Shown: positions 1-64,000 of the stretch, piece by piece
How the letters are laid out: the number at the start of each line of letters is the position of its first letter
Numbering within the stretch: position 1 is the stretch's first letter
Origin: Mesobacillus persicus
GTDB taxonomy: Bacteria > Bacillota > Bacilli > Bacillales > Cytobacillaceae
DNA: 64,000 nt
Direction of reading: 5' to 3'
Assembly: GCF_900109925.1 (NCBI RefSeq)
Contig: NZ_FOBW01000002.1
Location: forward strand, 248,001-312,000
Program-made: the position numbers and the translations under genes
Notes under the pieces: generated by a model
The model's database searches: none
What the model was told of the DNA's origin: nothing
The model's input: only the letters and a program-made list of their open reading frames with translations

Positions 1-1397
1 ACAATGGGTCGTTTTTTATCGACCTTAATGCCACGGAGTTTATCTTGAAGGTTTTCAATTTCTTTTTCATATTCATTCTTTTCGAACTGATATTGGTCTT
101 CATCGATTTCTCCAAGTTTCCTATCTTTACGTAGTTCAAATAGAAGCTTTCGGTTTTCCTGAATCATTCTTTCGTATTTATCTTTGTCCTTCTCCTTCGT
201 TTCTACATGATTATATGTAGGGATTTTTACACGTTCAGTGATTTCATCTACTTTAATTGCATCCTGAAGGAAAAGAGTGAGTTCGTTTAAAAGTTCATCA
301 CGGAAAGATTCATACGGAATCCACAGCCCATTTTCGCACCCAACAGTTCCAATCCGTCTTCTTCTGGAACAAATCAAATACCGATATTCTTTTTTTCCTT
401 TTTTACTTGTTTTCATCGAAACAAAGTTACTATCACAATGGGCACACTTTGCTATTCCAGCAAAGGCATTAACCGCTATCCCTCTTACACCTCCCCGTTT
501 TCCACCTCCACGAAGAAGTCTCATCTCTTGAGCTTTTTGAAATGTTTCATCATCTATAATTGGTTCCCAATTTTGTTCTTCGTTTCTCAACCATTTTTCC
601 TTTTCTTTTTGAACAAATTTATTACGTCTGTTTTGCATGTCATCCACATCATCGTAATGTTTTTCTACCGTATATTTATTGAAGACGTTCCTACCTGTAT
701 AGGCTTCGTTTTGCAACATTCTTTGAACGGTTGTAATTCCCCAGAGCCCTCCTTTAGGACTTGGTATTCCTCTCTTGTTTAATTCTTCAATGATGGATTT
801 CTCACCCATGTTCTGATAACAGTACCATTCAAATATTTGTTTCACGATAAGAGCATGGTCTTCCGATATCTCAAGTGTTTTTAAGTTACCTGTTTTTACT
901 TTCTTATACCCAAAGGGTGCAAAACTTCCTGTAAAGTTTCCACTTCGAGCAGACTCACGAATTCCCCGTCTAGATGAAAGAGAAATTTGTTCGGAAAGTT
1001 TTTGGTTCACAGCAGAGATAATCGTAAAAATCATTTCATCATCTTTCTCTTGTGAATCATACGTATCATCAATGGAAATTAATCGAATCCCCAAAGCGTT
1101 TACTAATTTCCTTTTTAGAGTAACAGCATCCAGCGCATCACGGGAGAAACGGGAAAGAGAAGCAAATATTATCGTCTGGAAATATCCTTTTTTGGCATCT
1201 TCCAGTAACTCTTTAATTTCATCTCGAACAACAATACTTGTTCCTGATGATTTATCTTCATAAAAGAACTGTGGATCTAACTCTTCCATCCTTGCTTTTT
1301 CTAAACAAACCGCCTTTTGATGTTCGGGTGAATCTTTTTGTGATGCTTTTAATGTAGAAACCCGAACATAAATCGCAGCAATGTTTTCATTACTCAT
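1..1397 (-). CDS. Large serine recombinase (phage integrase), 3' end off the window
   Basis: Site-specific recombinase expected to integrate and excise the prophage. The 465 visible residues begin with a resolvase-type catalytic domain carrying Y-V-R-V-S, so the nucleophile is about Ser14, followed by the S-R-F-S-R-D segment. Then come a recombinase domain and a zinc-ribbon segment with Cys pairs near 316/319 and 341/350. The C-terminal part, from about residue 390, is a charged coiled coil, as in large serine integrases. These proteins are usually 450-550 residues, so only a short tail should be missing. Start ATG at 1397 has GGAGG eight bases upstream. A terminator separates it from the small gene upstream. 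Its place at the extreme end of the prophage, next to the predicted attL, is typical. Confidence 0.93.
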   Translation of the reverse strand, partial: MSNENIAAIYVRVSTLKASQKDSPEHQKAVCLEKARMEELDPQFFYEDKSSGTSIVVRDEIKELLEDAKKGYFQTIIFASLSRFSRDALDAVTLKRKLVNALGIRLISIDDTYDSQEKDDEMIFTIISAVNQKLSEQISLSSRRGIRESARSGNFTGSFAPFGYKKVKTGNLKTLEISEDHALIVKQIFEWYCYQNMGEKSIIEELNKRGIPSPKGGLWGITTVQRMLQNEAYTGRNVFNKYTVEKHYDDVDDMQNRRNKFVQKEKEKWLRNEEQNWEPIIDDETFQKAQEMRLLRGGGKRGGVRGIAVNAFAGIAKCAHCDSNFVSMKTSKKGKKEYRYLICSRRRRIGTVGCENGLWIPYESFRDELLNELTLFLQDAIKVDEITERVKIPTYNHVETKEKDKDKYERMIQENRKLLFELRKDRKLGEIDEDQYQFEKNEYEKEIENLQDKLRGIKVDKKRPI

Positions 1398-1419
1398 GTT
1401 AGATAACCTCCATCTAAAC

Positions 1420-1448
1420 AAAAAAACCTCTTAGTTCATCCTAAGAGG
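1420..1448 (-). terminator. Terminator between the small gene and the integrase
   Basis: Eight-base-pair perfect stem (1427-1434 with 1441-1448), six-base loop, then seven T on the minus strand. It overlaps the stop codon of the small upstream gene and lies 20-50 bases before the integrase start, so it could attenuate read-through into the integrase. Confidence 0.75.
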
Positions 1449-1596
1449 TGTATTCTTTAAAACTATTATAATATTTTTTGTCATAGTCCGTTAAGACTTT
1501 TTTAATGGTGTTATCAACCAGTGCTTGAATTATTTCATCGGGTGTTTTATCGCTAGTGGATTTATGAAATCTAAAGTTGAACTTTTTTCCCTTCAT
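1441..1596 (-). CDS. Small basic protein upstream of integrase; candidate excision factor
   Basis: 51 residues, rich in Lys and aromatic residues (K-G-K-K-F-N-F-R-F at the N terminus, K-K-Y-Y near the C terminus), with a central helix-forming segment. The ATG at 1596 has a GGGGGAG ribosome site about six bases upstream. It lies directly upstream of the serine integrase, in the same orientation, and ends inside a terminator stem. I do not recognise the family. Small basic proteins beside serine integrases often act as recombination directionality factors (SprB of SP-beta is a small protein of this kind), so this is a positional inference only. It could also be a small regulator of the integrase. 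Confidence 0.6.
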   Translation of the reverse strand: MKGKKFNFRFHKSTSDKTPDEIIQALVDNTIKKVLTDYDKKYYNSFKEYTS

Positions 1597-1613
1597 AAAG
1601 TATCTCCCCCAAT

Positions 1614-1628
1614 ACCTTATCTATATGT
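1614..1628 (-). promoter_or_regulatory. 15-bp element upstream of the excision-factor candidate, inverted copy at 2239-2253
   Basis: On the minus strand this reads ACATATAGATAAGGT, 18 bases before the small gene's start codon. An identical 15-mer occurs in the opposite orientation just after the repressor gene. The core CATATAGA resembles a sigma-E -10 element (CATACAnT), with an ATA about 17 bases upstream as a possible -35. It could equally be a repressor operator. No assignment is certain. Confidence 0.4.
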
Positions 1629-1694
1629 GATGACCAGATTGTCCTATGTATCTATCAGTTAAAATCACTTACTAATCACTAATCATTTAGCAAC

Positions 1695-1723
1695 TTGTAA
1701 GTAGTATACAATCGATGTATAAT
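1695..1723 (+). promoter_or_regulatory. Sigma-A promoter of the phage repressor
   Basis: TTGTAA at 1695-1700, a 17-base spacer, and a perfect TATAAT at 1718-1723. Transcription should begin near 1730. This excludes the upstream ATG at 1722 as the start of the repressor because it lies inside the -10 box. Confidence 0.85.
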
Positions 1724-1769
1724 GAAACCAAATTTATTTTCAAATTTTTTTAGAAAAGGTGAATCTTTT

Positions 1770-2225
1770 ATGGAATTTGGGGCATTTTTAAAACGGAAAC
1801 GGCTGGAGATGAACATTTCAGCACGAGAAATGTGCAGGTTGATTGATGTAAGTAATGGATATATGTCACAAGTGGAAAATGGGAAGATTGAGACGCCTAG
1901 ACGTGAATTGTTGTTAAAAATCATGGATGTCTTACATATTGAACCTTCTGAATTAGAACCCTTTGGTTTTCAATTTCGAGAAAATGAAGATATCCAATCG
2001 GAGCATACTAAGATTCAACGAAGTCGTGTTCAGGGATTGATTGAAAAAGAACTGGCGATTTGCAGTGAAGCCGAACTAGAAGCCATCCTCACTCTGATTC
2101 GTGAATTCCCTGAATTGTACAAGATGTTGAGCAATAAAGAACAATACACTCGTGCAAAAGAAATGATTGGAGAATTTAAGACGTTTATGGAGTTTATGGA
2201 ATTTAAAAGAAAACAATCCTCATAA
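1770..2225 (+). CDS. Phage repressor, HTH_3/Xre family
   Basis: 151-residue DNA-binding protein. Residues about 5-60 form a Cro/CI-type helix-turn-helix (L-K-R-K-R-L-E-M-N-I-S-A-R-E-M, then S-N-G-Y-M-S-Q-V-E-N-G). The rest is helical with no peptidase motif, so it is not a self-cleaving LexA-type repressor. Start ATG at 1770 is chosen because AAAGGTG lies eight bases upstream and the only earlier in-frame ATG is inside the -10 box. It is transcribed divergently from the small gene and integrase, has its own sigma-A promoter, and is followed by a terminator at 2343-2370. It is the likely lysogeny repressor; the GTTGTCAAC dyads at 36.5-36.9 kb are candidate targets, but none is seen at its own promoter. 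Confidence 0.85.
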   Translation: MEFGAFLKRKRLEMNISAREMCRLIDVSNGYMSQVENGKIETPRRELLLKIMDVLHIEPSELEPFGFQFRENEDIQSEHTKIQRSRVQGLIEKELAICSEAELEAILTLIREFPELYKMLSNKEQYTRAKEMIGEFKTFMEFMEFKRKQSS

Positions 2226-2238
2226 AAATTATTCGTAG

Positions 2239-2370
2239 ACATATAGATAAGGTGTAAGACAAGTAAGCTTGGATTACAATATTGCCTCCTTTCAATAAGA
2301 TATTCTTCTAATGGGCTTGTGCATTGAATATTTTTTCCTCTAAAAGCATCCAATTTGGATGCTTTTTTTG
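2239..2370 (+). ncRNA. Possible short transcript from the second 15-bp element to a terminator
   Basis: ACATATAGATAAGGT (2239-2253) is the inverted copy of the element at 1614-1628. An ATA lies 15 bases before the CATATAGA core. Reading rightward, no open frame with a ribosome site is seen before a strong terminator at 2343-2370. If the element is a promoter, it would make a noncoding RNA of roughly 110 nt. Otherwise this is only the repressor's 3' untranslated region. Confidence 0.25.
2343..2370 (+). terminator. Terminator downstream of the repressor
   Basis: Nine-base-pair stem AAAGCATCC / GGATGCTTT with a five-base loop and a T run on the plus strand. Confidence 0.85.
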
Positions 2371-2872
2371 ATTTGCTATCCATAAGAGGTTATTGTGATT
2401 TATTTTTAGATTTCGTGTAATATAATGATTTATTTCAAAAGATAATTTAAATAGGAAGACTTTTTGCTTTCGTATGTTTTTATTTGTTAAAAGCATTCAA
2501 TATTTTATTCAGACGTCTTATTGGTGAAAAATGGATTTCGATTCAATTTCCTGTGAGTTCCCTTCAAATTTTAACTTCAACATACGAAATTGGTGTCTGA
2601 AATGAAGGACTTAAAATGAAAAAGCAGCATCCTTATTTGGTGAATTTTCTTATTCGAACGAGGTTTAATACCCTTGTTTTACTTAATGAAATTATGGTGA
2701 AATGGTTAGTTTTCATCTAAGTATCATAGTGGATTGCTATTATGGTTTTATGAAGTTGTGAAGGAATGAAAGTGTGACGTCATGATACCACTTTTAAATA
2801 GAACGATTTTTGATCTAAGTTAATTGATGTTTTCTGTGTTTTTTTGTCATCAACTGTGTAAAATTGACCAAA
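2371..2872. other. Intergenic stretch with at most one very small reading frame
   Basis: About 500 AT-rich bases between the repressor terminator and the lysis-gene terminator. The only candidate gene is a 34-codon frame at 2616-2720 on the plus strand (ATG preceded by AAGGA at seven bases). It encodes a basic peptide with a short hydrophobic C terminus and no recognisable family. I see no clear promoter, repeat or RNA fold here. Confidence 0.4.
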
Positions 2873-2900
2873 TAAAAAGATGAGGGCTGAAATGCCCTCT
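2873..2900 (-). terminator. Terminator of the lysis/late operon
   Basis: GAGGGC / GCCCTC stem with six-base loop followed by ATCTTTTT on the minus strand, immediately after the amidase stop codon. Confidence 0.85.
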
Positions 2901-2909
2901 TTTTGTTGC

Positions 2910-3713
2910 TTAGTAATATTTGATGATCGTTTTTAAGTTGTACTTTTTCAAGAGTTCTTCTTGGTATCGTATCGCATTTGATTTTGACGAATATGCACCT
3001 ATTTGAACACGATGGTAGTTTGAATAATATTTAATGATTGTTTTTAGATTGTATTTTTCAAGAAGTTCTTCTTGATACTGTTTTGCATTTGATGAATTGG
3101 AAAAGGCTCCGATTTGAATTCGGTAGTATTTGTTGGAGGTTGGTTGAGGGGCTTGTTTTTCTTTATATGTGATTCCAAAATACTTACAAATGCCTTTTGC
3201 GATTTCAATTGCACATTCTTGTCTATATGCGTCACTTTTTAGATAATTAATGTCAAACCTTGAATCCATAAAGCCAAGTTCTAATAAAATGGCAGGCATT
3301 TTTGTTTCCCTTAGCACATGGAAATTTGCTGATTTGACTCCTCTATTTTTCAATGGTGAACCTTTAATTACTTCATTATGTATAACATCCGCTAATTTTT
3401 TGCCTGTTTTTGAGTTTGGGTAATGATAGGTTTCAATTCCACCCCAACTTCCCCATTGTCCATTATTCGCATTTGCATGAATACTTACGTAAATATCCGC
3501 ATTCTTTGCATTTGCGAGATTGGTTCTTGTGGATAAAGAAGTATCTGCATCTGTTGGAGCAACAAGTAATGTATCAAGTCCGTGTCTTTCTAATTCTACT
3601 TTTAAATGATTCATCACTGCTTTATTAAATTCATTTTCTCTCATCCCATCTGGACTTCTTTTTCCAGCAGTATTTGCACCATGACCATCACATAAAGCTA
3701 CAAGTTTTCCCAC
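2910..3713 (-). CDS. N-acetylmuramoyl-L-alanine amidase (endolysin) with two SPOR-like repeats
   Basis: Endolysin that cuts the amide bond between muramic acid and L-Ala in peptidoglycan at the end of the lytic cycle. Residues 1-175 are an Amidase_3 domain: D-G-H-G (His11), Glu in R-E-N-E, S-I-H-A-N (His79) and L-E-L-G-F supply the zinc ligands and the catalytic Glu. Residues about 195-267 are two near-identical SPOR-type repeats beginning Y-Y-R-I-Q-I-G-A-F-S and Y-H-R-V-Q-I-G-A-Y-S, which should bind the wall. There is no signal peptide, so export depends on the holin. It is the last gene of the late operon and ends just before a terminator. The layout resembles CwlC-type amidases. Confidence 0.93.
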   Translation of the reverse strand: MGKLVALCDGHGANTAGKRSPDGMRENEFNKAVMNHLKVELERHGLDTLLVAPTDADTSLSTRTNLANAKNADIYVSIHANANNGQWGSWGGIETYHYPNSKTGKKLADVIHNEVIKGSPLKNRGVKSANFHVLRETKMPAILLELGFMDSRFDINYLKSDAYRQECAIEIAKGICKYFGITYKEKQAPQPTSNKYYRIQIGAFSNSSNAKQYQEELLEKYNLKTIIKYYSNYHRVQIGAYSSKSNAIRYQEELLKKYNLKTIIKYY

Positions 3714-3717
3714 GTTA

Positions 3718-4032
3718 TCACCCCTTCATTTCAGCAATTTCAAACTCTAACTCTTTTACTTCTCTTTTTAAGTATTCATTTTCTGCTTCAAGTCGAGAAC
3801 TCTTTGCCATTTCCACTTGCAATCGTTCTGCTAGTTCCCCGTTTTTGGCTTCTAGACTGGCAATTCTCTTTTCCAGTCCTGAAATGGTTTCTCTCATTTG
3901 ATTAATAACTTGATTAAAATTGTTTACGTCTTGAGTTCTTTTTTTCAAAATGAACCCTGTGATAATCCCTAGTATCGTTGCAACGGCTGTGGCTAGGGCT
4001 GTGATTTGTGTTGGTTCCACATTATTCACCAC
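3718..4032 (-). CDS. Small membrane/coiled-coil protein of the lysis cassette
   Basis: With the GTG start at 4032 the product is 104 residues: one N-terminal transmembrane helix (about residues 6-27, A-L-A-T-A-V-A-T-I-L-G) followed by a long Glu/Lys-rich coiled coil. A TTG start at 4089 would add 19 residues, but they overlap the holin gene. The start is uncertain because neither site has a strong ribosome site. It lies between the holin and amidase genes, so a role in lysis (antiholin or XhlA-like membrane partner) is likely but unproven. Confidence 0.65.
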   Translation of the reverse strand: MVNNVEPTQITALATAVATILGIITGFILKKRTQDVNNFNQVINQMRETISGLEKRIASLEAKNGELAERLQVEMAKSSRLEAENEYLKREVKELEFEIAEMKG

Positions 4033-4237
4033 TCTCTGATGTTGGAGGTTCTGACGGTTCTTCAAATGATTGATAGATTCCAAAGCCAATTACTCCATAA
4101 CAAACTAAATCGACAAATTGACGGAACAGTTCTTGTGAAATCTCAATCTCATAATGTTTTAAAATCGGTTGAAGTATTTGCCACAAAAAACCCACAAATG
4201 CTAATAAAAATATTTTGTTTGTAAATCGCTTTTTCAT
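4022..4237 (-). CDS. Putative holin
   Basis: 71 residues with a basic N terminus (M-K-K-R-F-T-N-K), two hydrophobic segments (about 8-24 and 44-58) and an acidic, Pro/Ser-rich tail. This is the usual shape of phage holins, which make membrane holes that release the endolysin. Start ATG at 4237 follows AAGGAG at nine bases; a longer frame from 4297 is rejected. Its end overlaps the next gene, and the amidase follows. The family is assigned by size, topology and position, not by a specific motif. Confidence 0.75.
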   Translation of the reverse strand: MKKRFTNKIFLLAFVGFLWQILQPILKHYEIEISQELFRQFVDLVCYGVIGFGIYQSFEEPSEPPTSESGE

Positions 4238-4289
4238 GAAAACCCACTCCTTTTTTATTCCATAACAAAAGGCGAGTAAAACTCGCCCA

Positions 4290-5747
4290 TTATCCATTAA
4301 TAATAATCATAACATCCCATGCTTGTGCACTATCACCAATAAATACCCATTCACCAGTAGAAGGTTGGAATTTCCTTTGAATACGAGTACCATCAGGGTA
4401 CCAAAAGCCATCACTACCTAATACCATCACTTGAATATTGCTATCAATCGGAGCAACAATCTTGTAAATACCGTTAATAGCGATGGTTGTTTCATAGGTT
4501 TTTTTTGTTGAGTTTTTTTCCCAAGGTGTCCATGCTCCACTTGTATATTGTCTTTGGTATAATCCATCAGCCCCGTAAATGATTTGAGCGGCACCACCAT
4601 GTGAACTATGATCTATATGCCAACCATAATAAGTGTAAGAACTTGGAGCATTAATCATTCCGTACCCACTAATAAATTGTGTTCCTTTTGTTCGTAAATC
4701 ATCTAAATTGGAATTTGTAACATCAACACTTCTTCCACCAAGTCCATAGTCACCTCGATGTAAAACCTTTTTCCAATCTTCCCATGTTCCATTTACTTTT
4801 CTTCTCGACCAATACCCTTCATTTCCAGTTGTTGTATAATAAAATTGCATGGCATAATCAAGGTCATCTCTTGCTTCAATATGAATGACATAACCGTTAT
4901 GATGTGCGCCTTCTGGAATACCTGTTAAAGCATGAGAATGATAAAAACCTGTTTTATCTAGAAGGTCAATATTTTGTCCGTAAATGTTAATAGAATTTCC
5001 ACCAATTCCAAAATCACCAATAGTCAACTTTTTATCTAAGGCATCTTGTAATGAAGGAAACTCGGCTATATCATGCGTATGGTCAAGGTCTGCTTTGTTA
5101 GTCTCAAGTGCATCAAGACGACTATTCATCAACGTATGGTCATCATTTGCGACTTGATCTTTCATCGCTTCAAACCATTCTTGCCAGTCTGTTTCGTATT
5201 CTCCTGTTTTGGTGTTATACCAATTTTGATAATTATTGAAAATCGATTCAGTATCTGCTTGAATGAGGGAATTGATCCAACCAGCACGTGAGGAATCCAT
5301 TCTTGTATCAAGTACATTCGCTTGTGTGATATAAGGTGCAGCCGCATTAATCGTCACTTCAGCAAGTGCGAGTTCATAAATGACGGCTGTTCTTGTTACT
5401 TCGGGGGCAATTGGATTTTCTGATGGAGTTCCTTGAATTACTTCGGCTGTGATTTCTCGATTGTTCATATTTAAACGGATGACCACTAAATCTTTTCGTT
5501 TTAATACCCCATCTGCAATTTCTATTGGAAGGGTTTTTGGTAAGGTATTGGCATATAAATACCCATTAATAAACGCTCGTCCAGCTTCTACTTGAATGTT
5601 GTATGTATTATCGGCTGTTACTTGTAAACTAGTAGATGGAGTGGGATGTATTCCATTTGTTAGAACACTACTAAAATATTCTGCAAACGAACTCGAATCA
5701 TATTTTCGGTCTCCACCTACACTATTGAAAAAATAGCTTTTTTCCAA
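4290..5747 (-). CDS. Tail fibre / receptor-binding protein with knob-type repeats
   Basis: 485 residues. The first 160 residues form a baseplate-attachment type domain (F-F-N-S-V-G-G-D-R-K-Y at the start). A helical linker follows at about 165-230. From about 240 there are two pyocin-knob-like repeats, each containing G-x-W-x-x-W or Y-W-x-R-R blocks and G-x-G-G-x-S. The C-terminal 75 residues look like a small beta domain. It should bind the host surface at the tail tip. It follows the Gp37-like protein and precedes the holin, the standard place for a receptor-binding protein. Confidence 0.8.
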   Translation of the reverse strand: MEKSYFFNSVGGDRKYDSSSFAEYFSSVLTNGIHPTPSTSLQVTADNTYNIQVEAGRAFINGYLYANTLPKTLPIEIADGVLKRKDLVVIRLNMNNREITAEVIQGTPSENPIAPEVTRTAVIYELALAEVTINAAAPYITQANVLDTRMDSSRAGWINSLIQADTESIFNNYQNWYNTKTGEYETDWQEWFEAMKDQVANDDHTLMNSRLDALETNKADLDHTHDIAEFPSLQDALDKKLTIGDFGIGGNSINIYGQNIDLLDKTGFYHSHALTGIPEGAHHNGYVIHIEARDDLDYAMQFYYTTTGNEGYWSRRKVNGTWEDWKKVLHRGDYGLGGRSVDVTNSNLDDLRTKGTQFISGYGMINAPSSYTYYGWHIDHSSHGGAAQIIYGADGLYQRQYTSGAWTPWEKNSTKKTYETTIAINGIYKIVAPIDSNIQVMVLGSDGFWYPDGTRIQRKFQPSTGEWVFIGDSAQAWDVMIIING

Positions 5748-5761
5748 ACTTCCTCAACTCC

Positions 5762-6838
5762 TTAATCTTCAAATTTCACTTGGGTTTGTGATTTTTCTTG
5801 GATGATGGTTTCAATCACCGTGACAATCCTTGAATGTCTTGTGATTCCGAATTTTTCATTGACCACTGTTACGAAATCTCCAACAAAAAAATCTTTTTGG
5901 AACACTTGTGGAATGTCTTCATTTAAGATAAAGGTGAAATCATCAAGTTTATAATTTCGAAAAAGTTCCAGTTTCCCTCTACTCTCTAGTAACTTTCTTA
6001 CCTGTTGGTCGGTTAACGTGGTTGTTTCGTCAATTCCTTTTCGAATATCCACGGCATCACTAAACATTTCAAAACGATCCCAGCCTGTTAATCCACTTGA
6101 TTCATTCACTTCTACCTGTATCGGTGTTTCATCTCCACTTTTTAGATACACGGCATTTTTGTAATGTTTTTGACTTAAAAATAGCAGTTCATCTCGTGTA
6201 TCGCCCCAATTTGCTTTCCAAATAATTGGAGGATGTTCGCTGTTTCCAGTGGTTAAATCTTGCCCAATATGAAAGGATAAGTTGATATTAGCTGGGGTAA
6301 GAATCGTTCCGTCACTTGCATATTCAGGATAAGGATTAAAATCAAACTTTACGCTCATCCCTAGTTGTTTAGATAGTTCACTAATCACGGTATAAAGGTT
6401 TTCGCCGTAATAACTAACTGAGATGTTTTCTCCCTCATCCACAATGGTAGGTAAAAGCAAACTATCAATTCTTCGATTGGAACTTGCGCCAGACCCTAGA
6501 TTTTGCTGTATTAAGGTATAGAGAATTTGTTTCATGTTGGCATTCATTTCAAATGGTTTGGAGATAATTCTTTGATTTAAAATTCCTTCTACTCCATATG
6601 CCCCAACAAAAATGGTTCGTTCAATTTCGCTGATTTCTAGTGTGTGAACACGATATCCTTTTTTTCCTTTTCCTTGATGAATCACATCTCCAATTTTTAG
6701 TGTTTCATATACTTCTTGTGTGTAAGGGATGACTAGATTGACAACATCACACTCATAAAAATGATGTTCAATGGTAACTGTATTGATTTCTGTAATCACC
6801 CCTTTTAATACAAAATTGGTGCTAAAGATATACCACAT
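5762..6838 (-). CDS. Tail-tip protein, siphovirus ReqiPepy6 Gp37-like
   Basis: 358 residues resembling the Gp37-like/ORF37 tail protein family (baseplate hub or tail-associated lysin component). It has an all-beta N-terminal region with G-V-I-T-E-I-N and V-V-N-L-V-I-P segments, and a conserved central part around N-Q-R-I-I. No peptidase motif is visible. Its start overlaps the stop of the Dit gene by one base, indicating coupled translation. Position after Dit and before the fibre gene fits a tail-tip hub component. Confidence 0.75.
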   Translation of the reverse strand: MWYIFSTNFVLKGVITEINTVTIEHHFYECDVVNLVIPYTQEVYETLKIGDVIHQGKGKKGYRVHTLEISEIERTIFVGAYGVEGILNQRIISKPFEMNANMKQILYTLIQQNLGSGASSNRRIDSLLLPTIVDEGENISVSYYGENLYTVISELSKQLGMSVKFDFNPYPEYASDGTILTPANINLSFHIGQDLTTGNSEHPPIIWKANWGDTRDELLFLSQKHYKNAVYLKSGDETPIQVEVNESSGLTGWDRFEMFSDAVDIRKGIDETTTLTDQQVRKLLESRGKLELFRNYKLDDFTFILNEDIPQVFQKDFFVGDFVTVVNEKFGITRHSRIVTVIETIIQEKSQTQVKFED

Positions 6839-7698
6839 TAGATGCCACCTACTCTTTCTTGGTAGCTAATGGAGATTTCCATATATTCTTCGCCTTGGTC
6901 TGCTGCCATTCTAAAAATGTTGTCGGAACGATGCAATTGAATAAAATCGCTATTTAAATTCAGAGCATAAAAGAAGTTTTCTTTTACTCCATTTCGGATG
7001 CGGGATACTTCTTTTTTTCTTCCAGTATTGATGATGACTTCATCTCCTGGATTTAATGTAGCATTCAGCTTAATCTGTTCTTGGGTATACACATTAAAAA
7101 GGGAAGGATTTGTTACGGTTTGAAGGGCTTTAATTCGAATTTCAATGGGTGCCTCCATGGTTCCACCATTATAAATGCTTTCAATTAAGGTGGCGTTTCT
7201 TTCCCCAAAAACCACTTCATTAAACTCTAAGGGAAATTCAAATAAGGGGTTGTTGGTTGAAAAGGAAAATTGTTTCGTTGGTCGATAGAGGTAAGGGTCA
7301 GGGGCTACAAGTTGGAGGAAAAAGGTTTGGTAGGTTTTGTTTTTATTTTCCCTATCGTTTCTGAAAACAGGGAAAGAGGTGGGATAGGCTTTGATTAAAT
7401 AAACCTCACCATGCTCCTCAATCTCAATGGTGACTTCTTCTTTCGGATTACTGATTTTAAATAAGAGTTGTTTTTGCTTTTTCACCCATGCTTCATTTTG
7501 TCCATAACAATTGATCATTCCTTCAATCTCGATATCACGTGTACCATATCGTGAATAAAGATAAAGTCCCCCATCTGCTCCTGTTTGGGTAATGTTTACA
7601 TCTGCTTGAAGTCCTGAAAAATTCGGTTTTTTTAATAACTTAAAAGGGTATCCCGATAGCGATACCCTTTTTCCTTCTATGGATAATGTTAGATTCAT
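6838..7698 (-). CDS. Distal tail protein (Dit, Sipho_tail family)
   Basis: 286 residues. The N-terminal half contains the typical Dit elements (G-x-x-L-Y-S-R-Y-G-T-R-D-I-E-I-E-G and the P-D-P-Y-L-Y segment near residue 150), and the C-terminal half is a galectin-like beta domain. Dit forms the ring joining the tail tube to the tip. The gene overlaps the end of the tape measure gene by four bases and the next gene by one, as expected for a co-translated tail block. Confidence 0.85.
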   Translation of the reverse strand: MNLTLSIEGKRVSLSGYPFKLLKKPNFSGLQADVNITQTGADGGLYLYSRYGTRDIEIEGMINCYGQNEAWVKKQKQLLFKISNPKEEVTIEIEEHGEVYLIKAYPTSFPVFRNDRENKNKTYQTFFLQLVAPDPYLYRPTKQFSFSTNNPLFEFPLEFNEVVFGERNATLIESIYNGGTMEAPIEIRIKALQTVTNPSLFNVYTQEQIKLNATLNPGDEVIINTGRKKEVSRIRNGVKENFFYALNLNSDFIQLHRSDNIFRMAADQGEEYMEISISYQERVGGI

Positions 7699-10600
7699 CT
7701 TCTCGGAATACCTCCTTGATAACTCATTTTTCGTAAGGTTCTTTCCATGTGGGTGGCTGTTTCAAACGGATTATTGCTATTGATGACGATATTCGGGGAG
7801 AAATTCGTGGTTTGTTGGACAACGGTTGAACCACCTGTGCTTGAACCTAAGTTATTCGCCATTTGTGCCAACATTTTTTTCGACTCTTCATGAGTAAAGA
7901 CTTGCGTTCCTCGTGGCATATCATACAGTCCGAAGTCTACGAGTTTTAATTTGTTTCCAAATTTAGCAATCTCAAAGCCTTCTTCCCCTAAGAATGCCAT
8001 CCCACCAGGTGCATAACTGGTTCCATCGGCAAAACCAAAAATCGATTTTGCGCCTTGTGCAACAATATCTACTACTTTTTTGATACGTGTACCTAAATTG
8101 TTGTAGGTTCTGTCTGGCAAGGTTCGAACATTGATTTGTTTTCCTGTTGTATTATCTAATTCATGATATTTTTTATCTTCTTTGGTTTTGGCATTGACTT
8201 GTTTATCGATGTCTTTTCCTAATTCATCATTGTAATCTCCTGCAAATTGCGTTAAATCAATGATTTTTCCTTTTGAGGTTTCCAATCCACCAATTTGGTT
8301 GTCGATGTGTTGAACCATTCTTTTGTATTCATCTGTGTTCCTTCTATTGGCAGGGGTTTGAGCTTCAAGTTGTCTTTTTTGTTCACGCAATGCTGAAATC
8401 TTTTGCTCTAACACTTGCAACTGATTTCCTTCTTCCACTGCTTGAATGGCGACTTCTTTTGAAATGCCTTGACTTGTTAAGTAATGAATTTGTAGTTGTC
8501 TTGTGATTTGGTCAAATTGCTTTTGTTTGATCTGGTTGTTGTTGATTTGTTCTTGCAAATCAATGGATTGCTGATGCGTTTCGGATGATTGTTTTAACAA
8601 CTCGTCCGTTTTTAATTTAAGAAGACCTTTTTCCCATCCGTATAATTCAATCGTGTCTGCAATTTGTTCCCGCTGTTCATTGGATAAGTCTCTATTTGAC
8701 ATCGTAATTGCCAAATCTTGCATCTTCTGGTCAAGAAGTTTTCGGTGAGCCTTCTTTTGCTCTTCCGTTTTCTTCGTTAGAACTCGGTCAATCGATTCTT
8801 GTTGGATACTTAAATCCATTCTTTCTTTAAATAGATTGTTTGCTTCTTTCAAGAGTTTTTCTTGATTACTCCAAGCATTGTAGAATTGTTTTTCAAGTTC
8901 AAGTGTACTCATTTCCAACAATTCATGATTGTACTTTTTCAACTCTTCTGTTGTTCCTGCAATTTTATTTCCTTGTTCTGTTACTTTTTCAGTCGATTTT
9001 GGAAGAGCTTCTGTTACATCTTTGTTCAGTTGCACCATTTGACTTAATTCCTCATTGGTGAGTCCTGACTTTTCTTGAAGTTGTTGCATTTGTTGTTGAA
9101 TCGACTGGATAACTTCTGGATCTGATTCCTTTTGCAGTCTTGTTTGCAAGTCTACGTATTGAGCAAATTGGTCATTGGAAAGTTTGGTTTTGTTTCGGAG
9201 TTCATCAAATTGTCCAATTAATTTTGAGGTGTCTTCATATTGGGTTTGGAATTGTTCGTGTTGAGCAAGGTTCACTTCTTTCAATTTTTCTGAATCTTTT
9301 TTTAAGCCACTTATTCCAATGGCTAAAGCTGAAATACCTGCAACGGCAAGTCCAATGACACCTGTGGGTCCCATTTTCGTAAAAATACCTAGTAACCCTG
9401 TGCCTGCACCTAACGATTTTGAAAGACTTCCTCCCATTTTTAACAATCCACCAAATGCCGAAGTGAGACTTCCCACAACCCCTATGATTGGAGATAGAGT
9501 CGCTCCCAGTATGACAATGGTCGCTGTCCATTTAATGGTGTCTCCGTCTAAACTAAGTAAAAACTTGGCTACATTTGAAATGGCTTTTCCTAAAGGTGCT
9601 AATACATCAGTTGCAAATTTAATCCCATCTCTAATGACTGTATCCCAATCAATTTTGTCAATTTCGTTTGATAAACTATGTAAGGCTCGTTCAATTTTTG
9701 GCATATATCTCTCAGCAGCAGACAATAATTCGTCTCCGATTGGCATGAGTGCCGTTTTAAATCCACGAAGGACTCGTTGTTGTCTTTGACCGAAACTTTC
9801 TTCCATCGCTTTTTTCGCTTCTTCTGCTACGTTTGTGACATCATCATAGGCATCGTTCACATCATTTAAGGATTCAATGACCTTCATGGCGTTATCTTCA
9901 CCAAGAGCAGACCAAATTTCTGAAGCTTTTGTTAGTTTTTCTTGTTGGTTTTCTGCTCCTTCTAAGTCTTTGATGATGGACATCATGACTTCTTTAGCCG
10001 TTTTTTCTCCTTTTTGGAATTCCTTGAAGGTGTTTTGTGTTTCTTTTGAGAAATCTGCCATATGTTCTTCAAATCTTCCGTCTGTAAAGGAGATGCTCAT
10101 TTCTTTCACTAGATCGTTCACTTTGTCTAGGTTGTAGGCGCCATTGTTCACGCTTATACCCTGTCTTTCGACATATTTATAAGGGGCTAGACTATACCAT
10201 CAACTCTTTTGAGTTGCCTCTTGGTAGTCGTTGAGAGCTTTCCATATCACTAAATGACTTAGGACTATCTCTGCTGATTGCCCAATCCATTTCATTTTCA
10301 GATATTCATAACATTTCTATTATAAATTACTAGAAAAGGCTCTAAAGGGGTTTCCAGCATATTCGAGGTTTACTTATATCATCACTGATATAAGGGGCTT
10401 ATATATTAACCCATTTTCTAAAACAGCAAACATTTCATTGGCTTCAAATCCTGCTTGATTCCATAACTGACTGTATTCAGCCACATTGTCTTCAAGTTCC
10501 ATGGATTTATTTAGTCCTCGCTGTGCGCCACGAATCATGTAATCGAAGGCTTCGTCTGAGGTTATTCCGAAGTTTTCCATGAGTCCATTGATTCCTCGCA

Positions 10601-11447
10601 AGGATTCATTTAGGTCTGCTCCTGTTACTTTTGTTAAGGTAAAAGCACTTTCGACCACACGGTTATATTCACTAGGGTCGATTCCTTTTAAGTTTTGTGA
10701 AACCTTAACAATGGCATCTCCCACTTCATCAATGGATTCTCCCCATCCATTTGCCCAAATGTCTTGTGCTTGTTTGGCATATTTGTTTGCTTCTTCTTGT
10801 GTAGCACCAAGACGCACTTGAATCATGGTTTGTGCATCATCTACTTCTTTTGCCGCATTAAATGCAGCCGCTCCAATCGCTCCAAATGCTCCTGCTATGA
10901 CCGTTCCTGCCATAGAAAATGCTTTACTCATGGGTTCAATTTTTTGGGATAAATCACTGATTGAGTTCCCAGCATCCTTCATTTGTTTGCTTACATCTTC
11001 TAGTGCTTGACCCATTTTGTAGGAAACGGTTGACTGCTTTTTCATTTCTGCATTCAACTGTTTTAAATCGGCTTCTTTTTTCTGAATTTGCTCTCCAAGT
11101 TTTTTGTATTGAGCTTCCGATTTCCTCATCGCTTCAACAGACTTGTAGTATTGGGCTTCGAGTTTTTTCTCTTCCGCTGAACCTTTTCCCTTTGTTTTAA
11201 TCGCTTCATTCCATGCTTGTTCCAATTTTTGTGTTTCTGTATATTGAGAAGCAATCACTTTTTCAAGGGATGTTTGTTGTCGCTTTAATTCATCAATGGA
11301 AGCGTTGTATTTATCTACTCCCGCACTGCTTGCTTTAAACTGATTGGATGCTGCTTTTACATCTCGCTTAATGGCAGCAAGGGATTTTTGCATGTCTTGG
11401 TCATCAATGTTGATGGCAATACTTAATTTTCCAAGTTCTGTGGACAC
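7695..11447 (-). CDS. Tail tape measure protein, split by a group I intron
   Basis: Tape measure protein that sets tail length and is ejected with the DNA. Exon 1 is 11447-10409 and exon 2 is 10150-7695. Joined they give 3,495 bases, exactly in frame, for 1,164 residues. The junction rebuilds E-N-G-L-N-N-G-A-Y, a continuous tape-measure segment. Exon 1 encodes a coiled coil (about 1-150) and a hydrophobic stretch (about 165-195). Exon 2 has further hydrophobic segments, a long coiled coil, and a C-terminal region with G-E-E-G-F-E. Unspliced, exon 1 would stop after 357 residues and exon 2 would need a GTG at the splice site. The chaperone gene is immediately upstream and Dit follows. Confidence 0.88.
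10151..10408 (-). ncRNA. Group I self-splicing intron in the tape measure gene
   Basis: 258-nt minus-strand element with no reading frame of its own. The exon ends in GGGT followed by T-A-A, and the internal guide AGCCC pairs with it so that the last exon base is a U opposite G, the rule for group I 5' splice sites. The last intron base is G (10151), followed by T-G-A-A-C. Core pairs are visible: C-G-A-C-T-A about 85 bases before the 3' end, and T-A-T-A-G-T-C about 40 bases before it, can form P7. GCAATCAGCAG upstream fits the P4 region. Splicing restores the tape-measure frame exactly. With no internal endonuclease it may depend on one of the free-standing homing endonucleases in the prophage. 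Confidence 0.88.
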
Positions 11448-11461
11448 CGATCACCACCTCC

Positions 11462-11901
11462 TCACCATAATTGATCGATGAACCCTTGTTCGACTTCTTC
11501 TTCTTGATTCATCACTTCGAAATACCAGTGGACATCCATTTCATCAATGTCGTTGAGTGAAAACCCACTTTTCATTAGATTTAAATACATTTCCTTGATT
11601 AATTGATAAGGATCTTGGACTACTTTTTTTTACTGTCTTCTTCCCCTGTGGTTTGTCCAACTACATGCTTGATGCTATCAATCACGAGTTTCACTAAATC
11701 TCTTCCATCGACATATTCATAGATATCTTCAAGTGAAAATTGGTTGTTGAATACCTCACAAACAAAGAATAAGACTTCATCTAATGTATCTGCTGTGAGA
11801 TTATCCAAATCGTATTCTTTTGTAATCACTAACGCTTTACGGAATAATTTTGCCTTTGCTGGTGGTGCCATGTATTTCTTTTCGTTTAATTCAAGTATCA
11901 T
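11462..11901 (-). CDS. Tail assembly chaperone, gpG and frameshifted gpGT forms
   Basis: Chaperone that loads the tape measure protein during tail assembly. The zero-frame product (11901-11620) is 93 residues and ends G-E-E-D-S-K-K-K. Eight A's at 11624-11631, just before the stop, form a slippery site. A -1 shift there continues in an open frame to the TGA at 11462, adding about 53 residues (V-V-Q-D-P-Y-Q-L-I-K...). This G/GT arrangement upstream of the tape measure gene is conserved in long-tailed phages. The extension ends 15 bases before the tape measure start. Confidence 0.87.
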
Positions 11902-11969
11902 AAATTTCCCTCCTAAAATCGTAAATAATCAAAAAAGAGAGGAACTTGTCCTCTCTTCATCGTTCATTC

Positions 11970-12539
11970 TTATACTGCTGGTGTTGGTGCGTAAACCGCA
12001 TTAAACCAATTTGCAATCACGTCTGCATTCACTTCTGGATCGTTTGAATCGACTTCATATTTCCAATTTTCATCTTCCCGTACAACAAACGTTCCATTAA
12101 TGGTTTTTGTTTGATATTCAACCGATTCGCCTTTGGTTTGATAAGAATCTGCTGGAATACTAAATTGACCCTTCAACATCCAAGTGAGTCTGTCTCCTCC
12201 AGTTGACAATGGACTTTCAAATCCGAACGCAACATAAGGCGCATTTTGCTCTGCCTTGTATTCTAAAACGCCATCCGCATTTTTAGTGATGCCTAATAAT
12301 TGTTGACGAACGTCGCTTGATAATTGATCCAACTCAATCGCTACTTCGATTGCTCCAAGAGCTGTATTTGTTTCACTTGCTTGGTCATCTGCATACAACG
12401 TATTGGTATTGATATTTGGTGTAATGGTAATATTGATTGCTTTTCCCATTTTTACTGGTACTTCATATACTGGTGTTGCACCATCACTTGTTAAAATTGC
12501 AAAATGTGGCTTTTTAGCCCCGATAACTACTCCTGCCAT
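11970..12539 (-). CDS. Major tail protein (phi13-type)
   Basis: 189 residues, all-beta, the subunit of the tail tube. It begins M-A-G-V-V-I-G-A-K-K-P and has D-E-F/L-D-Q-L and G-F-E-S-P-L type segments seen in Gram-positive siphovirus major tail proteins of the phi13 family. It is placed between the tail-terminator candidate and the tail assembly chaperone, exactly as in HK97-like gene orders. The upstream spacer carries a good ribosome site. Confidence 0.87.
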   Translation of the reverse strand: MAGVVIGAKKPHFAILTSDGATPVYEVPVKMGKAINITITPNINTNTLYADDQASETNTALGAIEVAIELDQLSSDVRQQLLGITKNADGVLEYKAEQNAPYVAFGFESPLSTGGDRLTWMLKGQFSIPADSYQTKGESVEYQTKTINGTFVVREDENWKYEVDSNDPEVNADVIANWFNAVYAPTPAV

Positions 12540-12556
12540 TTATAATCACGCTCCTA

Positions 12557-12883
12557 TTAATCATTAAATTTAGTAAATTTAAAACGAATGCTTTTTTGGT
12601 AATACTCATCTACATACATATCAGGACTTTCATTGACTCTGATTCCACCAATTTCTCGCATTTTTTGTTTGATTTGTTCTACTAAAGGGATGTAATCTCC
12701 CTTTGAGAAGACATTGACTTGAAAGAAAAGATTGGTGGCTTGTTCTTCATCATCACTCGCAAGAGCTTCTCTTGCATCGTATTGTGAATAGGTGATGTAG
12801 GTAGTTTCTTCACCATCATAGGTAATGAACTCAACAGGGACTTGTAAGGATTCTAATGAAGTTTTAATTAATGGATGATTCAT
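12557..12883 (-). CDS. Probable tail terminator protein
   Basis: 108 residues, alpha/beta, without a motif I can name. In HK97-like phages the gene between the gp10-like protein and the major tail protein encodes the tail terminator (often annotated as DUF3168 or tail completion), which caps the tube. The call is based on this position and the fitting size. Its end overlaps nothing, and its start overlaps the previous stop by four bases. Confidence 0.6.
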   Translation of the reverse strand: MNHPLIKTSLESLQVPVEFITYDGEETTYITYSQYDAREALASDDEEQATNLFFQVNVFSKGDYIPLVEQIKQKMREIGGIRVNESPDMYVDEYYQKSIRFKFTKFND

Positions 12884-13278
12884 AATCCCAATCCTTTCTT
12901 GAGTTCCTCTTCAATAATGTCTTGCATTTTCTTTTTTTCGTTATGGAATGTCTTTTCCATAAAGGGTTGTGCACTCATTTTCACGGTCCCAAATTCTAAA
13001 AATTGGCTCCAATATGCTTGATGAGTATGGACAATTTGACCTTCTTCGTTATCAGATGGTTCAAATCTGATATTTTCTTCGAGTGTTCCATAGTACAGAT
13101 TTTCCTTTGTGAAATAATGGTCATCTAACTTTTTGGCTTCTTGTTTTAATTCTTTTTCGGTATGCTCTGCTGCTTTTTTGGTTGCTTCTTGTTTTAGTGA
13201 AATTGCTTCACGACCCATTTTCTCGATTTTCTTAAAAATGTCATTCATGCCATTTACATCGATTGAACTTTTTGCCAT
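12880..13278 (-). CDS. HK97 gp10-like head-tail joining protein
   Basis: 132 residues: a helical first half (E-A-T-K-K-A-A-E-H-T-E-K-E-L-K) and a beta second half containing the family pattern W-S-Q-F-L-E-F-G-T-V-K-M-S-A-Q-P-F-M. This L/F-E-F-G-T...P-F-M signature is typical of HK97 gp10 family tail-completion proteins. It overlaps both neighbours by one to four bases. Confidence 0.85.
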   Translation of the reverse strand: MAKSSIDVNGMNDIFKKIEKMGREAISLKQEATKKAAEHTEKELKQEAKKLDDHYFTKENLYYGTLEENIRFEPSDNEEGQIVHTHQAYWSQFLEFGTVKMSAQPFMEKTFHNEKKKMQDIIEEELKKGLGL

Positions 13279-13592
13279 TAGACCACCTCACTTGCTGAAA
13301 CTTCCAAAAAACGTTTCTCAAATGTTTTGTCTTGAACACTTTGAATGATAAAATCTTTTCCTTGGTACCGAATACGATGGTTTTTATTGATTGTTTGATA
13401 GCGAAGGGTAAAAACAATGGTCACTTCTTCAAATTCTTTATCGTTCTCTACTTTTTTAGAACGCTGGTATGTATGGATATCTGACCATGTTTTTTTTACT
13501 TCCACCCATTCTTTTTGTTTAAAACCATTGGTTGTTTCGGTTTGGACTTCTTCTATCAATGAAATCCGATGTTTCAATCTTCCTATATTCAT
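13278..13592 (-). CDS. Head closure protein (SPP1 gp16 family)
   Basis: 104 residues. Starts M-N-I-G-R-L-K-H-R-I-S-L and contains W-x-D-I-H-T-Y, T-I-V-F-T-L-R-Y and N-H-R-I-R-Y-Q-G-K-D-F-I-I-Q-S-V, a clear match to head-tail adaptor proteins that close the capsid vertex after packaging. It overlaps the upstream connector gene by four bases. Confidence 0.88.
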   Translation of the reverse strand: MNIGRLKHRISLIEEVQTETTNGFKQKEWVEVKKTWSDIHTYQRSKKVENDKEFEEVTIVFTLRYQTINKNHRIRYQGKDFIIQSVQDKTFEKRFLEVSASEVV

Positions 13593-13873
13593 GAGAGATC
13601 ACTACTTGTATAGGAAAGTTGTGTCAAAATACTTTCTAACGCAAATTCAAGCGATTTACTTGTTTGACCAATTAATACAGTGTTGCGATTTTCATGCCAA
13701 TGAGCAATTAAAAACCGTTGTGCAATTCCAAACAATTCATCCTCTTTGTTTACATTGGAATGTGTGGCATTGACGAGATACGTTTCAGACGCCATGAGTA
13801 ATGAAGTTAGAAAACTATCATCATCTGGATAATCAATTCTTAAAAAATCTTTTACATCTTGTAGAGAAACCAT
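13589..13873 (-). CDS. Head-tail connector (gp6-like)
   Basis: 94 residues, mostly helical. It starts M-V-S-L-Q-D-V-K-D-F-L-R-I-D-Y-P-D-D-D, the standard opening of the gp6/gp15-type connector family that sits under the portal. The ATG overlaps the stop of the small upstream gene by one base. Confidence 0.87.
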   Translation of the reverse strand: MVSLQDVKDFLRIDYPDDDSFLTSLLMASETYLVNATHSNVNKEDELFGIAQRFLIAHWHENRNTVLIGQTSKSLEFALESILTQLSYTSSDLS

Positions 13874-14037
13874 TATTCATTCACCTTCTTTTTAGGTGAT
13901 TTTTTGACGGTTTTCACTTCCTCAACATATTGAAATTTTAGTAACTTTTCCGCTAATGCTTTTGATAAATCAGCCGTCTCATTTTTCTTTAACTCATATT
14001 CAACACCCACACAATCAATAAGTGCTTTTACCTTCAT
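13873..14037 (-). CDS. Small phage protein between capsid and connector genes
   Basis: 54 residues with AAGGAGG before the ATG at 14037 and a TAATG overlap with the connector gene. It has a basic C terminus (K-K-S-P-K-K-K). Small proteins at this position are common in HK97-like phages (sometimes Rho-N-domain-like or head-fibre related), but I cannot assign a function. Confidence 0.75.
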   Translation of the reverse strand: MKVKALIDCVGVEYELKKNETADLSKALAEKLLKFQYVEEVKTVKKSPKKKVNE

Positions 14038-14050
14038 CTAATCCCTCCTT

Positions 14051-14080
14051 CAAGAAGAAAAGAGGGTGTTATACCCTCTT
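14051..14080 (-). terminator. Weak terminator after the capsid gene
   Basis: AAGAGGGT / ACCCTCTT stem, five-base loop, followed by TTCTTCTT rather than a pure T run on the minus strand. It may lower expression of distal genes relative to capsid. Confidence 0.55.
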
Positions 14081-14081
14081 A

Positions 14082-15185
14082 TTAAAGTGCAAGTTCACCA
14101 TATACAAAGCTTTCAGCATCTTTTGTTTTTACTTCTTCACGTTCAATCGCTCTGAACAATGTCACGTCAGTTAAGTAAGCGTCACCTGCAACGTCACTTG
14201 CGACAATATCTGTACCTTCTCTTTCGAACATGACAACTGCTTCTTTTAAGTCCCCAATAATCATTGGAGCTTTTGGATTTGCTGGGTCAGTAACATCGGA
14301 TGGTAAATCTTTGTTAGATACAACAACTACATCTACGCCAAAGACTTGCTTACCTGTTGGGCTAGTTGCAGAAGGTTGAAGTAAATAGTTACCTTGTCCA
14401 TCTTTTAATTTGTCTAAGTGATTAAAGCCATCTTGGTTTGTTACAATTTTAGATGTATTTCTAAATGCTGGGTCTAATTGAACATTAATGACATCTTTAA
14501 TATCATCAGTACCCGCAATTGCTGTTTTTGCCTTTTTAGCAAGTTCAGCAAGGATTAATTTGTTACGTGTTACACGAGACTCATCACCAATCCATTGAAC
14601 TAACGTATTTTCAATTGCTTCGTCAGAGTCCTTTAATAGTTCATTTGTTACTTTGAAGAAACCAGCAAATTTTTTCACAGCATATGCCATGTTTGTGAAT
14701 TGTGGAGTAGATTTTTCAAGAATTTCGCCATTTTCCCCAACTTCAGCAAATCCAGTTTGTTGGCTACGTGCTTTAAATACTCTTGAACCAGTTGGAGCTT
14801 TTACCTTTTCAACAGAGATAAGGTTTTGTAGGGCATCTTTAGATTCTCTTAAATTGTTTATCTTCGTAAGCACTGAAGCTGGAACAGTGTATCCACCATC
14901 AGCACTAGAACCTGAACTCATCGCATTTTTGAATTTTGTACGAACACCATTGATGAAATTTTTCACTTCATCATTTTTTGCTTTTGGTTCTGTAACCACT
15001 TTATTTTCGATAGTGCTTTTCTCTTCTTCAGCCAAAGCAACTTCTAATTCGATTTGGTCTTCAATTTTCTTGATTTCAGGAAGTAAGTTTTTAGCTTCCT
15101 CGATTTTTCCTTCTTCACGAAGTGCAATAGCCTGACTTTTTAATGCATTTTTTGATTCCAATAGTTCTCTTAATTTTTTATTCAT
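14082..15185 (-). CDS. Major capsid protein, HK97 fold
   Basis: 367 residues. Residues 1-100 are a charged helical scaffold-like delta region (L-R-E-L-L-E-S-K-N-A-L-K), normally removed by the prohead protease. From about 105 the HK97 core follows, with S-S-A-D-G-G-Y-T-V-P, F-A-G-F-F-K-V-T-N-E-L-L, and the glycine-rich D-G-Q-G-N-Y-L-L-Q-P near the middle. Start ATG at 15185 has AAGGGGG nine bases upstream; a longer frame from 15212 is not needed. It sits directly after the protease gene. Confidence 0.92.
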   Translation of the reverse strand: MNKKLRELLESKNALKSQAIALREEGKIEEAKNLLPEIKKIEDQIELEVALAEEEKSTIENKVVTEPKAKNDEVKNFINGVRTKFKNAMSSGSSADGGYTVPASVLTKINNLRESKDALQNLISVEKVKAPTGSRVFKARSQQTGFAEVGENGEILEKSTPQFTNMAYAVKKFAGFFKVTNELLKDSDEAIENTLVQWIGDESRVTRNKLILAELAKKAKTAIAGTDDIKDVINVQLDPAFRNTSKIVTNQDGFNHLDKLKDGQGNYLLQPSATSPTGKQVFGVDVVVVSNKDLPSDVTDPANPKAPMIIGDLKEAVVMFEREGTDIVASDVAGDAYLTDVTLFRAIEREEVKTKDAESFVYGELAL

Positions 15186-15258
15186 TGTGTAATTCCCCCT
15201 TAAAATTGGCATAAAAAATACACCTGCGTTGAGGTGTTTAGTTTGAAATATAAATTTT

Positions 15259-16059
15259 TTAGATTAAATCAATTTCGAAATTTAGATTTTCGATTTCAAT
15301 TTCTTGTTTTTCCTTGTCAATCGCTTCATCAACGACTTCTTTCATCGTTTCTTTATCCACATTGACTGTTACTGTAAGTTTTGGATCTTCTTTTTGTTGA
15401 GGTTCGGTTTGTTGAGGATCTTCTGTGGCATGATTCGAAGTGGATTTAATAAATTCTTCTGGAGCATTCTTGTATTTGTTAAGAAACTCTGTGCTTATTG
15501 CTGCGATTTCTTTGGCTTCTACTACTTCATCACATAGCCCTAGTTCTTTACATTCTTTTGCTGTAAGCCACGTTTCAGCATCCATGATTTCGATTAGTTT
15601 TTCACGAGTTAATTCAGAGGATTTTCCTAAGTAGGCTTCTATTAAACTCTCACGGATTTTGTCTAAATCGTCTGCAATTTTTCTAAATTCAATGGCATTT
15701 CCGTAGAAACCTGTCATTGGGTTATGTAGCATTTGCATTGAATTGGACGGCATTATTACTTTATCTCCTGCACTACAAATCACTGAAGCAATTGAAGCAG
15801 CTAATGACTCAACATAGATTATTACTTCTGCTTTATTGCGCTTCAACATGGAGTGGATTTGTTGACCTGCAAAGACATCGCCGCCTGGAGATGATAAATA
15901 TACTTTTATTTGGGATACGTCACCTAAAGCGTCTAAATCTTCTTTAAATTTTTTCGGAGTGACTTCATCCCCCCACCACGACTCACTAGCGATTTCTCCA
16001 TACATTGTGATTTCACCAATATTTCCATTCTTAATGACATTCCAAAATTTCTTCTTCAC
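15259..16059 (-). CDS. Prohead maturation protease, ClpP-type
   Basis: 266-residue serine protease that cleaves the capsid delta domain and itself during head maturation. The ClpP-like core shows Y-G-E-I-A, S-S-P-G-G-D-V-F-A-G (oxyanion region), S-L-A-A-S-I-A-S with the catalytic Ser, and M-L-H-N-P-M with the catalytic His. The C-terminal 70 residues are charged linker. GTG at 16059 is preferred because AAAGGAGGTG lies about seven bases upstream. It is located between portal and capsid genes. Confidence 0.9.
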   Translation of the reverse strand: MKKKFWNVIKNGNIGEITMYGEIASESWWGDEVTPKKFKEDLDALGDVSQIKVYLSSPGGDVFAGQQIHSMLKRNKAEVIIYVESLAASIASVICSAGDKVIMPSNSMQMLHNPMTGFYGNAIEFRKIADDLDKIRESLIEAYLGKSSELTREKLIEIMDAETWLTAKECKELGLCDEVVEAKEIAAISTEFLNKYKNAPEEFIKSTSNHATEDPQQTEPQQKEDPKLTVTVNVDKETMKEVVDEAIDKEKQEIEIENLNFEIDLI

Positions 16060-16094
16060 CCTATCACCTCCTTTCAAAGGCATAATAAAAAGCC

Positions 16095-17324
16095 CTATTT
16101 TTTAGGACTACCTTGTTCAACTCCTGCTTTTGCTTTCTGGTATTCATCAGCAGAATCGATATCAATAAAATTGAGACTTCTGTAATGCTTATCCCCATTT
16201 TCAATTGCATTCATTTCTTCAAATTTTCTAATTTCATTAATAGAATAAATTCCTGCTTCAATCATGGTTTTATAGAATTGACTGCGAGCAACACTATCAG
16301 CACGCATGGCAGATGATAAGTTGAATTTGACATATAAGCCTTGTTTTTGTTCACTTGGCGTAAACAACTTGTAATTCAACTCTTGCTCAATTGCAATCGC
16401 TTCAGGCATCAATGTATCCATTACAAAGCTCATAGTCATTTGTTCGATGTTATTAAACGTTGCTGATTCAAGTGAATTCAACATATGTAATGGAATGTTA
16501 TAAGCACGTGCAATTTCTTCGATTGAAAACTTTCTAGAAGCAAGGAATTCTTGGTCTGCAAGATTTAAGGTGATATTTTGAAATTCCATACCTGAATCAA
16601 GCACAGCTACTTTTTGTTCATTTCCTTTTGAGTTTGCTTCCATCCAGTGTCTTCTCACAGCGTCCTTTGCATCCTTTGAAAGTTGGGTGGGAATTTTTAA
16701 CACGCCACGGGTAAGCGTTCCTTGGGAGTAAAAGCTCGTTATGTATCGATCTTGTGCGGTTATTAAGCCAGCCGTTTCCCTGAGGACATCAATTGGGGAT
16801 TTTGGGGTAATTCCATCAGTCGTTAAATACGTAATCACTAGCAATTCTTCTTGATTGTATACATTTGTTTTTCCATCTTTAGTAGACTCCACATAAAAGA
16901 TTTTTCCTGAGATATCTTCTACAATATCTACTCTTGATGGATTTAAAGGATACAAACCAATGACTTTCCCTTTTCTATCTGTATTAATCCTGCTGTAATG
17001 AACACCCTCTGTACCTCTATGGGTTTGCAACAAGTGAACAAAAGTGAAAGTAGACATTAATGGGTTTACTCGACCAGAAAGTAATTGTGCAACAGGATGA
17101 TCATACACTCGTTCACGACCCTTTTCAGTTTTTCGATAAACATGAATCGGTAACTTTGCTAAACTGTTTGCCTTCAAATTCACCGCAGCATAAATTGGCG
17201 ATAAATTAAGAGCTCCTTCGTTTGTGATGACTTCACCTGCATTTGTGTTCGGTACTGACTTAAAGAAGTCATTTAAACTCACAGCATTCTTTGGCTGAGT
17301 AAAGAATTTTGATAGTAATCCCAT
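16095..17324 (-). CDS. Portal protein, HK97 family
   Basis: 409 residues forming the dodecameric portal through which DNA enters. Family features: N-terminal L-S-P-I-Y-A-A-V-N-L-K-A-N-S-L-A-K-L, the P-L-N-P-S-R segment, G-I-T-P-K-S-P-I, and F-S-I-E-E-I-A-R-A-Y-N-I-P near residue 290. Strong ribosome site before the ATG at 17324. The protease follows after 35 bases. Confidence 0.92.
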   Translation of the reverse strand: MGLLSKFFTQPKNAVSLNDFFKSVPNTNAGEVITNEGALNLSPIYAAVNLKANSLAKLPIHVYRKTEKGRERVYDHPVAQLLSGRVNPLMSTFTFVHLLQTHRGTEGVHYSRINTDRKGKVIGLYPLNPSRVDIVEDISGKIFYVESTKDGKTNVYNQEELLVITYLTTDGITPKSPIDVLRETAGLITAQDRYITSFYSQGTLTRGVLKIPTQLSKDAKDAVRRHWMEANSKGNEQKVAVLDSGMEFQNITLNLADQEFLASRKFSIEEIARAYNIPLHMLNSLESATFNNIEQMTMSFVMDTLMPEAIAIEQELNYKLFTPSEQKQGLYVKFNLSSAMRADSVARSQFYKTMIEAGIYSINEIRKFEEMNAIENGDKHYRSLNFIDIDSADEYQKAKAGVEQGSPKK

Positions 17325-17357
17325 TTCGTTTCCCTCCTTTCCTATTAAGATTTAATG

Positions 17358-18092
17358 CTATAACCCTCTTTTGATGTATTCGGTTAGCTTTTGCCACTCA
17401 CCAATATCAAAGAATCGTATTTTCCAAATTCTTAAATAGGAAGCATTTCCAAGTAAGCAATGAAACTTATATTTTTTAAAATATTGTGGGTTATCAATTT
17501 TAAATTGCATTTCACTCTTCTCTGATTGCCAAGTTGTTGTAGAAATATCTTTTTGATAATCTAACTCAACCTCTGTGCCATCATCATTGACGCCAAAGAT
17601 TTTCCAATCCTTTGGTTGAGCAAGTGACGTTTTAATGGCGTATCCGAAAAAGGCTTGATGAGTTGGCAACTCGACTTGTAACCATGCATCTCTTGCATAA
17701 GATTCCGATGGTTGCCAGTATTCAACCATGGCATTATTTGCACTCCCGTTGTCTTCATAACGGTTAAAGACATAAACCGCTTCCTCTGGCTTTGTTGAAG
17801 CGTTGAATCCATACCCGTTGACATTGTATCGGTCGGAATAAAGGCTATAAACTCCATTCCCATCCAACTCTCCGTCCAAATTAGGAATGCTTGATGCTTT
17901 ATTTAAGCCATAAACATACATTTGTCCGTCTTCTTCGTTGTACACTTGTTTGCCTATGTTTTGTGCTTTTTCTTCTTCTAGTGGATCTGGAAATTCAAGG
18001 GCAGTTTCGACACTTGGCACACCTTGGTTTCCACCTGATGTTTGTTGTATTAATTTCTTTATAGTTCCTTTTGGAAAAGGTCTATATGGCAT
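17358..18092 (-). CDS. Unknown structural protein with discoidin-like (F5/8 C) region
   Basis: 244 residues. The first 75 are a low-complexity, Gly/Pro-containing arm. From about residue 80 a beta-sandwich resembles coagulation-factor F5/8 C or galactose-binding folds (S-Y-A-R-D-A-W-L-Q-V-E-L-P, D-W-K-I-F-G-V-N, K-Y-K-F-H-C-L-L-G-N, Y-L-R-I-W-K-I-R-F). Such folds bind carbohydrate. It is in the head module between the terminase and portal genes, an unusual place, so it may be a capsid decoration or head fibre. I do not recognise a specific family. Confidence 0.65.
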   Translation of the reverse strand: MPYRPFPKGTIKKLIQQTSGGNQGVPSVETALEFPDPLEEEKAQNIGKQVYNEEDGQMYVYGLNKASSIPNLDGELDGNGVYSLYSDRYNVNGYGFNASTKPEEAVYVFNRYEDNGSANNAMVEYWQPSESYARDAWLQVELPTHQAFFGYAIKTSLAQPKDWKIFGVNDDGTEVELDYQKDISTTTWQSEKSEMQFKIDNPQYFKKYKFHCLLGNASYLRIWKIRFFDIGEWQKLTEYIKRGL

Positions 18093-18119
18093 GATGTTTT
18101 GCCCCCTTTATTAAATGCA

Positions 18120-18428
18120 TTACACGATAAATTGAAGAATTAAAGGAATTTCACTTGCTGGTGTTGAGACTTCAAAACTTTTAATGGTGTCTACAAAATC
18201 TCCTACATAATCACCGTCAAATAATGTAATCCCTTGTGCTGCTTCTCCACCATTTATGGTCACTTTAATGTTTGCACCTGCTTGTTTTACTACAAATGCA
18301 TACGCATCTGTTGGCACATTTACTGTATGATTGACCAGTCCATTGGTGGCACTGATTTCTTCTTCAACAATTTTAGTGGTTCCTCCACTAAACGACACAC
18401 CGTTTGCGTCTTTTTTTAACTTGAACAT
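18120..18428 (-). CDS. Small beta-rich head-module protein, unknown
   Basis: 102 residues, predicted mostly beta, with V-K-Q-A-G-A-N-I-K-V-T-I-N-G-G-E-A-A. GGGGGGA precedes the ATG. It lies beside the discoidin-like protein gene in the head module and may be another decoration protein. No family is recognised. Confidence 0.65.
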   Translation of the reverse strand: MFKLKKDANGVSFSGGTTKIVEEEISATNGLVNHTVNVPTDAYAFVVKQAGANIKVTINGGEAAQGITLFDGDYVGDFVDTIKSFEVSTPASEIPLILQFIV

Positions 18429-18442
18429 GTAGTTCCCCCCTG

Positions 18443-18604
18443 TTATTTTTCTTTTTCCCTCGGTTTCATGCTATAAAGTAACGAAATCGTTAAGAATATG
18501 ACGCCCAGTAAGTAAAACCCTACGTACACATTCAAAAAGAACGTTGGCACGATAACCAGCAATAATCCGATGCAAAAGAGCAAATCATCTATGTATTTCT
18601 TCAA
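18443..18604 (-). CDS. Small two-helix membrane protein
   Basis: 53 residues with TTG start at 18604 (GAGGTGG upstream) and two transmembrane segments separated by a short turn (I-G-L-L-L-V-I-V-P and F-Y-L-L-G-V-I-F-L). It sits directly after the large terminase gene, where similar tiny membrane proteins occur in many Gram-positive prophages. Function unknown. Confidence 0.65.
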   Translation of the reverse strand: MKKYIDDLLFCIGLLLVIVPTFFLNVYVGFYLLGVIFLTISLLYSMKPREKEK

Positions 18605-18623
18605 ATTTCCACCTCATTTCTGG

Positions 18624-20318
18624 TTAAAATGAAAAATCATCACTTAAAATGTGTTCATTCATGTCTAGGTAATCCCCTTCTAGAGTGAATGTTCGTACAT
18701 GGGCATTTATCAGACTTGCAATCGGGTCAATTTTTTCTGATGACTTGCTTTTATCCAGTTGTTCATTGAGATTGGCATCACTACGAACAACGGCATTTGA
18801 AATACTCCATGTTAAAACAGGATTAGAGTTGTGTTTGACTTTTCCGTTATAGACTCTCTCACGAAAGTCTTTTGTAGGAAGCGATAAGGTTGCATATCCT
18901 TGACGAGCCTCTACAACAACAAATCCTTTTTTCTCCATGTTTTGCATGAAATACATCGCTTGCCAAGGGTCTGATATGATTTCTCTTACATTCCAGTCAT
19001 ATTGTTTTGCTAGTTCTTCTATGTAGACCTCTACGAATTCAAAATCAACCACAGCTCCTGGGATTGAAGTGATCCAACCTTCTTGAATCCATAAATCATA
19101 TGGCACTTTACCTGTTTGTATTTTTTCTGGTAACGTTTCTTCTGGTAAGAATGAGTGATTATGTACATAAAGGTGTTCATCTTTGACAAACAAAAAAGTT
19201 ACACTTGTTAAGTCGTTCTTTGTGGATAAATCCACGCCAACCACACAAGGTAACCCTCTTAAATCTTCCAGCGTATAATCATCTTCACATTTCTTCCATT
19301 TGGATAAATCCATATAGCCGTTATCTCTCATCTCGACCCAAATGTTCATGTTTTTGGTTAAAAACCCTCTTAATTTACTTTTTTGGTCTAAAGCCGTCTT
19401 CAACTCACCTCGTAAGAAGTTCATACCTTCTTCGTAAGTTGTAGAAATTGGGCAACTTTTAGCCCACAAGGTTTCATCCTTTATGTCATCGCCTTTATCC
19501 AGTTCACAAATTAAGGCAAAGTATTCATCATTCTCAATCGGATTATCAGGGTCAAGAATCTTAGAAACATATTGATATTCTTGATAACATGGACTTGATA
19601 AATTAAAGCCAGCAGTTGTAATAATAACGATTAATGGTTGTTTTCTTGCCACCATACCAGATGCTAATACTTCGTAAACTTCTGAAGTCGGATGCAGATG
19701 GTACTCATCAAGGATGGCTAGGCTCGGATTCGTTCCATCACCAAACCGTCTCGCCTCTCTACTTAGTGCTTTAATAAAACTTCCACTCTTTAAATGTTTG
19801 ATTTGATGGTATGAATCGCTAAATTTACCTTCTAATAATTCACTAGCCTTTATCTGAGATAATATTTCGTTATATACGATATTGGATGTATCCTTTGACC
19901 ATCCTCCGATATATGTTTCAGAAATTTCATCACTTAAAAAAGTTTCATAACTTGCAATAAGACTTAAAAGTTGGCTCTTAGCTTGCTTTCTGGCAATTTG
20001 AATATAAACTTTGCGTATTCTTCGATAACCAGTCTTTTTGTTTTTCCACCCAAAGATGTTCGCCACGATAAACAATTGAAAATCAGTGAGTTCAATAGGT
20101 TCTCCTGCAAGAACTCCTTTTGTATGTTTAAACATTTTCGCCCATTCGTAAAAGTGGTACACTTCTTCAGTATCAAACTCGTATGGAAAATCCTCACTTT
20201 GTGATTTATCCAAATCATTGACGAATCGCCTAACAGCTTGTATATGTTTTTTACACGCTATTATTTTTCCATCAATAACATCACTACAATAATTCACAAT
20301 TCGCTCGATTAATTCCAT
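18624..20318 (-). CDS. Terminase large subunit
   Basis: 564-residue DNA-packaging motor (HK97-type, Terminase_1). The ATPase part has a Walker A-like A-R-K-Q-A-K-S near residue 110, Walker B L-A-I-L-D-E-Y-H near 195, and a T-T-A-G coupling motif. The nuclease part has G-V-D-L-S-T-K-N-D-L-T near 340 with the metal-binding Asp, and a later E-I-I-S-D-P-W. Its start overlaps the small subunit's stop by one base, and it is intact. Confidence 0.93.
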   Translation of the reverse strand: MELIERIVNYCSDVIDGKIIACKKHIQAVRRFVNDLDKSQSEDFPYEFDTEEVYHFYEWAKMFKHTKGVLAGEPIELTDFQLFIVANIFGWKNKKTGYRRIRKVYIQIARKQAKSQLLSLIASYETFLSDEISETYIGGWSKDTSNIVYNEILSQIKASELLEGKFSDSYHQIKHLKSGSFIKALSREARRFGDGTNPSLAILDEYHLHPTSEVYEVLASGMVARKQPLIVIITTAGFNLSSPCYQEYQYVSKILDPDNPIENDEYFALICELDKGDDIKDETLWAKSCPISTTYEEGMNFLRGELKTALDQKSKLRGFLTKNMNIWVEMRDNGYMDLSKWKKCEDDYTLEDLRGLPCVVGVDLSTKNDLTSVTFLFVKDEHLYVHNHSFLPEETLPEKIQTGKVPYDLWIQEGWITSIPGAVVDFEFVEVYIEELAKQYDWNVREIISDPWQAMYFMQNMEKKGFVVVEARQGYATLSLPTKDFRERVYNGKVKHNSNPVLTWSISNAVVRSDANLNEQLDKSKSSEKIDPIASLINAHVRTFTLEGDYLDMNEHILSDDFSF

Positions 20319-20848
20319 TACAACTTCCCTCCAAATAATCTTTCTTCTTTGGAGAGTGGTTTGTCATCTTCTTTCGCTTTAGGAACAACCAATTTACAAC
20401 GGGAAGAAATGGTTAATCCTAAATCACTTGATGCACTTCTGGCTTGTTTAAACAATTTATCTTGCATGGTAAGGAGTTTTTCATAATTTTCATTGATCAC
20501 TTCAATGGTTTTTATTTCACCATCTTCAGTAACTTCTTGGAGAGTTTCAGTTGGAGACATTTCGAGGAGGGTTAGTTCAATGTTTAAGTATTTCTTTTGA
20601 ACCATGAGAAACCGTGCCAGTGCATCCACATCCAAATTGCTCATGATTCCAATCTCAACAAGTTCATCACTTATTTTCTTGAATTCTCTTTTTAAATCAG
20701 AGGGTAAATACTTCGGTGCTTTTACCTTATCCGACTTGGCTTTCACTTCTTTTTTCTTGCGTTCTTCAATCTCTTTTTTGGTGAGATGTTTTTTGCCCTT
20801 TGCAAGAACCAATTCTAACGGTTGTTTTTTTCCAGCCACGGTTTTCAC
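20318..20848 (-). CDS. Terminase small subunit, P27 family
   Basis: 176 residues. Lys-rich N terminus (basic stretches up to residue 50), then a helical core with L-V-E-I-G-I-M-S-N-L-D-V-D-A-L-A-R-F typical of P27-type small terminases, and a C-terminal L-G-L-T-I-S-S-R-C-K-L. It recognises the packaging site and recruits the large subunit. The G-rich spacer upstream may hold cos. Confidence 0.88.
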   Translation of the reverse strand: MKTVAGKKQPLELVLAKGKKHLTKKEIEERKKKEVKAKSDKVKAPKYLPSDLKREFKKISDELVEIGIMSNLDVDALARFLMVQKKYLNIELTLLEMSPTETLQEVTEDGEIKTIEVINENYEKLLTMQDKLFKQARSASSDLGLTISSRCKLVVPKAKEDDKPLSKEERLFGGKL

Positions 20849-20990
20849 CTCCTTTTCAAAACTTTTCAGTGGGGAAGTTTGTGTGAGTTTAAGGGCGGCG
20901 TTTTACAAACCTTGATATATCAACGTTTTGCGAGGGTGGGGGTATCCCTTGGTACCATTGACTTCCCAGTGACTATATAATATTTTTTCA
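20849..20990. other. Spacer between HNH and terminase genes; possible cos region
   Basis: 142 bases containing a GC-rich patch (GCGAGGGTGGGGGTATCCC) that stands out from the AT-rich surroundings. In HK97-like phages with an HNH gene next to the small terminase gene, the cohesive-end site usually lies here. Inference from position and composition only. Confidence 0.35.
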
Positions 20991-21407
20991 TTATTTTTCA
21001 TCGTCATTATCACCCCATTGGACAATACTCTCACGCTTCTTTTTCTCTTGTGCTGTTTTTAAGTTGTGATGCTTATGGCATAAGCTCATTAAGTTTGTGA
21101 GTGTACTCCGCAACGAGAAGTCATCTTGAAGTTCCACAATGTGGTCAACGACATCTGCTTTCGTATAGATACCTGCACCTCTACATTTCACACAAAGGTA
21201 GTGATCTCGAACCAATGCTTGTACTCTTACCGTCTTCCATTCTTTCGACTGGTAAAACTTCACATGCTTTTGATTCCGAACAAAACGATTGTATTGTCGT
21301 TGCTCTGCTTTCTTCTCACCTTTATGACCTGTACAGTAATCTTCACGTGTCAAATGTGGACACCCTGCTTTCTTACATGGCTTCAATGGTTTTTGAATAT
21401 CCATCAC
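20991..21407 (-). CDS. HNH endonuclease associated with packaging
   Basis: 138 residues. Cys-rich N terminus (C-K-K-A-G-C-P-H...C) and a classical HNH core: C-V-K-C, V-D-H-I-V-E-L, N-L-M-S-L-C-H-K-H-H-N. HNH proteins encoded beside terS/terL assist terminase cleavage at cos in phages such as HK97 and phiSLT. The start is GTG at 21407 or ATG at 21404; GAGG is very close to both. Confidence 0.88.
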   Translation of the reverse strand: MMDIQKPLKPCKKAGCPHLTREDYCTGHKGEKKAEQRQYNRFVRNQKHVKFYQSKEWKTVRVQALVRDHYLCVKCRGAGIYTKADVVDHIVELQDDFSLRSTLTNLMSLCHKHHNLKTAQEKKKRESIVQWGDNDDEK

Positions 21408-21606
21408 CTCACTTGCTCAAAACAAAAAGACCTCTTATAAAAAGAAGTCTTAATCCTTTATGTAATAAACCACTTTATAAAAAGCGATCCATTATGTAGA
21501 TGGTTCAACATTCTTTGAAGAGGATTCGTATCCTCTTCTTTAATCCGCATTTCTCTTCTTTATATAACACTTTCGTTGCAATTCAAGACAAATAATTTAT
21601 CTTTTT

Positions 21607-21635
21607 TTGAAAATAGTTTTTGATTTCGATATGTT
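21607..21635 (+). promoter_or_regulatory. Promoter of the lone forward gene
   Basis: TTGAAA at 21607-21612, a 17-base spacer and TATGTT at 21630-21635, about 45 bases upstream of the start codon. The 270 bases between the HNH gene and this gene also contain a perfect AAGAGGAT/ATCCTCTT hairpin near 21515-21537 of unclear role. Confidence 0.6.
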
Positions 21636-21681
21636 ATGTGATAAAAGATAAGTAGACAGATAAATGAGAGGAGAATTAAAT

Positions 21682-21918
21682 ATGGATAAAGAAACAATAA
21701 AAAGAATAAATGCTCGTTCACGTATAGACAACGAAGAATACCAACGGAAAGCGTTATCAGGTGAACTATACTTAGAAGCGAAAGAAGAGCTTGAAATATT
21801 CACTAAACTTCTAGAGGATGATCGTGACAATGCTGCGCTAAAATTATTAATTGATAGCCGTAAAGAAACCATCAGACGTGCTGATACAAATCCTGAATAC
21901 TTTATTAAAAAGCCTTAG
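21682..21918 (+). CDS. Small helical protein, forward-oriented, unknown
   Basis: 78 residues, mostly charged helix (K-E-E-L-E-I-F-T-K-L-L-E-D-D-R-D). AGGAG lies nine bases before the ATG at 21682; a slightly longer frame from 21664 lacks this site. It opposes the surrounding late genes and has its own promoter and terminator, so it is an independent unit of moron type, possibly expressed in the lysogen. No family recognised. Confidence 0.7.
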   Translation: MDKETIKRINARSRIDNEEYQRKALSGELYLEAKEELEIFTKLLEDDRDNAALKLLIDSRKETIRRADTNPEYFIKKP

Positions 21919-21927
21919 GGCTTTTTT
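21907..21927 (+). terminator. Terminator of the lone forward gene
   Basis: AAAAAGCC / GGCTTTTT stem with four-base loop and T run, overlapping the stop codon. Confidence 0.75.
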
Positions 21928-21934
21928 GTTTTGC

Positions 21935-22087
21935 TTAGAACTTATACTCCATCTTTTGAAAGTCTGTTGAGATTTCATGATGCCATATTCGTTTATTTCG
22001 TCTGTATTCTTTCACATATTCTTTCAAATAGACCTTTTCCCACTCCTCAAGTTCAGCATACTTCTTGCATTTAATCTTCTGAATCAT
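21935..22087 (-). CDS. Small charged protein, unknown
   Basis: 50 residues, very rich in Lys, Tyr and Glu (Y-L-K-E-Y-V-K-E-Y-R-R-N-K-R). It overlaps the end of the upstream zinc-finger gene by 17 bases in another frame. The ribosome site is weak. Plausible small gene, no function known. Confidence 0.45.
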   Translation of the reverse strand: MIQKIKCKKYAELEEWEKVYLKEYVKEYRRNKRIWHHEISTDFQKMEYKF

Positions 22088-22244
22088 TTCCTTTTCGTTT
22101 TTGTAGTACATCTTCCACCTCTTTATATGTTAATTGGTTTTTAAACACGGACATTTCAAGGTATATCTGATTACATTTCATACAACGGACTGCTTCTATT
22201 TGTTTAAAATAACAAGGATACAATTCATGTTGACAACCCTTCAT
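22071..22244 (-). CDS. Small zinc-finger-like protein
   Basis: 57 residues with Cys4, His6, Cys11 and a C-M-K-C pair, suggesting a zinc ribbon. ATG at 22244 has AGGAGGTGA nine bases upstream; the longer frame from 22349 runs into the divergent gene and is rejected. The 5' end of the gene contains one GGTTGTCAAC, like the early-region dyads. Function unknown. Confidence 0.65.
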   Translation of the reverse strand: MKGCQHELYPCYFKQIEAVRCMKCNQIYLEMSVFKNQLTYKEVEDVLQKRKGNDSED

Positions 22245-22298
22245 AGAACCATCACCTCCTGAATAAAATAGAAAGATAGAATAAGAAAGGAGAAAAAG

Positions 22299-22535
22299 AT
22301 GAATAACGACTATGTGAATCAAACGTTCCAAAAACTTATGTTCATGCAACAGGAAATAGAGAAAGGGTTAGAGATTTCAAGTGAGGATTTTATTAGGGCA
22401 AACATTGAGTGTCTTACCATTGTATTTGAAAAAATGGTGGAGAATCATTTGGAGGTTCAAAGCGATATAGAAGTCATGCACTGCATGGTGGAGAATTTAA
22501 AAAGCGAAATAAGGAGAAAGGATTTCTTGCAATGA
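22299..22535 (+). CDS. Small helical protein, forward-oriented, unknown
   Basis: 78 residues, predicted helical (Q-Q-E-I-E-K-G-L-E-I-S-S-E-D). AAAGGAG precedes the ATG at a good distance. It is divergent from the zinc-finger gene, with 54 bases between start codons. No family recognised. Confidence 0.65.
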   Translation: MNNDYVNQTFQKLMFMQQEIEKGLEISSEDFIRANIECLTIVFEKMVENHLEVQSDIEVMHCMVENLKSEIRRKDFLQ

Positions 22536-22573
22536 AGCCTATGGCTTCTTACATATTATCATTGAACTAGAAA

Positions 22574-22735
22574 TTACTTATCATCGGAAAAAATGGCATT
22601 ATCGTCGCAAGTAATGGTTATCTCATGTTCTCTTACATGAATATTAACATTACTCCAACCCTCACCCTCTCTATAAATAATCATTTTATCTTTATCTTTT
22701 TCTGATACTCTTTTTAGGAAATCATTTAATGTCAT
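22574..22735 (-). CDS. Small protein coupled to the Tad2-like gene
   Basis: 53 residues starting M-T-L-N-D-F-L-K-R-V-S-E-K-D-K-D-K-M-I-I-Y. The ATG overlaps the stop of the upstream Tad2-like gene as ATGA, so translation is coupled. A short beta-rich second half (V-N-I-H-V-R-E-H-E-I-T-I-T) follows. Function unknown. Confidence 0.65.
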   Translation of the reverse strand: MTLNDFLKRVSEKDKDKMIIYREGEGWSNVNIHVREHEITITCDDNAIFSDDK

Positions 22736-22941
22736 TCAACTACCTCCCAATCATCAGCAAGTATTTCATAAAAATATAAAGTTTCATTGTATTCATCAAG
22801 TTCTTCATTTTTTACACCAAAAAATTCATATAACAAGCCATTATCAAGAACATAATAAATGTTTTCTCTCCAATGTTTTCGTTTAATCTTCTTCCCTTGT
22901 TTTAGTTGATATAACGCCCAACTAAAAGTACCTGTATTCAT
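22732..22941 (-). CDS. Tad2-like protein (DUF2829), candidate anti-Thoeris factor
   Basis: 69 residues with the family layout: F-S-W-A-L-Y-Q-L-K-Q-G-K-K-I-K-R-K-H-W near the start, Y-Y-V-L, and A-D-D-W-E-V-V at the end. In DUF2829/Tad2 proteins the same K-G-K...R-x-x-W and D-W-x-x-V ends frame a fold that, in Tad2, traps the cyclic ADP-ribose signal of the Thoeris defence system. The protein is a little shorter than usual (80-100 residues). It overlaps both neighbours by four bases. Anti-defence activity is inferred from the family, which also has members of unknown role. Confidence 0.65.
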   Translation of the reverse strand: MNTGTFSWALYQLKQGKKIKRKHWRENIYYVLDNGLLYEFFGVKNEELDEYNETLYFYEILADDWEVVE

Positions 22942-23123
22942 TCCTTATCAATCTTCCTCTCTAACTCTTTTATTCGTTTACCTAACTTCATATTCTGCTC
23001 TTCAAGTTTCTCAAGATACTCTCCCATCACTTTAAATGTTTCATTATTGGATTCTTGAATTTCTGATGCAATAATGACAAGAACCGTAAGTAATAAGATA
23101 AAAATCGATAATGCTAAGATCAT
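22938..23123 (-). CDS. Small membrane-anchored coiled-coil protein
   Basis: 61 residues: an N-terminal transmembrane helix (A-L-S-I-F-I-L-L-L-T-V-L-V-I-I-A) followed by a Glu/Lys coiled coil. Overlaps both flanking genes by four bases. Function unknown. Confidence 0.65.
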   Translation of the reverse strand: MILALSIFILLLTVLVIIASEIQESNNETFKVMGEYLEKLEEQNMKLGKRIKELERKIDKE

Positions 23124-23332
23124 TCAATCACTTCCTTTAACACTTCAAAGATAAAACTTACAATTCCAAGAAACAAAGTTACGGTACAGAAAAAAATAAA
23201 CTTGCCAATATCACCATCTGTTGCTTCTAATTGGTCTGTAAAATATAAGAATAATCCTAAAAAACCACAAACTGTAAAAAAGTTCACCCCTACATATAAC
23301 AATCTTTCAAAAATAGTAAACAAGATTTTCAT
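23120..23332 (-). CDS. Small two-helix membrane protein
   Basis: 70 residues with two hydrophobic segments (V-N-F-F-T-V-C-G-F-L-G-L-F-L and F-I-F-F-C-T-V-T-L-F-L-G). Start ATG at 23332, after GGAGTGATGGA. The same leader (ATTCCATCACTCC on the plus strand) precedes the next upstream gene, a local duplication. Function unknown. Confidence 0.65.
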   Translation of the reverse strand: MKILFTIFERLLYVGVNFFTVCGFLGLFLYFTDQLEATDGDIGKFIFFCTVTLFLGIVSFIFEVLKEVIE

Positions 23333-23336
23333 TCCA

Positions 23337-23519
23337 TCACTCCTCATATAAAAACACCAAAAGCTCATATGTTGTTTTTCTAACAACCATTTCTCCACCG
23401 ATTAATTCATGTTCTTCAGTTCTCTCTTCATATTGAAACTCTAACTCGTCCAACATTGATTTTTTTCTTTCCAAATCTTCTTTTGTGAAAACGATTATTT
23501 TTTTGAAATACCTTTTCAT
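23337..23519 (-). CDS. Small charged protein, unknown
   Basis: 60 residues beginning M-K-R-Y-F-K-K-I-I-V-F, then helical Glu-rich and a beta tail. Shares its 13-base ribosome-site leader with the following gene. No family recognised. Confidence 0.6.
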   Translation of the reverse strand: MKRYFKKIIVFTKEDLERKKSMLDELEFQYEERTEEHELIGGEMVVRKTTYELLVFLYEE

Positions 23520-23523
23520 TCCA

Positions 23524-23808
23524 TCACTCCCGATATCCATCATAAATTTCTAATTCTAATAAATCGCTATATTTATCTTTTTGCAAAACACAGATCCCAA
23601 AATGTTCATGAACTTCTTTCAGTTCTCCTAAATACCTAACAAACATCTCAAAATGAACCAAACTATTAAATTCAACGATAAACCCTTCATACATTTTGGT
23701 GTCTTTGTTATAATACGGTTCGATTTTTCTCCCAAAAAAATTTGCCACAACATTATAAAGCCATTGCATATCTTCAAAATCGGCTGTATGAGTTAATTTT
23801 ACTTTCAT
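23524..23808 (-). CDS. Hypothetical phage protein, 94 residues
   Basis: Alpha/beta protein starting M-K-V-K-L-T-H-T-A-D-F-E-D-M-Q-W-L-Y-N-V-V-A-N-F-F. GGAGGGTGA precedes the ATG. It is part of the tightly packed minus-strand cluster of small accessory genes. Function unknown. Confidence 0.65.
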   Translation of the reverse strand: MKVKLTHTADFEDMQWLYNVVANFFGRKIEPYYNKDTKMYEGFIVEFNSLVHFEMFVRYLGELKEVHEHFGICVLQKDKYSDLLELEIYDGYRE

Positions 23809-23833
23809 TCAATCACCCTCCAATAAGTAATAA

Positions 23834-24076
23834 CTATCTTTTTTCCTGTTTTATTCTACTTAAAATTAATTCCTCTTTTGTATACTCGTTCTTAATCAAT
23901 TCAGTAAATGCTATGTCCAGCCAATCATCTATCTTGTAACGTATCTCGCTTCTTATATGAGCATGTTTCTCATTTCCTTTATGGGTGTAATGAGTAAAAA
24001 TCTGATCTCCTATTTGCAACTGATAAACAAGTTTTTCACTATCATCAATTATTTCGCCATTCATAATTTTTTTCAT
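23834..24076 (-). CDS. Hypothetical phage protein, 80 residues
   Basis: M-K-K-I-M-N-G-E-I-I-D-D-S-E-K start, with an internal Y-T-H-K-G-N-E-K-H-A-H basic patch. No recognisable domain. Fourteen bases upstream lies the stop of the 48-residue gene. Confidence 0.6.
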   Translation of the reverse strand: MKKIMNGEIIDDSEKLVYQLQIGDQIFTHYTHKGNEKHAHIRSEIRYKIDDWLDIAFTELIKNEYTKEELILSRIKQEKR

Positions 24077-24082
24077 TCTTCA

Positions 24083-24229
24083 TCACTCCCCTAAGGCTCT
24101 CTCAATCTCATAATTACTTGTAAACCACTTGGTAAAAAGTTTAATTTCTTCATCATGCATTCCAACTTCTTTTAATGCACGAATGGCATTTTTTAAATCT
24201 TGAATTTTTATTACTAATGATTCATCCAA
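24083..24229 (-). CDS. Small helical protein, TTG start
   Basis: 48 residues, helical (K-I-Q-D-L-K-N-A-I-R-A-L-K-E). TTG at 24229 with AAGGGGTG six bases upstream; a GTG at 24238 is an alternative. Part of the accessory cluster, function unknown. Confidence 0.5.
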   Translation of the reverse strand: MDESLVIKIQDLKNAIRALKEVGMHDEEIKLFTKWFTSNYEIERALGE

Positions 24230-24234
24230 AGTTG

Positions 24235-24369
24235 TCACCCCTTTTCATGTTCAAACTTCCTGCCGTCTAACACTCCAGCAGCATAGGCTAATTCCACAAG
24301 TGTTTCTTCGTGTTCAGAAAGCGTGATGCATTTTACTTGTTCAATTAATAGGACAATGTCTGATTTCAA
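24235..24369 (-). CDS. Small helical protein, TTG start
   Basis: 44 residues (L-K-S-D-I-V-L-L-I-E-Q-V-K...). GAGGAG lies seven bases before the TTG at 24369, inside the end of the sigma-like gene. Function unknown. Confidence 0.5.
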   Translation of the reverse strand: MKSDIVLLIEQVKCITLSEHEETLVELAYAAGVLDGRKFEHEKG

Positions 24370-24373
24370 ATCA

Positions 24374-24649
24374 TCACTCCTCATTTAATAGTTTTGAGAT
24401 TTTTTCACTAACCCTTTTTTTCTTTTTACGGATTCCGTCTTCGGTCATCTTATACATTTGGGCTAGTTCTTCGGTTAAATGGTCTTGGATCCAATGGTGC
24501 AAAAAGAGTTGTTCTTCACTTGAAAGCATAGGAATCACACTTTCGATATCCCATTTTGGAATATGGCAATCAATCAGTGCCCATTCATCGATACTTTGCC
24601 AGTGTTCGAGTGTTTCTGCTACTTCATTTGATGTATAAAGAAATTCCAC
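24374..24649 (-). CDS. Small sigma-region-4-like HTH protein
   Basis: 91 residues. The last 50 (L-S-S-E-E-Q-L-F-L-H-H-W...L-T-E-E-L-A-Q-M-Y-K-M-T-E-D-G-I-R-K-K-K-K-R-V) look like sigma-70 region 4, and no region 2 is present. Such truncated sigma-like proteins (ArpU/RinA type) often activate phage late genes. GTG at 24649 follows AAGGAGG at eight bases. A strong terminator lies just upstream, so this gene probably starts a new transcript or is attenuated. Confidence 0.65.
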   Translation of the reverse strand: MEFLYTSNEVAETLEHWQSIDEWALIDCHIPKWDIESVIPMLSSEEQLFLHHWIQDHLTEELAQMYKMTEDGIRKKKKRVSEKISKLLNEE

Positions 24650-24671
24650 TTTGATACCTCCTTTAAAATAA

Positions 24672-24718
24672 ATAAAAAAAGAGGACACAAAAACCAATGT
24701 GCTGGTTTCTGTATCCTC
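24672..24718 (-). terminator. Strong terminator/attenuator before the sigma-like gene
   Basis: Sixteen-position stem (24681-24696 with 24703-24718, two mismatches) with six-base loop and a T7 run on the minus strand. It ends the transcript of the 25-29 kb genes, or gates entry into the accessory cluster. Confidence 0.8.
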
Positions 24719-24844
24719 CATCCTCTGGTTGGATAATTTTTGAAATGATGTTTTTGAAAAATAGTCTACACAATATTCAGTTGTCATCTATGTATTATGT
24801 AAAAAAAGGAATAGTCCTTTTGTATTTTCAACTTTTTTGTGATG

Positions 24845-25042
24845 TTACCAATCAAGTCCTACTCGTTTATACTCACACAAATCTCCTACACGGTCTTTTA
24901 AGTACACATGAAATTTTCCTGGTGATTCAATCAGTGAAAACACCGCATCTTTAAATAGCACTCCTGCATCTTTTTCATTTATAAGTGATAGGTGTTCCAT
25001 TTCTTCTCCTGTCACATCATTTACAACCGATATATAATACAT
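24845..25042 (-). CDS. Hypothetical phage protein, 65 residues
   Basis: Starts M-Y-Y-I-S-V-V-N-D-V-T-G-E-E-M; alternating beta pattern and a C-terminal G-L-D-W. Start and stop overlap by one base with the upstream gene. No family recognised. Confidence 0.6.
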   Translation of the reverse strand: MYYISVVNDVTGEEMEHLSLINEKDAGVLFKDAVFSLIESPGKFHVYLKDRVGDLCEYKRVGLDW

Positions 25043-25287
25043 TACAGTCTTCCCCCAATTGTTTTTTCTAGGTAGGCATATGCCTCATCAAAGGTTTTAA
25101 ATGGTTTAAGTCCATTTAAGGTTGTATTGGCTTGTACTTTCCACATTTGGTCTCTATGAATGATACGGACATATTTATCTTTAAATTTATATTTTAAAAC
25201 TTTGCCTTCATTGTTCAGAAAGATATGTTGAAATGTACAATATTCTTTTTGATACTTCCCTAATGATTCTTTAATCAAAGAATTCAC
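25042..25287 (-). CDS. Hypothetical phage protein, 81 residues
   Basis: Beta-rich first half (F-K-D-K-Y-V-R-I-I-H-R-D-Q-M-W-K-V-Q) and a short helix with F-D-E-A-Y-A-Y-L. The pattern W-x-V....F.....A..Y resembles small DNA- or RNA-binding modules but is not assignable. Coupled to the next gene. Confidence 0.6.
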   Translation of the reverse strand: MNSLIKESLGKYQKEYCTFQHIFLNNEGKVLKYKFKDKYVRIIHRDQMWKVQANTTLNGLKPFKTFDEAYAYLEKTIGGRL

Positions 25288-25343
25288 TCTCCTATTATGT
25301 GATAATAATAGTTTGAGTGAATTTTTGAAAAGTCCTTTTCCGA

Positions 25344-26018
25344 TTATTTGGTTTTTTCAGCATTTCTTTTTCGTTCACTTATTTTCTGGGATATTTCAGC
25401 AATCACGATCCCTGTTTTAGTTAGTTCAGCATTGTTTGAGATTAATTGGTTAGAATTTAACGTAGTAATTAATTTGCGGTGAACTAAGATGAGGTTATCG
25501 ATATCAAAATTTCGCTTATCTCCATCTCCAAATAGAACAACATGATTTTTGGGAACAGGTCCGTTTTCTTGTTCCCAAATATGAATATGTTTTGGTCTCC
25601 ACTTATTCGGGTCAGCTATCTTAATAATTATGTAGTCGTCTTTACCCACTCTTTCAGAACCAACAGGGCGATATCGGTTTCTATGCATCCCAGGACATAA
25701 ATTGTGTGTGCTTTTATATCCTGCAATTTGATTCTTTCTCAAATTCAAATTGAAATGTTGATTAAACAGTTCCGTCAATTCTTTATTCGTTCGTCCTTCA
25801 AGATTTTCTCTTATAAAGGCACTTTGTTCTTCTGTATAGACATGTTTCAACCCTTTTGTTAATTTAAGGCGATAGCAAATTCGTTTGATTTGCTCATATG
25901 TTTTATTTAACCCAAAGTGTTTGTTAAACTTAGTTGTTAGATCTTTAATTAATGTTCCTTCAATATTATTTTTTAAGAAATCAATCTGTTCAGGTGTATA
26001 TCGAAACCATTGTCCCAT
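25344..26018 (-). CDS. Free-standing HNH homing endonuclease
   Basis: 224 residues. The N-terminal 120 hold two similar helical repeats beginning Y-T-P-E-Q-I-D-F-L and Y-T-E-E-Q-S-A-F-I (Myb/NUMOD-like DNA-binding modules). The C-terminal half has R-P-K-H-I-H-I-W-E-Q-E-N-G, V-V-L-F-G-D-G-D-K-R-N and N-L-I-L-V, an HNH-type nuclease arrangement. ATG at 26018 follows GGAGGG. It is one of several free-standing homing-type nucleases in this prophage. Confidence 0.8.
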   Translation of the reverse strand: MGQWFRYTPEQIDFLKNNIEGTLIKDLTTKFNKHFGLNKTYEQIKRICYRLKLTKGLKHVYTEEQSAFIRENLEGRTNKELTELFNQHFNLNLRKNQIAGYKSTHNLCPGMHRNRYRPVGSERVGKDDYIIIKIADPNKWRPKHIHIWEQENGPVPKNHVVLFGDGDKRNFDIDNLILVHRKLITTLNSNQLISNNAELTKTGIVIAEISQKISERKRNAEKTK

Positions 26019-26019
26019 C

Positions 26020-26253
26020 TTATTTTCCCTCCAGCATCCTAGGTACTGGTTGCTCAATATTTAAACTATTCTCTGCTACTTTTTTTGCTTCTAACACAAG
26101 AGAACCATTCGAAATAATCCGACTTGCAATATCTGAGATGGCTTTTGCTCGATTGATTTCTTCTGATAAGTTTTCACCCTTGACTTCTTCATCACCAAGC
26201 CGTTCAAGCTGCGCAAAAAGGTGTAAATTAAGATCTCCCAGTGTGTTTTTCAT
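26020..26253 (-). CDS. Hypothetical helical phage protein
   Basis: 77 residues, all helical, with R-A-K-A-I-S-D-I-A-S-R-I-I-S-N-G-S-L-V-L-E-A-K, a pattern seen in small proteins near phage homing nucleases and regulators. Stop is two bases before the HNH start. Function unknown. Confidence 0.65.
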   Translation of the reverse strand: MKNTLGDLNLHLFAQLERLGDEEVKGENLSEEINRAKAISDIASRIISNGSLVLEAKKVAENSLNIEQPVPRMLEGK

Positions 26254-26325
26254 TTGAAAACTCCCCCAATATATTTTGTTTTAAGTATGTATTTTCAGAT
26301 TTTCATAAATATCCTTCTTCCTTTT

Positions 26326-28305
26326 TTAATCAACGAGACCATATGCTTTATGAAAATTATTGACAGTGACTTTCCCTTTTGGAGTTAAAGTTGCCTTTCT
26401 GTTGGCATTCCAGCCTTTTTTATACGTAATGTATCCACCTCTTTGTAAATCAAAGAGCATTCGAGCGACTTTATCTTTCGAGAATTTTTTATACAAGAAG
26501 ATAAGTTCTTCTAGTCGTTCTGCAAATGGCAATGCACAATACTCCAACATCAAACAATGTTCTTCATTGATGTTTTTACGAAGAAGAACATCTAAGTTTT
26601 CATTTGTCATCATTGCTTTTAATTTTTCCAGTGCTTTTTCTTCTAATTGTCTTATCGCTTCACGAGTGATGCCATATTCTTCACCAATTTGCTCTAATGT
26701 CATCACGTCATAATACCGTTTTTCAATAATGTCTCTTTCTTTCTCATTGAGATAAATGAGTAAATCTTGAATATCCATCTTGTCTAATCCATTATCAGGT
26801 TCGTCAAAAGTGGTATTCACCAATGTATCCTTTAAAGTTGTTGTGCTTTCATCTTTATAAGAGGATGTCTTGATTTCTGCATCTAATGAATAGGTGTTGA
26901 AATTTTCTTCCCATGATTTATATTTTTTTAATAGTTTCATTGATACTTCAAGAGCAGATGCAAGTTCTTCATCATTTGGTTCACGCTTTAATTCTTCTTT
27001 TAGCTTTGCTTTCGTTTTTCTTATTTTTCTAATCTCATAGTAGGCATTTACAGGAAGTCCATTTTGTTGCTGGTTTTGTTTTCCTAGTTCTCTTTTAATA
27101 CCCCACTTGATGTTTTGACCTGCAAACGATATAAATTTATTGTTTTCTATTTGAGTTACATCATAATTTTCAAGAGCTTCAAGAAACCCAATTACTCCAA
27201 TTTGATATAGATCTTCTTGAAGAAAAGTATCATTTCTTGCTGAGGGAGATAATTTGTAAATAAAATGATAAATAAATTTTTCATTACGAGTTATTAATAC
27301 TTCTTTTATCTCTTCTTTTCGGTTATCAGAAGTGGCATATTTGTATTCAACCACTAATTCTTCATTGGACTTTTCATCATCAGGTTTGGTTGCTAATTCC
27401 TCTAAGGATTCAAACGTTCCATTAAAGAGTAAAAATTCGATTTCATAATATTTTTCCTTTCGAATTCCAGCCTGTTGGACGATTTCCTCAATCGTGGGTT
27501 TTCGATGAAGCTCTATTGTCAACATTTCTTCTGCTTGTTTAATTTTTTTGTAAACATCGTATTTCTTCCAGTCATCTTGATTCTTTTTCGAAACACCATA
27601 ATTAACTTCAATTTGGATTTTATCTTGTTCGATTTCTTCTTTTGCTTCTGGATTATTTGGTTCTTTTTCAAGTTGTGTTTTAAACTCTTGAACTTTTCCT
27701 TTTGCACGATAAAGAGCATTGTCTACTTTTTTTCGATTAATGCCTACCTTTTCCCCTATTTCGGAATAAGAATATCCTTCAAGAGACAATTCAAAGATTT
27801 GTTTCTCCATCTCTGTAAATGTTTCTTCTTTATATTGTTTAAAATGTTTTACCGTATCATTTGTTTCCACTTGTTTAGATGGGTCAACGAACTCATAGGA
27901 AAGACTAATCTGGGCTTGTTCTGAATGGGATGCATAATCAATAAATGCAGTATCATCACCATCAGGCAACAAAGCATCATAGGAATGGCTTTCATTTAAG
28001 GCAAGATGTTTATTATTTTTCGACCGATTTAATTCACCTAAAATTTTATGTTTCACAAACCTTCTACACCATGATTGAAAGTTACCGTTTTCGACTTTTT
28101 CAGGATTAAAGGCTTCAATGGCTTCCATCATTCCCATGCAACCTATTTGAAAGATATCATCACGGTCTGCACCTGGGATAAAGATTTTCTTTTGAAAACT
28201 TTTAACAATGGGTTCACATTTTTGGATGATTTCATTGATTGCTCTTTCATCGCCTTGTTGTGCTTGTTTGAGTACGTTCATATCAATGTCAGCAATATGA
28301 CTCAT
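26326..28305 (-). CDS. Tandem sigma-factor fusion: SigH-like plus second sigma-70-like unit
   Basis: 659 residues, about three times a normal alternative sigma factor. Residues 1-210 resemble SigH: region 2 at about 45-100 (G-A-D-R-D-D-I-F-Q-I-G) and region 4 at about 163-205. Residues 258-290 look like sigma region 3 (R-K-P-T-I-E-E-I-V-Q-Q-A-G). A second full unit follows: region 2 at about 340-405 (E-D-L-Y-Q-I-G-V-I-G-F-L-E-A), region 3 at about 425-460 (R-E-P-N-D-E-E-L-A-S-A-L) and region 4 at about 518-565 (T-R-E-A-I-R-Q-L-E-E-K-A-L). The last 80 residues look like a winged helix. The frame is continuous, so this is a fusion and not an annotation artefact. It probably redirects host RNA polymerase; no target promoter is known. 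Confidence 0.85.
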   Translation of the reverse strand: MSHIADIDMNVLKQAQQGDERAINEIIQKCEPIVKSFQKKIFIPGADRDDIFQIGCMGMMEAIEAFNPEKVENGNFQSWCRRFVKHKILGELNRSKNNKHLALNESHSYDALLPDGDDTAFIDYASHSEQAQISLSYEFVDPSKQVETNDTVKHFKQYKEETFTEMEKQIFELSLEGYSYSEIGEKVGINRKKVDNALYRAKGKVQEFKTQLEKEPNNPEAKEEIEQDKIQIEVNYGVSKKNQDDWKKYDVYKKIKQAEEMLTIELHRKPTIEEIVQQAGIRKEKYYEIEFLLFNGTFESLEELATKPDDEKSNEELVVEYKYATSDNRKEEIKEVLITRNEKFIYHFIYKLSPSARNDTFLQEDLYQIGVIGFLEALENYDVTQIENNKFISFAGQNIKWGIKRELGKQNQQQNGLPVNAYYEIRKIRKTKAKLKEELKREPNDEELASALEVSMKLLKKYKSWEENFNTYSLDAEIKTSSYKDESTTTLKDTLVNTTFDEPDNGLDKMDIQDLLIYLNEKERDIIEKRYYDVMTLEQIGEEYGITREAIRQLEEKALEKLKAMMTNENLDVLLRKNINEEHCLMLEYCALPFAERLEELIFLYKKFSKDKVARMLFDLQRGGYITYKKGWNANRKATLTPKGKVTVNNFHKAYGLVD

Positions 28306-29258
28306 GGCTTGACCCCATTTTTGTATTCATTGGTCTGTTTGGATTTTATAACTTCCTTTTCTACAACCATTTTTAATTTTTCAAGTGCTCTAAACGTTCC
28401 TTTATGGATAATATCTAATCGTTTCTTTAACTCATAAGCCAACTCTTGTTGTGTTTTCCCATGGAGGTAATGTTGTTCAATCAACAATCTGTCCATTCCA
28501 TTTAACTTAACAAGGGATTCTCTAATCACTTGTTCATCAACATCCACTTGTAAATTGGTTTTCTTTTTCAAGACGTCTGAAAGGTTCTTTTTGGTGATGG
28601 GTTGATTCTGTTCAATTTGTTCAACAAACTCATCTATTTTTCTTCTTGAGCGTTGAATTGCATTATCAATGGTTTTACTTTCAACCCCAAGTCTTTCTTC
28701 AAGTTCTTGGTAGGTTAAACCCTCTATATGAAACAACTGATAAATTTCTTTTTCTCTATCGCTAAAATGCAAGTCTTTAAAACGGTCTAATTGTTCCAGT
28801 TTGTCTTGAATTTCAATTTGTTTAATTGGATCTAAAAATTCATAGGATAAACTTTCCTGTGCATTCATCGAGTTGGATGCAAAATCTAAAAATGTCATAT
28901 TATCGTTCTCTGGAAGTGGAACATCAAAGGAGTCACTTTCATTTAATGCTTTATGTTTCTTTCGTGTTGCACCTTTAACGGCACCAATGAGTTGTCGGTC
29001 GATACACATGGCACAAAAGGAAAGAAAATTTCCTTCTTCTACTTTTTCAGGTTCAAAACTTTGGATGGCTTTAAAAATGCCAATGTTTCCTTCTTGAAAG
29101 ACATCGTCATATTCAGCACCTGGTAAAAAGTATTTTCTTTTTTTGATGATGGCTTTTACCAGTCCACGAAGTTGATTTGCAATTTCATTAAATGCAAATT
29201 CGTCACCATCTTTTGCTTTTTGTATCATCTCTAGTGGAATCTCTTTATATTTACTCAT
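28302..29258 (-). CDS. SigH-like phage sigma factor with extra HTH
   Basis: 318 residues. Residues 1-220 align in layout with SigH and with the first unit of the next gene: L-P-G-A-E-Y-D-D-V-F-Q-E-G-N-I-G-I-F-K-A-I (region 2) and F-S-D-R-E-K-E-I-Y...L-T-Y-Q-E-L-E-E-R-L-G-V (region 4). Residues 240-300 hold a second region-4-like HTH (T-Q-Q-E-L-A-Y-E-L). Its stop overlaps the start of the fusion gene by four bases, so both are made together. The two genes appear to share ancestry by duplication. Confidence 0.87.
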   Translation of the reverse strand: MSKYKEIPLEMIQKAKDGDEFAFNEIANQLRGLVKAIIKKRKYFLPGAEYDDVFQEGNIGIFKAIQSFEPEKVEEGNFLSFCAMCIDRQLIGAVKGATRKKHKALNESDSFDVPLPENDNMTFLDFASNSMNAQESLSYEFLDPIKQIEIQDKLEQLDRFKDLHFSDREKEIYQLFHIEGLTYQELEERLGVESKTIDNAIQRSRRKIDEFVEQIEQNQPITKKNLSDVLKKKTNLQVDVDEQVIRESLVKLNGMDRLLIEQHYLHGKTQQELAYELKKRLDIIHKGTFRALEKLKMVVEKEVIKSKQTNEYKNGVKP

Positions 29259-29532
29259 AAGGTTGTTCCACGCCTGTTAAGATGATGTTGAAGTGATTTT
29301 TCTTTACATACTCCCCAAGTTCTTGATAAAACGCCTTTCTCTCTTCAATGGATAAGGACAACTCTAAAACCAAACGTCCAAAGTGTTTAATGTCTTTGAC
29401 TTTGCCTGAGTACAAATCCATTTTAATGAAAAAGGTTTCCCTCTTTTGTTTGCACTCCACATTCAAATACACAAGGAACTCTTCTTTTTCTTTTATATGA
29501 AACGAATCAACTAAATTAAATGTATACTTCAT
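29251..29532 (-). CDS. Hypothetical protein upstream of the sigma genes
   Basis: 93 residues, alpha/beta, with C-K-Q-K-R-E-T-F-F-I-K-M and a helix S-I-E-E-R-K-A-F-Y-Q-E-L-G. It overlaps the sigma gene start by eight bases and is probably the first gene of that operon. It might regulate the sigma factor, but nothing in the sequence proves it. Confidence 0.65.
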   Translation of the reverse strand: MKYTFNLVDSFHIKEKEEFLVYLNVECKQKRETFFIKMDLYSGKVKDIKHFGRLVLELSLSIEERKAFYQELGEYVKKNHFNIILTGVEQPYE

Positions 29533-29629
29533 AAGGATGACCTCCGTTTTTGTGATAATAGATAATGCACAAAGAAACGAAAAAACCCTTCTTTAAAAAA
29601 TAATTTCCTGCTGTTTAAATCGCTATTAT

Positions 29630-29658
29630 TTGAGAAGATATGATACTATTGCTTTAAT
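29630..29658 (+). promoter_or_regulatory. Promoter of the second lone forward gene
   Basis: TTGAGA at 29630-29635, 17-base spacer, TTTAAT at 29653-29658, about 30 bases before the start codon. Confidence 0.55.
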
Positions 29659-29687
29659 GGGAATAAATAGAAAGCGAGAGGTTAACG

Positions 29688-29930
29688 ATGGAGCAAAAGA
29701 ATCAACTGACTGAGTATGGAAAAAAACTGATGGCACTGAGAAAAGATTTATCTGATAATGTTAAGAAAATGATGGATTCAGATGAAGAGTTTGCTGAAAC
29801 CCTTGAGGAATTCGATATTTCTATTACAGTTGGCAATCAACAGCACCAACTTTCTTTTAATTCCGACTTATATACTGACCTGCTAACGATGATTGACAAT
29901 CAGATTGAGGACTACGGAACGGAAGAATAA
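29688..29930 (+). CDS. Small acidic protein, forward-oriented, unknown
   Basis: 80 residues, strongly acidic (D-S-D-E-E-F-A-E-T-L-E-E-F-D), with a beta segment I-S-I-T-V-G-N-Q-Q-H-Q-L-S-F and helical ends. It opposes the surrounding operon and has its own promoter and a bidirectional terminator: a moron-like unit. Acidic single-domain phage proteins are often inhibitors of host or defence proteins, but no family is recognised here. Confidence 0.7.
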   Translation: MEQKNQLTEYGKKLMALRKDLSDNVKKMMDSDEEFAETLEEFDISITVGNQQHQLSFNSDLYTDLLTMIDNQIEDYGTEE

Positions 29931-29937
29931 GCGAATA

Positions 29938-29974
29938 AAAAAAGGTTTACTCATCAGTTGAGTAAACCTTTTTC
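29938..29974. terminator. Bidirectional terminator
   Basis: Fifteen-base-pair perfect stem AAAAAGGTTTACTCA with its complement around a five-base loop, A and T runs on both sides. Ends the forward gene and the minus-strand zinc-ribbon gene. Confidence 0.88.
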
Positions 29975-30153
29975 ATATTTCCTTTTGCCACATTCATGGG
30001 TTTCCCCCAATCGTATGGTTGGCTCAGAATTTGTTTGCCACATTTTAAACATTCGACATCACAAAGTCGTTTGTAACTTATTTTATCTTTTATGTTTTCT
30101 GGGTATTCTTCCACCCGTATTACATCTAAGACGCCACCACACTCACAAATCAT
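29947..30153 (-). CDS. Small zinc-ribbon protein
   Basis: 68 residues with C-E-C near the N terminus and C-L-K-C in the middle, giving a likely four-cysteine zinc site. ATG at 30153 has TTGGAG eight bases upstream; a longer frame from 30213 lacks one. The stop codon lies inside the terminator stem. Function unknown. Confidence 0.6.
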   Translation of the reverse strand: MICECGGVLDVIRVEEYPENIKDKISYKRLCDVECLKCGKQILSQPYDWGKPMNVAKGNMKKVYSTDE

Positions 30154-30213
30154 GCTTGAACTCCAATCATGTTCTTTCTTTACATGATACCAAGAAAAGA
30201 AATGGAGACACAA

Positions 30214-30603
30214 CTATTTATAGGAGATTTGCTTTTCATATCGAAGACGCCAATAGATACTTTCTTTGTTTGCCCCTTTTTCAAAGAATGAACGTGCAGC
30301 TTGCACTTGGTCTTGTTTGGAGTAACAATAGGGACCCACACGTTCTAAAAACGCTTTAGCCACTCCACCATGTGCCACATAGGTATAAACCCCTCGATGT
30401 TCATAAATATCCCCTAGACCGACAATTTCTTGGATACGGTCTAATGTTTTTTTTCCAGCACGACCACTCATGCCAATTCGTATCGAAATATAATAATAGG
30501 TTTTCTTTACACTCTTTTTATTGATATATTCTCGCTTATCGCAACTGATGGTTCCTTCGCCATCAATAATGCCGCCAACATAATGATACAATTCATTTTT
30601 CAC
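30214..30603 (-). CDS. LAGLIDADG homing endonuclease, single motif
   Basis: 129 residues. One LAGLIDADG-type motif (V-G-G-I-I-D-G-E-G-T-I-S) at about residue 10, followed by the beta sheet that contacts DNA and C-terminal helices. Single-motif enzymes act as dimers on near-palindromic sites. GTG at 30603 follows AAGGAG. It stands alone, not inside an intron or intein that I can see, although the group I intron at 10.2 kb could be its partner. Confidence 0.82.
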   Translation of the reverse strand: MKNELYHYVGGIIDGEGTISCDKREYINKKSVKKTYYYISIRIGMSGRAGKKTLDRIQEIVGLGDIYEHRGVYTYVAHGGVAKAFLERVGPYCYSKQDQVQAARSFFEKGANKESIYWRLRYEKQISYK

Positions 30604-30613
30604 ATGACACTCC

Positions 30614-30787
30614 TTATTTATTGGGCTGTGCCCCTGAGTCATTTTGATCGTTATCCGTTTTCTCATATTTCTTTTTTATCGTATATTGTACTTGGAATTT
30701 CCCTTGGTGGTTTGATACGTGGATATCACAATAGGGGTTTTGTTGAAGGAAGGTTTCGAGGTCATTTAATAGGGTTTGAAGGCTCAT
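30614..30787 (-). CDS. Small hypothetical protein
   Basis: 57 residues starting M-S-L-Q-T-L-L-N-D-L-E-T-F-L, with a beta segment and a polar tail. GAGGTGA precedes ATG 30787. A terminator lies immediately upstream. No family recognised. Confidence 0.55.
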   Translation of the reverse strand: MSLQTLLNDLETFLQQNPYCDIHVSNHQGKFQVQYTIKKKYEKTDNDQNDSGAQPNK

Positions 30788-30811
30788 ACACATCACCTCT
30801 TCATTTTAAAG

Positions 30812-30879
30812 ACAAAAAGAAAGATGCCTTGAAAGAAGCCCGTTCTAAAAAACAGGAGGTCATCTTCGTTCAAGGCATC
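30812..30879 (-). terminator. Long-stem terminator and surrounding spacer
   Basis: GATGCCTTGA / TCAAGGCATC stem with a long loop, followed by TTTCTTTTTG on the minus strand. The rest of the gap up to 31018 shows no gene I can support, only an AT-rich spacer with a short AAAGGA / TCCTTT hairpin. Confidence 0.6.
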
Positions 30880-31018
30880 AGTCTACATATTATAAGGAAG
30901 TAACAAATAATCATAACAAAAAAAGCAGGATAGCAACCACACAAAAGGAGAAAAAGTCGTCTTACATCTAGTTAGTTATGCAGAAAAGGAAATTCTCCTT
31001 TTTTAAATATTCACTTTT

Positions 31019-31345
31019 TTATTGAAATTGTGGTGAAGGTTTTAACAGAACGAGCATTTCTAAAGCTGACATATTGGGGAGATGGTTTAGGAACTTCTTG
31101 GCTTGCAAGTAAGATGTGAAAGAAAACGCTTGTAGTTCATGCTGAATGTCAAAATGGTTTTTTGTGTCTTCTCGGTGTAACAGATAAATTCGGATGACGA
31201 TTTCTTTTGTAAAATGTTTCATTCCACTCGTTAAAATCAAGATTCCTGTTTTCTTATCCACAGGACTGACCACGGTTGCATGTATTTCCATATCATGCAG
31301 TATCTCATTTGGAATATTGACGTTGATATTGGTATTTTTCTTCAA
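31019..31345 (-). CDS. Hypothetical phage protein, 108 residues
   Basis: Starts M-K-K-N-T-N-I-N-V-N-I-P-N-E-I-L-H-D-M-E-I-H-A, a beta-rich first half and a helical, Leu-rich end. Follows the methyltransferase gene after 80 bases. I do not recognise it. Confidence 0.6.
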   Translation of the reverse strand: MKKNTNINVNIPNEILHDMEIHATVVSPVDKKTGILILTSGMKHFTKEIVIRIYLLHREDTKNHFDIQHELQAFSFTSYLQAKKFLNHLPNMSALEMLVLLKPSPQFQ

Positions 31346-31424
31346 AAAAATCCCTCCTTTTATGTAGACACCATTCTACAAAAAACGAGGGATTTCCTGT
31401 CTGTTCACCAAAAGTACAAACATT

Positions 31425-32612
31425 TTATTTAGATTCTTCCAATTGGAAGGCTTGTTGATTTTCATCGACTTCATTTTTCTTTTTGGTTTTTCTAGTTGAG
31501 CCTTTTCTCTTTTTCTTTTCCCCTGTTGTTACCATGTTTTGGATGTATTCTTCATCCCATCTTGCTGGTTCTGTTTCATATGGAATCTTGGCATAGGTTT
31601 TAAGAATGGCTTCTACAATGATTTTCGCGCCTTCCACTGGCACTGCCATCCCAATTTGCTTTCTAGCACTTTCTTTTCCTCCAATAAACTCATACCAATC
31701 AGGGAATGTTTGAAGTCTAGCACGTTCACGGTTGGTTAAAGCACGAGGTTCTTCATAGTGATACATATGAGTTCCTCCACCGCCTGAACCTGTTACCGTA
31801 TATGCTGGAGTTTCAGGATGCAGTCTTCTATATATGTTCGACATTTTTGTTTTCTTTACATTCAAACGAAGATGTTCTGGTAGATAATCCACCCAGCAAT
31901 TATCCCCTGGGTTTATATGTGAAAGCATTTCGATGACTTTTTTATCATGTCTTGTGAATTCATGATTCAGTGCATCTTCAGGTATTGGTGGATTTTCAAG
32001 GGCTTGTTTGGATGATTTCCAGTCCTTCTTATTTTTAAAAGGAGCTTTAGGCACTTCAAATCGTAGACCAAGGTCTTTTCTGAATCCAACGATGATAATA
32101 CGATGCCTTGCTTGTGGGACACCATATTCTTCAAACTTATATTTATGAGGAGTGATGGTATAACCTGCTCGTTCCATCTCCGTTAAAATTTGAATAAAGG
32201 CTTTTCCTTCGTTTGCACTTTCTAGTCCACCTACATTTTCAGCAATAAACCATTTTGGCTTGTGGTGTTTTAAGACTTTGATTCCGTATGAATAAAGTCC
32301 ACCATATTCCCCTTCAAGTCCTTTTGTTTCTCCTACAAGAGAAAAATCATTACAAGGGAATCCAAATGCGAAGGCATCAATCGGTGGTAAACTTTTGATA
32401 TCTAACTCTTTTACATCTCCAAAGAAAACCGTCTCTGGTTTATCAGGACATATATTATGTCGGAACGTTTTGCATGTGTCTTCATGATAATCATTAGCCC
32501 ATGCATGTTCTACTTTATATAAAGTATTGTTTTCATCTTTTACTTCCACCATTTTAGCTCCTAGCGATAAGCCCCCAGGACCACAGAACAGCTCTCCTTT
32601 TCGAAAAATCAT
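31425..32612 (-). CDS. DNA (cytosine-5) methyltransferase
   Basis: 395 residues. Clear C5-methyltransferase motifs: motif I L-F-C-G-P-G-G-L-S-L-G (8-18), motif IV F-P-C-N with catalytic Cys87, motif VI E-N-V (126-128), motif VIII Q-A-R-H-R (168-172), and near the end the conserved R-E-R-A-R-L-Q-T-F-P and Q-I-G-M-A-V-P. A target-recognition region lies between about 200 and 290. The C-terminal 40 residues are Lys-rich. It is divergent from a PLD-family nuclease gene, so it is most likely the protective methylase of a type II restriction-modification system. Confidence 0.93.
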   Translation of the reverse strand: MIFRKGELFCGPGGLSLGAKMVEVKDENNTLYKVEHAWANDYHEDTCKTFRHNICPDKPETVFFGDVKELDIKSLPPIDAFAFGFPCNDFSLVGETKGLEGEYGGLYSYGIKVLKHHKPKWFIAENVGGLESANEGKAFIQILTEMERAGYTITPHKYKFEEYGVPQARHRIIIVGFRKDLGLRFEVPKAPFKNKKDWKSSKQALENPPIPEDALNHEFTRHDKKVIEMLSHINPGDNCWVDYLPEHLRLNVKKTKMSNIYRRLHPETPAYTVTGSGGGGTHMYHYEEPRALTNRERARLQTFPDWYEFIGGKESARKQIGMAVPVEGAKIIVEAILKTYAKIPYETEPARWDEEYIQNMVTTGEKKKRKGSTRKTKKKNEVDENQQAFQLEESK

Positions 32613-32783
32613 TTACTTTCGCTCCTACATGTGTAGTTTGTCATTTTATGTTCTAAAGTCTAATTATACACTACTCATCCATCCATTAAAAGTTTGCAAG
32701 TCTATCTTCCAACTTAATAGGTGACATCTCTAGTAAACTCTAATATTATTAAATTGACAATGTAAAAAATTGGAGGGATTCCT

Positions 32784-33785
32784 ATGTATTTGACGAGTCA
32801 TTTGCTTGAACATGTCTTTAGAGAACCTTATCGTCATGGTTTTCGCAAACTGCGTATTTTATCAGGTTACGCATCCAGTGCTTTTTTGTATCACATTTTG
32901 GATACATACCCTGATATTGAAATCGATTTAATCATTGGAATGAGTAAAAGAGATGGCATTAATCGGTGGGATCATGAACGTTACAGACAAGTCATGCATG
33001 AAAATCCTCGTATTCAAATCAGCTACAAGACCACTCACCCACCAGTACATACAAAAATCTATCATTGGTATAATGATGCTCGACAAGATGATACCCTTAC
33101 ATTTGTAGGTTCTGCTAATTTTTCATGGGGTGGGTTTCGTGACCAAAAGGAACTATTGGTAGTAGCCAATCATGATAATATCGATGAGGTATTTGATCTT
33201 CCTGATGTAATCAGTTGCACAGACCCTGACGTTGACCAACATATTAACTTCCACAACATTCACTATCGACGTCAAACGCAAACGATTGTTGCCAATCCAA
33301 CCAATCGTACAAGAACAGAACCTGCACATGTTGCTCAACCTATGAATCTACAAAACTTGGAATATATTGATTTGTCACTTTTAATAAACGAAAATAGAAT
33401 TCATGAAAAAGCTGGTCTAAATTGGGGACAACGTCCTGGTCGTGAACCAAACCAAGCGTATATACCTGTTCCGACACCATTTACTATGAGAGAAAATCCA
33501 ACATTCTTTCCACCACTTGAACAAACATTCACGATGCTAACAGATGATGGAGAACAATTAATGTGTGTGATGGCTCAAGCGAACCGTAAAGCGATCCATA
33601 CAAGTGAAAGTAATAGTATTATGGGACGTTATTTTAGAAATCGTCTTGGCGTAGCTTTAGGTGCAAGAGTGGACGTTCAAGATTTACTGAATTATGGAAG
33701 AACAAGTGTACGAATTTATAAAATGGATGATGAAACCTATTTCATGGACTTTGGTGTTGATTCACCTGTTACGGAAGTTTGGTAA
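32784..33785 (+). CDS. PLD-family type II restriction endonuclease (NgoFVII-like)
   Basis: 333 residues. The N-terminal half is a phospholipase-D-type nuclease domain with one HKD-like motif: H-T-K (89-91) and V-G-S-A-N (108-112) followed by F-S-W-G-G. This is the form found in NgoFVII/BfiI-type restriction enzymes, which act as dimers and need no metal. The C-terminal half should recognise DNA. It is transcribed away from the methyltransferase, with a 170-base gap holding both promoters, and ends at a terminator. The recognition site cannot be read from the sequence. Confidence 0.82.
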   Translation: MYLTSHLLEHVFREPYRHGFRKLRILSGYASSAFLYHILDTYPDIEIDLIIGMSKRDGINRWDHERYRQVMHENPRIQISYKTTHPPVHTKIYHWYNDARQDDTLTFVGSANFSWGGFRDQKELLVVANHDNIDEVFDLPDVISCTDPDVDQHINFHNIHYRRQTQTIVANPTNRTRTEPAHVAQPMNLQNLEYIDLSLLINENRIHEKAGLNWGQRPGREPNQAYIPVPTPFTMRENPTFFPPLEQTFTMLTDDGEQLMCVMAQANRKAIHTSESNSIMGRYFRNRLGVALGARVDVQDLLNYGRTSVRIYKMDDETYFMDFGVDSPVTEVW

Positions 33786-33794
33786 GATACATAC

Positions 33795-33821
33795 AAAAAG
33801 GACAGGCAACTGTCCTTTTTT
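33795..33821 (+). terminator. Terminator of the restriction endonuclease gene
   Basis: GGACAG / CTGTCC stem, four-base loop, T7. Confidence 0.85.
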
Positions 33822-34182
33822 AGTTGAATTCATCATCATATTCTTCTATATCTTCATCTGTTAAATCAAGTTCCTCTACAACACTTTGATAAAAATGTTG
33901 CCAAATGTCTGTTACAAACGGAAACACTTGATATTCTTCTAACCTTCTTTTTGGCAATGGAACACTTACCCCATATCCTTCTTCACAATAAAAATGCATT
34001 TGTAAAAGTAAATTTCGGAAATTCATTTGTTCTTCTTTGGAAGTAAAAATGTTTCTGAAGTAATCTCTTGTTCTACTTGTACTCATAAACAAATTCATAT
34101 CAACTTTTTCTTTTGAATAAATCCGTAAACAGTTTATCAGTTCATTTAAGACTTCTTTGCCAATTTGTTCTCGTATCCACAA
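33820..34182 (-). CDS. Hypothetical protein, TTG or ATA start
   Basis: 120 residues, helical, with an acidic C terminus (D-L-T-D-E-D-I-E-E-Y-D-D-E-F-N). AGGAGG ends only three bases before the TTG at 34182, but nine bases before an in-frame ATA at 34176. The leader is nearly the same as that of the GIY-YIG gene at 36,944. Function unknown. Confidence 0.6.
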   Translation of the reverse strand: MWIREQIGKEVLNELINCLRIYSKEKVDMNLFMSTSRTRDYFRNIFTSKEEQMNFRNLLLQMHFYCEEGYGVSVPLPKRRLEEYQVFPFVTDIWQHFYQSVVEELDLTDEDIEEYDDEFN

Positions 34183-34224
34183 AAACCTCCTATGTTTCTT
34201 TAGTATGTGGAAATATATGTATAT

Positions 34225-34425
34225 TTATACATTTTTAAGGTTTGATAGATTGGTTACCCATTTTACATGTTGATCGGATTCAAAGAAGTTTTTTTTAATT
34301 TCAAATAGCAAATCAGTTGTATCAGTTGTCATGACTAGTTGAAGGTTTCCATCAATCATTTTTGCTTTAAGAACAATTTCATCATGTTCTTCCATCAGTG
34401 AAATGGATTTTGTTAATTTATTCAT
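34225..34425 (-). CDS. Hypothetical protein, 66 residues
   Basis: Starts M-N-K-L-T-K-S-I-S-L-M-E-E-H-D-E-I, beta-rich with T-T-D-T-T-D. GGAGTGA precedes ATG 34425. It lies just downstream of the structured RNA candidate. No family recognised. Confidence 0.55.
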   Translation of the reverse strand: MNKLTKSISLMEEHDEIVLKAKMIDGNLQLVMTTDTTDLLFEIKKNFFESDQHVKWVTNLSNLKNV

Positions 34426-34479
34426 TTCTTTCACTCCAAATGTGTATTTTTTTGTTTTAATTTTTTTATTTTTAAAGTA

Positions 34480-34934
34480 GTGATTTTAAGAAGGATTTCG
34501 TTTACAACACTCCATTGCGGGTGGAGAGTCCTGAACTGAGCAGACTACCCCTTACCAAAGGGTAGAAAGCGCATAAAAGGATATTGCAGTCTGGAGCCGC
34601 CATATCACATCGCATTATAGTGCCGTACTGCCTACTACCAATTCGGGGACGGGTCACCTAGGTCCAGCTTTATTGACCGACTTTAAAAGTTCACACTATA
34701 ATCTACCTTGCCAAAAGGCAACTGGGACGGGATTTGTAACATTACTCTAAAAAAGAGTCATTTACTCTAGGAAAGAAGACATGTCCCTCTACGGACGATT
34801 CACCGTTGGTTCTCGAAAGAGTTCTTACCTCTTTCACGGGAGCGAGGTTGACGGGAAACTCTACTCAATTTGTATCGTCTTTTTTCATATCACTCATGCC
34901 TTTCATGAATGATACAGGCTCTCTGCCAGTGATA
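34480..34934 (-). ncRNA. Candidate large structured RNA (about 450 nt)
   Basis: A stretch without any reading frame, with markedly higher G+C than its AT-rich flanks and dense in hairpins: TTGCC-N4-GGCAA at 34708-34720, GAAAGAG/CTCTTTC near 34815-34836, CTACCC/GGGTAG near 34545-34565, GTCC/GGAC near 34782-34796, ACTCT/AGAGT near 34743-34758, and a terminal CATATCACT/AGTGATATG stem. The minus strand has a good promoter at one end (34941-34969). No terminator is clear at the minus-strand 3' end. A plus-strand RNA ending in the terminal stem plus TATTTTTATA is the alternative. Size, location in a prophage and lack of coding potential recall the ROOL/GOLLD class of ornate phage RNAs, but I cannot match a family. 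Confidence 0.6.
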
Positions 34935-34940
34935 TGTATT

Positions 34941-34969
34941 TTTATAATCACTTATCAATTAGTGGTTAA
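34941..34969 (-). promoter_or_regulatory. Promoter of the structured RNA candidate
   Basis: Minus strand TTAACC, 17-base spacer, TATAAA; the start would be near 34934, exactly at the first base of the terminal stem. Confidence 0.6.
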
Positions 34970-35086
34970 GTATTAGTTATGTATTAATAGTATACAAGAG
35001 AAAAATCAAATCTCCTATAAATGAAAGGAAGAAAATTTTTGGAAATTTGCAGAATAAAAAAGACGCCATTTCAAAAGAAATAGCAT

Positions 35087-35479
35087 CTAAGCCGTTACCA
35101 TTCGCAATTTATTTTTCTTCCATTCGTTTGGATGGAGTTGCTGAATCTGTTTTTGATAAGAGAGTGCCACCATTTTCACATCATAAATTCCACCATATGT
35201 ATTTCCTGTTCGCTTATAGATTCTGTAAAACCCTTTTAGAAAATTGGGATGGTAGGCTTCTTCTTCTGTTAAGGTTATAGCAAATAAATCTTTTAGTTCT
35301 TCACCCGTCATGTATCTTTTTAAGGGTTGGTTGTTCCAATTGACGCCTTTGATTGTTTTAAAAAGAATCTCTTCTGCACGTTCATCTTGAAATGTTAAGC
35401 CAATTGCGACCCCTCCACCACTTCCTTTTATTAATGGAAGGTTGGTTTGTTGTATGTAGTTTTTATCGTATGTCATCAT
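35087..35479 (-). CDS. Hypothetical protein downstream of ERF
   Basis: 130 residues; an N-terminal G-S-G-G-G-V-A-I-G-L loop and a C-terminal helical, basic part (W-K-K-N-K-L-R). Start overlaps the end of the ERF gene by four bases, so it may work in the same recombination step. No nuclease motif is evident. Confidence 0.6.
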   Translation of the reverse strand: MMTYDKNYIQQTNLPLIKGSGGGVAIGLTFQDERAEEILFKTIKGVNWNNQPLKRYMTGEELKDLFAITLTEEEAYHPNFLKGFYRIYKRTGNTYGGIYDVKMVALSYQKQIQQLHPNEWKKNKLRMVTA

Positions 35480-36141
35480 GATATATCACTTCCTTTTTTC
35501 ATGAAATAATTAATGACTTCACTTATTTGTTTTTTATTTAATTCTTCTATCGATTTTACATTTCTGCCTTTATATATTTTTTCTAATAATTGTTCTAGTG
35601 GAACATTGGATTTTTTAGAGAAGTTGGATAGTTCGATTTTAAGTTTTTTGATTTGTTTTTCAGAAGCTTTGTTCGAGGATTGTGTGGAGTTGGAAGATTG
35701 ATTTGTATGATTGTTTTGATCTGTGTTTATATCTCCTTCAGGGTCATCTCCTGTTGGAATCATAAAGGCTTTCATAATGGCATACTTGGTTGCACCAGTC
35801 ATCGCTTTGTAGTACCCCTTGTCACCTGCATCTTGTCCTTCACCTGCAATTTTAAAACTAATGGTTTCACCTGTATCTCCATCCATGAACGTAAATTCTA
35901 CTAAAACAGTTGCAATATATTCTACCTTTCCTTTTGCATTTGTATGTTCTCTAACTATATGTTCTGCAACGGATGGTATCATAATGACATTTTGTTCTGA
36001 TAATGCCTCCCTAACTGGTTCTACAATATCTGCTTCCTTTACATAAGAATATTTATGAAAATCATTAAAGCCTGACTTTTGAATATATTTTACTTTTTGC
36101 ATCACACTTGCTAATTTTTTTACTAATTGTTTTTCGCTCAT
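35476..36141 (-). CDS. ERF-family single-strand annealing recombinase
   Basis: 221 residues. The N-terminal 150 carry ERF features: K-S-G-F-N-D-F-H-K-Y-S-Y-V-K-E-A-D-I, I-A-G-E-G-Q-D-A-G-D-K-G-Y-Y-K-A-M-T-G-A-T-K-Y-A and F-M-I-P-T-G-D-D-P-E. A Ser/Asn-rich linker and a helical C terminus follow. ERF proteins pair homologous single strands during phage recombination and circularisation. ATG at 36141 follows GGAGTGA; the longer frame from 36231 overlaps the upstream gene. It lies in the early operon. Confidence 0.9.
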   Translation of the reverse strand: MSEKQLVKKLASVMQKVKYIQKSGFNDFHKYSYVKEADIVEPVREALSEQNVIMIPSVAEHIVREHTNAKGKVEYIATVLVEFTFMDGDTGETISFKIAGEGQDAGDKGYYKAMTGATKYAIMKAFMIPTGDDPEGDINTDQNNHTNQSSNSTQSSNKASEKQIKKLKIELSNFSKKSNVPLEQLLEKIYKGRNVKSIEELNKKQISEVINYFMKKGSDIS

Positions 36142-36145
36142 GTTA

Positions 36146-36460
36146 TCACTCCTCTTCCTGTAAAAGTATTCGTTTTTGCACCTCATGTATCTTTTGATAA
36201 ATGTCTTGTTTTTCCTCTTCACTAAATTCACGGTCGATAAATTCTTTCGTAGAAGGATTTTCTACATTGCCAATGGTTTTATAAGTATATTTGGTTGAAA
36301 CCTTTCTGACTGCTTTATCCCATGCTTCCCCTCTTGTGAGTTCTTGAAGTAAGAATTCTTCCATTTTTTCTTCACGGAGTTGTTTTGTCTTTTGTGCATG
36401 GTAATAACGCAAGACAAAGTAGATGTATTTATTTTTCCGAATTCGGATTTCCCAGCTCAT
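36146..36460 (-). CDS. Early-region hypothetical protein, 104 residues
   Basis: Basic N terminus (M-S-W-E-I-R-I-R-K-N-K-Y-I-Y-F) and helical rest ending Q-E-E-E. Immediately upstream of ERF with a good ribosome site. Unknown. Confidence 0.65.
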   Translation of the reverse strand: MSWEIRIRKNKYIYFVLRYYHAQKTKQLREEKMEEFLLQELTRGEAWDKAVRKVSTKYTYKTIGNVENPSTKEFIDREFSEEEKQDIYQKIHEVQKRILLQEEE

Positions 36461-36481
36461 GTTCTTTCACCTCACTTATAG

Positions 36482-36490
36482 GTTGTCAAC
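36482..36490. promoter_or_regulatory. Dyad repeat GTTGTCAAC, copy 1
   Basis: Part of a longer shared segment AGGTTGTCAACTCC. The core is a near-perfect palindrome, GTTG-N-CAAC. Candidate repressor operator upstream of the 36,146-36,460 gene. Confidence 0.5.
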
Positions 36491-36591
36491 TCCTACTCTT
36501 ATTTTAGCGCAATAATCGTAATTCCTTATAAAAAAGATGACTTTTTTGATGGCATCTTCACTCATCCACCATTTGGTTAAGATGTTTCTAG

Positions 36592-36600
36592 GTTGTCAAC
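36592..36600. promoter_or_regulatory. Dyad repeat GTTGTCAAC, copy 2
   Basis: Same extended sequence CTAGGTTGTCAACTCC, located between the first early gene and the next. Candidate operator. Confidence 0.5.
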
Positions 36601-36633
36601 TCCAATAAAAATATAGGACGAGCGAACTCGTCC

Positions 36634-36828
36634 TTAACTATTTGTAATGACCTCATATTGAATATCATCAAAATCTCCTGCTTTTTTGGTTAATCCTTTA
36701 TAGAGCAATGCTTTATTGATACTGTTGGCTATTTTTCGTTTGTTCTCTGGATGTAAGGTGGTAAATTCACCTGTATAAATGGCTTCATTATTCTTGATGG
36801 CTTGAAAGGTAATTTTGGTTAGTTGCAT
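36634..36828 (-). CDS. First gene of the early operon, unknown
   Basis: 64 residues starting M-Q-L-T-K-I-T-F-Q-A-I-K-N-N-E-A. AAAGGAG precedes the ATG. It is the first gene behind the strongest phage promoter in the window (36858-36886), so it should be expressed very early on induction. No family recognised. Confidence 0.65.
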   Translation of the reverse strand: MQLTKITFQAIKNNEAIYTGEFTTLHPENKRKIANSINKALLYKGLTKKAGDFDDIQYEVITNS

Positions 36829-36857
36829 TTTGCTTTCTCCTTTTATCGCTTTTTTAT

Positions 36858-36887
36858 TTTATACCGTCGATTTTCTAGGTTGTCAAC
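36858..36887 (-). promoter_or_regulatory. Early promoter with overlapping GTTGTCAAC operator (copy 3)
   Basis: Minus strand TTGACA (36881-36886), 17-base spacer, TATAAA (36858-36863): a near-consensus sigma-A promoter. The -35 box lies inside the third GTTGTCAAC dyad (36879-36887), so a bound repressor would block it. Confidence 0.75.
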
Positions 36888-36959
36888 AAACTTTTTGGAA
36901 AAATATGAATATTATTTTCAAATAGTGTTCATAATCACATTATAAGGAGGTTTTTGTAA

Positions 36960-37292
36960 ATACTGATAAGTAGCAAAGCAGGAATTTATTTAATTTGTGA
37001 CCGAGATAAAAAACGATATTATGTAGGGTGTAGTTCATCGAATTGTTTAAGCAGGGTATTTAATCATATCCATAAACTAAAAACGGGGACGCATCCAAGC
37101 GATATTTTACAAAAGGCGTATCAGAATGGTCATAAATTGGAGTTTGTTCAACTTCTTGAACTTCCTGATTGGAAGAAAGAGGACATCTTGGATTTAGAAA
37201 GACGCCTGATATTCGGGTTAAAAACCTATGATGATGAATATGGGTTTAATGTCAAAAATGTCCCTCCAGAAACCTATTTGGAACGTAAATAA
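36960..37292 (+). CDS. GIY-YIG endonuclease with no canonical start codon
   Basis: Open frame of 110 codons. The product has A-G-I-Y-L-I, Y-Y-V-G-C-S, N-C-L-S-R-V-F-N-H (catalytic Arg) and a downstream D-L-E-R-R-L with the metal-binding Glu, a compact GIY-YIG nuclease. AAGGAGG (36944-36950) is nine bases before an ATA at 36960; CTG at 36963 is next. The only TTG nearby (36954) is followed directly by a stop. Either it uses a non-standard start or its start was lost. It is divergent from the early operon and ends at a terminator. Confidence 0.7.
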   Translation: MLISSKAGIYLICDRDKKRYYVGCSSSNCLSRVFNHIHKLKTGTHPSDILQKAYQNGHKLEFVQLLELPDWKKEDILDLERRLIFGLKTYDDEYGFNVKNVPPETYLERK

Positions 37293-37320
37293 AGACGAGT
37301 GGTATTCCACTCGTCTTTTT
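37291..37320. terminator. Bidirectional terminator
   Basis: AAAGACGAGTGG / CCACTCGTCTTT stem with four-base loop; ends both the GIY-YIG gene and the opposing gene. Confidence 0.88.
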
Positions 37321-37333
37321 GTACAATCCACTG

Positions 37334-37690
37334 TTATAATTCTAAGACCGAATTTTCCCAAAATACCACATTGCTTGGACACGAGTATTTATTATAGATA
37401 GTAGATTCGAAGTAAGAGGCTGCCTCAGCATTCTCAGCACTCACATCTCTAAAGGTTTCATTATCTGATTCAATAATGGACACACAATGATTATAATCAT
37501 AAACAACTAAAAACCCCTTATTCGGGCTTTCAACTACGCCTACTATTGCTTCATCAAATACTTGGTCTAAAAAGTAATCAGATTCTTCCCCATCTGTATG
37601 TTCCTTTATAAACTGCCTTGTGTACGTAGGATCAATTTTATCCAATTGTCTTCCCCCTTTACCTTCCTTCTTTTCAATAAAACTATCCAC
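37334..37690 (-). CDS. Hypothetical protein, 118 residues
   Basis: Acidic alpha/beta protein with V-G-V-V-E-S-P-N-K-G-F-L-V-V-Y-D-Y. It converges on the GIY-YIG gene through the shared terminator. Unknown. Confidence 0.6.
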   Translation of the reverse strand: MDSFIEKKEGKGGRQLDKIDPTYTRQFIKEHTDGEESDYFLDQVFDEAIVGVVESPNKGFLVVYDYNHCVSIIESDNETFRDVSAENAEAASYFESTIYNKYSCPSNVVFWENSVLEL

Positions 37691-37807
37691 ATATAAAAAT
37701 ATGCAGTGATTTTAAATTTCATCCTTGTCCTTAAAAGAATATAAGAACTTTTAAACGATGACAATTATTTTCTATGCCGCCGTCTAAAATGGTGGAATTA
37801 GTGAGGT

Positions 37808-38092
37808 TCAAACCTTTCCCTTTTTTTCTAGTTCAGCAGAGTATGCCTCTTTTGCAGGTCCTGATAACTGAGCCTCTGTAATTGCCTTTGTGTGGATGGC
37901 ATCTTCAACATAAAATTTGATTTCAAATTCGTTTAATCCTTCTTCTCTCCACTCTGTTTTTAATGTTTCTAACATTTGCTGGAATTCAGGATCATTTTTA
38001 TAAAACTCAACCAGTTTTAAACTTTTTTCATTATGGAGCTTCTTTTTACGAAGCAAACTTCTTTGTTCTGATTCTAAATTGATATCGGACAC
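37808..38092 (-). CDS. Hypothetical protein, 94 residues
   Basis: Charged helical protein (S-L-L-R-K-K-K-L-H-N-E-K-S-L-K-L-V-E-F). AGGAGGGTGAA precedes ATG 38092. A terminator lies upstream at 38138-38166, so it is the first gene of its transcript. Unknown. Confidence 0.6.
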   Translation of the reverse strand: MSDINLESEQRSLLRKKKLHNEKSLKLVEFYKNDPEFQQMLETLKTEWREEGLNEFEIKFYVEDAIHTKAITEAQLSGPAKEAYSAELEKKGKV

Positions 38093-38137
38093 GATTCACC
38101 CTCCTAAAAACTTCTTTACTATATTTCAACAAACAAA

Positions 38138-38166
38138 GAAAAAAGTCCTGCTTATGAGGACTTTTG
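38138..38166 (-). terminator. Terminator in the right accessory region
   Basis: AAAAGTCCT / AGGACTTTT stem, seven-base loop, T run on the minus strand. Confidence 0.75.
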
Positions 38167-38249
38167 GATTATATAAACCGTTTATCACGGGAACAAAGAA
38201 AAAGGAGGGCTTACAAGAAACCCTCAAAACAACAACAAAAGAAAGGATG

Positions 38250-38391
38250 TTACTCTTTCGACCAAATCATAAATTCATTGGTCTGAGTATTCCACACATA
38301 CATATCCCCAAAATCGTCTACAAAGCTGTCGTATAAAGGTAATAACTTTGGTTGCTCCTTATGCCATTCTCTTTTTCCTACCTACAATCAC
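38250..38391 (-). pseudogene. Probable frameshifted small gene
   Basis: A good ribosome site (GAGGGGTGA) leads to a GTG frame reading V-I-V-G-R-K-K-R that stops after a few codons. The neighbouring frame continues as E-W-H-K-E-Q-P-K-L-L-P-L-Y-D-S-F-V-D-D-F-G-D... to a stop at 38250. The two parts look like one protein of about 46 residues broken by a one-base insertion near 38365. Without a relative to compare this is tentative. Confidence 0.35.
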
Positions 38392-38444
38392 CCCTCTGAT
38401 AATATTTTATGCTTGTTCGATTAGTGGTATGAATAAATAATTGG

Positions 38445-39143
38445 TTAGTGATTAATTTTATTTAATTTTGCTTTATCTCCTAATAATTCAATCGCTTTTT
38501 GATTATAAGCACGTGTTGCTGCTTCTTCATTTTTATATTTTCCTAGTCTATATGTAATTCCATCTACTACTAGGATCGAACGCCATTTTTTAGCTTCCTT
38601 TTCCCATGAAACTCCTCTGTATTTAGACGTTTTTTCCTTTTTGATTTTTGGTACAAATTCAGATTCATCCACATCATTCAGGTAAGCAAATTCACCATAG
38701 TGTATTTTTGCCCAATAGTTATACGCTTTAGCTGCTTCAATTTCTGAATCATATTGACCTAGAAAATATGTCTGTTTATTTTTATTTATATACGAATACC
38801 ACTTCTGGTTACTGTTATTATAACAGACCCCCTTATATCCTATATTAGGTTGACGATTATAATTGTTTTGTAAATGAGTTGCATATCTTAAATTTTCTCT
38901 TCGATTATCTAATCTATTTCCATTAATATGATCTACAAATTTCCCACTTGGTGAATCTAATATGTATCTATGCATTCTCTTATTTTTATTTAATCCTTTT
39001 ATGTATCCCCTTGCATACCCATTGTGATAATGCCAATTATGTTTCATTAACTCCTCAAAATCTTCAGGACTTACTTTAACAAAAAGACCTTCTCCTCTTT
39101 TCCCTTTTAGTGGGATTAACTTATAATTTTCCAAATTTATCAC
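38445..39143 (-). CDS. HNH endonuclease with AP2 DNA-binding domains, next to attR
   Basis: 232 residues. The HNH core is at about 55-90 (R-M-H-R-Y-I-L, V-D-H-I-N-G-N-R-L-D-N-R-R-E-N-L-R), followed by two AP2 domains (G-Y-K-G-V...W-Y-S-Y-I and K-Y-R-G-V-S-W...K-W-R-S-I-L, each ending in a Y-x-x-E-x-x-A-A-x-A-Y helix). This is a free-standing homing-type nuclease. It is the gene nearest the right attachment site and lies about 150 bases from it. Confidence 0.88.
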   Translation of the reverse strand: MINLENYKLIPLKGKRGEGLFVKVSPEDFEELMKHNWHYHNGYARGYIKGLNKNKRMHRYILDSPSGKFVDHINGNRLDNRRENLRYATHLQNNYNRQPNIGYKGVCYNNSNQKWYSYINKNKQTYFLGQYDSEIEAAKAYNYWAKIHYGEFAYLNDVDESEFVPKIKKEKTSKYRGVSWEKEAKKWRSILVVDGITYRLGKYKNEEAATRAYNQKAIELLGDKAKLNKINH

Positions 39144-39206
39144 CTCCTAAAACTTTTCAAATCATAATCAACATATCCTTTTTGTCAATTAAATGTTTTG
39201 GAGGTT

Positions 39207-39237
39207 TAAAAAATAAGCACCTCCTAGAAGATGCTCA
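39207..39237 (-). terminator. Terminator near attR
   Basis: Imperfect stem around TAGA (AGCATCTTC / GGAGGTGCT) followed by ATTTTTT on the minus strand. In the integrated state it would stop transcripts coming from the gerE promoter before the AP2/HNH gene. Confidence 0.55.
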
Positions 39238-39273
39238 TTAAAATACAGTACATATGTTTTTTATACCTTCTAA

Positions 39274-39429
39274 TCATATTTCCTTAGAAATATGGTTTCT
39301 AACTGTTTTTTCACTAATAAACAGTTCGCCCGCTATTTCTCTTGTCGTTTTATCCTGTACTAACAGTTCGAACACTTCTCTTTCTCGTTTGGTGAGTAAT
39401 GGCTTGTGAGTAAATTCATTCTCCTTCAA
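39274..39429 (-). pseudogene. gerE: gerE, 5' half only, interrupted by the prophage
   Basis: LuxR-type regulator of late mother-cell genes (coat and germination functions) in Bacillus sporulation. The visible part starts at TTG 39429 with AGGAGGG upstream. It reads K-P-L-L-T-K-R-E-R-E-V-F-E-L-L-V-Q-D-K-T-T and E-K-T-V-R-N-H-I-S, almost identical to B. subtilis GerE to about residue 48 of 74. Then K-E-I and a stop of phage origin replace the second half of the HTH. The remaining 26 codons should be at the left junction. As it stands the protein lacks half its DNA-binding domain; precise excision would restore it. The neighbour ysmA confirms the locus. Confidence 0.92.
39280..39294. other. attR: right prophage-chromosome junction inside gerE
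   Basis: The GerE reading frame is intact through H-I-S (CAT ATT TCT, 39294-39286) and then departs from the expected N-A-M-Q-K. The shared crossover core must lie within or next to CATATTTCTAA. The dinucleotide cannot be fixed without attL. Confidence 0.8.
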
Positions 39430-39492
39430 GTATATTAACCCTCCTTGCCTTCGACAGCTGTGAACTGCGGGGTGGGTATATTTTAGTCACCA

Positions 39493-39520
39493 TATCTTAT
39501 GTAAAGGAAAGAGACAGAGT
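39493..39520 (-). promoter_or_regulatory. Sigma-K-type promoter of gerE
   Basis: Minus strand AC (39520-39519), 17-base spacer, CATAAGATA (39501-39493), matching the sigma-K form AC-N16/17-CATAnnnTA. It lies about 65 bases upstream of the gerE start and is still intact. Confidence 0.75.
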
Positions 39521-39565
39521 GACTACAATTCCTAAAAGGAGTGTTATTTTAATAAATATGGGCTT

Positions 39566-40033
39566 TTATTTAAAAGCCAGCCTTTTATCTTCCAGAAATT
39601 GTGATCTTATATCATCAGTCCACGCTACACCTTTACCAGTTATCTTTGAAATTTGCACGATTGTACCCCTGCCAGCTATACAGATCTCTTCATTTGCCTT
39701 TTTCACCATGTAATGAAGGTCTACTGAAGAACTCCCAACTGAATTGGCTTTTACATAAATCTTTAACTCTTCATCAAAAAAGACTTGTTTTAGAAAATCA
39801 CACTGCAAATCAGCAACAACCGGAATCAATTCACTTTCCGGACGGAGCCATTTTTGCATCAGTCCTTTGGTTTTTAAATATTCAACCCTTGCTAGTTCGT
39901 AGTAAACGAATGGGACGGTATTATTCAAATGACCAAACATATCAGTCTCAGAAAACCGCACCTTTACCGCATAATTAAAATCAAACTCTTCTTCCCATCG
40001 TACTATATCGTCAATATACTCTAATTTCCCCAT
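39566..40033 (-). CDS. ysmA: Acyl-CoA thioesterase, hotdog fold (YsmA)
   Basis: 155 residues of the 4HBT family. The signature V-R-F-S-E-T-D-M-F-G-H-L-N-N contains the catalytic Asp and the turn into the hot-dog helix. It releases CoA from acyl-CoA. The gene lies between sdhB and gerE in Bacillus, as here, although a sortase gene is inserted. A FadR-type box overlaps its transcription start, so it is probably co-regulated with fatty-acid degradation. Ribosome site AAGGAGG is seven bases upstream. Confidence 0.88.
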   Translation of the reverse strand: MGKLEYIDDIVRWEEEFDFNYAVKVRFSETDMFGHLNNTVPFVYYELARVEYLKTKGLMQKWLRPESELIPVVADLQCDFLKQVFFDEELKIYVKANSVGSSSVDLHYMVKKANEEICIAGRGTIVQISKITGKGVAWTDDIRSQFLEDKRLAFK

Positions 40034-40083
40034 GGGTGTTCCTCCTTTTTAACCAAAGCCACTTACCTATGTATCCTCGCAAG

Positions 40084-40116
40084 TGAATGAGTATTCATTC
40101 AATACCTCTTATTATA
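40084..40116 (-). promoter_or_regulatory. ysmA promoter with FadR-type operator
   Basis: TGAATGAGTATTCATTCA at 40084-40101 matches the B. subtilis FadR consensus TGAATGAnTAnTCATTCA. A perfect TATAAT (minus strand, 40116-40111) lies just upstream, so the box covers about +3 to +20. Confidence 0.8.
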
Positions 40117-40146
40117 GTTATATTTGAAAAATTTTTCACCCAAAAG

Positions 40147-40184
40147 CATTAAAAAAACTAGGTGGACTAAATTCCACCCAGTTC
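40147..40184 (-). terminator. Terminator of the sortase gene
   Basis: AACTGGGTGGA / TCCACCTAGTT stem followed by T7 on the minus strand. Confidence 0.82.
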
Positions 40185-40766
40185 TTATGAATCTATTCTT
40201 TTTGCGTAAATGATATATCGATCTGGAGCATCACCAATATAACTAAAAGGGTAACAGGTGGTTAGTATCAATTCCTCTTCCTTGTCTTGAAGTGTAATAA
40301 TGCTCGTATCGTCTGCATCGACAATCTTTGTATGTGTGATTTCATATTGGTAATTTCCGTAAGGCATTTGAACCTCTAAAATATCGGAGAGTTTCAATTC
40401 ACCTAGCTTTCTAAAGACGGTGTCGCGATGTCCAGATAAAACAATTTGGCCGTTTTCATCCGGGTAAAAGGAATCTTTGTAGTGCCCAACTCCTTTTTCT
40501 AGATCATCAGGATCGGTTCCTTCGACAATTGCTAGCTCCGCACTAATCTTAGGAATAACAAGCAATCCGGTCGTGTCCCCTTGTCCTGGTAGTAGACGTC
40601 CAGCCGGTTTTGCAATAGGTTCTTTTTCTGAATGGACGATGGCTTTCGCCTCAGTGAGGGATTGATTCGTTTGCACTTTCGTTTCAATAAATTGCTTCAG
40701 CCCCATGCCAATAAAAACAACACCGATTGCAATAATTATAATGGGAAGCACGTTTTTTTTCTTCAA
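40185..40766 (-). CDS. Class D sortase
   Basis: 193-residue membrane-anchored transpeptidase that attaches sorting-signal proteins to the wall. One N-terminal signal-anchor helix (about 7-24). The catalytic His is in S-G-H-R-D-T (about 113), the Cys in T-T-C-Y-P-F (about 172) and the Arg in D-R-Y-I-I (about 184). The S-G-H-R-D-T and T-T-C-Y-P-F forms fit class D (YhcS-type). No substrate gene is nearby. It is a monocistronic insertion between sdhB and ysmA compared with B. subtilis. Confidence 0.88.
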   Translation of the reverse strand: MKKKNVLPIIIIAIGVVFIGMGLKQFIETKVQTNQSLTEAKAIVHSEKEPIAKPAGRLLPGQGDTTGLLVIPKISAELAIVEGTDPDDLEKGVGHYKDSFYPDENGQIVLSGHRDTVFRKLGELKLSDILEVQMPYGNYQYEITHTKIVDADDTSIITLQDKEEELILTTCYPFSYIGDAPDRYIIYAKRIDS

Positions 40767-40828
40767 AAGAAATCAACTCCGCTAGATTCAATTACAATAT
40801 CTAGTATATCAGATAGGAGGTCTATAAA

Positions 40829-41046
40829 GAAGAAACTCCTAGCCTAAATTGGCAGGGAGTTTCTTCTGGTTTGCCAACTAGCTATCGGCTTCAATTCACT
40901 TTAGCTATGGAGCTCAACACTTAATATCTATGAATCTCAAAACAAGTGCAGCTGCTTATGTCTAGTGGCTTCCTAGGTTTTGGTTTTACCTTCCTAAACC
41001 CACCTTACCAATAAAAAGCCTCTTTCCCTTGTGAGAAAGAGGCCAT
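40829..41046 (-). terminator. sdhB downstream region with terminator
   Basis: GGCCTCTTTC / GAAAGAGGC stem at about 41015-41042 followed by TTTTTATT ends the sdh operon. A second inverted repeat (GAAGAAACTCC / GGGAGTTTCTTC, 40829-40866) sits nearer the sortase gene. No gene is seen in between. Confidence 0.75.
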
Positions 41047-41054
41047 ACTATTTA

Positions 41055-41816
41055 TTAGATTTGGTCACTTCCGAAGAAGTTCTTAAATGCTTGGAAACTT
41101 GTATCGCGGTTTAATGCTGCAATCGAAGTTGTCAATGGAATCCCTTTAGGACAAGACTGAACACAGTTTTGTGAGTTCCCGCAGTTGGAAAGACCTCCGT
41201 CTCCCATGATCGCTTCAAGACGTTCAGCTTTGTTCATTTCACCAGTTGGGTGAGCATTGAAAAGACGCACTTGTGAAAGTGGTGCAGGGCCAATGAATTC
41301 GGATTTGCTGTTTACATTTGGACATGCTTCTAGACAAACTCCACAAGTCATACATTTTGATAGTTCATATGCCCATTGACGCTTTCTTTCTGGCATTCTT
41401 GGTCCAGGTCCAAGGTCATACGTACCATCAATAGGAATCCATGCCTTTACACGCTTTAATGAATCAAACATTCTGCTTCTATCCACTTGAAGGTCACGAA
41501 TCACTGGGAACGTCTTCATTGGTTCCAATCTGATCGGCTGTTCAAGCTTATCAACAAGCGCTGTACAAGACTGGCGCGGCTTTCCATTAATCACCATTGA
41601 ACATGCTCCACAAACTTCTTCTAGACAGTTCATATCCCATGAAATTGGTGTTGTATTTTCCCCTTTAACATTTACCGGATTTCGGCGAATTTCCATTAAA
41701 GCTGAAATCACGTTCATTCCCGGACGATAGTCTAAGACAAATTCCTCATCATAAGGGGCTGATTCAGGTGTATCCTGACGGGCGATGATAAAACGAACTG
41801 TTTTGTTTTCAGCCAT
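41055..41816 (-). CDS. sdhB: Succinate dehydrogenase iron-sulfur subunit
   Basis: 253 residues carrying the three iron-sulfur clusters that pass electrons from FAD to haem. C-G-A-C-S near residue 70 belongs to the 2Fe-2S site. C-M-T-C-G-V-C-L-E-A-C-P and C-V-Q-S-C-P near 155 and 215 form the 4Fe-4S and 3Fe-4S sites. The product is of normal length. Last gene of sdhCAB, six bases after sdhA. Confidence 0.95.
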   Translation of the reverse strand: MAENKTVRFIIARQDTPESAPYDEEFVLDYRPGMNVISALMEIRRNPVNVKGENTTPISWDMNCLEEVCGACSMVINGKPRQSCTALVDKLEQPIRLEPMKTFPVIRDLQVDRSRMFDSLKRVKAWIPIDGTYDLGPGPRMPERKRQWAYELSKCMTCGVCLEACPNVNSKSEFIGPAPLSQVRLFNAHPTGEMNKAERLEAIMGDGGLSNCGNSQNCVQSCPKGIPLTTSIAALNRDTSFQAFKNFFGSDQI

Positions 41817-41822
41817 CCCTTC

Positions 41823-43583
41823 TTACTCCCCTTTCTTCTTCTTAGAATAGTCACGCTTACGAGGTTCGATTAAACCTGTATCAACCTCTTCATAATGGAA
41901 AGCTGGTGCAGAGTTTGCATCCACAAACTTCGCCATTGTTGTTTTTAGGAATTCCTCGTCATTACGCTCAGGGAATTCAGGCTTATAATGAGCACCACGG
42001 CTTTCATTACGGTTGTAAGCACCAATAGTAATAACACGTGCAAGCTGAAGCATGTTTTGAAGCTGACGAGTAAATGTCGCTCCTTGGTTGCTCCACTTAG
42101 CGGTATCATTGATATTGATATTTTTATAACGCTCAAGTAACTCAACAATCTTTTCATCTGTTTGTAGAAGCTTTTCATTGTAACGAACAACCGTTACATT
42201 GTCAGTCATCCACTCACCAAGCTCTTTATGAAGGACGTATGCATTTTCTTTTCCATCCATAGACATGATGCTGTTCCACTTCTCTTCTTCCTGTTGAACA
42301 TGTCGTTCAAATACAGAAGAAGAAATAGCGTCTGCACTCTTTTCAAGTCCATCGATATAACGGACAGCGTTTGGTCCAGCAACCATCCCGCCATAGATAG
42401 CAGAAAGCAAGGAGTTCGCACCAAGACGGTTAGCTCCGTGCTGAGAATAATCACACTCACCAGCAGCGAATAATCCTGGAATATTGGTCATTTGATCATA
42501 ATCCACCCATAATCCACCCATTGAATAGTGAACTGCAGGGAAAATCTTCATTGGGACTTTACGAGGGTCATCCCCAACAAATTTTTCATAAATTTCTATG
42601 ATTCCACCAAGCTTAATATCTAGTTCTTTTGGATCCTTATGTGAAAGATCAAGGAATACCATGTTTTCGCCATTGATTCCAAGTTTCTGTGAAACGCACA
42701 CATCAAAAATTTCACGAGTCGCAATATCACGTGGAACAAGGTTTCCATATGCCGGATATTTCTCTTCAAGGAAGTACCAAGGCTTTCCATCTTTATATGT
42801 CCAAACACGTCCACCTTCACCACGCGCTGATTCACTCATCAAGCGAAGTTTGTCATCTCCTGGGATTGCCGTTGGGTGAATTTGGATAAACTCACCATTT
42901 GAATAATAAGCTCCCTGTTGATAAACAATTGAAGCAGCCGATCCAGTGTTAATAATTGAGTTTGTTGATTTTCCGAAAATAATCCCAGGTCCACCGGTTG
43001 CCATGATTACGGCATCACCAGCGAAGGACTTAATTTCCATCGTCTTCAAGTCTTGGGCAACAACTCCGCGACAAACACCATCGTCATCGATAATTGTTCC
43101 TAGGAATTCCCAACCTTCATACTTCGTTACAAGCCCAGCTACCTCATGACGGCGAACCTGCTCGTCCAAAGCGTAAAGTAACTGCTGACCGGTTGTAGCA
43201 CCGGCGAATGCAGTACGGTGATGCTGTGTTCCACCAAAGCGGCGGAAATCTAGTAAACCTTCAGGTGTACGATTAAACATAACACCCATACGGTCAAGAA
43301 GGTGAATAATTCCTGGTGCAGCATCAGCCATCGCCTTAACTGGCGGTTGGTTTGCGAGGAAATCTCCTCCGTAAACCGTGTCATCAAAGTGCTCCCAAGG
43401 AGAGTCCCCTTCACCTTTTGTATTTACTGCTCCATTGATGCCCCCCTGAGCACAAACGGAGTGGGAACGTTTTACTGGTACAAGTGAAAACAAATCCACC
43501 TGTTTTCCTGCTTCAGCAACCTTGATGGCTGCCATTAAGCCAGCCAGGCCGCCGCCTACTATGATAATTTTACCATTACTCAT
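41823..43583 (-). CDS. sdhA: Succinate dehydrogenase flavoprotein subunit
   Basis: 586 residues that oxidise succinate to fumarate. N-terminal I-I-V-G-G-G-L-A-G-L for FAD binding, the FAD-linking His region Q-H-H-R-T-A-F-A-G (about 120), and substrate residues in Q-I-H-P-T-A and S-A-R-G-E-G-G-R. C-terminal helical domain present. Length as in B. subtilis. Confidence 0.96.
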   Translation of the reverse strand: MSNGKIIIVGGGLAGLMAAIKVAEAGKQVDLFSLVPVKRSHSVCAQGGINGAVNTKGEGDSPWEHFDDTVYGGDFLANQPPVKAMADAAPGIIHLLDRMGVMFNRTPEGLLDFRRFGGTQHHRTAFAGATTGQQLLYALDEQVRRHEVAGLVTKYEGWEFLGTIIDDDGVCRGVVAQDLKTMEIKSFAGDAVIMATGGPGIIFGKSTNSIINTGSAASIVYQQGAYYSNGEFIQIHPTAIPGDDKLRLMSESARGEGGRVWTYKDGKPWYFLEEKYPAYGNLVPRDIATREIFDVCVSQKLGINGENMVFLDLSHKDPKELDIKLGGIIEIYEKFVGDDPRKVPMKIFPAVHYSMGGLWVDYDQMTNIPGLFAAGECDYSQHGANRLGANSLLSAIYGGMVAGPNAVRYIDGLEKSADAISSSVFERHVQQEEEKWNSIMSMDGKENAYVLHKELGEWMTDNVTVVRYNEKLLQTDEKIVELLERYKNININDTAKWSNQGATFTRQLQNMLQLARVITIGAYNRNESRGAHYKPEFPERNDEEFLKTTMAKFVDANSAPAFHYEEVDTGLIEPRKRDYSKKKKGE

Positions 43584-43644
43584 CGTGGCTCACTCCCTCA
43601 ATCCTAAGTCGACTTCTAGTTCTGTAAGTAATAGATTCATATAA

Positions 43645-44253
43645 TTAGATAAATGCTAAAATTGAACGCACACCGATAATTGAAAGGACAACAAATACAC
43701 CAATTGTAAAATAAGTTGCAATCAACTGTGAACGAGGTGAAACTGTGAATCCCCAGCTAACAAGGAAAGACCATAATCCATTAGCAAAGTGGAAGATTGA
43801 AGAGATCACACCTACTAGATAGAATACTAACATGAATGGTGACGCTAAAATACTCTCCATCATTTGGAAGTTTACTTCAGCCCCAAATGCAGCGGCAACG
43901 CGGGTTTCCCAAACATGCCATGCAATGAACACCAAAGTGATCACACCCGTCCATCGCTGCAGTTTAAACATCCAGTTACGGAAATATCCGTATCTACTAG
44001 TATTGTTTTTCGCTGTAAAAGCAATGTAAATACCGTAAATTGCATGGAATAAAATAGGTAAAAAGATAATGAATGTTTCTAAAAAGATCCTGAACGGGAG
44101 ACTCTCCATAAAATGTGCTGCATTATTAAATGCTTCTTCTCCCTGTGTGGCGAAATGATTGATAACTAAGTGCTGGATTAAGAAAACCCCAATTGGTATT
44201 ACCCCTAGCAATGAATGAAGTCTTCGCCAGTAAAACTCTCGATTTTGTGCCAT
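43645..44253 (-). CDS. sdhC: Succinate dehydrogenase cytochrome b558 subunit
   Basis: 202 residues with five transmembrane helices and the haem-binding His residues (H-S-L-L-G, Q-H-L-V-I-N-H, H-A-I-Y-G, H-V-W-E-T, F-H-F-A-N-G-L-W). It anchors the enzyme and passes electrons to menaquinone. ATG at 44253 with AAGGGGGG is chosen over a longer frame from 44352. Confidence 0.95.
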   Translation of the reverse strand: MAQNREFYWRRLHSLLGVIPIGVFLIQHLVINHFATQGEEAFNNAAHFMESLPFRIFLETFIIFLPILFHAIYGIYIAFTAKNNTSRYGYFRNWMFKLQRWTGVITLVFIAWHVWETRVAAAFGAEVNFQMMESILASPFMLVFYLVGVISSIFHFANGLWSFLVSWGFTVSPRSQLIATYFTIGVFVVLSIIGVRSILAFI

Positions 44254-44701
44254 TATGTATACCCCCCTTTGATAATTAAAAGTGATGTCTAGGCTGAAAA
44301 TCATAAAGTATATGGTTTTTAACCTCTCCATCGTGGAAAAATAAATAAACATTTCTTACAAAATTGTGACAAGTCCATTTTACTCTCATAAGATTGGACC
44401 GTCAAGAAAACGGATACAGAAATAATCCTTATATAAGAAAAATTATTTTCAAAATTTGATAATTATTACTATTGACATCAAAGGTGTTCCTTTCCAAAAT
44501 CCGGTATCTCGGGATAATAATAACTTAACTGGAACGAATCTGTCTCTTTTAAATAAGAAAATCGGAATACGAAAACTGCCTGAAAGCTCATAATAAATCA
44601 AGCTCGAATATCCTAAAAAAGTTGAAAAAAATCAAAGAGAAACCATTCTTGAATACATATAAGTTCGTATATAATAGAAATATAGAAAGAGGGGAAAATA
44701 C
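44254..44701. promoter_or_regulatory. Divergent control region of sdhCAB and yslB
   Basis: The sdh promoter is at 44377-44405 on the minus strand: TTGACG, 17-base spacer, TAAAAT, leaving a leader of about 115 bases. Toward yslB there is TATAAT at 44671-44676 with a weaker -35 (TTGAAT, 15 bases upstream). No gene is seen in the 448 bases. Confidence 0.7.
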
Positions 44702-45166
44702 TTGAGTGAATTATTCGTTTCAAACAAATACACTACCGACCCACGTCCTTCTGTCTCTCTATTTGGATACGAATTAATTAGGGATGTTCTCCTTACAGAA
44801 CTACTTGGCAAAGATGCTCCGGAAATCCTTTATTGGGCAGGTAAAAAACTGGCACGTAGATTTCCCCTATACAATATGGATGAAGTCATCGCTTTCTTCC
44901 ACGAGGCTGATTGGGGCCTTCTAGTCGTCAAGGAGGAAAAGCGTAAAGAAGTCGGCCTTGAGCTTAGTGGAGAGTGGATTACCCATCGCTTGGAAAAAGA
45001 TGTCCACTCCACTTTTCAACTAGAGGCAGGGTTCCTAGCCCAACAATTAGAGATGCAGAAAAAAGTCGTTGCTGAAGCCTTCGAACATCCACGAAAACGT
45101 TCAGGCAAAATTCTATTCACAATCAAGTGGGATATAAAAGATCCCATTAATGGAGAGCACAAATAA
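44702..45166 (+). CDS. yslB: YslB family protein (DUF2507)
   Basis: 154 residues, with a V4R-like alpha/beta fold (L-F-G-Y-E-L-I-R-D-V-L-L, Y-W-A-G-K-K-L-A-R). Conserved beside sdhC in Bacillus; function unknown. TTG start at 44702 with GAGGGGA upstream. It converges on lysC through a terminator. Confidence 0.88.
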   Translation: MSELFVSNKYTTDPRPSVSLFGYELIRDVLLTELLGKDAPEILYWAGKKLARRFPLYNMDEVIAFFHEADWGLLVVKEEKRKEVGLELSGEWITHRLEKDVHSTFQLEAGFLAQQLEMQKKVVAEAFEHPRKRSGKILFTIKWDIKDPINGEHK

Positions 45167-45173
45167 GGTCTAG

Positions 45174-45213
45174 ACAAAAAGCTTTCAAGGGACCCCTTCG
45201 AAAGCTTTTGTCA
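45174..45213. terminator. Bidirectional terminator between yslB and lysC
   Basis: AAAAAGCTTTC / GAAAGCTTTT stem flanking a GGGACCCC-containing loop. Confidence 0.8.
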
Positions 45214-45238
45214 TTGTCATTATCTGTTTCCGTTCGTT

Positions 45239-46468
45239 TTAAGATTCGATGGCAACTTTTGCAAGATCAAATGAATCATGTAGTGCTTCAACTGCTTTTA
45301 CCATCAGTTGCTCGGCAACGACGGTAGAAACTTTAATTTCTGAAGTACTAACCATTTTCACTTGAACACCTTCACTTGCAAGTACCTCAAACATTTTCGC
45401 GGCCACCCCAGGGTTCGAAATCATGCCGGCGCCAACAATTGATACTTTTGCTAACCCTGTTTCAGATTCAATTTCTTGATAATTCAATAGCTGTTTATTG
45501 CTTTCAAGAACTTCGAGTGTTTCTTTTAAATCGCTGCTTTTGATTGAAAAAGAAATATTGGCTTTGTCTGTTCCAGTACCGCTCTGAATAATAATATCCA
45601 CATTGATGTGATGTTTAGCAAGGGTTGTAAAAATCGTCGGCAGACTACCAATTGAATTATCAAGCCCAATGACAGACACTCTCGTTATTTGATCTTCAAA
45701 CGCAATTCCACGTACAACTAAGTTTTGTTCCATATCCATTTCCTCCTCAATAACCGTCCCACGTTCTTTTTCCATACTTGAACGTACTTCAAGTGTCACT
45801 CCAAAATTTTTAGCAAATTCTACTGCACGAGGGTGTAGAACACCAGCCCCTAAATTTGCAAGTTCCAACATCTCATCATAGGAAATACCTAGCAGCTTCC
45901 TAGCTCCTTTTACATAACGTGGATCCGTTGTATAAACTCCTGTTACATCGGTGTATATATCACATTTATCAGCACCGAGTGCAGCCGCAAGTGCCACAGC
46001 TGTTGTGTCAGACCCCCCACGACCTAATGTGGTAATTTCGCCGTCTTCGGTTATCCCTTGGAAGCCAGCAACGACGACAACTCTTCCTGCTGCAAGATCT
46101 GTTTTTATTTTATCGGTATCAATATCCATAATTCTTGCATTCCCATGGACTGGCTCTGTTAAAATCCCGGCCTGCCAGCCTGTGTAAGAAACAGCGTCAA
46201 GTCCCTTTTCCTTGAGGGCTATTGTAAGCAAAGAAATCGTAATTTGTTCCCCTGTTGTGAGCAGCATATCCATTTCACGTTTGCTAGGGGCAGCTGATAA
46301 GTCTTTTGCCATCTCGACAAGTTTATCAGTGGTTTTCCCCATAGCGGATACGACAACAACTACGTCGTTTCCGTTTGCTTTTTCTTCTGCCGCGCGGTTA
46401 GCAACATTTTGGATTTTTTCCACATCTGCTACCGATGTACCTCCGAATTTTTGCACAATCAGTCCCAT
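45239..46468 (-). CDS. lysC: Aspartokinase (lysine-sensitive, LysC)
   Basis: 409 residues; phosphorylates aspartate in the first step to lysine, threonine and methionine. V-Q-K-F-G-G-T-S-V at the N terminus is the kinase signature, and two ACT domains (about 265-405) bind the effector. As in B. subtilis, an internal ATG (45776, M-E-K-E-R-G-T) could start the beta subunit. ATG 46468 follows AGGAGGAG; the frame from 46504 is too long. An L-box riboswitch precedes it. Confidence 0.95.
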   Translation of the reverse strand: MGLIVQKFGGTSVADVEKIQNVANRAAEEKANGNDVVVVVSAMGKTTDKLVEMAKDLSAAPSKREMDMLLTTGEQITISLLTIALKEKGLDAVSYTGWQAGILTEPVHGNARIMDIDTDKIKTDLAAGRVVVVAGFQGITEDGEITTLGRGGSDTTAVALAAALGADKCDIYTDVTGVYTTDPRYVKGARKLLGISYDEMLELANLGAGVLHPRAVEFAKNFGVTLEVRSSMEKERGTVIEEEMDMEQNLVVRGIAFEDQITRVSVIGLDNSIGSLPTIFTTLAKHHINVDIIIQSGTGTDKANISFSIKSSDLKETLEVLESNKQLLNYQEIESETGLAKVSIVGAGMISNPGVAAKMFEVLASEGVQVKMVSTSEIKVSTVVAEQLMVKAVEALHDSFDLAKVAIES

Positions 46469-46540
46469 AATAATCTCCTCTTCCTGTTGAATAATGGCTG
46501 TCATGCGTCTTTTTATGTAACATTCGCTTTTTCCCGGAAA

Positions 46541-46577
46541 ACAGAAAAAAGCAATGAGATTATCTCATTGCTGTGAT
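46541..46577 (-). terminator. Terminator of the lysC leader
   Basis: AGCAATGAGAT / ATCTCATTGCT stem followed by T6. It is the lysine-controlled attenuator. Confidence 0.9.
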
Positions 46578-46589
46578 TACGTAAGTGAA

Positions 46590-46790
46590 TTTATACGCTC
46601 GCACAGTGAGATAGCCCTCCAAGACACAAACATCTTGACAATCCTGCATTTATTCAATGCAAAACCAGCAAGGAAAGCTATGAGTCTTTCCTCACTTCGG
46701 CGGACAACCCTTTCAAAGCCCTTCAAAGAATCCCATTATTCTCCAGGCTCTTACTCTTGAGGTCCGCACCTCTATCTTCACTTTAACGCT
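46590..46790 (-). ncRNA. Lysine riboswitch (L box)
   Basis: Leader RNA that ends transcription of lysC when lysine is bound. Minus strand shows the conserved parts in order: GAGGTGCGGACCTCAAGAGTA, GCCGAAG-GAGGAAA, a GC-rich arm, and GGAGGGCTATCTCACTGT near the 3' end. The terminator follows at 46541-46577. Confidence 0.93.
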
Positions 46791-46817
46791 TAAAAGTGAA
46801 TTTATTGAATTTTTTCT

Positions 46818-46847
46818 ATTGTAGCATATGCTTTTCAAAGCTGACAA
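46818..46847 (-). promoter_or_regulatory. lysC promoter
   Basis: TTGTCA, 18-base spacer, TACAAT on the minus strand; start about 25 bases before the L box. Confidence 0.7.
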
Positions 46848-46849
46848 CA

Positions 46850-48622
46850 CTATTCTTTAAACTTTTTGTGCAAATCCTCAGCAACCTTTGACGGAAGACC
46901 CGCAGACATAAGCTCTTCTAAGCTTGCTTCGCGCATCTTTTTTACCGACCCAAAATGTTTTAGAAGCATTTTTTTCCGTTTTTCTCCAATGCCAGGAATT
47001 TCATCTAGCAGTGATTGAAAAGCATTTTTCCCTCTTAGCTGGCGGTGGAATGTTATCGCGAAACGGTGGACCTCATCCTGAATGCGTTGCAATAAGTAGA
47101 ACTCCTGACTATTGCGCGGAAGGTTAATAATTTCAAGTGGGTTTCCATAAAGTAACTGGCTAGTCCGATGTTTCTCGTCCTTTGCTAAACCAGCTATCGG
47201 GACGTCAAGTCCTAGTTCGTTTTCAAGCACATCTCTCGCTGCTTCAATATGACCTTTTCCACCATCGATGATAATCAAGTCGGCAAGTGGGAGACCTTCT
47301 TTAAGTACTCTTGTATACCGCCTTCTAACAACCTCTCGCATGGATTCGTAATCATCTGGCCCTTTCACCGTTTTGATTTTGTATTTGCGATATTCCCTTT
47401 TTTCTGGTTTACCGTCAATAAACACAATCATTGCGGAAACAGGGTCAGTTCCTTGAATATTCGAATTATCGTAGGCCTCAATCCGGTGGGGAGTGTAGAT
47501 CCCCATATGGCTTCCAAGACTTTCAACCGCTTTAATCGAACGTTCTTCATCCCGCTCTATTAGAGAAAACTTTTCTTTCAATGCAATGCTTGCATTTTTG
47601 CCAGCGAGTTTTACGAGTTCCTTTTTTTGTCCGCGCTGTGGCTTTAACACTTTTACCTGTAATAATTGCTCCAGCATTTCGGCATCCACGGAATCGGGGA
47701 TAAGAATTTCCTTAGGTTTAAAGTGTTCAGCAATCGAGTAGAATTGCCCTAAAAATGTAAGGATTTCTTCTTCCGGTTCGTTATAGATAGGGAACATTGA
47801 GACTTCGCGTTCAATTAGTTTCCCTTGCCGGATGAAAAATACTTGTACACACATCCAGCCCTTATCAACGGAGTAGCCGAATACATCACGATCCGTAAAA
47901 TCGGTTGTCGTCATCTTCTGTTTCTCCATTGTTGCTTCAATATGAGCGATTTTATCACGAAATTCTTTGGCCCTTTCAAAATCGAGCTCCTCAGCAGCAA
48001 CAGCCATTTTTTCAGCTAACTCTTTCTTTATCTCTTTAAAACCGCCATTTAAAAATCGCGAAATTTCATCTGTCATTTTTTTATATTCTGGTTCCTCTAC
48101 TTCATTTACACAAGGCGCGAGACACTGGCCCAAATGATAATAGAGGCAAACTCGATCAGGTAGGGTAGCGCATTTGCGTAGAGGATAAATTCGGTCGAGG
48201 AGCTTTTTTGTTTCATTAGCAGCTTGTACATTTGGGTATGGACCAAAATATTTTCCACTGTCTTTTTTCACCTTACGAGTAATGATTAAACGCGGGTGGC
48301 GTTCAGATGTTAGCTTAATAAACGGATAACTTTTATCATCCTTAAGCATGACATTATACTTTGGGTTGTATTTCTTAATTAGATTGATTTCAAGGAGTAA
48401 GGCTTCCATGTTTGAGGAAGTTACAATGTATTCAAAGTCTTCAATTTCATTAACAAGTCGAAGCGTTTTCCCATCATGGGATCCGGTGAAATAGGACCTC
48501 ACTCTGTTTTTTAGAATCTTTGCCTTCCCAACATAAATAATCGTTCCCTGCCTGTCCTTCATCAAATAGCATCCAGGCTGATCAGGCAACAAAGCTAGTT
48601 TATTCTTGATTGTTTGATTCAT
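46850..48622 (-). CDS. uvrC: Excinuclease ABC subunit C
   Basis: 590 residues making both cuts in nucleotide excision repair. N-terminal GIY-YIG nuclease (G-C-Y-L-M-K-D...I-I-Y-V-G-K-A, R-V-R-S-Y-F), a UvrB-binding UVR segment near 205-235, the RNase H-like nuclease ([14 protein letters not shown]) and C-terminal HhH motifs (I-P-G-I-G-E-K-R). GGAGGTGA precedes the ATG. Confidence 0.96.
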
Positions 48623-49030
48623 GGTTTGTCACCTCCGATAGAAAAGCAGATGCACCAGATAAAGGTGTAGCTGCCAGGTTTAAGTTCTTTGTACATAATG
48701 GTAATGTTTAAAATTTTTTTGTTATGCAGTGTTCGCAAACTTTGTTGCATTATAACAAGTAGGGGTTGATTTGCGCTCCATGCGCTTGCTTTCCGCGGGG
48801 CGTGCGGTGAGCCTCCTCGTCGCTTACGCTCCTGCGGGGTCTCACCTGTCCCGCTGCTCCCGCAGGAGTCAAGCGCCTTCCGCTCCAATCAACCGGTTTC
48901 GCACACAGTTTTCTTTCAAATAGACAATAGTAAACAGAAATCTCTTAGAAACATCCATTTTTATAATCGTTTTATGAGTTAGCTTTGATTGGAAGTACAC
49001 TTGATTATCCCTCCAAATCACAAACCTATA
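48623..49030. other. uvrC-trxA spacer
   Basis: About 400 bases without a gene. It holds a GC-rich palindromic repeat (48770-48900) and a short CAAACTTTGTTGC segment at about 48735 that also occurs in the hairpin at 57957-58016. Confidence 0.6.
48770..48900. repeat. GC-rich intergenic palindromic repeat of Bacillus type
   Basis: Alternating arms such as GCTCCTGCGGGGTCTCACC and TGCTCCCGCAGGAGTCAAG, ending in GCGCCTTCCGCTCC. The composition contrasts sharply with the AT-rich flanks. I recognise it as the interspersed intergenic repeat found in many Bacillus genomes; copies outside the window cannot be checked here. Confidence 0.75.
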
Positions 49031-49031
49031 T

Positions 49032-49066
49032 TTAAAAACCGGCGGGATTCCTCCCACCGGCCTGTG
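49032..49066 (-). terminator. trxA terminator
   Basis: GCCGGTGGGA / CCCGCCGGT stem followed by TTTTTAAAT on the minus strand. Confidence 0.85.
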
Positions 49067-49090
49067 TGTTACTCTTTATAACTAGACTTC

Positions 49091-49405
49091 TTAGACATGC
49101 TTAGTTAGAAGTTCTTCTAGTGCTTCTTTAGGCTGGTAACCAACCACTTTGTCGACTACTTCTCCTTCTTTTAAAACAAGAAGGGTTGGAATGCTCATGA
49201 TTCCAAATTTAGCAGCTGTTTCTTGGTTTTCATCAACGTCAACCTTAACAATCTTAACTTTATCGCCCATATCTGAATCTAGCTCTTCAAGAACAGGTGC
49301 AATCATTTTGCAAGGTCCACACCAAGTCGCCCAAAAGTCAACTAAAACTGTGCCCGCTTCTGTCTCGGAAGTGAAATTTTGGTCTGTAGCATGTGTAATT
49401 GCCAT
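49091..49405 (-). CDS. trxA: Thioredoxin
   Basis: 104-residue disulfide reductase with the active site W-C-G-P-C-K (Cys29 and Cys32), F-W-A-T before it and the cis-Pro loop S-I-P-T at about 72-75. Full length. Strong ribosome site. Expected to be reduced by thioredoxin reductase elsewhere in the genome. Confidence 0.97.
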
Positions 49406-49519
49406 ATTAAATTCCTCCTAATACGATACTAACGTCAGTATATCACCGTTTCCAAAGTGATGCTATTTTTTTGTTTCCTTGCGTATTTTACCCTTTTCTC
49501 AAAGAATATAACCGTTTAA

Positions 49520-49560
49520 ACAAAGGAAAGAGCGGGCCAAATAAATGACCCACTCTTTAT
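49520..49560 (-). terminator. etfA terminator
   Basis: AAAGAGTGGGTC / GGCCCGCTCTTT stem (mismatched in the middle) after the etfA stop codon. Confidence 0.7.
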
Positions 49561-49571
49561 GTGCTTAACTA

Positions 49572-50549
49572 TTAAGCATTTACTTTTAATTTCTTGAACT
49601 CTTCAGTAAGCATTGGAACAACTTCAAATAAGTCTCCAACGATTCCGTAATCGGCTACTTTGAAAATATTTGCCTCTGGATCTTTGTTGATTGCTACGAT
49701 AATTTTGGAGTTAGACATCCCAGCAAGGTGCTGGATAGCCCCAGAAATTCCGCATGCGATATAAAGGTCAGGAGTAACAACTTTTCCTGTTTGACCAATC
49801 TGTAAGGAATAGTCACAATACTCAGCGTCACACGCACCACGTGATGCACCGACTGCCCCACCAAGTACGTCCGCTAGTTCTTTTAATGGCTCGAAACCTT
49901 CTTCACTCTTAACACCACGTCCACCAGCGATGACGACTTTGGCTTCAGAAAGATCCACACCTTCAGTTGCCTTACGAACAACCTCTTTAATAACTGTACG
50001 AAGGTCTTTCACATCGACAGCTAGTGTAGAGACATCTCCTGAACGGCTTCCATCTTTTTCAAGTGGAGCAATATTATTTGGACGGACTGTTGCAAAAACG
50101 ATTCCGTCTGTAACAACTTTCTTTTCGAATGCTTTACCGGAGTAGATTGGGCGTGTGAACACAAGGTTCCCGCCTGCTTCTTCAACTGAAGTTGCATCAG
50201 AAATTAATCCTGAACCTAGTTTACTTGCAATTTTAGGAGCCAGATCCTTACCAAGTGCTGTATGTCCCAAAATAAGTCCTTCAGGATTTTCCTGGCCAAT
50301 TACAGCCATTAACGCTTGAGAATATCCATCTGTTGTATATTGTGCAAGTTTATCGCTATCAACAGCAACCACTCTGTCTGCACCATAGGCAACAAGTTCA
50401 GATCCAAGTGAACTAACGTTCTCGCCAAGTAATACTCCTACTACTTCTCCGCCTTCTGCTACCGTTTTAGCTGCAGCTACTGCTTCGAAAGATACATTTC
50501 TAAGTGAACCATCACGGACTTCGCCTAATACTAATACTTTTCTACCCAT
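49572..50549 (-). CDS. etfA: Electron transfer flavoprotein alpha subunit
   Basis: 325 residues; with EtfB carries electrons from acyl-CoA dehydrogenases to the quinone pool. The C-terminal FAD domain shows [23 protein letters not shown], and [11 protein letters not shown]. Last gene of the fadR-fadB-etfB-etfA operon. Confidence 0.96.
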
Positions 50550-50610
50550 TTGATTTACCTCCTGCGTATATTCTCGTTAATCCATCGTTTATCCTGTCGT
50601 TTAGCCGAAA

Positions 50611-51384
50611 TTAGACAACTTTGGCTTCAGAATGAAGCAGATTTACTAGTTCTTTTACTTGATCAGCTAGTTCGCCTTCAAGTACTCTTCCAGCTTCCTT
50701 CTGAGGCGGAAGGTAAATTTCAATTGTTTTTGTTTTTGCTTCAACATCATCTTCCTCAAGATCTAAATCATCAAGCTCAAGCTCCTCAAGGGGCTTTTTC
50801 TTCGCCTTCATGATTCCTGGAAGAGAAGGATAGCGTGGTTCGTTTAAACCTTGCTGAGCTGTTACTAGAAGTGGAAGGCTTGTTTCAATAACTTCAGAAT
50901 CTCCTTCTACATCACGTGTAACAGTAGCCGTGCTACCATTGATTTCAAGGTTCGTAATCGTTGTTACATACGCCATGTCAAGAGCATCAGCAACACGTGG
51001 ACCAACCTGTCCAGAACCACCGTCAATTGCAACGTTACCAGCAAGGATTAAATCAGCTTCCTTGTCTTTTAAGTATTCAGCAAGAATTTTTGCTGTTGTA
51101 TATTGATCGCCATCTTCAACGTCGTCTTCAATATTGATTAGGACCGCTTTATCAGCACCCATAGCAAGTGCAGTACGAAGTTGCTTTTCGCCTTCTTCGT
51201 TTCCAACAGATATAACTGTCACTTCGCCGCCATTTGCATCACGGACTTGGATTGCTTCTTCAATCGCATATTCATCATAAGGGTTGATGATAAACTCAGC
51301 ACCCTCTTCATTGATCTTTCCACCGGAAATAGCAATTTTTTCCTCAGTGTCAAATGTTCTTTTCATTAAAACGTAGATGTTCAT
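50611..51384 (-). CDS. etfB: Electron transfer flavoprotein beta subunit
   Basis: 257 residues with the ETF beta pattern (M-N-I-Y-V-L-M-K-R-T-F-D-T, N-P-Y-D-E-Y-A-I-E-E-A, G-S-G-Q-V-G-P). ATG at 51384 with GGAGGGG is preferred over a longer frame from 51411. Partner of EtfA, 61 bases away. Confidence 0.95.
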   Translation of the reverse strand: MNIYVLMKRTFDTEEKIAISGGKINEEGAEFIINPYDEYAIEEAIQVRDANGGEVTVISVGNEEGEKQLRTALAMGADKAVLINIEDDVEDGDQYTTAKILAEYLKDKEADLILAGNVAIDGGSGQVGPRVADALDMAYVTTITNLEINGSTATVTRDVEGDSEVIETSLPLLVTAQQGLNEPRYPSLPGIMKAKKKPLEELELDDLDLEEDDVEAKTKTIEIYLPPQKEAGRVLEGELADQVKELVNLLHSEAKVV

Positions 51385-51481
51385 TATTTCCCCTCCTAAG
51401 AATTCTAACATTCGTTTAGTTCTAAAGATTGAAAAAAATCAAGGTAAATTTTTTATATTATCTAAAAAAATCAACTCAACT

Positions 51482-52252
51482 TTACTTCCCCTTAAAGTCC
51501 GGTTTGCGCTTTTCTAGGAAAGCGGTAATCCCTTCCTTAGCGTCTTCAGAGACAAATACTTCTCCAAATAGCTGAGCTTCTTTTTTTACACCCTCGTAAA
51601 ATTGCCCAGTTTTCGCATAGTTTAATAGATTCAGTGTCGCTTTTACAGAAACAGGGCTTTTATTGGCCATTTTCTTCGCCAGTATGTAGGCGTTTTCAAG
51701 AAGCTGTTCTTCAGGGTAAGCGTGATTTGCGAGACCACACTGTACAGCTTCAAGACCTGTAATCGGTTCACTTGTAATCATCATCTCAGCAGCTCTTGCC
51801 GTGCCCACATATCGTGGCAACCTTTGAGTTCCAGCGAAGCCGGGAATCAACCCTAATTGAAGTTCTGGTAAACCAAGCTTTGCGTTTTCAGTAACTAGAC
51901 GGATGTGGCAAGCCATCGCAAGTTCAAGTCCTCCACCCAACGCTGCACCATGAATGGCTGCAATAATTGGCTTAGGAAATGATTCCATGCGCTCAAAGAC
52001 ATTTTGACCATTTTCGGATAGGTTTGTAAAACCTTCTCCTTTAATCGTCGTAAATTCTTTAATATCAGCTCCCGCTGAGAAGAACTTACCTTCGCCATGA
52101 ATCAAGATTACTCTCACTTCATCATTTGTTTCAACTTGATCTAACACAGATGCAAGTTCCGAAATCAAACCTGATGAAAGAGCATTTGCAGGAGGACGGG
52201 TAATCGTGACTGTCGCTACCCTTCCTTCAGTAGACCATTTGAGATTCTCCAT
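51482..52252 (-). CDS. fadB: Enoyl-CoA hydratase
   Basis: 256 residues, crotonase family; hydrates trans-2-enoyl-CoA in beta-oxidation. It shows the oxyanion-hole segments (S-A-G-A-D-I-K-E-F and A-L-G-G-G-L-E-L-A-M-A-C) and the first helix of the trimer domain. Same gene order as the B. subtilis lcfA-fadR-fadB-etfB-etfA cluster. Confidence 0.9.
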   Translation of the reverse strand: MENLKWSTEGRVATVTITRPPANALSSGLISELASVLDQVETNDEVRVILIHGEGKFFSAGADIKEFTTIKGEGFTNLSENGQNVFERMESFPKPIIAAIHGAALGGGLELAMACHIRLVTENAKLGLPELQLGLIPGFAGTQRLPRYVGTARAAEMMITSEPITGLEAVQCGLANHAYPEEQLLENAYILAKKMANKSPVSVKATLNLLNYAKTGQFYEGVKKEAQLFGEVFVSEDAKEGITAFLEKRKPDFKGK

Positions 52253-52316
52253 ATTTCCCCTCCTTTTCGCAAGTCGCTTCCCTGCTTACTATAACATAAA
52301 AACAGAAGAAACGGTG

Positions 52317-52913
52317 TTACTCAACTGACGTTCGATAGCCGCATCCATTTACCAACATTTGATGCAACGGTTCTGATAGAGCGAGGAGATTGTACTTTGC
52401 GTCACTCATGACCCATGTCGTTACCGTTTCATCAATGGTACCGAAAATCATTTGCCTTGCAAGGCGCACGTCAAGATTACTTCGGAACTCGTTTCTCTCA
52501 ATACCTTCTATAACAATCTTATCGATTAATTTCAGATATCCTTTGAGAACTTCATTGATCTTAAGTCTAAGTTCTTTATTTGACTGTCTTAACTCAAGCT
52601 GAGTTACGATTGCAAGATGACTATCCTCGGCGACCCATTCTAAATGTGCTTCTACCAACATTAATAACTTCTCTACCGCAGTTGATTTTCCTGCTATCTT
52701 ACCTTCAATAATTTCAATAAAGTTCCCCATTTTTTCCTGGAAGAGAGAGATTAAGATATCTTCTTTATTCCTAAAATAAAGATATATGGTTCCATCAGCC
52801 ACACCAGCCTGCTTTGCAATTTTTGAAACCTGTGCTTGATGATAGCCATTTTCAGCTATAACAATCACAGCCGCATCAATAATTTGTCGATATTTAGGCT
52901 TGTTCTTTTTCAT
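52317..52913 (-). CDS. fadR: TetR-family fatty-acid degradation repressor
   Basis: 198 residues. N-terminal TetR HTH (I-I-D-A-A-V-I-V-I-A-E-N-G-Y-H...V-A-D-G-T-I-Y-L-Y-F-R-N-K-E-D-I), and a helical ligand domain that binds long-chain acyl-CoA. Position and operator identify it as FadR. A FadR box lies at its own promoter, so it is autoregulated. Confidence 0.93.
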   Translation of the reverse strand: MKKNKPKYRQIIDAAVIVIAENGYHQAQVSKIAKQAGVADGTIYLYFRNKEDILISLFQEKMGNFIEIIEGKIAGKSTAVEKLLMLVEAHLEWVAEDSHLAIVTQLELRQSNKELRLKINEVLKGYLKLIDKIVIEGIERNEFRSNLDVRLARQMIFGTIDETVTTWVMSDAKYNLLALSEPLHQMLVNGCGYRTSVE

Positions 52914-52997
52914 ATTCTCACCCCTCTCCTACCAGGAAAACTTAATTTCAGGCGGATATTATTTGGTCCGCTGAATGTTTTAGTTTTAGACAATAAA

Positions 52998-53051
52998 TGA
53001 ATGAATCATCATTCATATTTTTATAATATTATCAACAATTCATTCTGTCAA
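52998..53051 (-). promoter_or_regulatory. fadR operon promoter with FadR box
   Basis: Minus strand TTGACA (53051-53046), 17-base spacer, TATTAT (53028-53023), then TGAATGAATCATCATTCA at 52998-53015 (17 of 18 positions fit the FadR consensus), covering the transcription start. Confidence 0.88.
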
Positions 53052-53119
53052 GATAATAATCTGACTTTCGCTAGGCTTATCCAAGTTTTTAATTCGAAAA
53101 GCCTTAAATGGCTTTTCTA

Positions 53120-54820
53120 TTAGGCATGTTTCTCTTCATCATTATTCAATTTCGCCTTTTCTTCATCCACTAAAGATCTTCTTAATATTTTTCCTACCGC
53201 TGTTTTTGGTAGTTCTTCCCTGAAGTCATAATACCGTGGAACTTTGTAAGCAGCAAGATGTTTACGGCAAAATTCGTTCAACTCAGCTTCAGTTACATTA
53301 GACCCTTCCTTAACAACAATATACGCTTTTACAGTTTCTCCCCTGTAAGGATCAGGAATCCCGGCCACAGCAGCTTCTAGTATTGCCGGGTGCTCATATA
53401 ATACCTCTTCCACTTCACGTGGATAAATATTAAAGCCACCTGCGATAATCATATCCTTTTTCCGATCGACTATATAAAAGTATCCTTTTTCATCCATATA
53501 TCCGATATCGCCAGTCAACAACCATCCATCCCGAAGCACTTGCTCTGTTTCTTCTGGTCGATTCCAATACCCCTTCATTATCTGAGGTCCAATAACCGCT
53601 AGTTCTCCAATTTCCCCTGCTGGCAATGGCTCACTATTTTCTAAAGATAGGATGGCTGCGTCTGTTTCAGGATAAGGAACACCGATACTTCCAGAGACAC
53701 TTTGTTTATCCCATAGGAAATTAGAATGTGTAACAGGAGAAGCTTCTGTTAACCCAAATCCCTCAACAAGCTTTCCACCAGTCACTTTTTCAAACTTTTG
53801 TTGGACCTCGACAGGAAGTGGTGCCGAACCGCTTATACAAGCCTCTATCGATGAAAGATCGTACTTTCCTAAATCAGGATGATTTAGTATTCCAATATAC
53901 ATTGTCGGTGCACCTGGAAAAAGTGTTGGGCGCTGTTTATCAATCGTCTTTAAAATTGTATCAACATCAAATTTTGGAATGAGCACCATCTTCTGGGCCT
54001 GCAGAACAGATAGAATCATTACCGTTGTCATTCCGTATACATGGAAAAACGGAAGTACTCCTAGTACCACTTCTTGCCCTGGTTTTGATTTATAAAGCCA
54101 GGCTACACACATGGTCGCATTTGATACAAGGTTTCGATGAGTAATCATAACCCCTTTTGGAAGTCCAGTCGTACCTCCGGTATATTGGAGCAAAGCGAGG
54201 TCTTCATTAAAATCGTATTCGTATTCCACTAATTTTTTCTGTGGTTGCTTTAAAATTTCTGGAAGTAAATGATTGCTAGCATCAGGTTTGACAGTAACAA
54301 CGATTCCAGTCTGTTTCTTTTGTATAAAAGGATAAAGTAAATTTTTGGGAAACGGAAGGAAGTCTTTGATAGCGGTTACAATAATATGCTCTAAATTCGT
54401 TTTGGATTTAACTTTAGAAACTCGTGGGTACAAAATATCTAATGCAAGAATGGCCTTGGCCCCGGAGTCTTTCATTTGATGTTCTAGCTCTCGCTCTGTA
54501 TAAAGTGGATTCGTCTGAACCACAACTCCTCCAGCCATTAACACACCAAAATACCCGATCACTGCAGACGGCATATTGGGGAGCATAATTGCAACGCGAT
54601 CTCCCTTTACTATCCCAATTGACTGTAAATAAGCAGCAAATTTGATAGAAGATTCATACAAATGACGGTAGTTCATTTCTTTTCCCATAAAATGAATAGC
54701 TACTTTTTCGGGAAACTCCTCTGCTGTCCTCTTCAAATATTCTTGTACCGGTATTTCTTCAATCTCAAGTGTCTTTGGTATTTCTGCTGGATACTGATCT
54801 AACCAAGGCCTCTCTAACAT
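53120..54820 (-). CDS. lcfA: Long-chain fatty acid-CoA ligase
   Basis: 566 residues of the ANL family. P-loop-like Y-T-G-G-T-T-G-L-P-K-G-V at about 205, E-G-F-G-L-T-E-A-S-P near 335, T-G-D-I-G-Y near 430 and the K-D-M-I-I-A-G-G-F-N-I-Y hinge with the catalytic Lys near 520 (P-K-T-A-V-G-K-I). Activates fatty acids for beta-oxidation. Promoter-like TTGTAG-N18-TATAAT at 54869-54898. Confidence 0.95.
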   Translation of the reverse strand: MLERPWLDQYPAEIPKTLEIEEIPVQEYLKRTAEEFPEKVAIHFMGKEMNYRHLYESSIKFAAYLQSIGIVKGDRVAIMLPNMPSAVIGYFGVLMAGGVVVQTNPLYTERELEHQMKDSGAKAILALDILYPRVSKVKSKTNLEHIIVTAIKDFLPFPKNLLYPFIQKKQTGIVVTVKPDASNHLLPEILKQPQKKLVEYEYDFNEDLALLQYTGGTTGLPKGVMITHRNLVSNATMCVAWLYKSKPGQEVVLGVLPFFHVYGMTTVMILSVLQAQKMVLIPKFDVDTILKTIDKQRPTLFPGAPTMYIGILNHPDLGKYDLSSIEACISGSAPLPVEVQQKFEKVTGGKLVEGFGLTEASPVTHSNFLWDKQSVSGSIGVPYPETDAAILSLENSEPLPAGEIGELAVIGPQIMKGYWNRPEETEQVLRDGWLLTGDIGYMDEKGYFYIVDRKKDMIIAGGFNIYPREVEEVLYEHPAILEAAVAGIPDPYRGETVKAYIVVKEGSNVTEAELNEFCRKHLAAYKVPRYYDFREELPKTAVGKILRRSLVDEEKAKLNNDEEKHA

Positions 54821-54939
54821 GACAATCCCCCTTTTTAAACTTTTAGAATATTAACATATTTCTTTTTTTATTATAATATATAGGTATCATGTCCTACAAT
54901 TGAAAATAATGAATTTTCCGATTATATCTTAAATAAAAA

Positions 54940-54976
54940 ACAAGGCCAACCCATTAGGCGGCCTTGTTTTGTTAAA
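54940..54976 (-). terminator. Terminator between yshE region and lcfA
   Basis: AACAAGGCC / GGCCTTGTT stem with T-runs on both sides; ends the upstream minus-strand transcript. Confidence 0.85.
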
Positions 54977-55063
54977 CAAACATGTTGATTTACGTACCAT
55001 TCAACGTAAAGGAAAATCAAAAACGTTCTTTACAGAGCTAATATTAAAATAGTTGTCTAGAAT

Positions 55064-55147
55064 TTAAACGAAAAAAAGTAAATAAATGATACCCACTAGA
55101 ATAAATACTCCTGATAACACCATTAAAACTTTTGCCAATCTCTCCAA
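55064..55147 (-). CDS. Very small membrane peptide
   Basis: 27 codons from TTG 55147 (AAGGAGAG upstream): one hydrophobic helix (M-V-L-S-G-V-F-I-L-V-G-I-I-Y-L-L-F-F). It lies 16 bases after yshE on the same strand. Possible membrane micro-peptide, unknown function. Confidence 0.45.
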   Translation of the reverse strand: MERLAKVLMVLSGVFILVGIIYLLFFV

Positions 55148-55163
55148 AATATTCTCTCCTTAA

Positions 55164-55568
55164 TTAAATACCTGCTCCAATGACATAACTTAATCCAACC
55201 GAAATAATCAGTGAGATGAGCCCAACTGCTCGATTATCTTCTCGAATTTCTTTATCTATATTAAACTTGGGAGTCATAAATTCAAAGATGAAATAGCCAA
55301 TGATTAGCAGGATAAAGCCAAACACTCCCCAACTAATCATATTTAACAGGGAATCATGCTGGGCAATGGAGTGGCGAAAGATGTTTGCTACTCCAAAGAT
55401 TTTCCCACCTGTTGCCATTGCCACTGATAAATTCCCTTTTTTGATTTCTTCCCAGTTACGATATCTTGTCACAAGTTCAAATAACGCTAGAAAGACAATG
55501 GTACAAAGAATGACGACACTATAATAGCCTGCCGTAACCACAAAATCATTTTCCCAAAATTGATCCAT
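55164..55568 (-). CDS. yshE: DUF350 membrane protein YshE
   Basis: 134 residues with four transmembrane helices and the DUF350 pattern (G-N-L-S-V-A-M-A-T-G-G, D-N-R-A-V-G-L-I-S). Conserved after mutSB in Bacillus. Function unknown. Confidence 0.88.
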   Translation of the reverse strand: MDQFWENDFVVTAGYYSVVILCTIVFLALFELVTRYRNWEEIKKGNLSVAMATGGKIFGVANIFRHSIAQHDSLLNMISWGVFGFILLIIGYFIFEFMTPKFNIDKEIREDNRAVGLISLIISVGLSYVIGAGI

Positions 55569-55583
55569 TGAACTCCCCGCCTA

Positions 55584-57935
55584 TCATTTAAATTCGACGA
55601 TGGTTACTCCTGTACCACCTTCACCTGCTTCACCAAAGCGGCTTTTCTTCACTGAGCGATGATTTTTCAAATACTCTTGAACGCCACGCATCAATGCTCC
55701 AGTACCTTTACCATGGATGATAGAAACCCTTGGATAACCAGCAAGCAAGGCATCGTCAATATACTTCTCTACTCTCATCAAGGCCGCTTCATAACGCTCT
55801 CCACGCAAATCGAGTTCAAGGCCAACTTGGGTATCTCTACCTTTAACCATTGCCACCTGTCGAACTTCTTTTTGTTTTGGAGTTTCGATGTATTCCATGT
55901 CGCTTTCTTTTACTTTCATTTTCAAAATACCAATTTGTACTTCCCATTCTTGATCCGAAGCCTGTCTAATTAAATGACCTTTTTGACCAAAGGTGGTTAC
56001 CTTCACTTCATCACCTGGCTGGAAGTCATGCTTAGGCGCTTTCGCCTTAGTTGCTTTTTTGACAGTTCTTTCCGGAGCTGCTTCTGAGAGACGCTTTCTG
56101 GCATCAATCAGCTCATGTTCCTTGACTTCCGCACTCTTTTCAAGTCTCAACTTTCTTAAATCGCTAATAACCTCTTCAGCTTCTGATCGGGCTTTCTCAA
56201 CGATTTCAGCCGCTTTTTCTTTTGCCTTTTCCACTAATTCATCTTTTCGATCATAGTAAGCAACCATCTGCTTTTGCAGATCCTTATGCAGTTTATCAGC
56301 CGCTTTTAAAAGTTCATTCGCTTCCTCAGCTTCTCGTTCAGCAATTCGCTTACTTGTTTCAAGTGATGCAATCATCGTCTCTACTTGATTACTATCCGCA
56401 CTAATATATCCTTTGGCAGTGTCAATTACACTATCGCTTAGCCCTAAGCGTTTTGAGATTTCAAAGGCGTTGCTTCGTCCTGGCACCCCAATTAATAATT
56501 TATAGGTAGGGCTAAGTGACTCTACATCGAACTCAACGCTCGCATTAACGACTCCTTCTCGGTTGTAGCCGTATGCTTTTAATTCTGGATAATGAGTGGT
56601 TGCTATTACTCTTGCTCCACGCTTATATACCTCATCAAGAATCGAAATCGCAAGGGCTGCTCCCTCCTGAGGATCCGTGCCTGCTCCCAACTCATCAAAT
56701 AAAACTAAGCTATTAAAATCTACTCGTTTAAGAATATCAACAATATTCACCATATGTGATGAAAAAGTACTTAAGCTTTGCTCAATGGATTGTTCATCTC
56801 CGATATCGGCATATACTGCATCAAATACCGCTATTTCTGAACCATCCAGCGCTGGAATTTGCAGGCCAGATTGGGCCATAAGCGTACACAACCCCAGTGT
56901 TTTAAGTGTAACCGTCTTCCCACCTGTATTCGGACCGGTTATCACAATTGTTGTGTAATCTTCTCCAAGCGTAATCGTATTTGGTACGACTTCCTCTTTT
57001 GCAATTAGTGGATGACGTGCCTGGGACAGTTTTACAATCCCATTGTTGTTCACGCTAGGTTTTGAAGCTTTTATTTTATGGGCATAACGAGCCTTAGCAA
57101 ACATAAAATCAAGATCAGCGAGGATGCCCACGATGGTTAGTAGATCTTCTGAATTCTCGCCAACAATAAGTGAAAGCTCAAGTAAAATTCGTTCAATTTC
57201 CTGCTGTTCTTTAATACGGATTTCTTGAAGTTCATTATTCAGTTGTACGACGGTTTGCGGTTCAATAAATAACGTCTGCCCCGACGAGCTTTGGTCATGA
57301 ATAATCCCGCCGTAATGGCCGCGGTACTCTTGTTTAACTGGAATAACGAAACGGTCATTCCGAATCGTAATAATGGCATCAGATAGCATCTTCTGGGCAT
57401 TTGAAGAACGAATCATGCTTTCAAGGCGCTCTCTTACTCGCGCTTCTCGAGAACGTAGTTGATTCCGTAGTGTTCGAAGTGTGTCGCTCGCACTATCAAG
57501 TACCTCGCCTCCTTCATCAATTGCATGCTTTATTCCTTCTTCTAACTCAGCTAAAACAACGATTTCTTCCGCAAAACCAGACAATATTGGCAGTTCCGTT
57601 TCTTCTGCCATATCGGTGATAAATCGCTTCATCTGTCTGCTCGCATGAACGGTATTAGCCGTTTGAATTAGCTCTTGAGGACTCAACATACCGCCAATCA
57701 CAGCTCGCTTAACATGTGGACGGATATCGTAAATCCCCCCAAGCGGGACATTCCCTTTCAAGCGTAGCACTTTTGCCGCTTCATCTGTTTCTTCCTGTAG
57801 CCTTAAGACTTCCTCAAAGTCAGTTGAGGGGAACAGGTTTCTGGCTTTTTCTTTCCCTAATGAAGACGAGACATGGTCGAGCAACTGGTCTCTAATTTTA
57901 TCAAATTCAAGAGTTTTCAACACTCTTTGCTGCAA
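55584..57935 (-). CDS. mutSB: Endonuclease MutS2
   Basis: 783 residues. MutS-like clamp and ATPase (Walker [10 protein letters not shown] near 335, [10 protein letters not shown] near 410, T-T-H-Y-P-E-L), coiled coil at about 515-630, and a C-terminal Smr nuclease domain ([16 protein letters not shown]). MutS2 suppresses homologous recombination and helps rescue collided ribosomes in B. subtilis. Full length. Confidence 0.95.
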
Positions 57936-57956
57936 TGGTATAGCCTCCTTTAAAAA

Positions 57957-58016
57957 GGCTCTTTTCTCAAACTTTGTTGCTTTCGAAACTTGCTTTTAGT
58001 TTTATGAGAAAAGAGC
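57957..58016. repeat. Inverted-repeat hairpin upstream of mutSB
   Basis: GGCTCTTTTCTCA (57957-57969) and TGAGAAAAGAGC (58005-58016) form a long stem with a 35-base loop. On the minus strand a short T run follows, so it may terminate polX transcription. The arm AAAGGCTCTTTTCTCAA occurs again at about 59908, which suggests a dispersed repeat. Confidence 0.6.
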
Positions 58017-58107
58017 TTGCCAACTAGTTTAACCGCGCTAAATAGCTTTCTCTGCGTTAAAATCGGCTTTTGGTTATTATCAACAATCTTAACGAAAGGG
58101 CTTGGCC

Positions 58108-59829
58108 TTAATCGTTCCGGTGATGAAGAAAATCGAGTAATTCATTGATGTCCATTGCATTTAAAACGGAACTTTCCTTAATCCACCCTTTTCTTGCTGC
58201 CGAGACCCCTATTTCCATATGTTCAAGCGTTTCCATTTTATGGGCGTCTGTATTTATAACGATTTTCACACCCACTTCTTGCGCTTTGCGTAGATACTCA
58301 GAGGCAAGATCCAGACGATGTGGATTTGCATTCAATTCCAGTGCTGTGTTAGTTTCTTTTGCTAACTGAATGAGCATGTCGATATCTACATCATAGCCTT
58401 CTCGTCTTCCAATCAATCTTCCCGTTGGATGGGCAATGATATCCACATGAGCATTTGTTAATGCATTTTTCAACCGTTCCATAATTTTTTCTCTAGGTTG
58501 TGAGAAAGATGAATGAATTGAAGCAATGACTATATCTAATTCAGCTAAAAGCTCATCGTCAAAATCTAAGCTAGCATCTGGTAGGATGTCCATTTCTATC
58601 CCGGTCAAGATGGTAAAATCATCGTATTTAGCATTTAATTTTCGTACTTCGTCTATTTGTTTACGAATTCTTTCTGGATTTAGTCCGTTTGCGACCCTTA
58701 AGTACTGAGAGTGATCTGTCATCGCCATATATCGATATCCACGTGCTCGACAAGCTTCGGCCATTTCCTCGATGGAATGAGCACCATCGCTCCAAGCGGA
58801 GTGCATATGCAAATCCCCTTTTATTGCAGGTAGGGTGATTAACTTTAATTCCTCTTGATAATGGTCAACTTCACTGCCATCCTCACGTAACTCGGGTGGG
58901 ATGAACGGGAGCTTAAAGTGGTGGTAGAACTCTTCCTCTGAGTCAAAGGTGAGCATTTCCCCTGTTTCCACATTCTCAACTCCATACTCACTAATCTTTT
59001 CTCCCTTTTCCTTTGCCAATTGTCTCATACGGACATTATGATCCTTTGAACCAGTAAAGTGATGAAGGGCAGTCGTAAACTCTTCTGGTTGGACTAGTCG
59101 GAAGTCTACGTTTACATCATAGTCTAGTTCAAACGTTAGCGAAACTTTTGTATCTCCAGCTGCAATGATTTCTTTCACCTTTGGAAGAGCCTCTAACTGT
59201 TTTTTCACAGCGCCAGCATCCGAAACCGCAATGATAAAATCAAGATCCTTTATCGTTTCCCGTTGCCGTCTGAGGCTACCCGCTCGAGAATACTTTACGA
59301 TTCCTGTCATCTGCTTCAGGTGCGCTTCAATCTGCTCGGCAACCGGGAGCATATAAGCTAGCGGGAGCCGCTCCGGCCTTGTACCAACATTTTCGAGAGC
59401 AGCAAGTATCTTTTCCTCTGACTTTTTACCAAAGCCGGCAAGTTCACGGATTTTCCCATCATGACAGGCTTGCTTTAATCCCTCTGCGTCTTCAATCGCT
59501 AGTTCTTTATGAAGCTTGGCTATTTTCTTTCCTCCTAATCCAGGAACCTGAAGCAAAGCCACTAGACCCTGTGGTACCTCTTGCTGAAGTTCTTTTAAAA
59601 CGGAAGAGCTTCCTTCCGTGATGTATTCCTCAATGACGGCAGCTGTACCCTTACCTATTCCTGACAAGGCGGTCAACTCACCCATTTCCGCTAAACTTCG
59701 GTCATCTATTTCCAAAGCAGCCGCGGCCTTCCTGAAAGCTGACACCTTGAAAGGATTTTCTCCTTTCAATTCCATATAGACTGCAATTGTTTCGAGCAGT
59801 CTTACTACGTCTTTTTTGTTAGCTGACAT
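58108..59829 (-). CDS. polX: DNA polymerase X
   Basis: 573 residues. N-terminal HhH and PolX core (G-I-G-K-G-T-A, V-P-G-L-G-G-K-K, G-S-L-R-R with D-L-D-F-I-I-A and D-V-N-V-D metal residues near 210-260), and a C-terminal PHP 3'-5' exonuclease domain (L-H-M-H-S-A-W-S-D-G). Gap-filling repair polymerase. Confidence 0.94.
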   Translation of the reverse strand: MSANKKDVVRLLETIAVYMELKGENPFKVSAFRKAAAALEIDDRSLAEMGELTALSGIGKGTAAVIEEYITEGSSSVLKELQQEVPQGLVALLQVPGLGGKKIAKLHKELAIEDAEGLKQACHDGKIRELAGFGKKSEEKILAALENVGTRPERLPLAYMLPVAEQIEAHLKQMTGIVKYSRAGSLRRQRETIKDLDFIIAVSDAGAVKKQLEALPKVKEIIAAGDTKVSLTFELDYDVNVDFRLVQPEEFTTALHHFTGSKDHNVRMRQLAKEKGEKISEYGVENVETGEMLTFDSEEEFYHHFKLPFIPPELREDGSEVDHYQEELKLITLPAIKGDLHMHSAWSDGAHSIEEMAEACRARGYRYMAMTDHSQYLRVANGLNPERIRKQIDEVRKLNAKYDDFTILTGIEMDILPDASLDFDDELLAELDIVIASIHSSFSQPREKIMERLKNALTNAHVDIIAHPTGRLIGRREGYDVDIDMLIQLAKETNTALELNANPHRLDLASEYLRKAQEVGVKIVINTDAHKMETLEHMEIGVSAARKGWIKESSVLNAMDINELLDFLHHRND

Positions 59830-59955
59830 AGATTCGCACCTGCCTATATTAATGTTTTAGTTGTATCCGCTTATATTTTATAGAAATTTACCGATAAAAG
59901 AAATTCAAAGGCTCTTTTCTCAATTCAAAAGAAAAACTCCTCCGGATAAGAGAAG

Positions 59956-60489
59956 TTAAATTGAATCGAACCACCACTGTTTTATTTGATCAGAAAAGAT
60001 TGGAGTGTGTTGGATGATCCCGTTGGCTAGGAATGAATCGCCGAGTAGAGACTGAATTCCCCCAATTGGCAATAATGCGGCGATGTATAATAGAATAAAT
60101 AGAATAAGGTATACTTCCACGAATCCCAGGATTCCACCAGCCCAAACATTTAAACTCTTTAAAACTGGTAAATTGGCAACAAAATCAAACATCGACCCGA
60201 TAATCTGGAGCAAAATTCTCACAGCAAAAAAAATCGCGACAAAGGCAATGGCGCGGTAGTAGGCATCCTCAATATTTGGGCTGTCAAATAACAGTTTGAG
60301 TTCTCCACCACCAAAAGTAGGGTATGGAATCCATAGGGTCAGTTTCGGGGCGATTTGGTCATAATAAATATAAGCAATGATGAAAGCAATAATAAAACCT
60401 GTCATATGAATGGTTTGAAGGATAAAGCCTCTTTTTAACCCGACGAAAAAACCTATAATTAAAATAAATAAAATAAAAAGATCTAGCAT
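59956..60489 (-). CDS. yshB: CvpA family membrane protein
   Basis: 177 residues with four hydrophobic segments. Starts M-L-D-L-F-I-L-F-I-L-I-I-G-F-F-V-G-L-K-R-G-F, the CvpA family opening. Conserved between zapA and polX; role unclear. Confidence 0.88.
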   Translation of the reverse strand: MLDLFILFILIIGFFVGLKRGFILQTIHMTGFIIAFIIAYIYYDQIAPKLTLWIPYPTFGGGELKLLFDSPNIEDAYYRAIAFVAIFFAVRILLQIIGSMFDFVANLPVLKSLNVWAGGILGFVEVYLILFILLYIAALLPIGGIQSLLGDSFLANGIIQHTPIFSDQIKQWWFDSI

Positions 60490-60496
60490 GATAGTT

Positions 60497-60760
60497 TCAT
60501 TCCTTTAAACGTTGAATTTCTGATTCAAGTCGCTCGATGCGATCTTTCACCTTTAGATAATCATTAACTGCATTTACAGCTGTTAGCACAGCTAGTTTAT
60601 TTGTATCAAGATTAGGATTCAACGAACTTATTTCCCGCATTTTATCATCGACTAAAGAGGCGACCAGCCTTACATGACTAGCGCTTTCTGGTCCAACTAT
60701 CGTGTATTGCTGTCCATATATATCAACAGTTGTACGAGTTTTTTTTATGTCTGACAACAT
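60497..60760 (-). CDS. zapA: Cell division protein ZapA
   Basis: 87 residues; binds FtsZ and promotes Z-ring bundling. It has the family segments [11 protein letters not shown] and a C-terminal coiled coil. Divergent from rnhC with a 150-base gap. Confidence 0.92.
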
Positions 60761-60910
60761 TCACGCCTCCATTCATAAGAATCCTAATCTATACTATAAC
60801 ACGAAGGAAATAACCAGGAAAGTCGGAAACTGTCATTTTAAGTTAAGATTTTTGTTATTATTTCATTATTGGTGGAAAATCTATTCTTTGCCTAAAGGAG
60901 TGCTCATACA

Positions 60911-61840
60911 ATGGGGAATACCGTTATCAAAACTAGCTCTAGTGAAATGAATAAAATGAAAGAACATTACCGCCGCTATTTAAGTGAGAAGGTTCCACCA
61001 GGTGGCGTGTTTGCTGCGAAAACACCTTCCTGTTCCATTACTGCCTATAATTCAGGAAAGGTATTATTTCAAGGGAAAGACGGAGAAACAGAAGCGGCTA
61101 AATGGGGACAGCCGGCTGAGACTGGGAAAGCTGTTAAGAAAGCTAGTGCTCCTGCCAATTTGCCAGCAAATATTGGCTCGATGTCGGTTATCGGGTCCGA
61201 TGAGGTTGGGACTGGTGATTTTTTCGGCCCGATTACCGTGGTAGCCGCTTATGTGAAAAAAGAGGATTTAGAGCTTCTTAAGGAGCTTGGCGTTCAGGAT
61301 TCGAAGAATTTGAAAGACGATAAGATTATTGAAATCGCCAAACAACTAGTTAAATTTGTCCCCTACAGTTTACTAACCTTACATAACCCAAAATACAATA
61401 AAATGCAGGGCTCAGGCATGTCTCAAGGGAAATTAAAGGCATTGCTTCATAACCAGGCGATTCAACATGTGTTAGATAAAATCGCTCCCGAAAAGCCTGA
61501 GGCCATCCTTATTGACCAATTTGCAAAGGAAGAAGTCTATTATAATTATTTAAAAGGACAACGGGCGGTAGTACGCGACAAGGTCTTCTTTAGTACAAAG
61601 GGGGAGAGTGTCCATTTAGCCGTTGCAGCAGCTTCAATGATTGCTCGCTACGCTTTCGTTCAACATATGGATAAATTAGGTGGAAAAGCTGGATTTGTGT
61701 TACCAAAAGGAGCAGGAGCTCAAGTAGATGTTGCAGCAGCCCGGTTAATTAAGAGTAAGGGGGCAGAGTGTTTACCAGAGTTTGTGAAAATGCATTTTGC
61801 CAATACGGATAAGGCGATGAAGATTGCGAAGAAAGGATAG
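60911..61840 (+). CDS. rnhC: Ribonuclease HIII
   Basis: 309 residues; removes RNA from RNA-DNA hybrids. N-terminal TBP-like substrate-binding domain and a catalytic part with G-S-D-E-V-G-T-G-D-F-F (Asp and Glu near 97-98), D-S-K-N-L, and D-Q-F-A. Complete. Confidence 0.94.
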   Translation: MGNTVIKTSSSEMNKMKEHYRRYLSEKVPPGGVFAAKTPSCSITAYNSGKVLFQGKDGETEAAKWGQPAETGKAVKKASAPANLPANIGSMSVIGSDEVGTGDFFGPITVVAAYVKKEDLELLKELGVQDSKNLKDDKIIEIAKQLVKFVPYSLLTLHNPKYNKMQGSGMSQGKLKALLHNQAIQHVLDKIAPEKPEAILIDQFAKEEVYYNYLKGQRAVVRDKVFFSTKGESVHLAVAAASMIARYAFVQHMDKLGGKAGFVLPKGAGAQVDVAAARLIKSKGAECLPEFVKMHFANTDKAMKIAKKG

Positions 61841-62254
61841 GATATACTTTTGGATAGGGAAGTTTGCGGACGCTGGGTAATGATGTCTGCTAACTTCTCT
61901 TTTTTGCGGGCATCTCTTTCGGGTAGCATTACTTGGCGTGACCATAAGAGTCACTATTGGTGACCTTTCTCCTCTCGGGCAACCCCACTTAGGGCACCAA
62001 GAGGCCTTATTGGTGACCTTTCTCCCCTCGGGCGACCCCACTTAGGGCACCAAGAGACCTTATTGGTGACCTTTCTTCTCTCGGGCGACCCACTTAGGGC
62101 ACCAAGAGACCTATTGGTGACCTTTCTTCTCTTGGGCGACCCCACTTAAGGCACCAAAAAACCTTATTGGTGACATTTCTCCTCTCGGGCGATTCTACTT
62201 AGGGCATCAACAAGAAGGGAACTTATTGAAGAAATACCTATTCCCCTAACAATA
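61841..62254. repeat. Tandem repeat block between rnhC and pheT
   Basis: Five copies of a unit of about 53 bases, from about 61,955 to 62,210. Each starts TATTGGTGACCTTTCT and contains CTCGGGCGACCCCACTTAGG and GCACCAAGAGACC. Copies differ at a few positions and some have one-base deletions. Short frames across it are not genes. An additional diverged unit precedes it at about 61,860-61,940. Confidence 0.85.
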
Positions 62255-62310
62255 ATAAAAAAGAGGGAAACCCATGACAGCATCAAAACGACACTATCTA
62301 GGTTCCCCTC
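62255..62310 (-). terminator. pheT terminator
   Basis: GAGGGAAACC / GGTTCCCCTC imperfect stem (62263-62272 with 62301-62310) followed by T6 on the minus strand. Confidence 0.75.
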
Positions 62311-62317
62311 TACTCTA

Positions 62318-64000
62318 TTACCCCCTCAAAACTGCTCCAGCTTGTTCTTCAACAGCTTTTAACACTTTATCATGAGTCTTTGTTACATCTTCATCTGTTA
62401 GTGTTCTTTCAGGATCAAAATACTTTAGTGAGAAGGCAATCGATTTCTTCCCTTCTTCCATACGATCTCCTTCATATAAATCAAACACGTAAACATCTTT
62501 CAACAGCTTACCGCCTGCTTCTACAATGATTCCTCGTAGCTCACCAGCTGTTTTACTTTTATCTACAACAAGAGCAATATCCCTTGTGATGGACGGGAAT
62601 CGCGGAATTGCCGTGTATTGTAATGGTTCAGTACCCGCTTCTAAAACTGCCTTTAAGTTAAGCTCAAATACATAAGTTTCTTTTAAATCTAACTCTTTTT
62701 GTACGGTAGGGTGAACTTGGCCGATAAAGCCAATCACCTTTCCATCAAGGTAAACATGAGCCGTTCGTCCAGGGTGCAAACCATCTAGCTCAGCTGCTTT
62801 AACCGCAAACAATGAATCGAGCCCAAGCTTTGCAAATAAGCCCTCTAAAATCCCTTTCAGCACATAAAAATCAACCGGCTTCTTCTCGCCTTGCCATTGA
62901 TGATTTTCCCAAAGCCCTGTGATGGCTGCAGCTAAATGCTCTTCCTCTTCAGGAAGCTCGGCAGCTTCATTTTTCAAGAACACTGCACCCGTTTCATAGA
63001 CAGCAAGGCTATCAGCTTGACGAGCAAGATTGTATTTCAACACTTCAAGTAATTGAGGGACAATGCTTAGGCGTAGCAAACTTCTATCTTCACTCATTGG
63101 CATAGCTAACTCAACAGGATCACGGTTTTCCAATGCATATTGAGTAGCTTTGTCCTTGCTTGTTAAAGAGTAAGTAATCGCCTGATAAAGGCCTGCTCCC
63201 TCAAGATAACGACGAACAAGGCGGCGCTTAAGTTGATAATCTGTCAGATGCCCTGGAGTCGAAGCTCCCTTTGGCAAGGTCATTGGCACATTATCGTAAC
63301 CATAAAGACGGGCTACTTCTTCAATCAGATCTTCTTCAATCGTAATATCTCCACGACGAGTCGGTACAGTAACTGTAATCTTGTCGTTATCAACAGCTGT
63401 TTCGAACTGCAAGCGACTAAAAATCGACTGTACTTCTTGCATGTTTAAGTCAGCACCGATGACGCGATTAATTTTTTCTAGCGTAACGGATACTACCGCA
63501 GGCTCCATTTCCAAGCTATCAGCTGTTGAAGAACCATCAAGAACCTCTCCACCCGCATATAAAGCCATTAATTCTGCTGCTCTCTCAGCTGCAGGACGTA
63601 CGCGCGCAGGGTCAACACCTTTTTCGTAACGAGAGCTTGCTTCACTACGTAAGCCATGGTCCTTCGAAGCTTTACGAATGACTGGTCCAGTAAAATAGGC
63701 TGATTCAAGGAGAACCGTCGTTGTGTCAGCATTCACCTCTGAATTGGCTCCACCCATGACACCAGCCAGTGCAACTGGTTCAGTGCCATTTGTAATCACA
63801 AGATGGTCTTCTGTTAAAGTGCGCTCAGCATCATCAAGAGTTGTAATTTTTTCCCCTTGCTTAGCACGGCGAACAAGAATTTCTTTTGAACCAAGAAGGT
63901 CATAGTCAAAAGCATGAAGCGGCTGCCCATATTCAAGTAAGATATAGTTCGTAATATCAACAACATTATTATGTGGGCGAATGCCTGCTGCCATTAAGCG
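62318..64000 (-). CDS. pheT: Phenylalanine-tRNA ligase beta subunit, N terminus off window
   Basis: The C-terminal 560 residues of a protein of about 800. Visible: end of the B3/B4 editing domain ([18 protein letters not shown]), the B5 domain (T-R-R-G-D-I), the catalytic-like B6/B7 part and the FDX-ACB anticodon-binding domain ([13 protein letters not shown]). The frame is open to the right edge; pheS should follow outside. Confidence 0.95.

Follow-up and report, generated by a model that had tools for sequence, protein, structure and literature searches.

The locus raises the question of whether the prophage that interrupts gerE, a mother-cell regulator gene of sporulation, in Mesobacillus persicus is an ordinary lysogenic insertion or an element excised during sporulation with reconstitution of the gene. 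The idea of a developmentally excised element in gerE is not new. The element gin (28.6 kb), published in 2017, splits gerE of Bacillus cereus ATCC10987; its sporulation-specific excision was demonstrated, takes place at mid-sporulation and depends on GirC together with the 42-aa GirX, and the composite GerE is functional in B. subtilis (PMC5595907). Other precedents described are SP-beta/spsM, skin/sigK, vfbin/spoVFB, vrin/spoVR and yin/yabG.

The split gerE and its crossover site

The window (the whole stretch of 64,000 nucleotides analysed; G000:C16:248001-312000) lies in C16, a 498-kb contig of a draft genome of 4.64 Mb in 40 contigs. Positions given below without a contig or locus name are window positions. 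The 5' half of gerE (39274-39429, reverse strand) had a TTG start at 39429 and read LKENEF...KTVRNHIS and then KEI-stop: host codons 1-48 and the AA of codon 49 gave way to foreign sequence, with three foreign codons after NHIS and a stop at 39274-39276. The 3' half (C16:247725-247817, reverse strand), 184-276 bases to the left of window base 1, consisted of the codons HISNAMQKLGVKGRSQAVVELLRMGELEL-stop, read HISNAMQKLG to GELEL-stop, and lay between the recombinase gene and a MarR-type gene, with a racE-like gene after the latter. The preliminary description had claimed a GerE frame intact for about 48 codons and then changed, which was right in its coordinates, with host sequence ending within codon 49; it had also expected the remaining GerE codons left of base 1, where they were present beside the recombinase. 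A second intact gerE, named there as counter-evidence, was not found in the genome: apart from the two halves, all GerE matches were in frames of at least 177 aa in one search and at least 214 aa in the other. In M. persicus, a mother-cell sporulation gene is split by an inserted element.

The proposed survey of relatives returned an empty gerE in 6/6 congeneric species examined (G001-G006; uninterrupted match 1-74, E about 1e-38) and occupied gerE in other genomes; within the genus, the M. persicus genome only was occupied (1/7). DNA identity of the split halves to gerE of the six congeners was 83-91% (5') and 82-88% (3'), and the empty site in the congeners was CATATT-TCTAACGC or a close variant. 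The sigma-K-type promoter placed ahead of gerE was upheld by its -10, CATAAGATA (39493-39501, reverse strand), which preceded gerE in M. persicus and 5/6 congeners, with CATAGGATA in the remaining one; the sigma-K -10 consensus is CATANNNTA. A lysine riboswitch was observed in the host flank (46604-46782, reverse strand).

The predicted crossover was set at the AA of codon 49 (39284-39285, reverse strand, in attR; attL partner at C16:247801-247802, outside the window), with attR keeping CATATTTCT to the left of the AA and attL keeping CACATTTCC. The element ends formed an inverted repeat around this AA with 22/30 positions matched (0/5000 shuffles as good), and the best dyad centre of 17 shifts was exactly the codon-49 AA in 19/19 occupied loci (M. 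persicus and 18 others, from two recombinase clades). Symmetry of serine-recombinase attP sites about a central dinucleotide is described in PMC5595907, which predicts an AA at the end of the 9-bp core of gin. The shared core that the preliminary description had placed at the junctions stood in part: a common sequence exists, but it is limited to ATTTC-N-AA, with the codon-49 AA as the crossover point according to the dyad. Flanks joined within this core translated as GerE, in agreement with the in-frame reconstitution that had been foreseen, and since the dyad at the element ends has the codon-49 AA as its centre, recombination between the att sites would restore the gerE frame exactly. It is practically certain that the prophage splits gerE at an exact and reversible site.

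The prophage, its recombinase and the upstream small ORF

The prophage, described beforehand as roughly 39 kb long, measured 39.5 kb from AA to AA; it occupied positions 1-39284 of the window, and its start lay about 200 bases outside, to the left. Its predicted genes included those of an HTH repressor-like protein (1722-2225, forward strand), lysis, tail, head and packaging functions from endolysin to large terminase (2910-20318, reverse strand), portal, capsid and protease, an ERF single-strand annealing protein (35476-36231, reverse strand) and the integrase; as predicted from these products, the gene set of a temperate tailed phage is present in the gerE element. Over 19-24% of the query, the head and packaging DNA matched Geobacillus virus E2 and its relatives at about 63-67% identity, and IMG/VR yielded a viral contig of 38.5 kb, the recombinase of which is identical.

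A broken tape measure gene was considered and rejected. In the gap between the frames at 10374-11447 and 7695-10151 lies a group I intron (10169-10418, reverse strand; RF00028, 63.3 bits), missed by the whole-window run at the gathering threshold; it gives the gene an interrupted appearance in a list of frames, so that the phage is not visibly defective there. Also observed in the prophage were two adjacent phage sigma-factor-like proteins (26326-29258, reverse strand), the 659-aa one with two sets of sigma-70 regions, a divergent type II restriction-modification pair (31425-33785) of a C5 methyltransferase and an NgoFVII-like nuclease, and, in the phage early region, a match to the EGFOA RNA family (57.6 bits; 34614-34776, reverse strand).

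The element encodes its own large serine recombinase (521 aa; 1-1397, reverse strand; ATG at 1397, gene end beyond the left edge of the window, at C16:247832), at the far end of the prophage as first described and with the second gerE half beside it. The recombinase profile, which was built on large serine recombinases and could miss a distant small resolvase, matched one frame in the window (E <= 1). A scan of named genomes with a five-recombinase alignment gave 79 loci, 48 of them at least 42% identical to the M. persicus recombinase (clade A) and the other 31 at most 34% identical. Clade B recombinases were 29-34% identical to that of M. persicus and used the same AA.

Upstream of the recombinase gene lay a small ORF (51 aa; 1441-1596, reverse strand), a candidate recombination directionality factor, preceded by a SpoIIID-like box and a mother-cell-type -10 (TAGGACAATC-N9-CATATAGAT; 1619-1646, reverse strand) that may act as its promoter. 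A terminator-like hairpin between the small ORF and the recombinase (1427-1448, reverse strand) and a possible sigma-A promoter of the recombinase (TTAACG-N18-TATAAT; 1465-1494, reverse strand) were picked by eye. The SpoIIID consensus is WWRRACARNY, and M. persicus encodes SpoIIID.

By an automatic rule, a small ORF (37-85 aa) was upstream of the recombinase in 44/49 clade-A rows (48 loci, one counted twice), and by eye in two further rows (L043, L062). It was absent upstream of the clade-A recombinases L020 and L021, and in clade B it was convincing at 2/10 loci only. At L020:8001-8420 and L021:8001-8399, the place of the small ORF was taken by part of a second recombinase, immediately upstream of the complete one. 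An [AG][GT]ACAA box 6-11 bases ahead of [CAT]ATA was found for 23/41 small ORFs (dinucleotide shuffles: mean 0.67, maximum 4, n = 300), with patterns picked after inspection of the sequences and with related rows that are not independent; the 41 rows were the 44 automatic ones minus L051 and L052 (doubtful start) and the duplicate L047_9864. The motif CATANNNTA stood ahead of 14/41 small ORFs (1.4 expected) and was absent from the M. persicus locus, where the small-ORF -10, CATATAGAT, does not fit it. The strict box pattern was found in 5/54 rows, from three independent species including M. persicus; L067, the recombinase of which spans several frames, was left out of this test by length. The small ORF was only moderately constrained (pN/pS 0.33 over 12 pairs).

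As the anatomy of the locus shows, the recombinase joined attB, inside gerE, to attP at the central AA, leaving attL and attR. Growing cells would be unable to make GerE, presumably at small cost because gerE is used late in sporulation. In the sporulating mother cell, the gene of the small protein, just ahead of that of the recombinase, would be transcribed from the SpoIIID/mother-cell-sigma promoter, and the protein, as a directionality factor, would turn the recombinase to excision, as gene order, the promoter box and published systems suggest. Excision at the AA would rebuild the 74-codon gerE, with a possible effect on coat genes, and the inherited forespore chromosome would keep the prophage; ordinary phage excision with the same recombinase might also occur. 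A temperate siphovirus-like prophage in gerE, excised in the sporulating mother cell by way of the small-ORF directionality factor, is the preferred reading, with a probability of roughly 0.8. Taken singly, developmental excision of the prophage is very likely on the sequence evidence, its occurrence in the sporulating mother cell is likely, and the small ORF is probably the directionality factor.

The alternative that survives best, itself unlikely, keeps developmental excision and moves the switch: the directionality factor would be another phage gene, or the recombinase would be regulated as in B. subtilis skin. Sequence similarity among the directionality factors of large serine recombinases is low (PMC5025042), so that the small ORF is not recognisable by homology, and SpoIVCA is itself under sigma-E and SpoIIID, the latter with sigma-E switching on spoIVCA and spoIVCB (PMC517825, PMC5025042). 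In C. difficile skin, the directionality factor is described as being under sigma-E and SpoIIID and the recombinase as constitutive (PMC517825, PMC5025042). What argues for the small ORF is that it and the recombinase were the only recognised genes of the 2.6-kb element L026, and that GirX of gin is likewise small, at 42 aa (PMC5595907).

Occupied gerE in other genomes

Among 397 genomes from the order of the host, 380 had a GerE match at E 3e-18 or better, and gerE was split in 16/380 genomes, including M. persicus, with both halves on one contig in 14 of the 16; splits were counted among the 380 and not among the 17 genomes without a match. A clade-A recombinase at E 1e-80 was present in 6/397 genomes (three candidates scored per genome), and the other ten split genomes carried a clade B recombinase, within about 60 bases of a gerE half in nine and at 2.8 kb in G277. 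Low GerE scores in genus g92 were considered as splits and rejected, G169, G221 and G244 matching residues 10/11-74 unbroken; the g92 genomes G266, G287, G308, G328 and G348 were excluded from the split count.

A gerE half was within 8 kb on the fetched locus in 44/48 clade-A loci, and at most 100 bases from the recombinase end in 31 of the 44. The remaining four loci were all in split-gerE genomes: L057 lay between two gerE halves 36 kb apart, and L044, L053 and L060 were on broken contigs of genomes in which the GerE matches were also in halves. Each of 26 handles (25 genomes, L018 and L034 being one genome) had a 5'-half GerE match, and no whole-protein GerE match was found in the 25 genomes among the matches listed. 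Clade-A hosts included Neobacillus, Mesobacillus, Metabacillus, Peribacillus, Calidifontibacillus, Aneurinibacillus, Paenibacillus, Cohnella and Fontibacillus. Element size ranged from 2.6 kb (L026) to about 58 kb (L045), and the recombinase was beside or near the 5' half, antiparallel, in L025, L029, L038, L039, L045 and L064 (clade A) and in L109 and L113 (clade B).

In the tree, clade A (48 rows, 98/98), clade B (10 rows, 100/100) and the pair L061/L063 together made up one group (100/100) against an outgroup of eight rows without a gerE half on fetched loci; L061/L063 and the outgroup were long branches, and the root was by midpoint only. The L061/L063 pair (Sulfoacidibacillus and a Bacillota MAG; 32-34% identical) was observed as a third and more distant recombinase type inside gerE, antiparallel to it.

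A clade-A integrase at 50% identity was found in at least 19 P. larvae phage records. The 5' half of gerE was present on two IMG/VR contigs (L128 and L129); on the fetched stretch of viral contig L127, a gerE half was not found. L127 nevertheless had a dyad, with 17/24 positions matched at an AA centre (3/1000 shuffles as good). The signal was weak at the ends of P. larvae phage PBL1c, with 14/24 at the expected centre, the best of 17 shifts; in a free scan, other centres tied or nearly so, and 278/1000 or 319/1000 shuffles were as good.

In 11 half-gene comparisons between occupied relatives (14 pairs entered; three gave no gerE half to compare), there were 81.5 synonymous differences over 209 sites and 8.5 nonsynonymous differences over 709 sites (pN/pS 0.031), which indicates continued constraint on the halves, although part of the divergence may be older than the split. 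Stop-free halves numbered 55 (3') and 24 (5'), some genomes being counted twice. The insertion in M. persicus may be young, since 1/7 genomes of the genus was occupied, and the halves there may not yet have been tested by selection.

An ordinary prophage that had chanced on gerE would be excised lytically only, and its lysogens would sporulate without GerE and with a defective coat. The complete-looking phage with its repressor and the single occupied genome of the genus are consistent with such an insertion, but it is rendered quite improbable by the use of the same codon across many genera by recombinases of at least two clades, the gerE halves being intact, by elements of 2.6-5 kb in gerE, which could not be phages, and by the excision of gin from the same site in sporulation (PMC5595907). 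An assembly artefact or chimeric contig, conceivable in a draft of this kind, has a negligible probability, with both junctions inside one contig and forming a matched dyad attP, an IMG/VR element with an identical recombinase, and the same architecture recurring in independent assemblies.

Known developmental elements and a wider reading

Developmental excision of the M. persicus prophage would resemble that of gin in the split of gerE at codons 47-49, the predicted central AA, the serine recombinase, the small directionality factor (a candidate in M. persicus) and the precise reconstitution, which in M. persicus is read from the sequence. The two elements differ in that gin is described as lacking phage genes and as carrying three recombinases, girA, girB and girC (PMC5595907), whereas the M. 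persicus element is a complete-looking phage, with terminase, portal, capsid, tail and lysis genes, and has one large serine recombinase, the single profile-matching frame in the window. One gerE prophage, B. glycinifermentans BGLY, is mentioned in PMC5595907, in passages that do not examine its excision; it is alike in being a prophage in gerE, and its integrase shares 52% identity with GirC (PMC5595907). A relation of that prophage to clade B would be a guess. SP-beta of B. subtilis is likewise a phage that doubles as a sporulation-excised element, with SprA and the directionality factor SprB (PMC4191935), and differs in the gene split (spsM) and in the phage. The skin elements of B. subtilis and C. 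difficile also split a mother-cell regulator gene that is then rebuilt, with a trigger under sigma-E and SpoIIID (PMC5025042), but the gene split is sigK, not gerE, and sigK was unsplit in M. persicus. In open-licence papers, no gerE element was found reported beyond gin and the B. glycinifermentans remark, nor was the clade-wide recombinase/gerE pattern found in print. What is new is that a phage complete in appearance, with an integrase clade of its own, occupies a developmental site already known.

It seems moderately probable that codon 49 of gerE is a recurrent developmental-switch site in endospore formers, used by at least two recombinase clades that temperate phages spread, with some elements reduced to 2.6-kb DNA introns, and that the small ORF and recombinase form a portable module reading the SpoIIID and mother-cell sigma factors of the host, so that the phage would arrive with its excision pre-wired to spore development. 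If true, such pre-wired excision would operate in hosts from Bacillaceae to Paenibacillaceae. The recurrence described above turns one published case (gin, B. cereus) into a pattern that can be tested: separate recombinase clades in several families, carried by phages as well as by very small elements, use the same codon of a 74-codon regulator. This provides naturally occurring att sites for comparison, along with promoters and candidate directionality factors, and allows one to ask whether the host benefits from a split gerE or simply tolerates it.

Two tandem gerE 3' halves, 1.6-1.9 kb apart, were observed at L041:9590-11298 and at L058:7909-9857, an arrangement that suggests a second insertion into a site already occupied. 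One gerE element carried a tandem duplication (L047:6974-11408): two recombinase copies, diverged to the same degree, with the same small ORF accompanying each.
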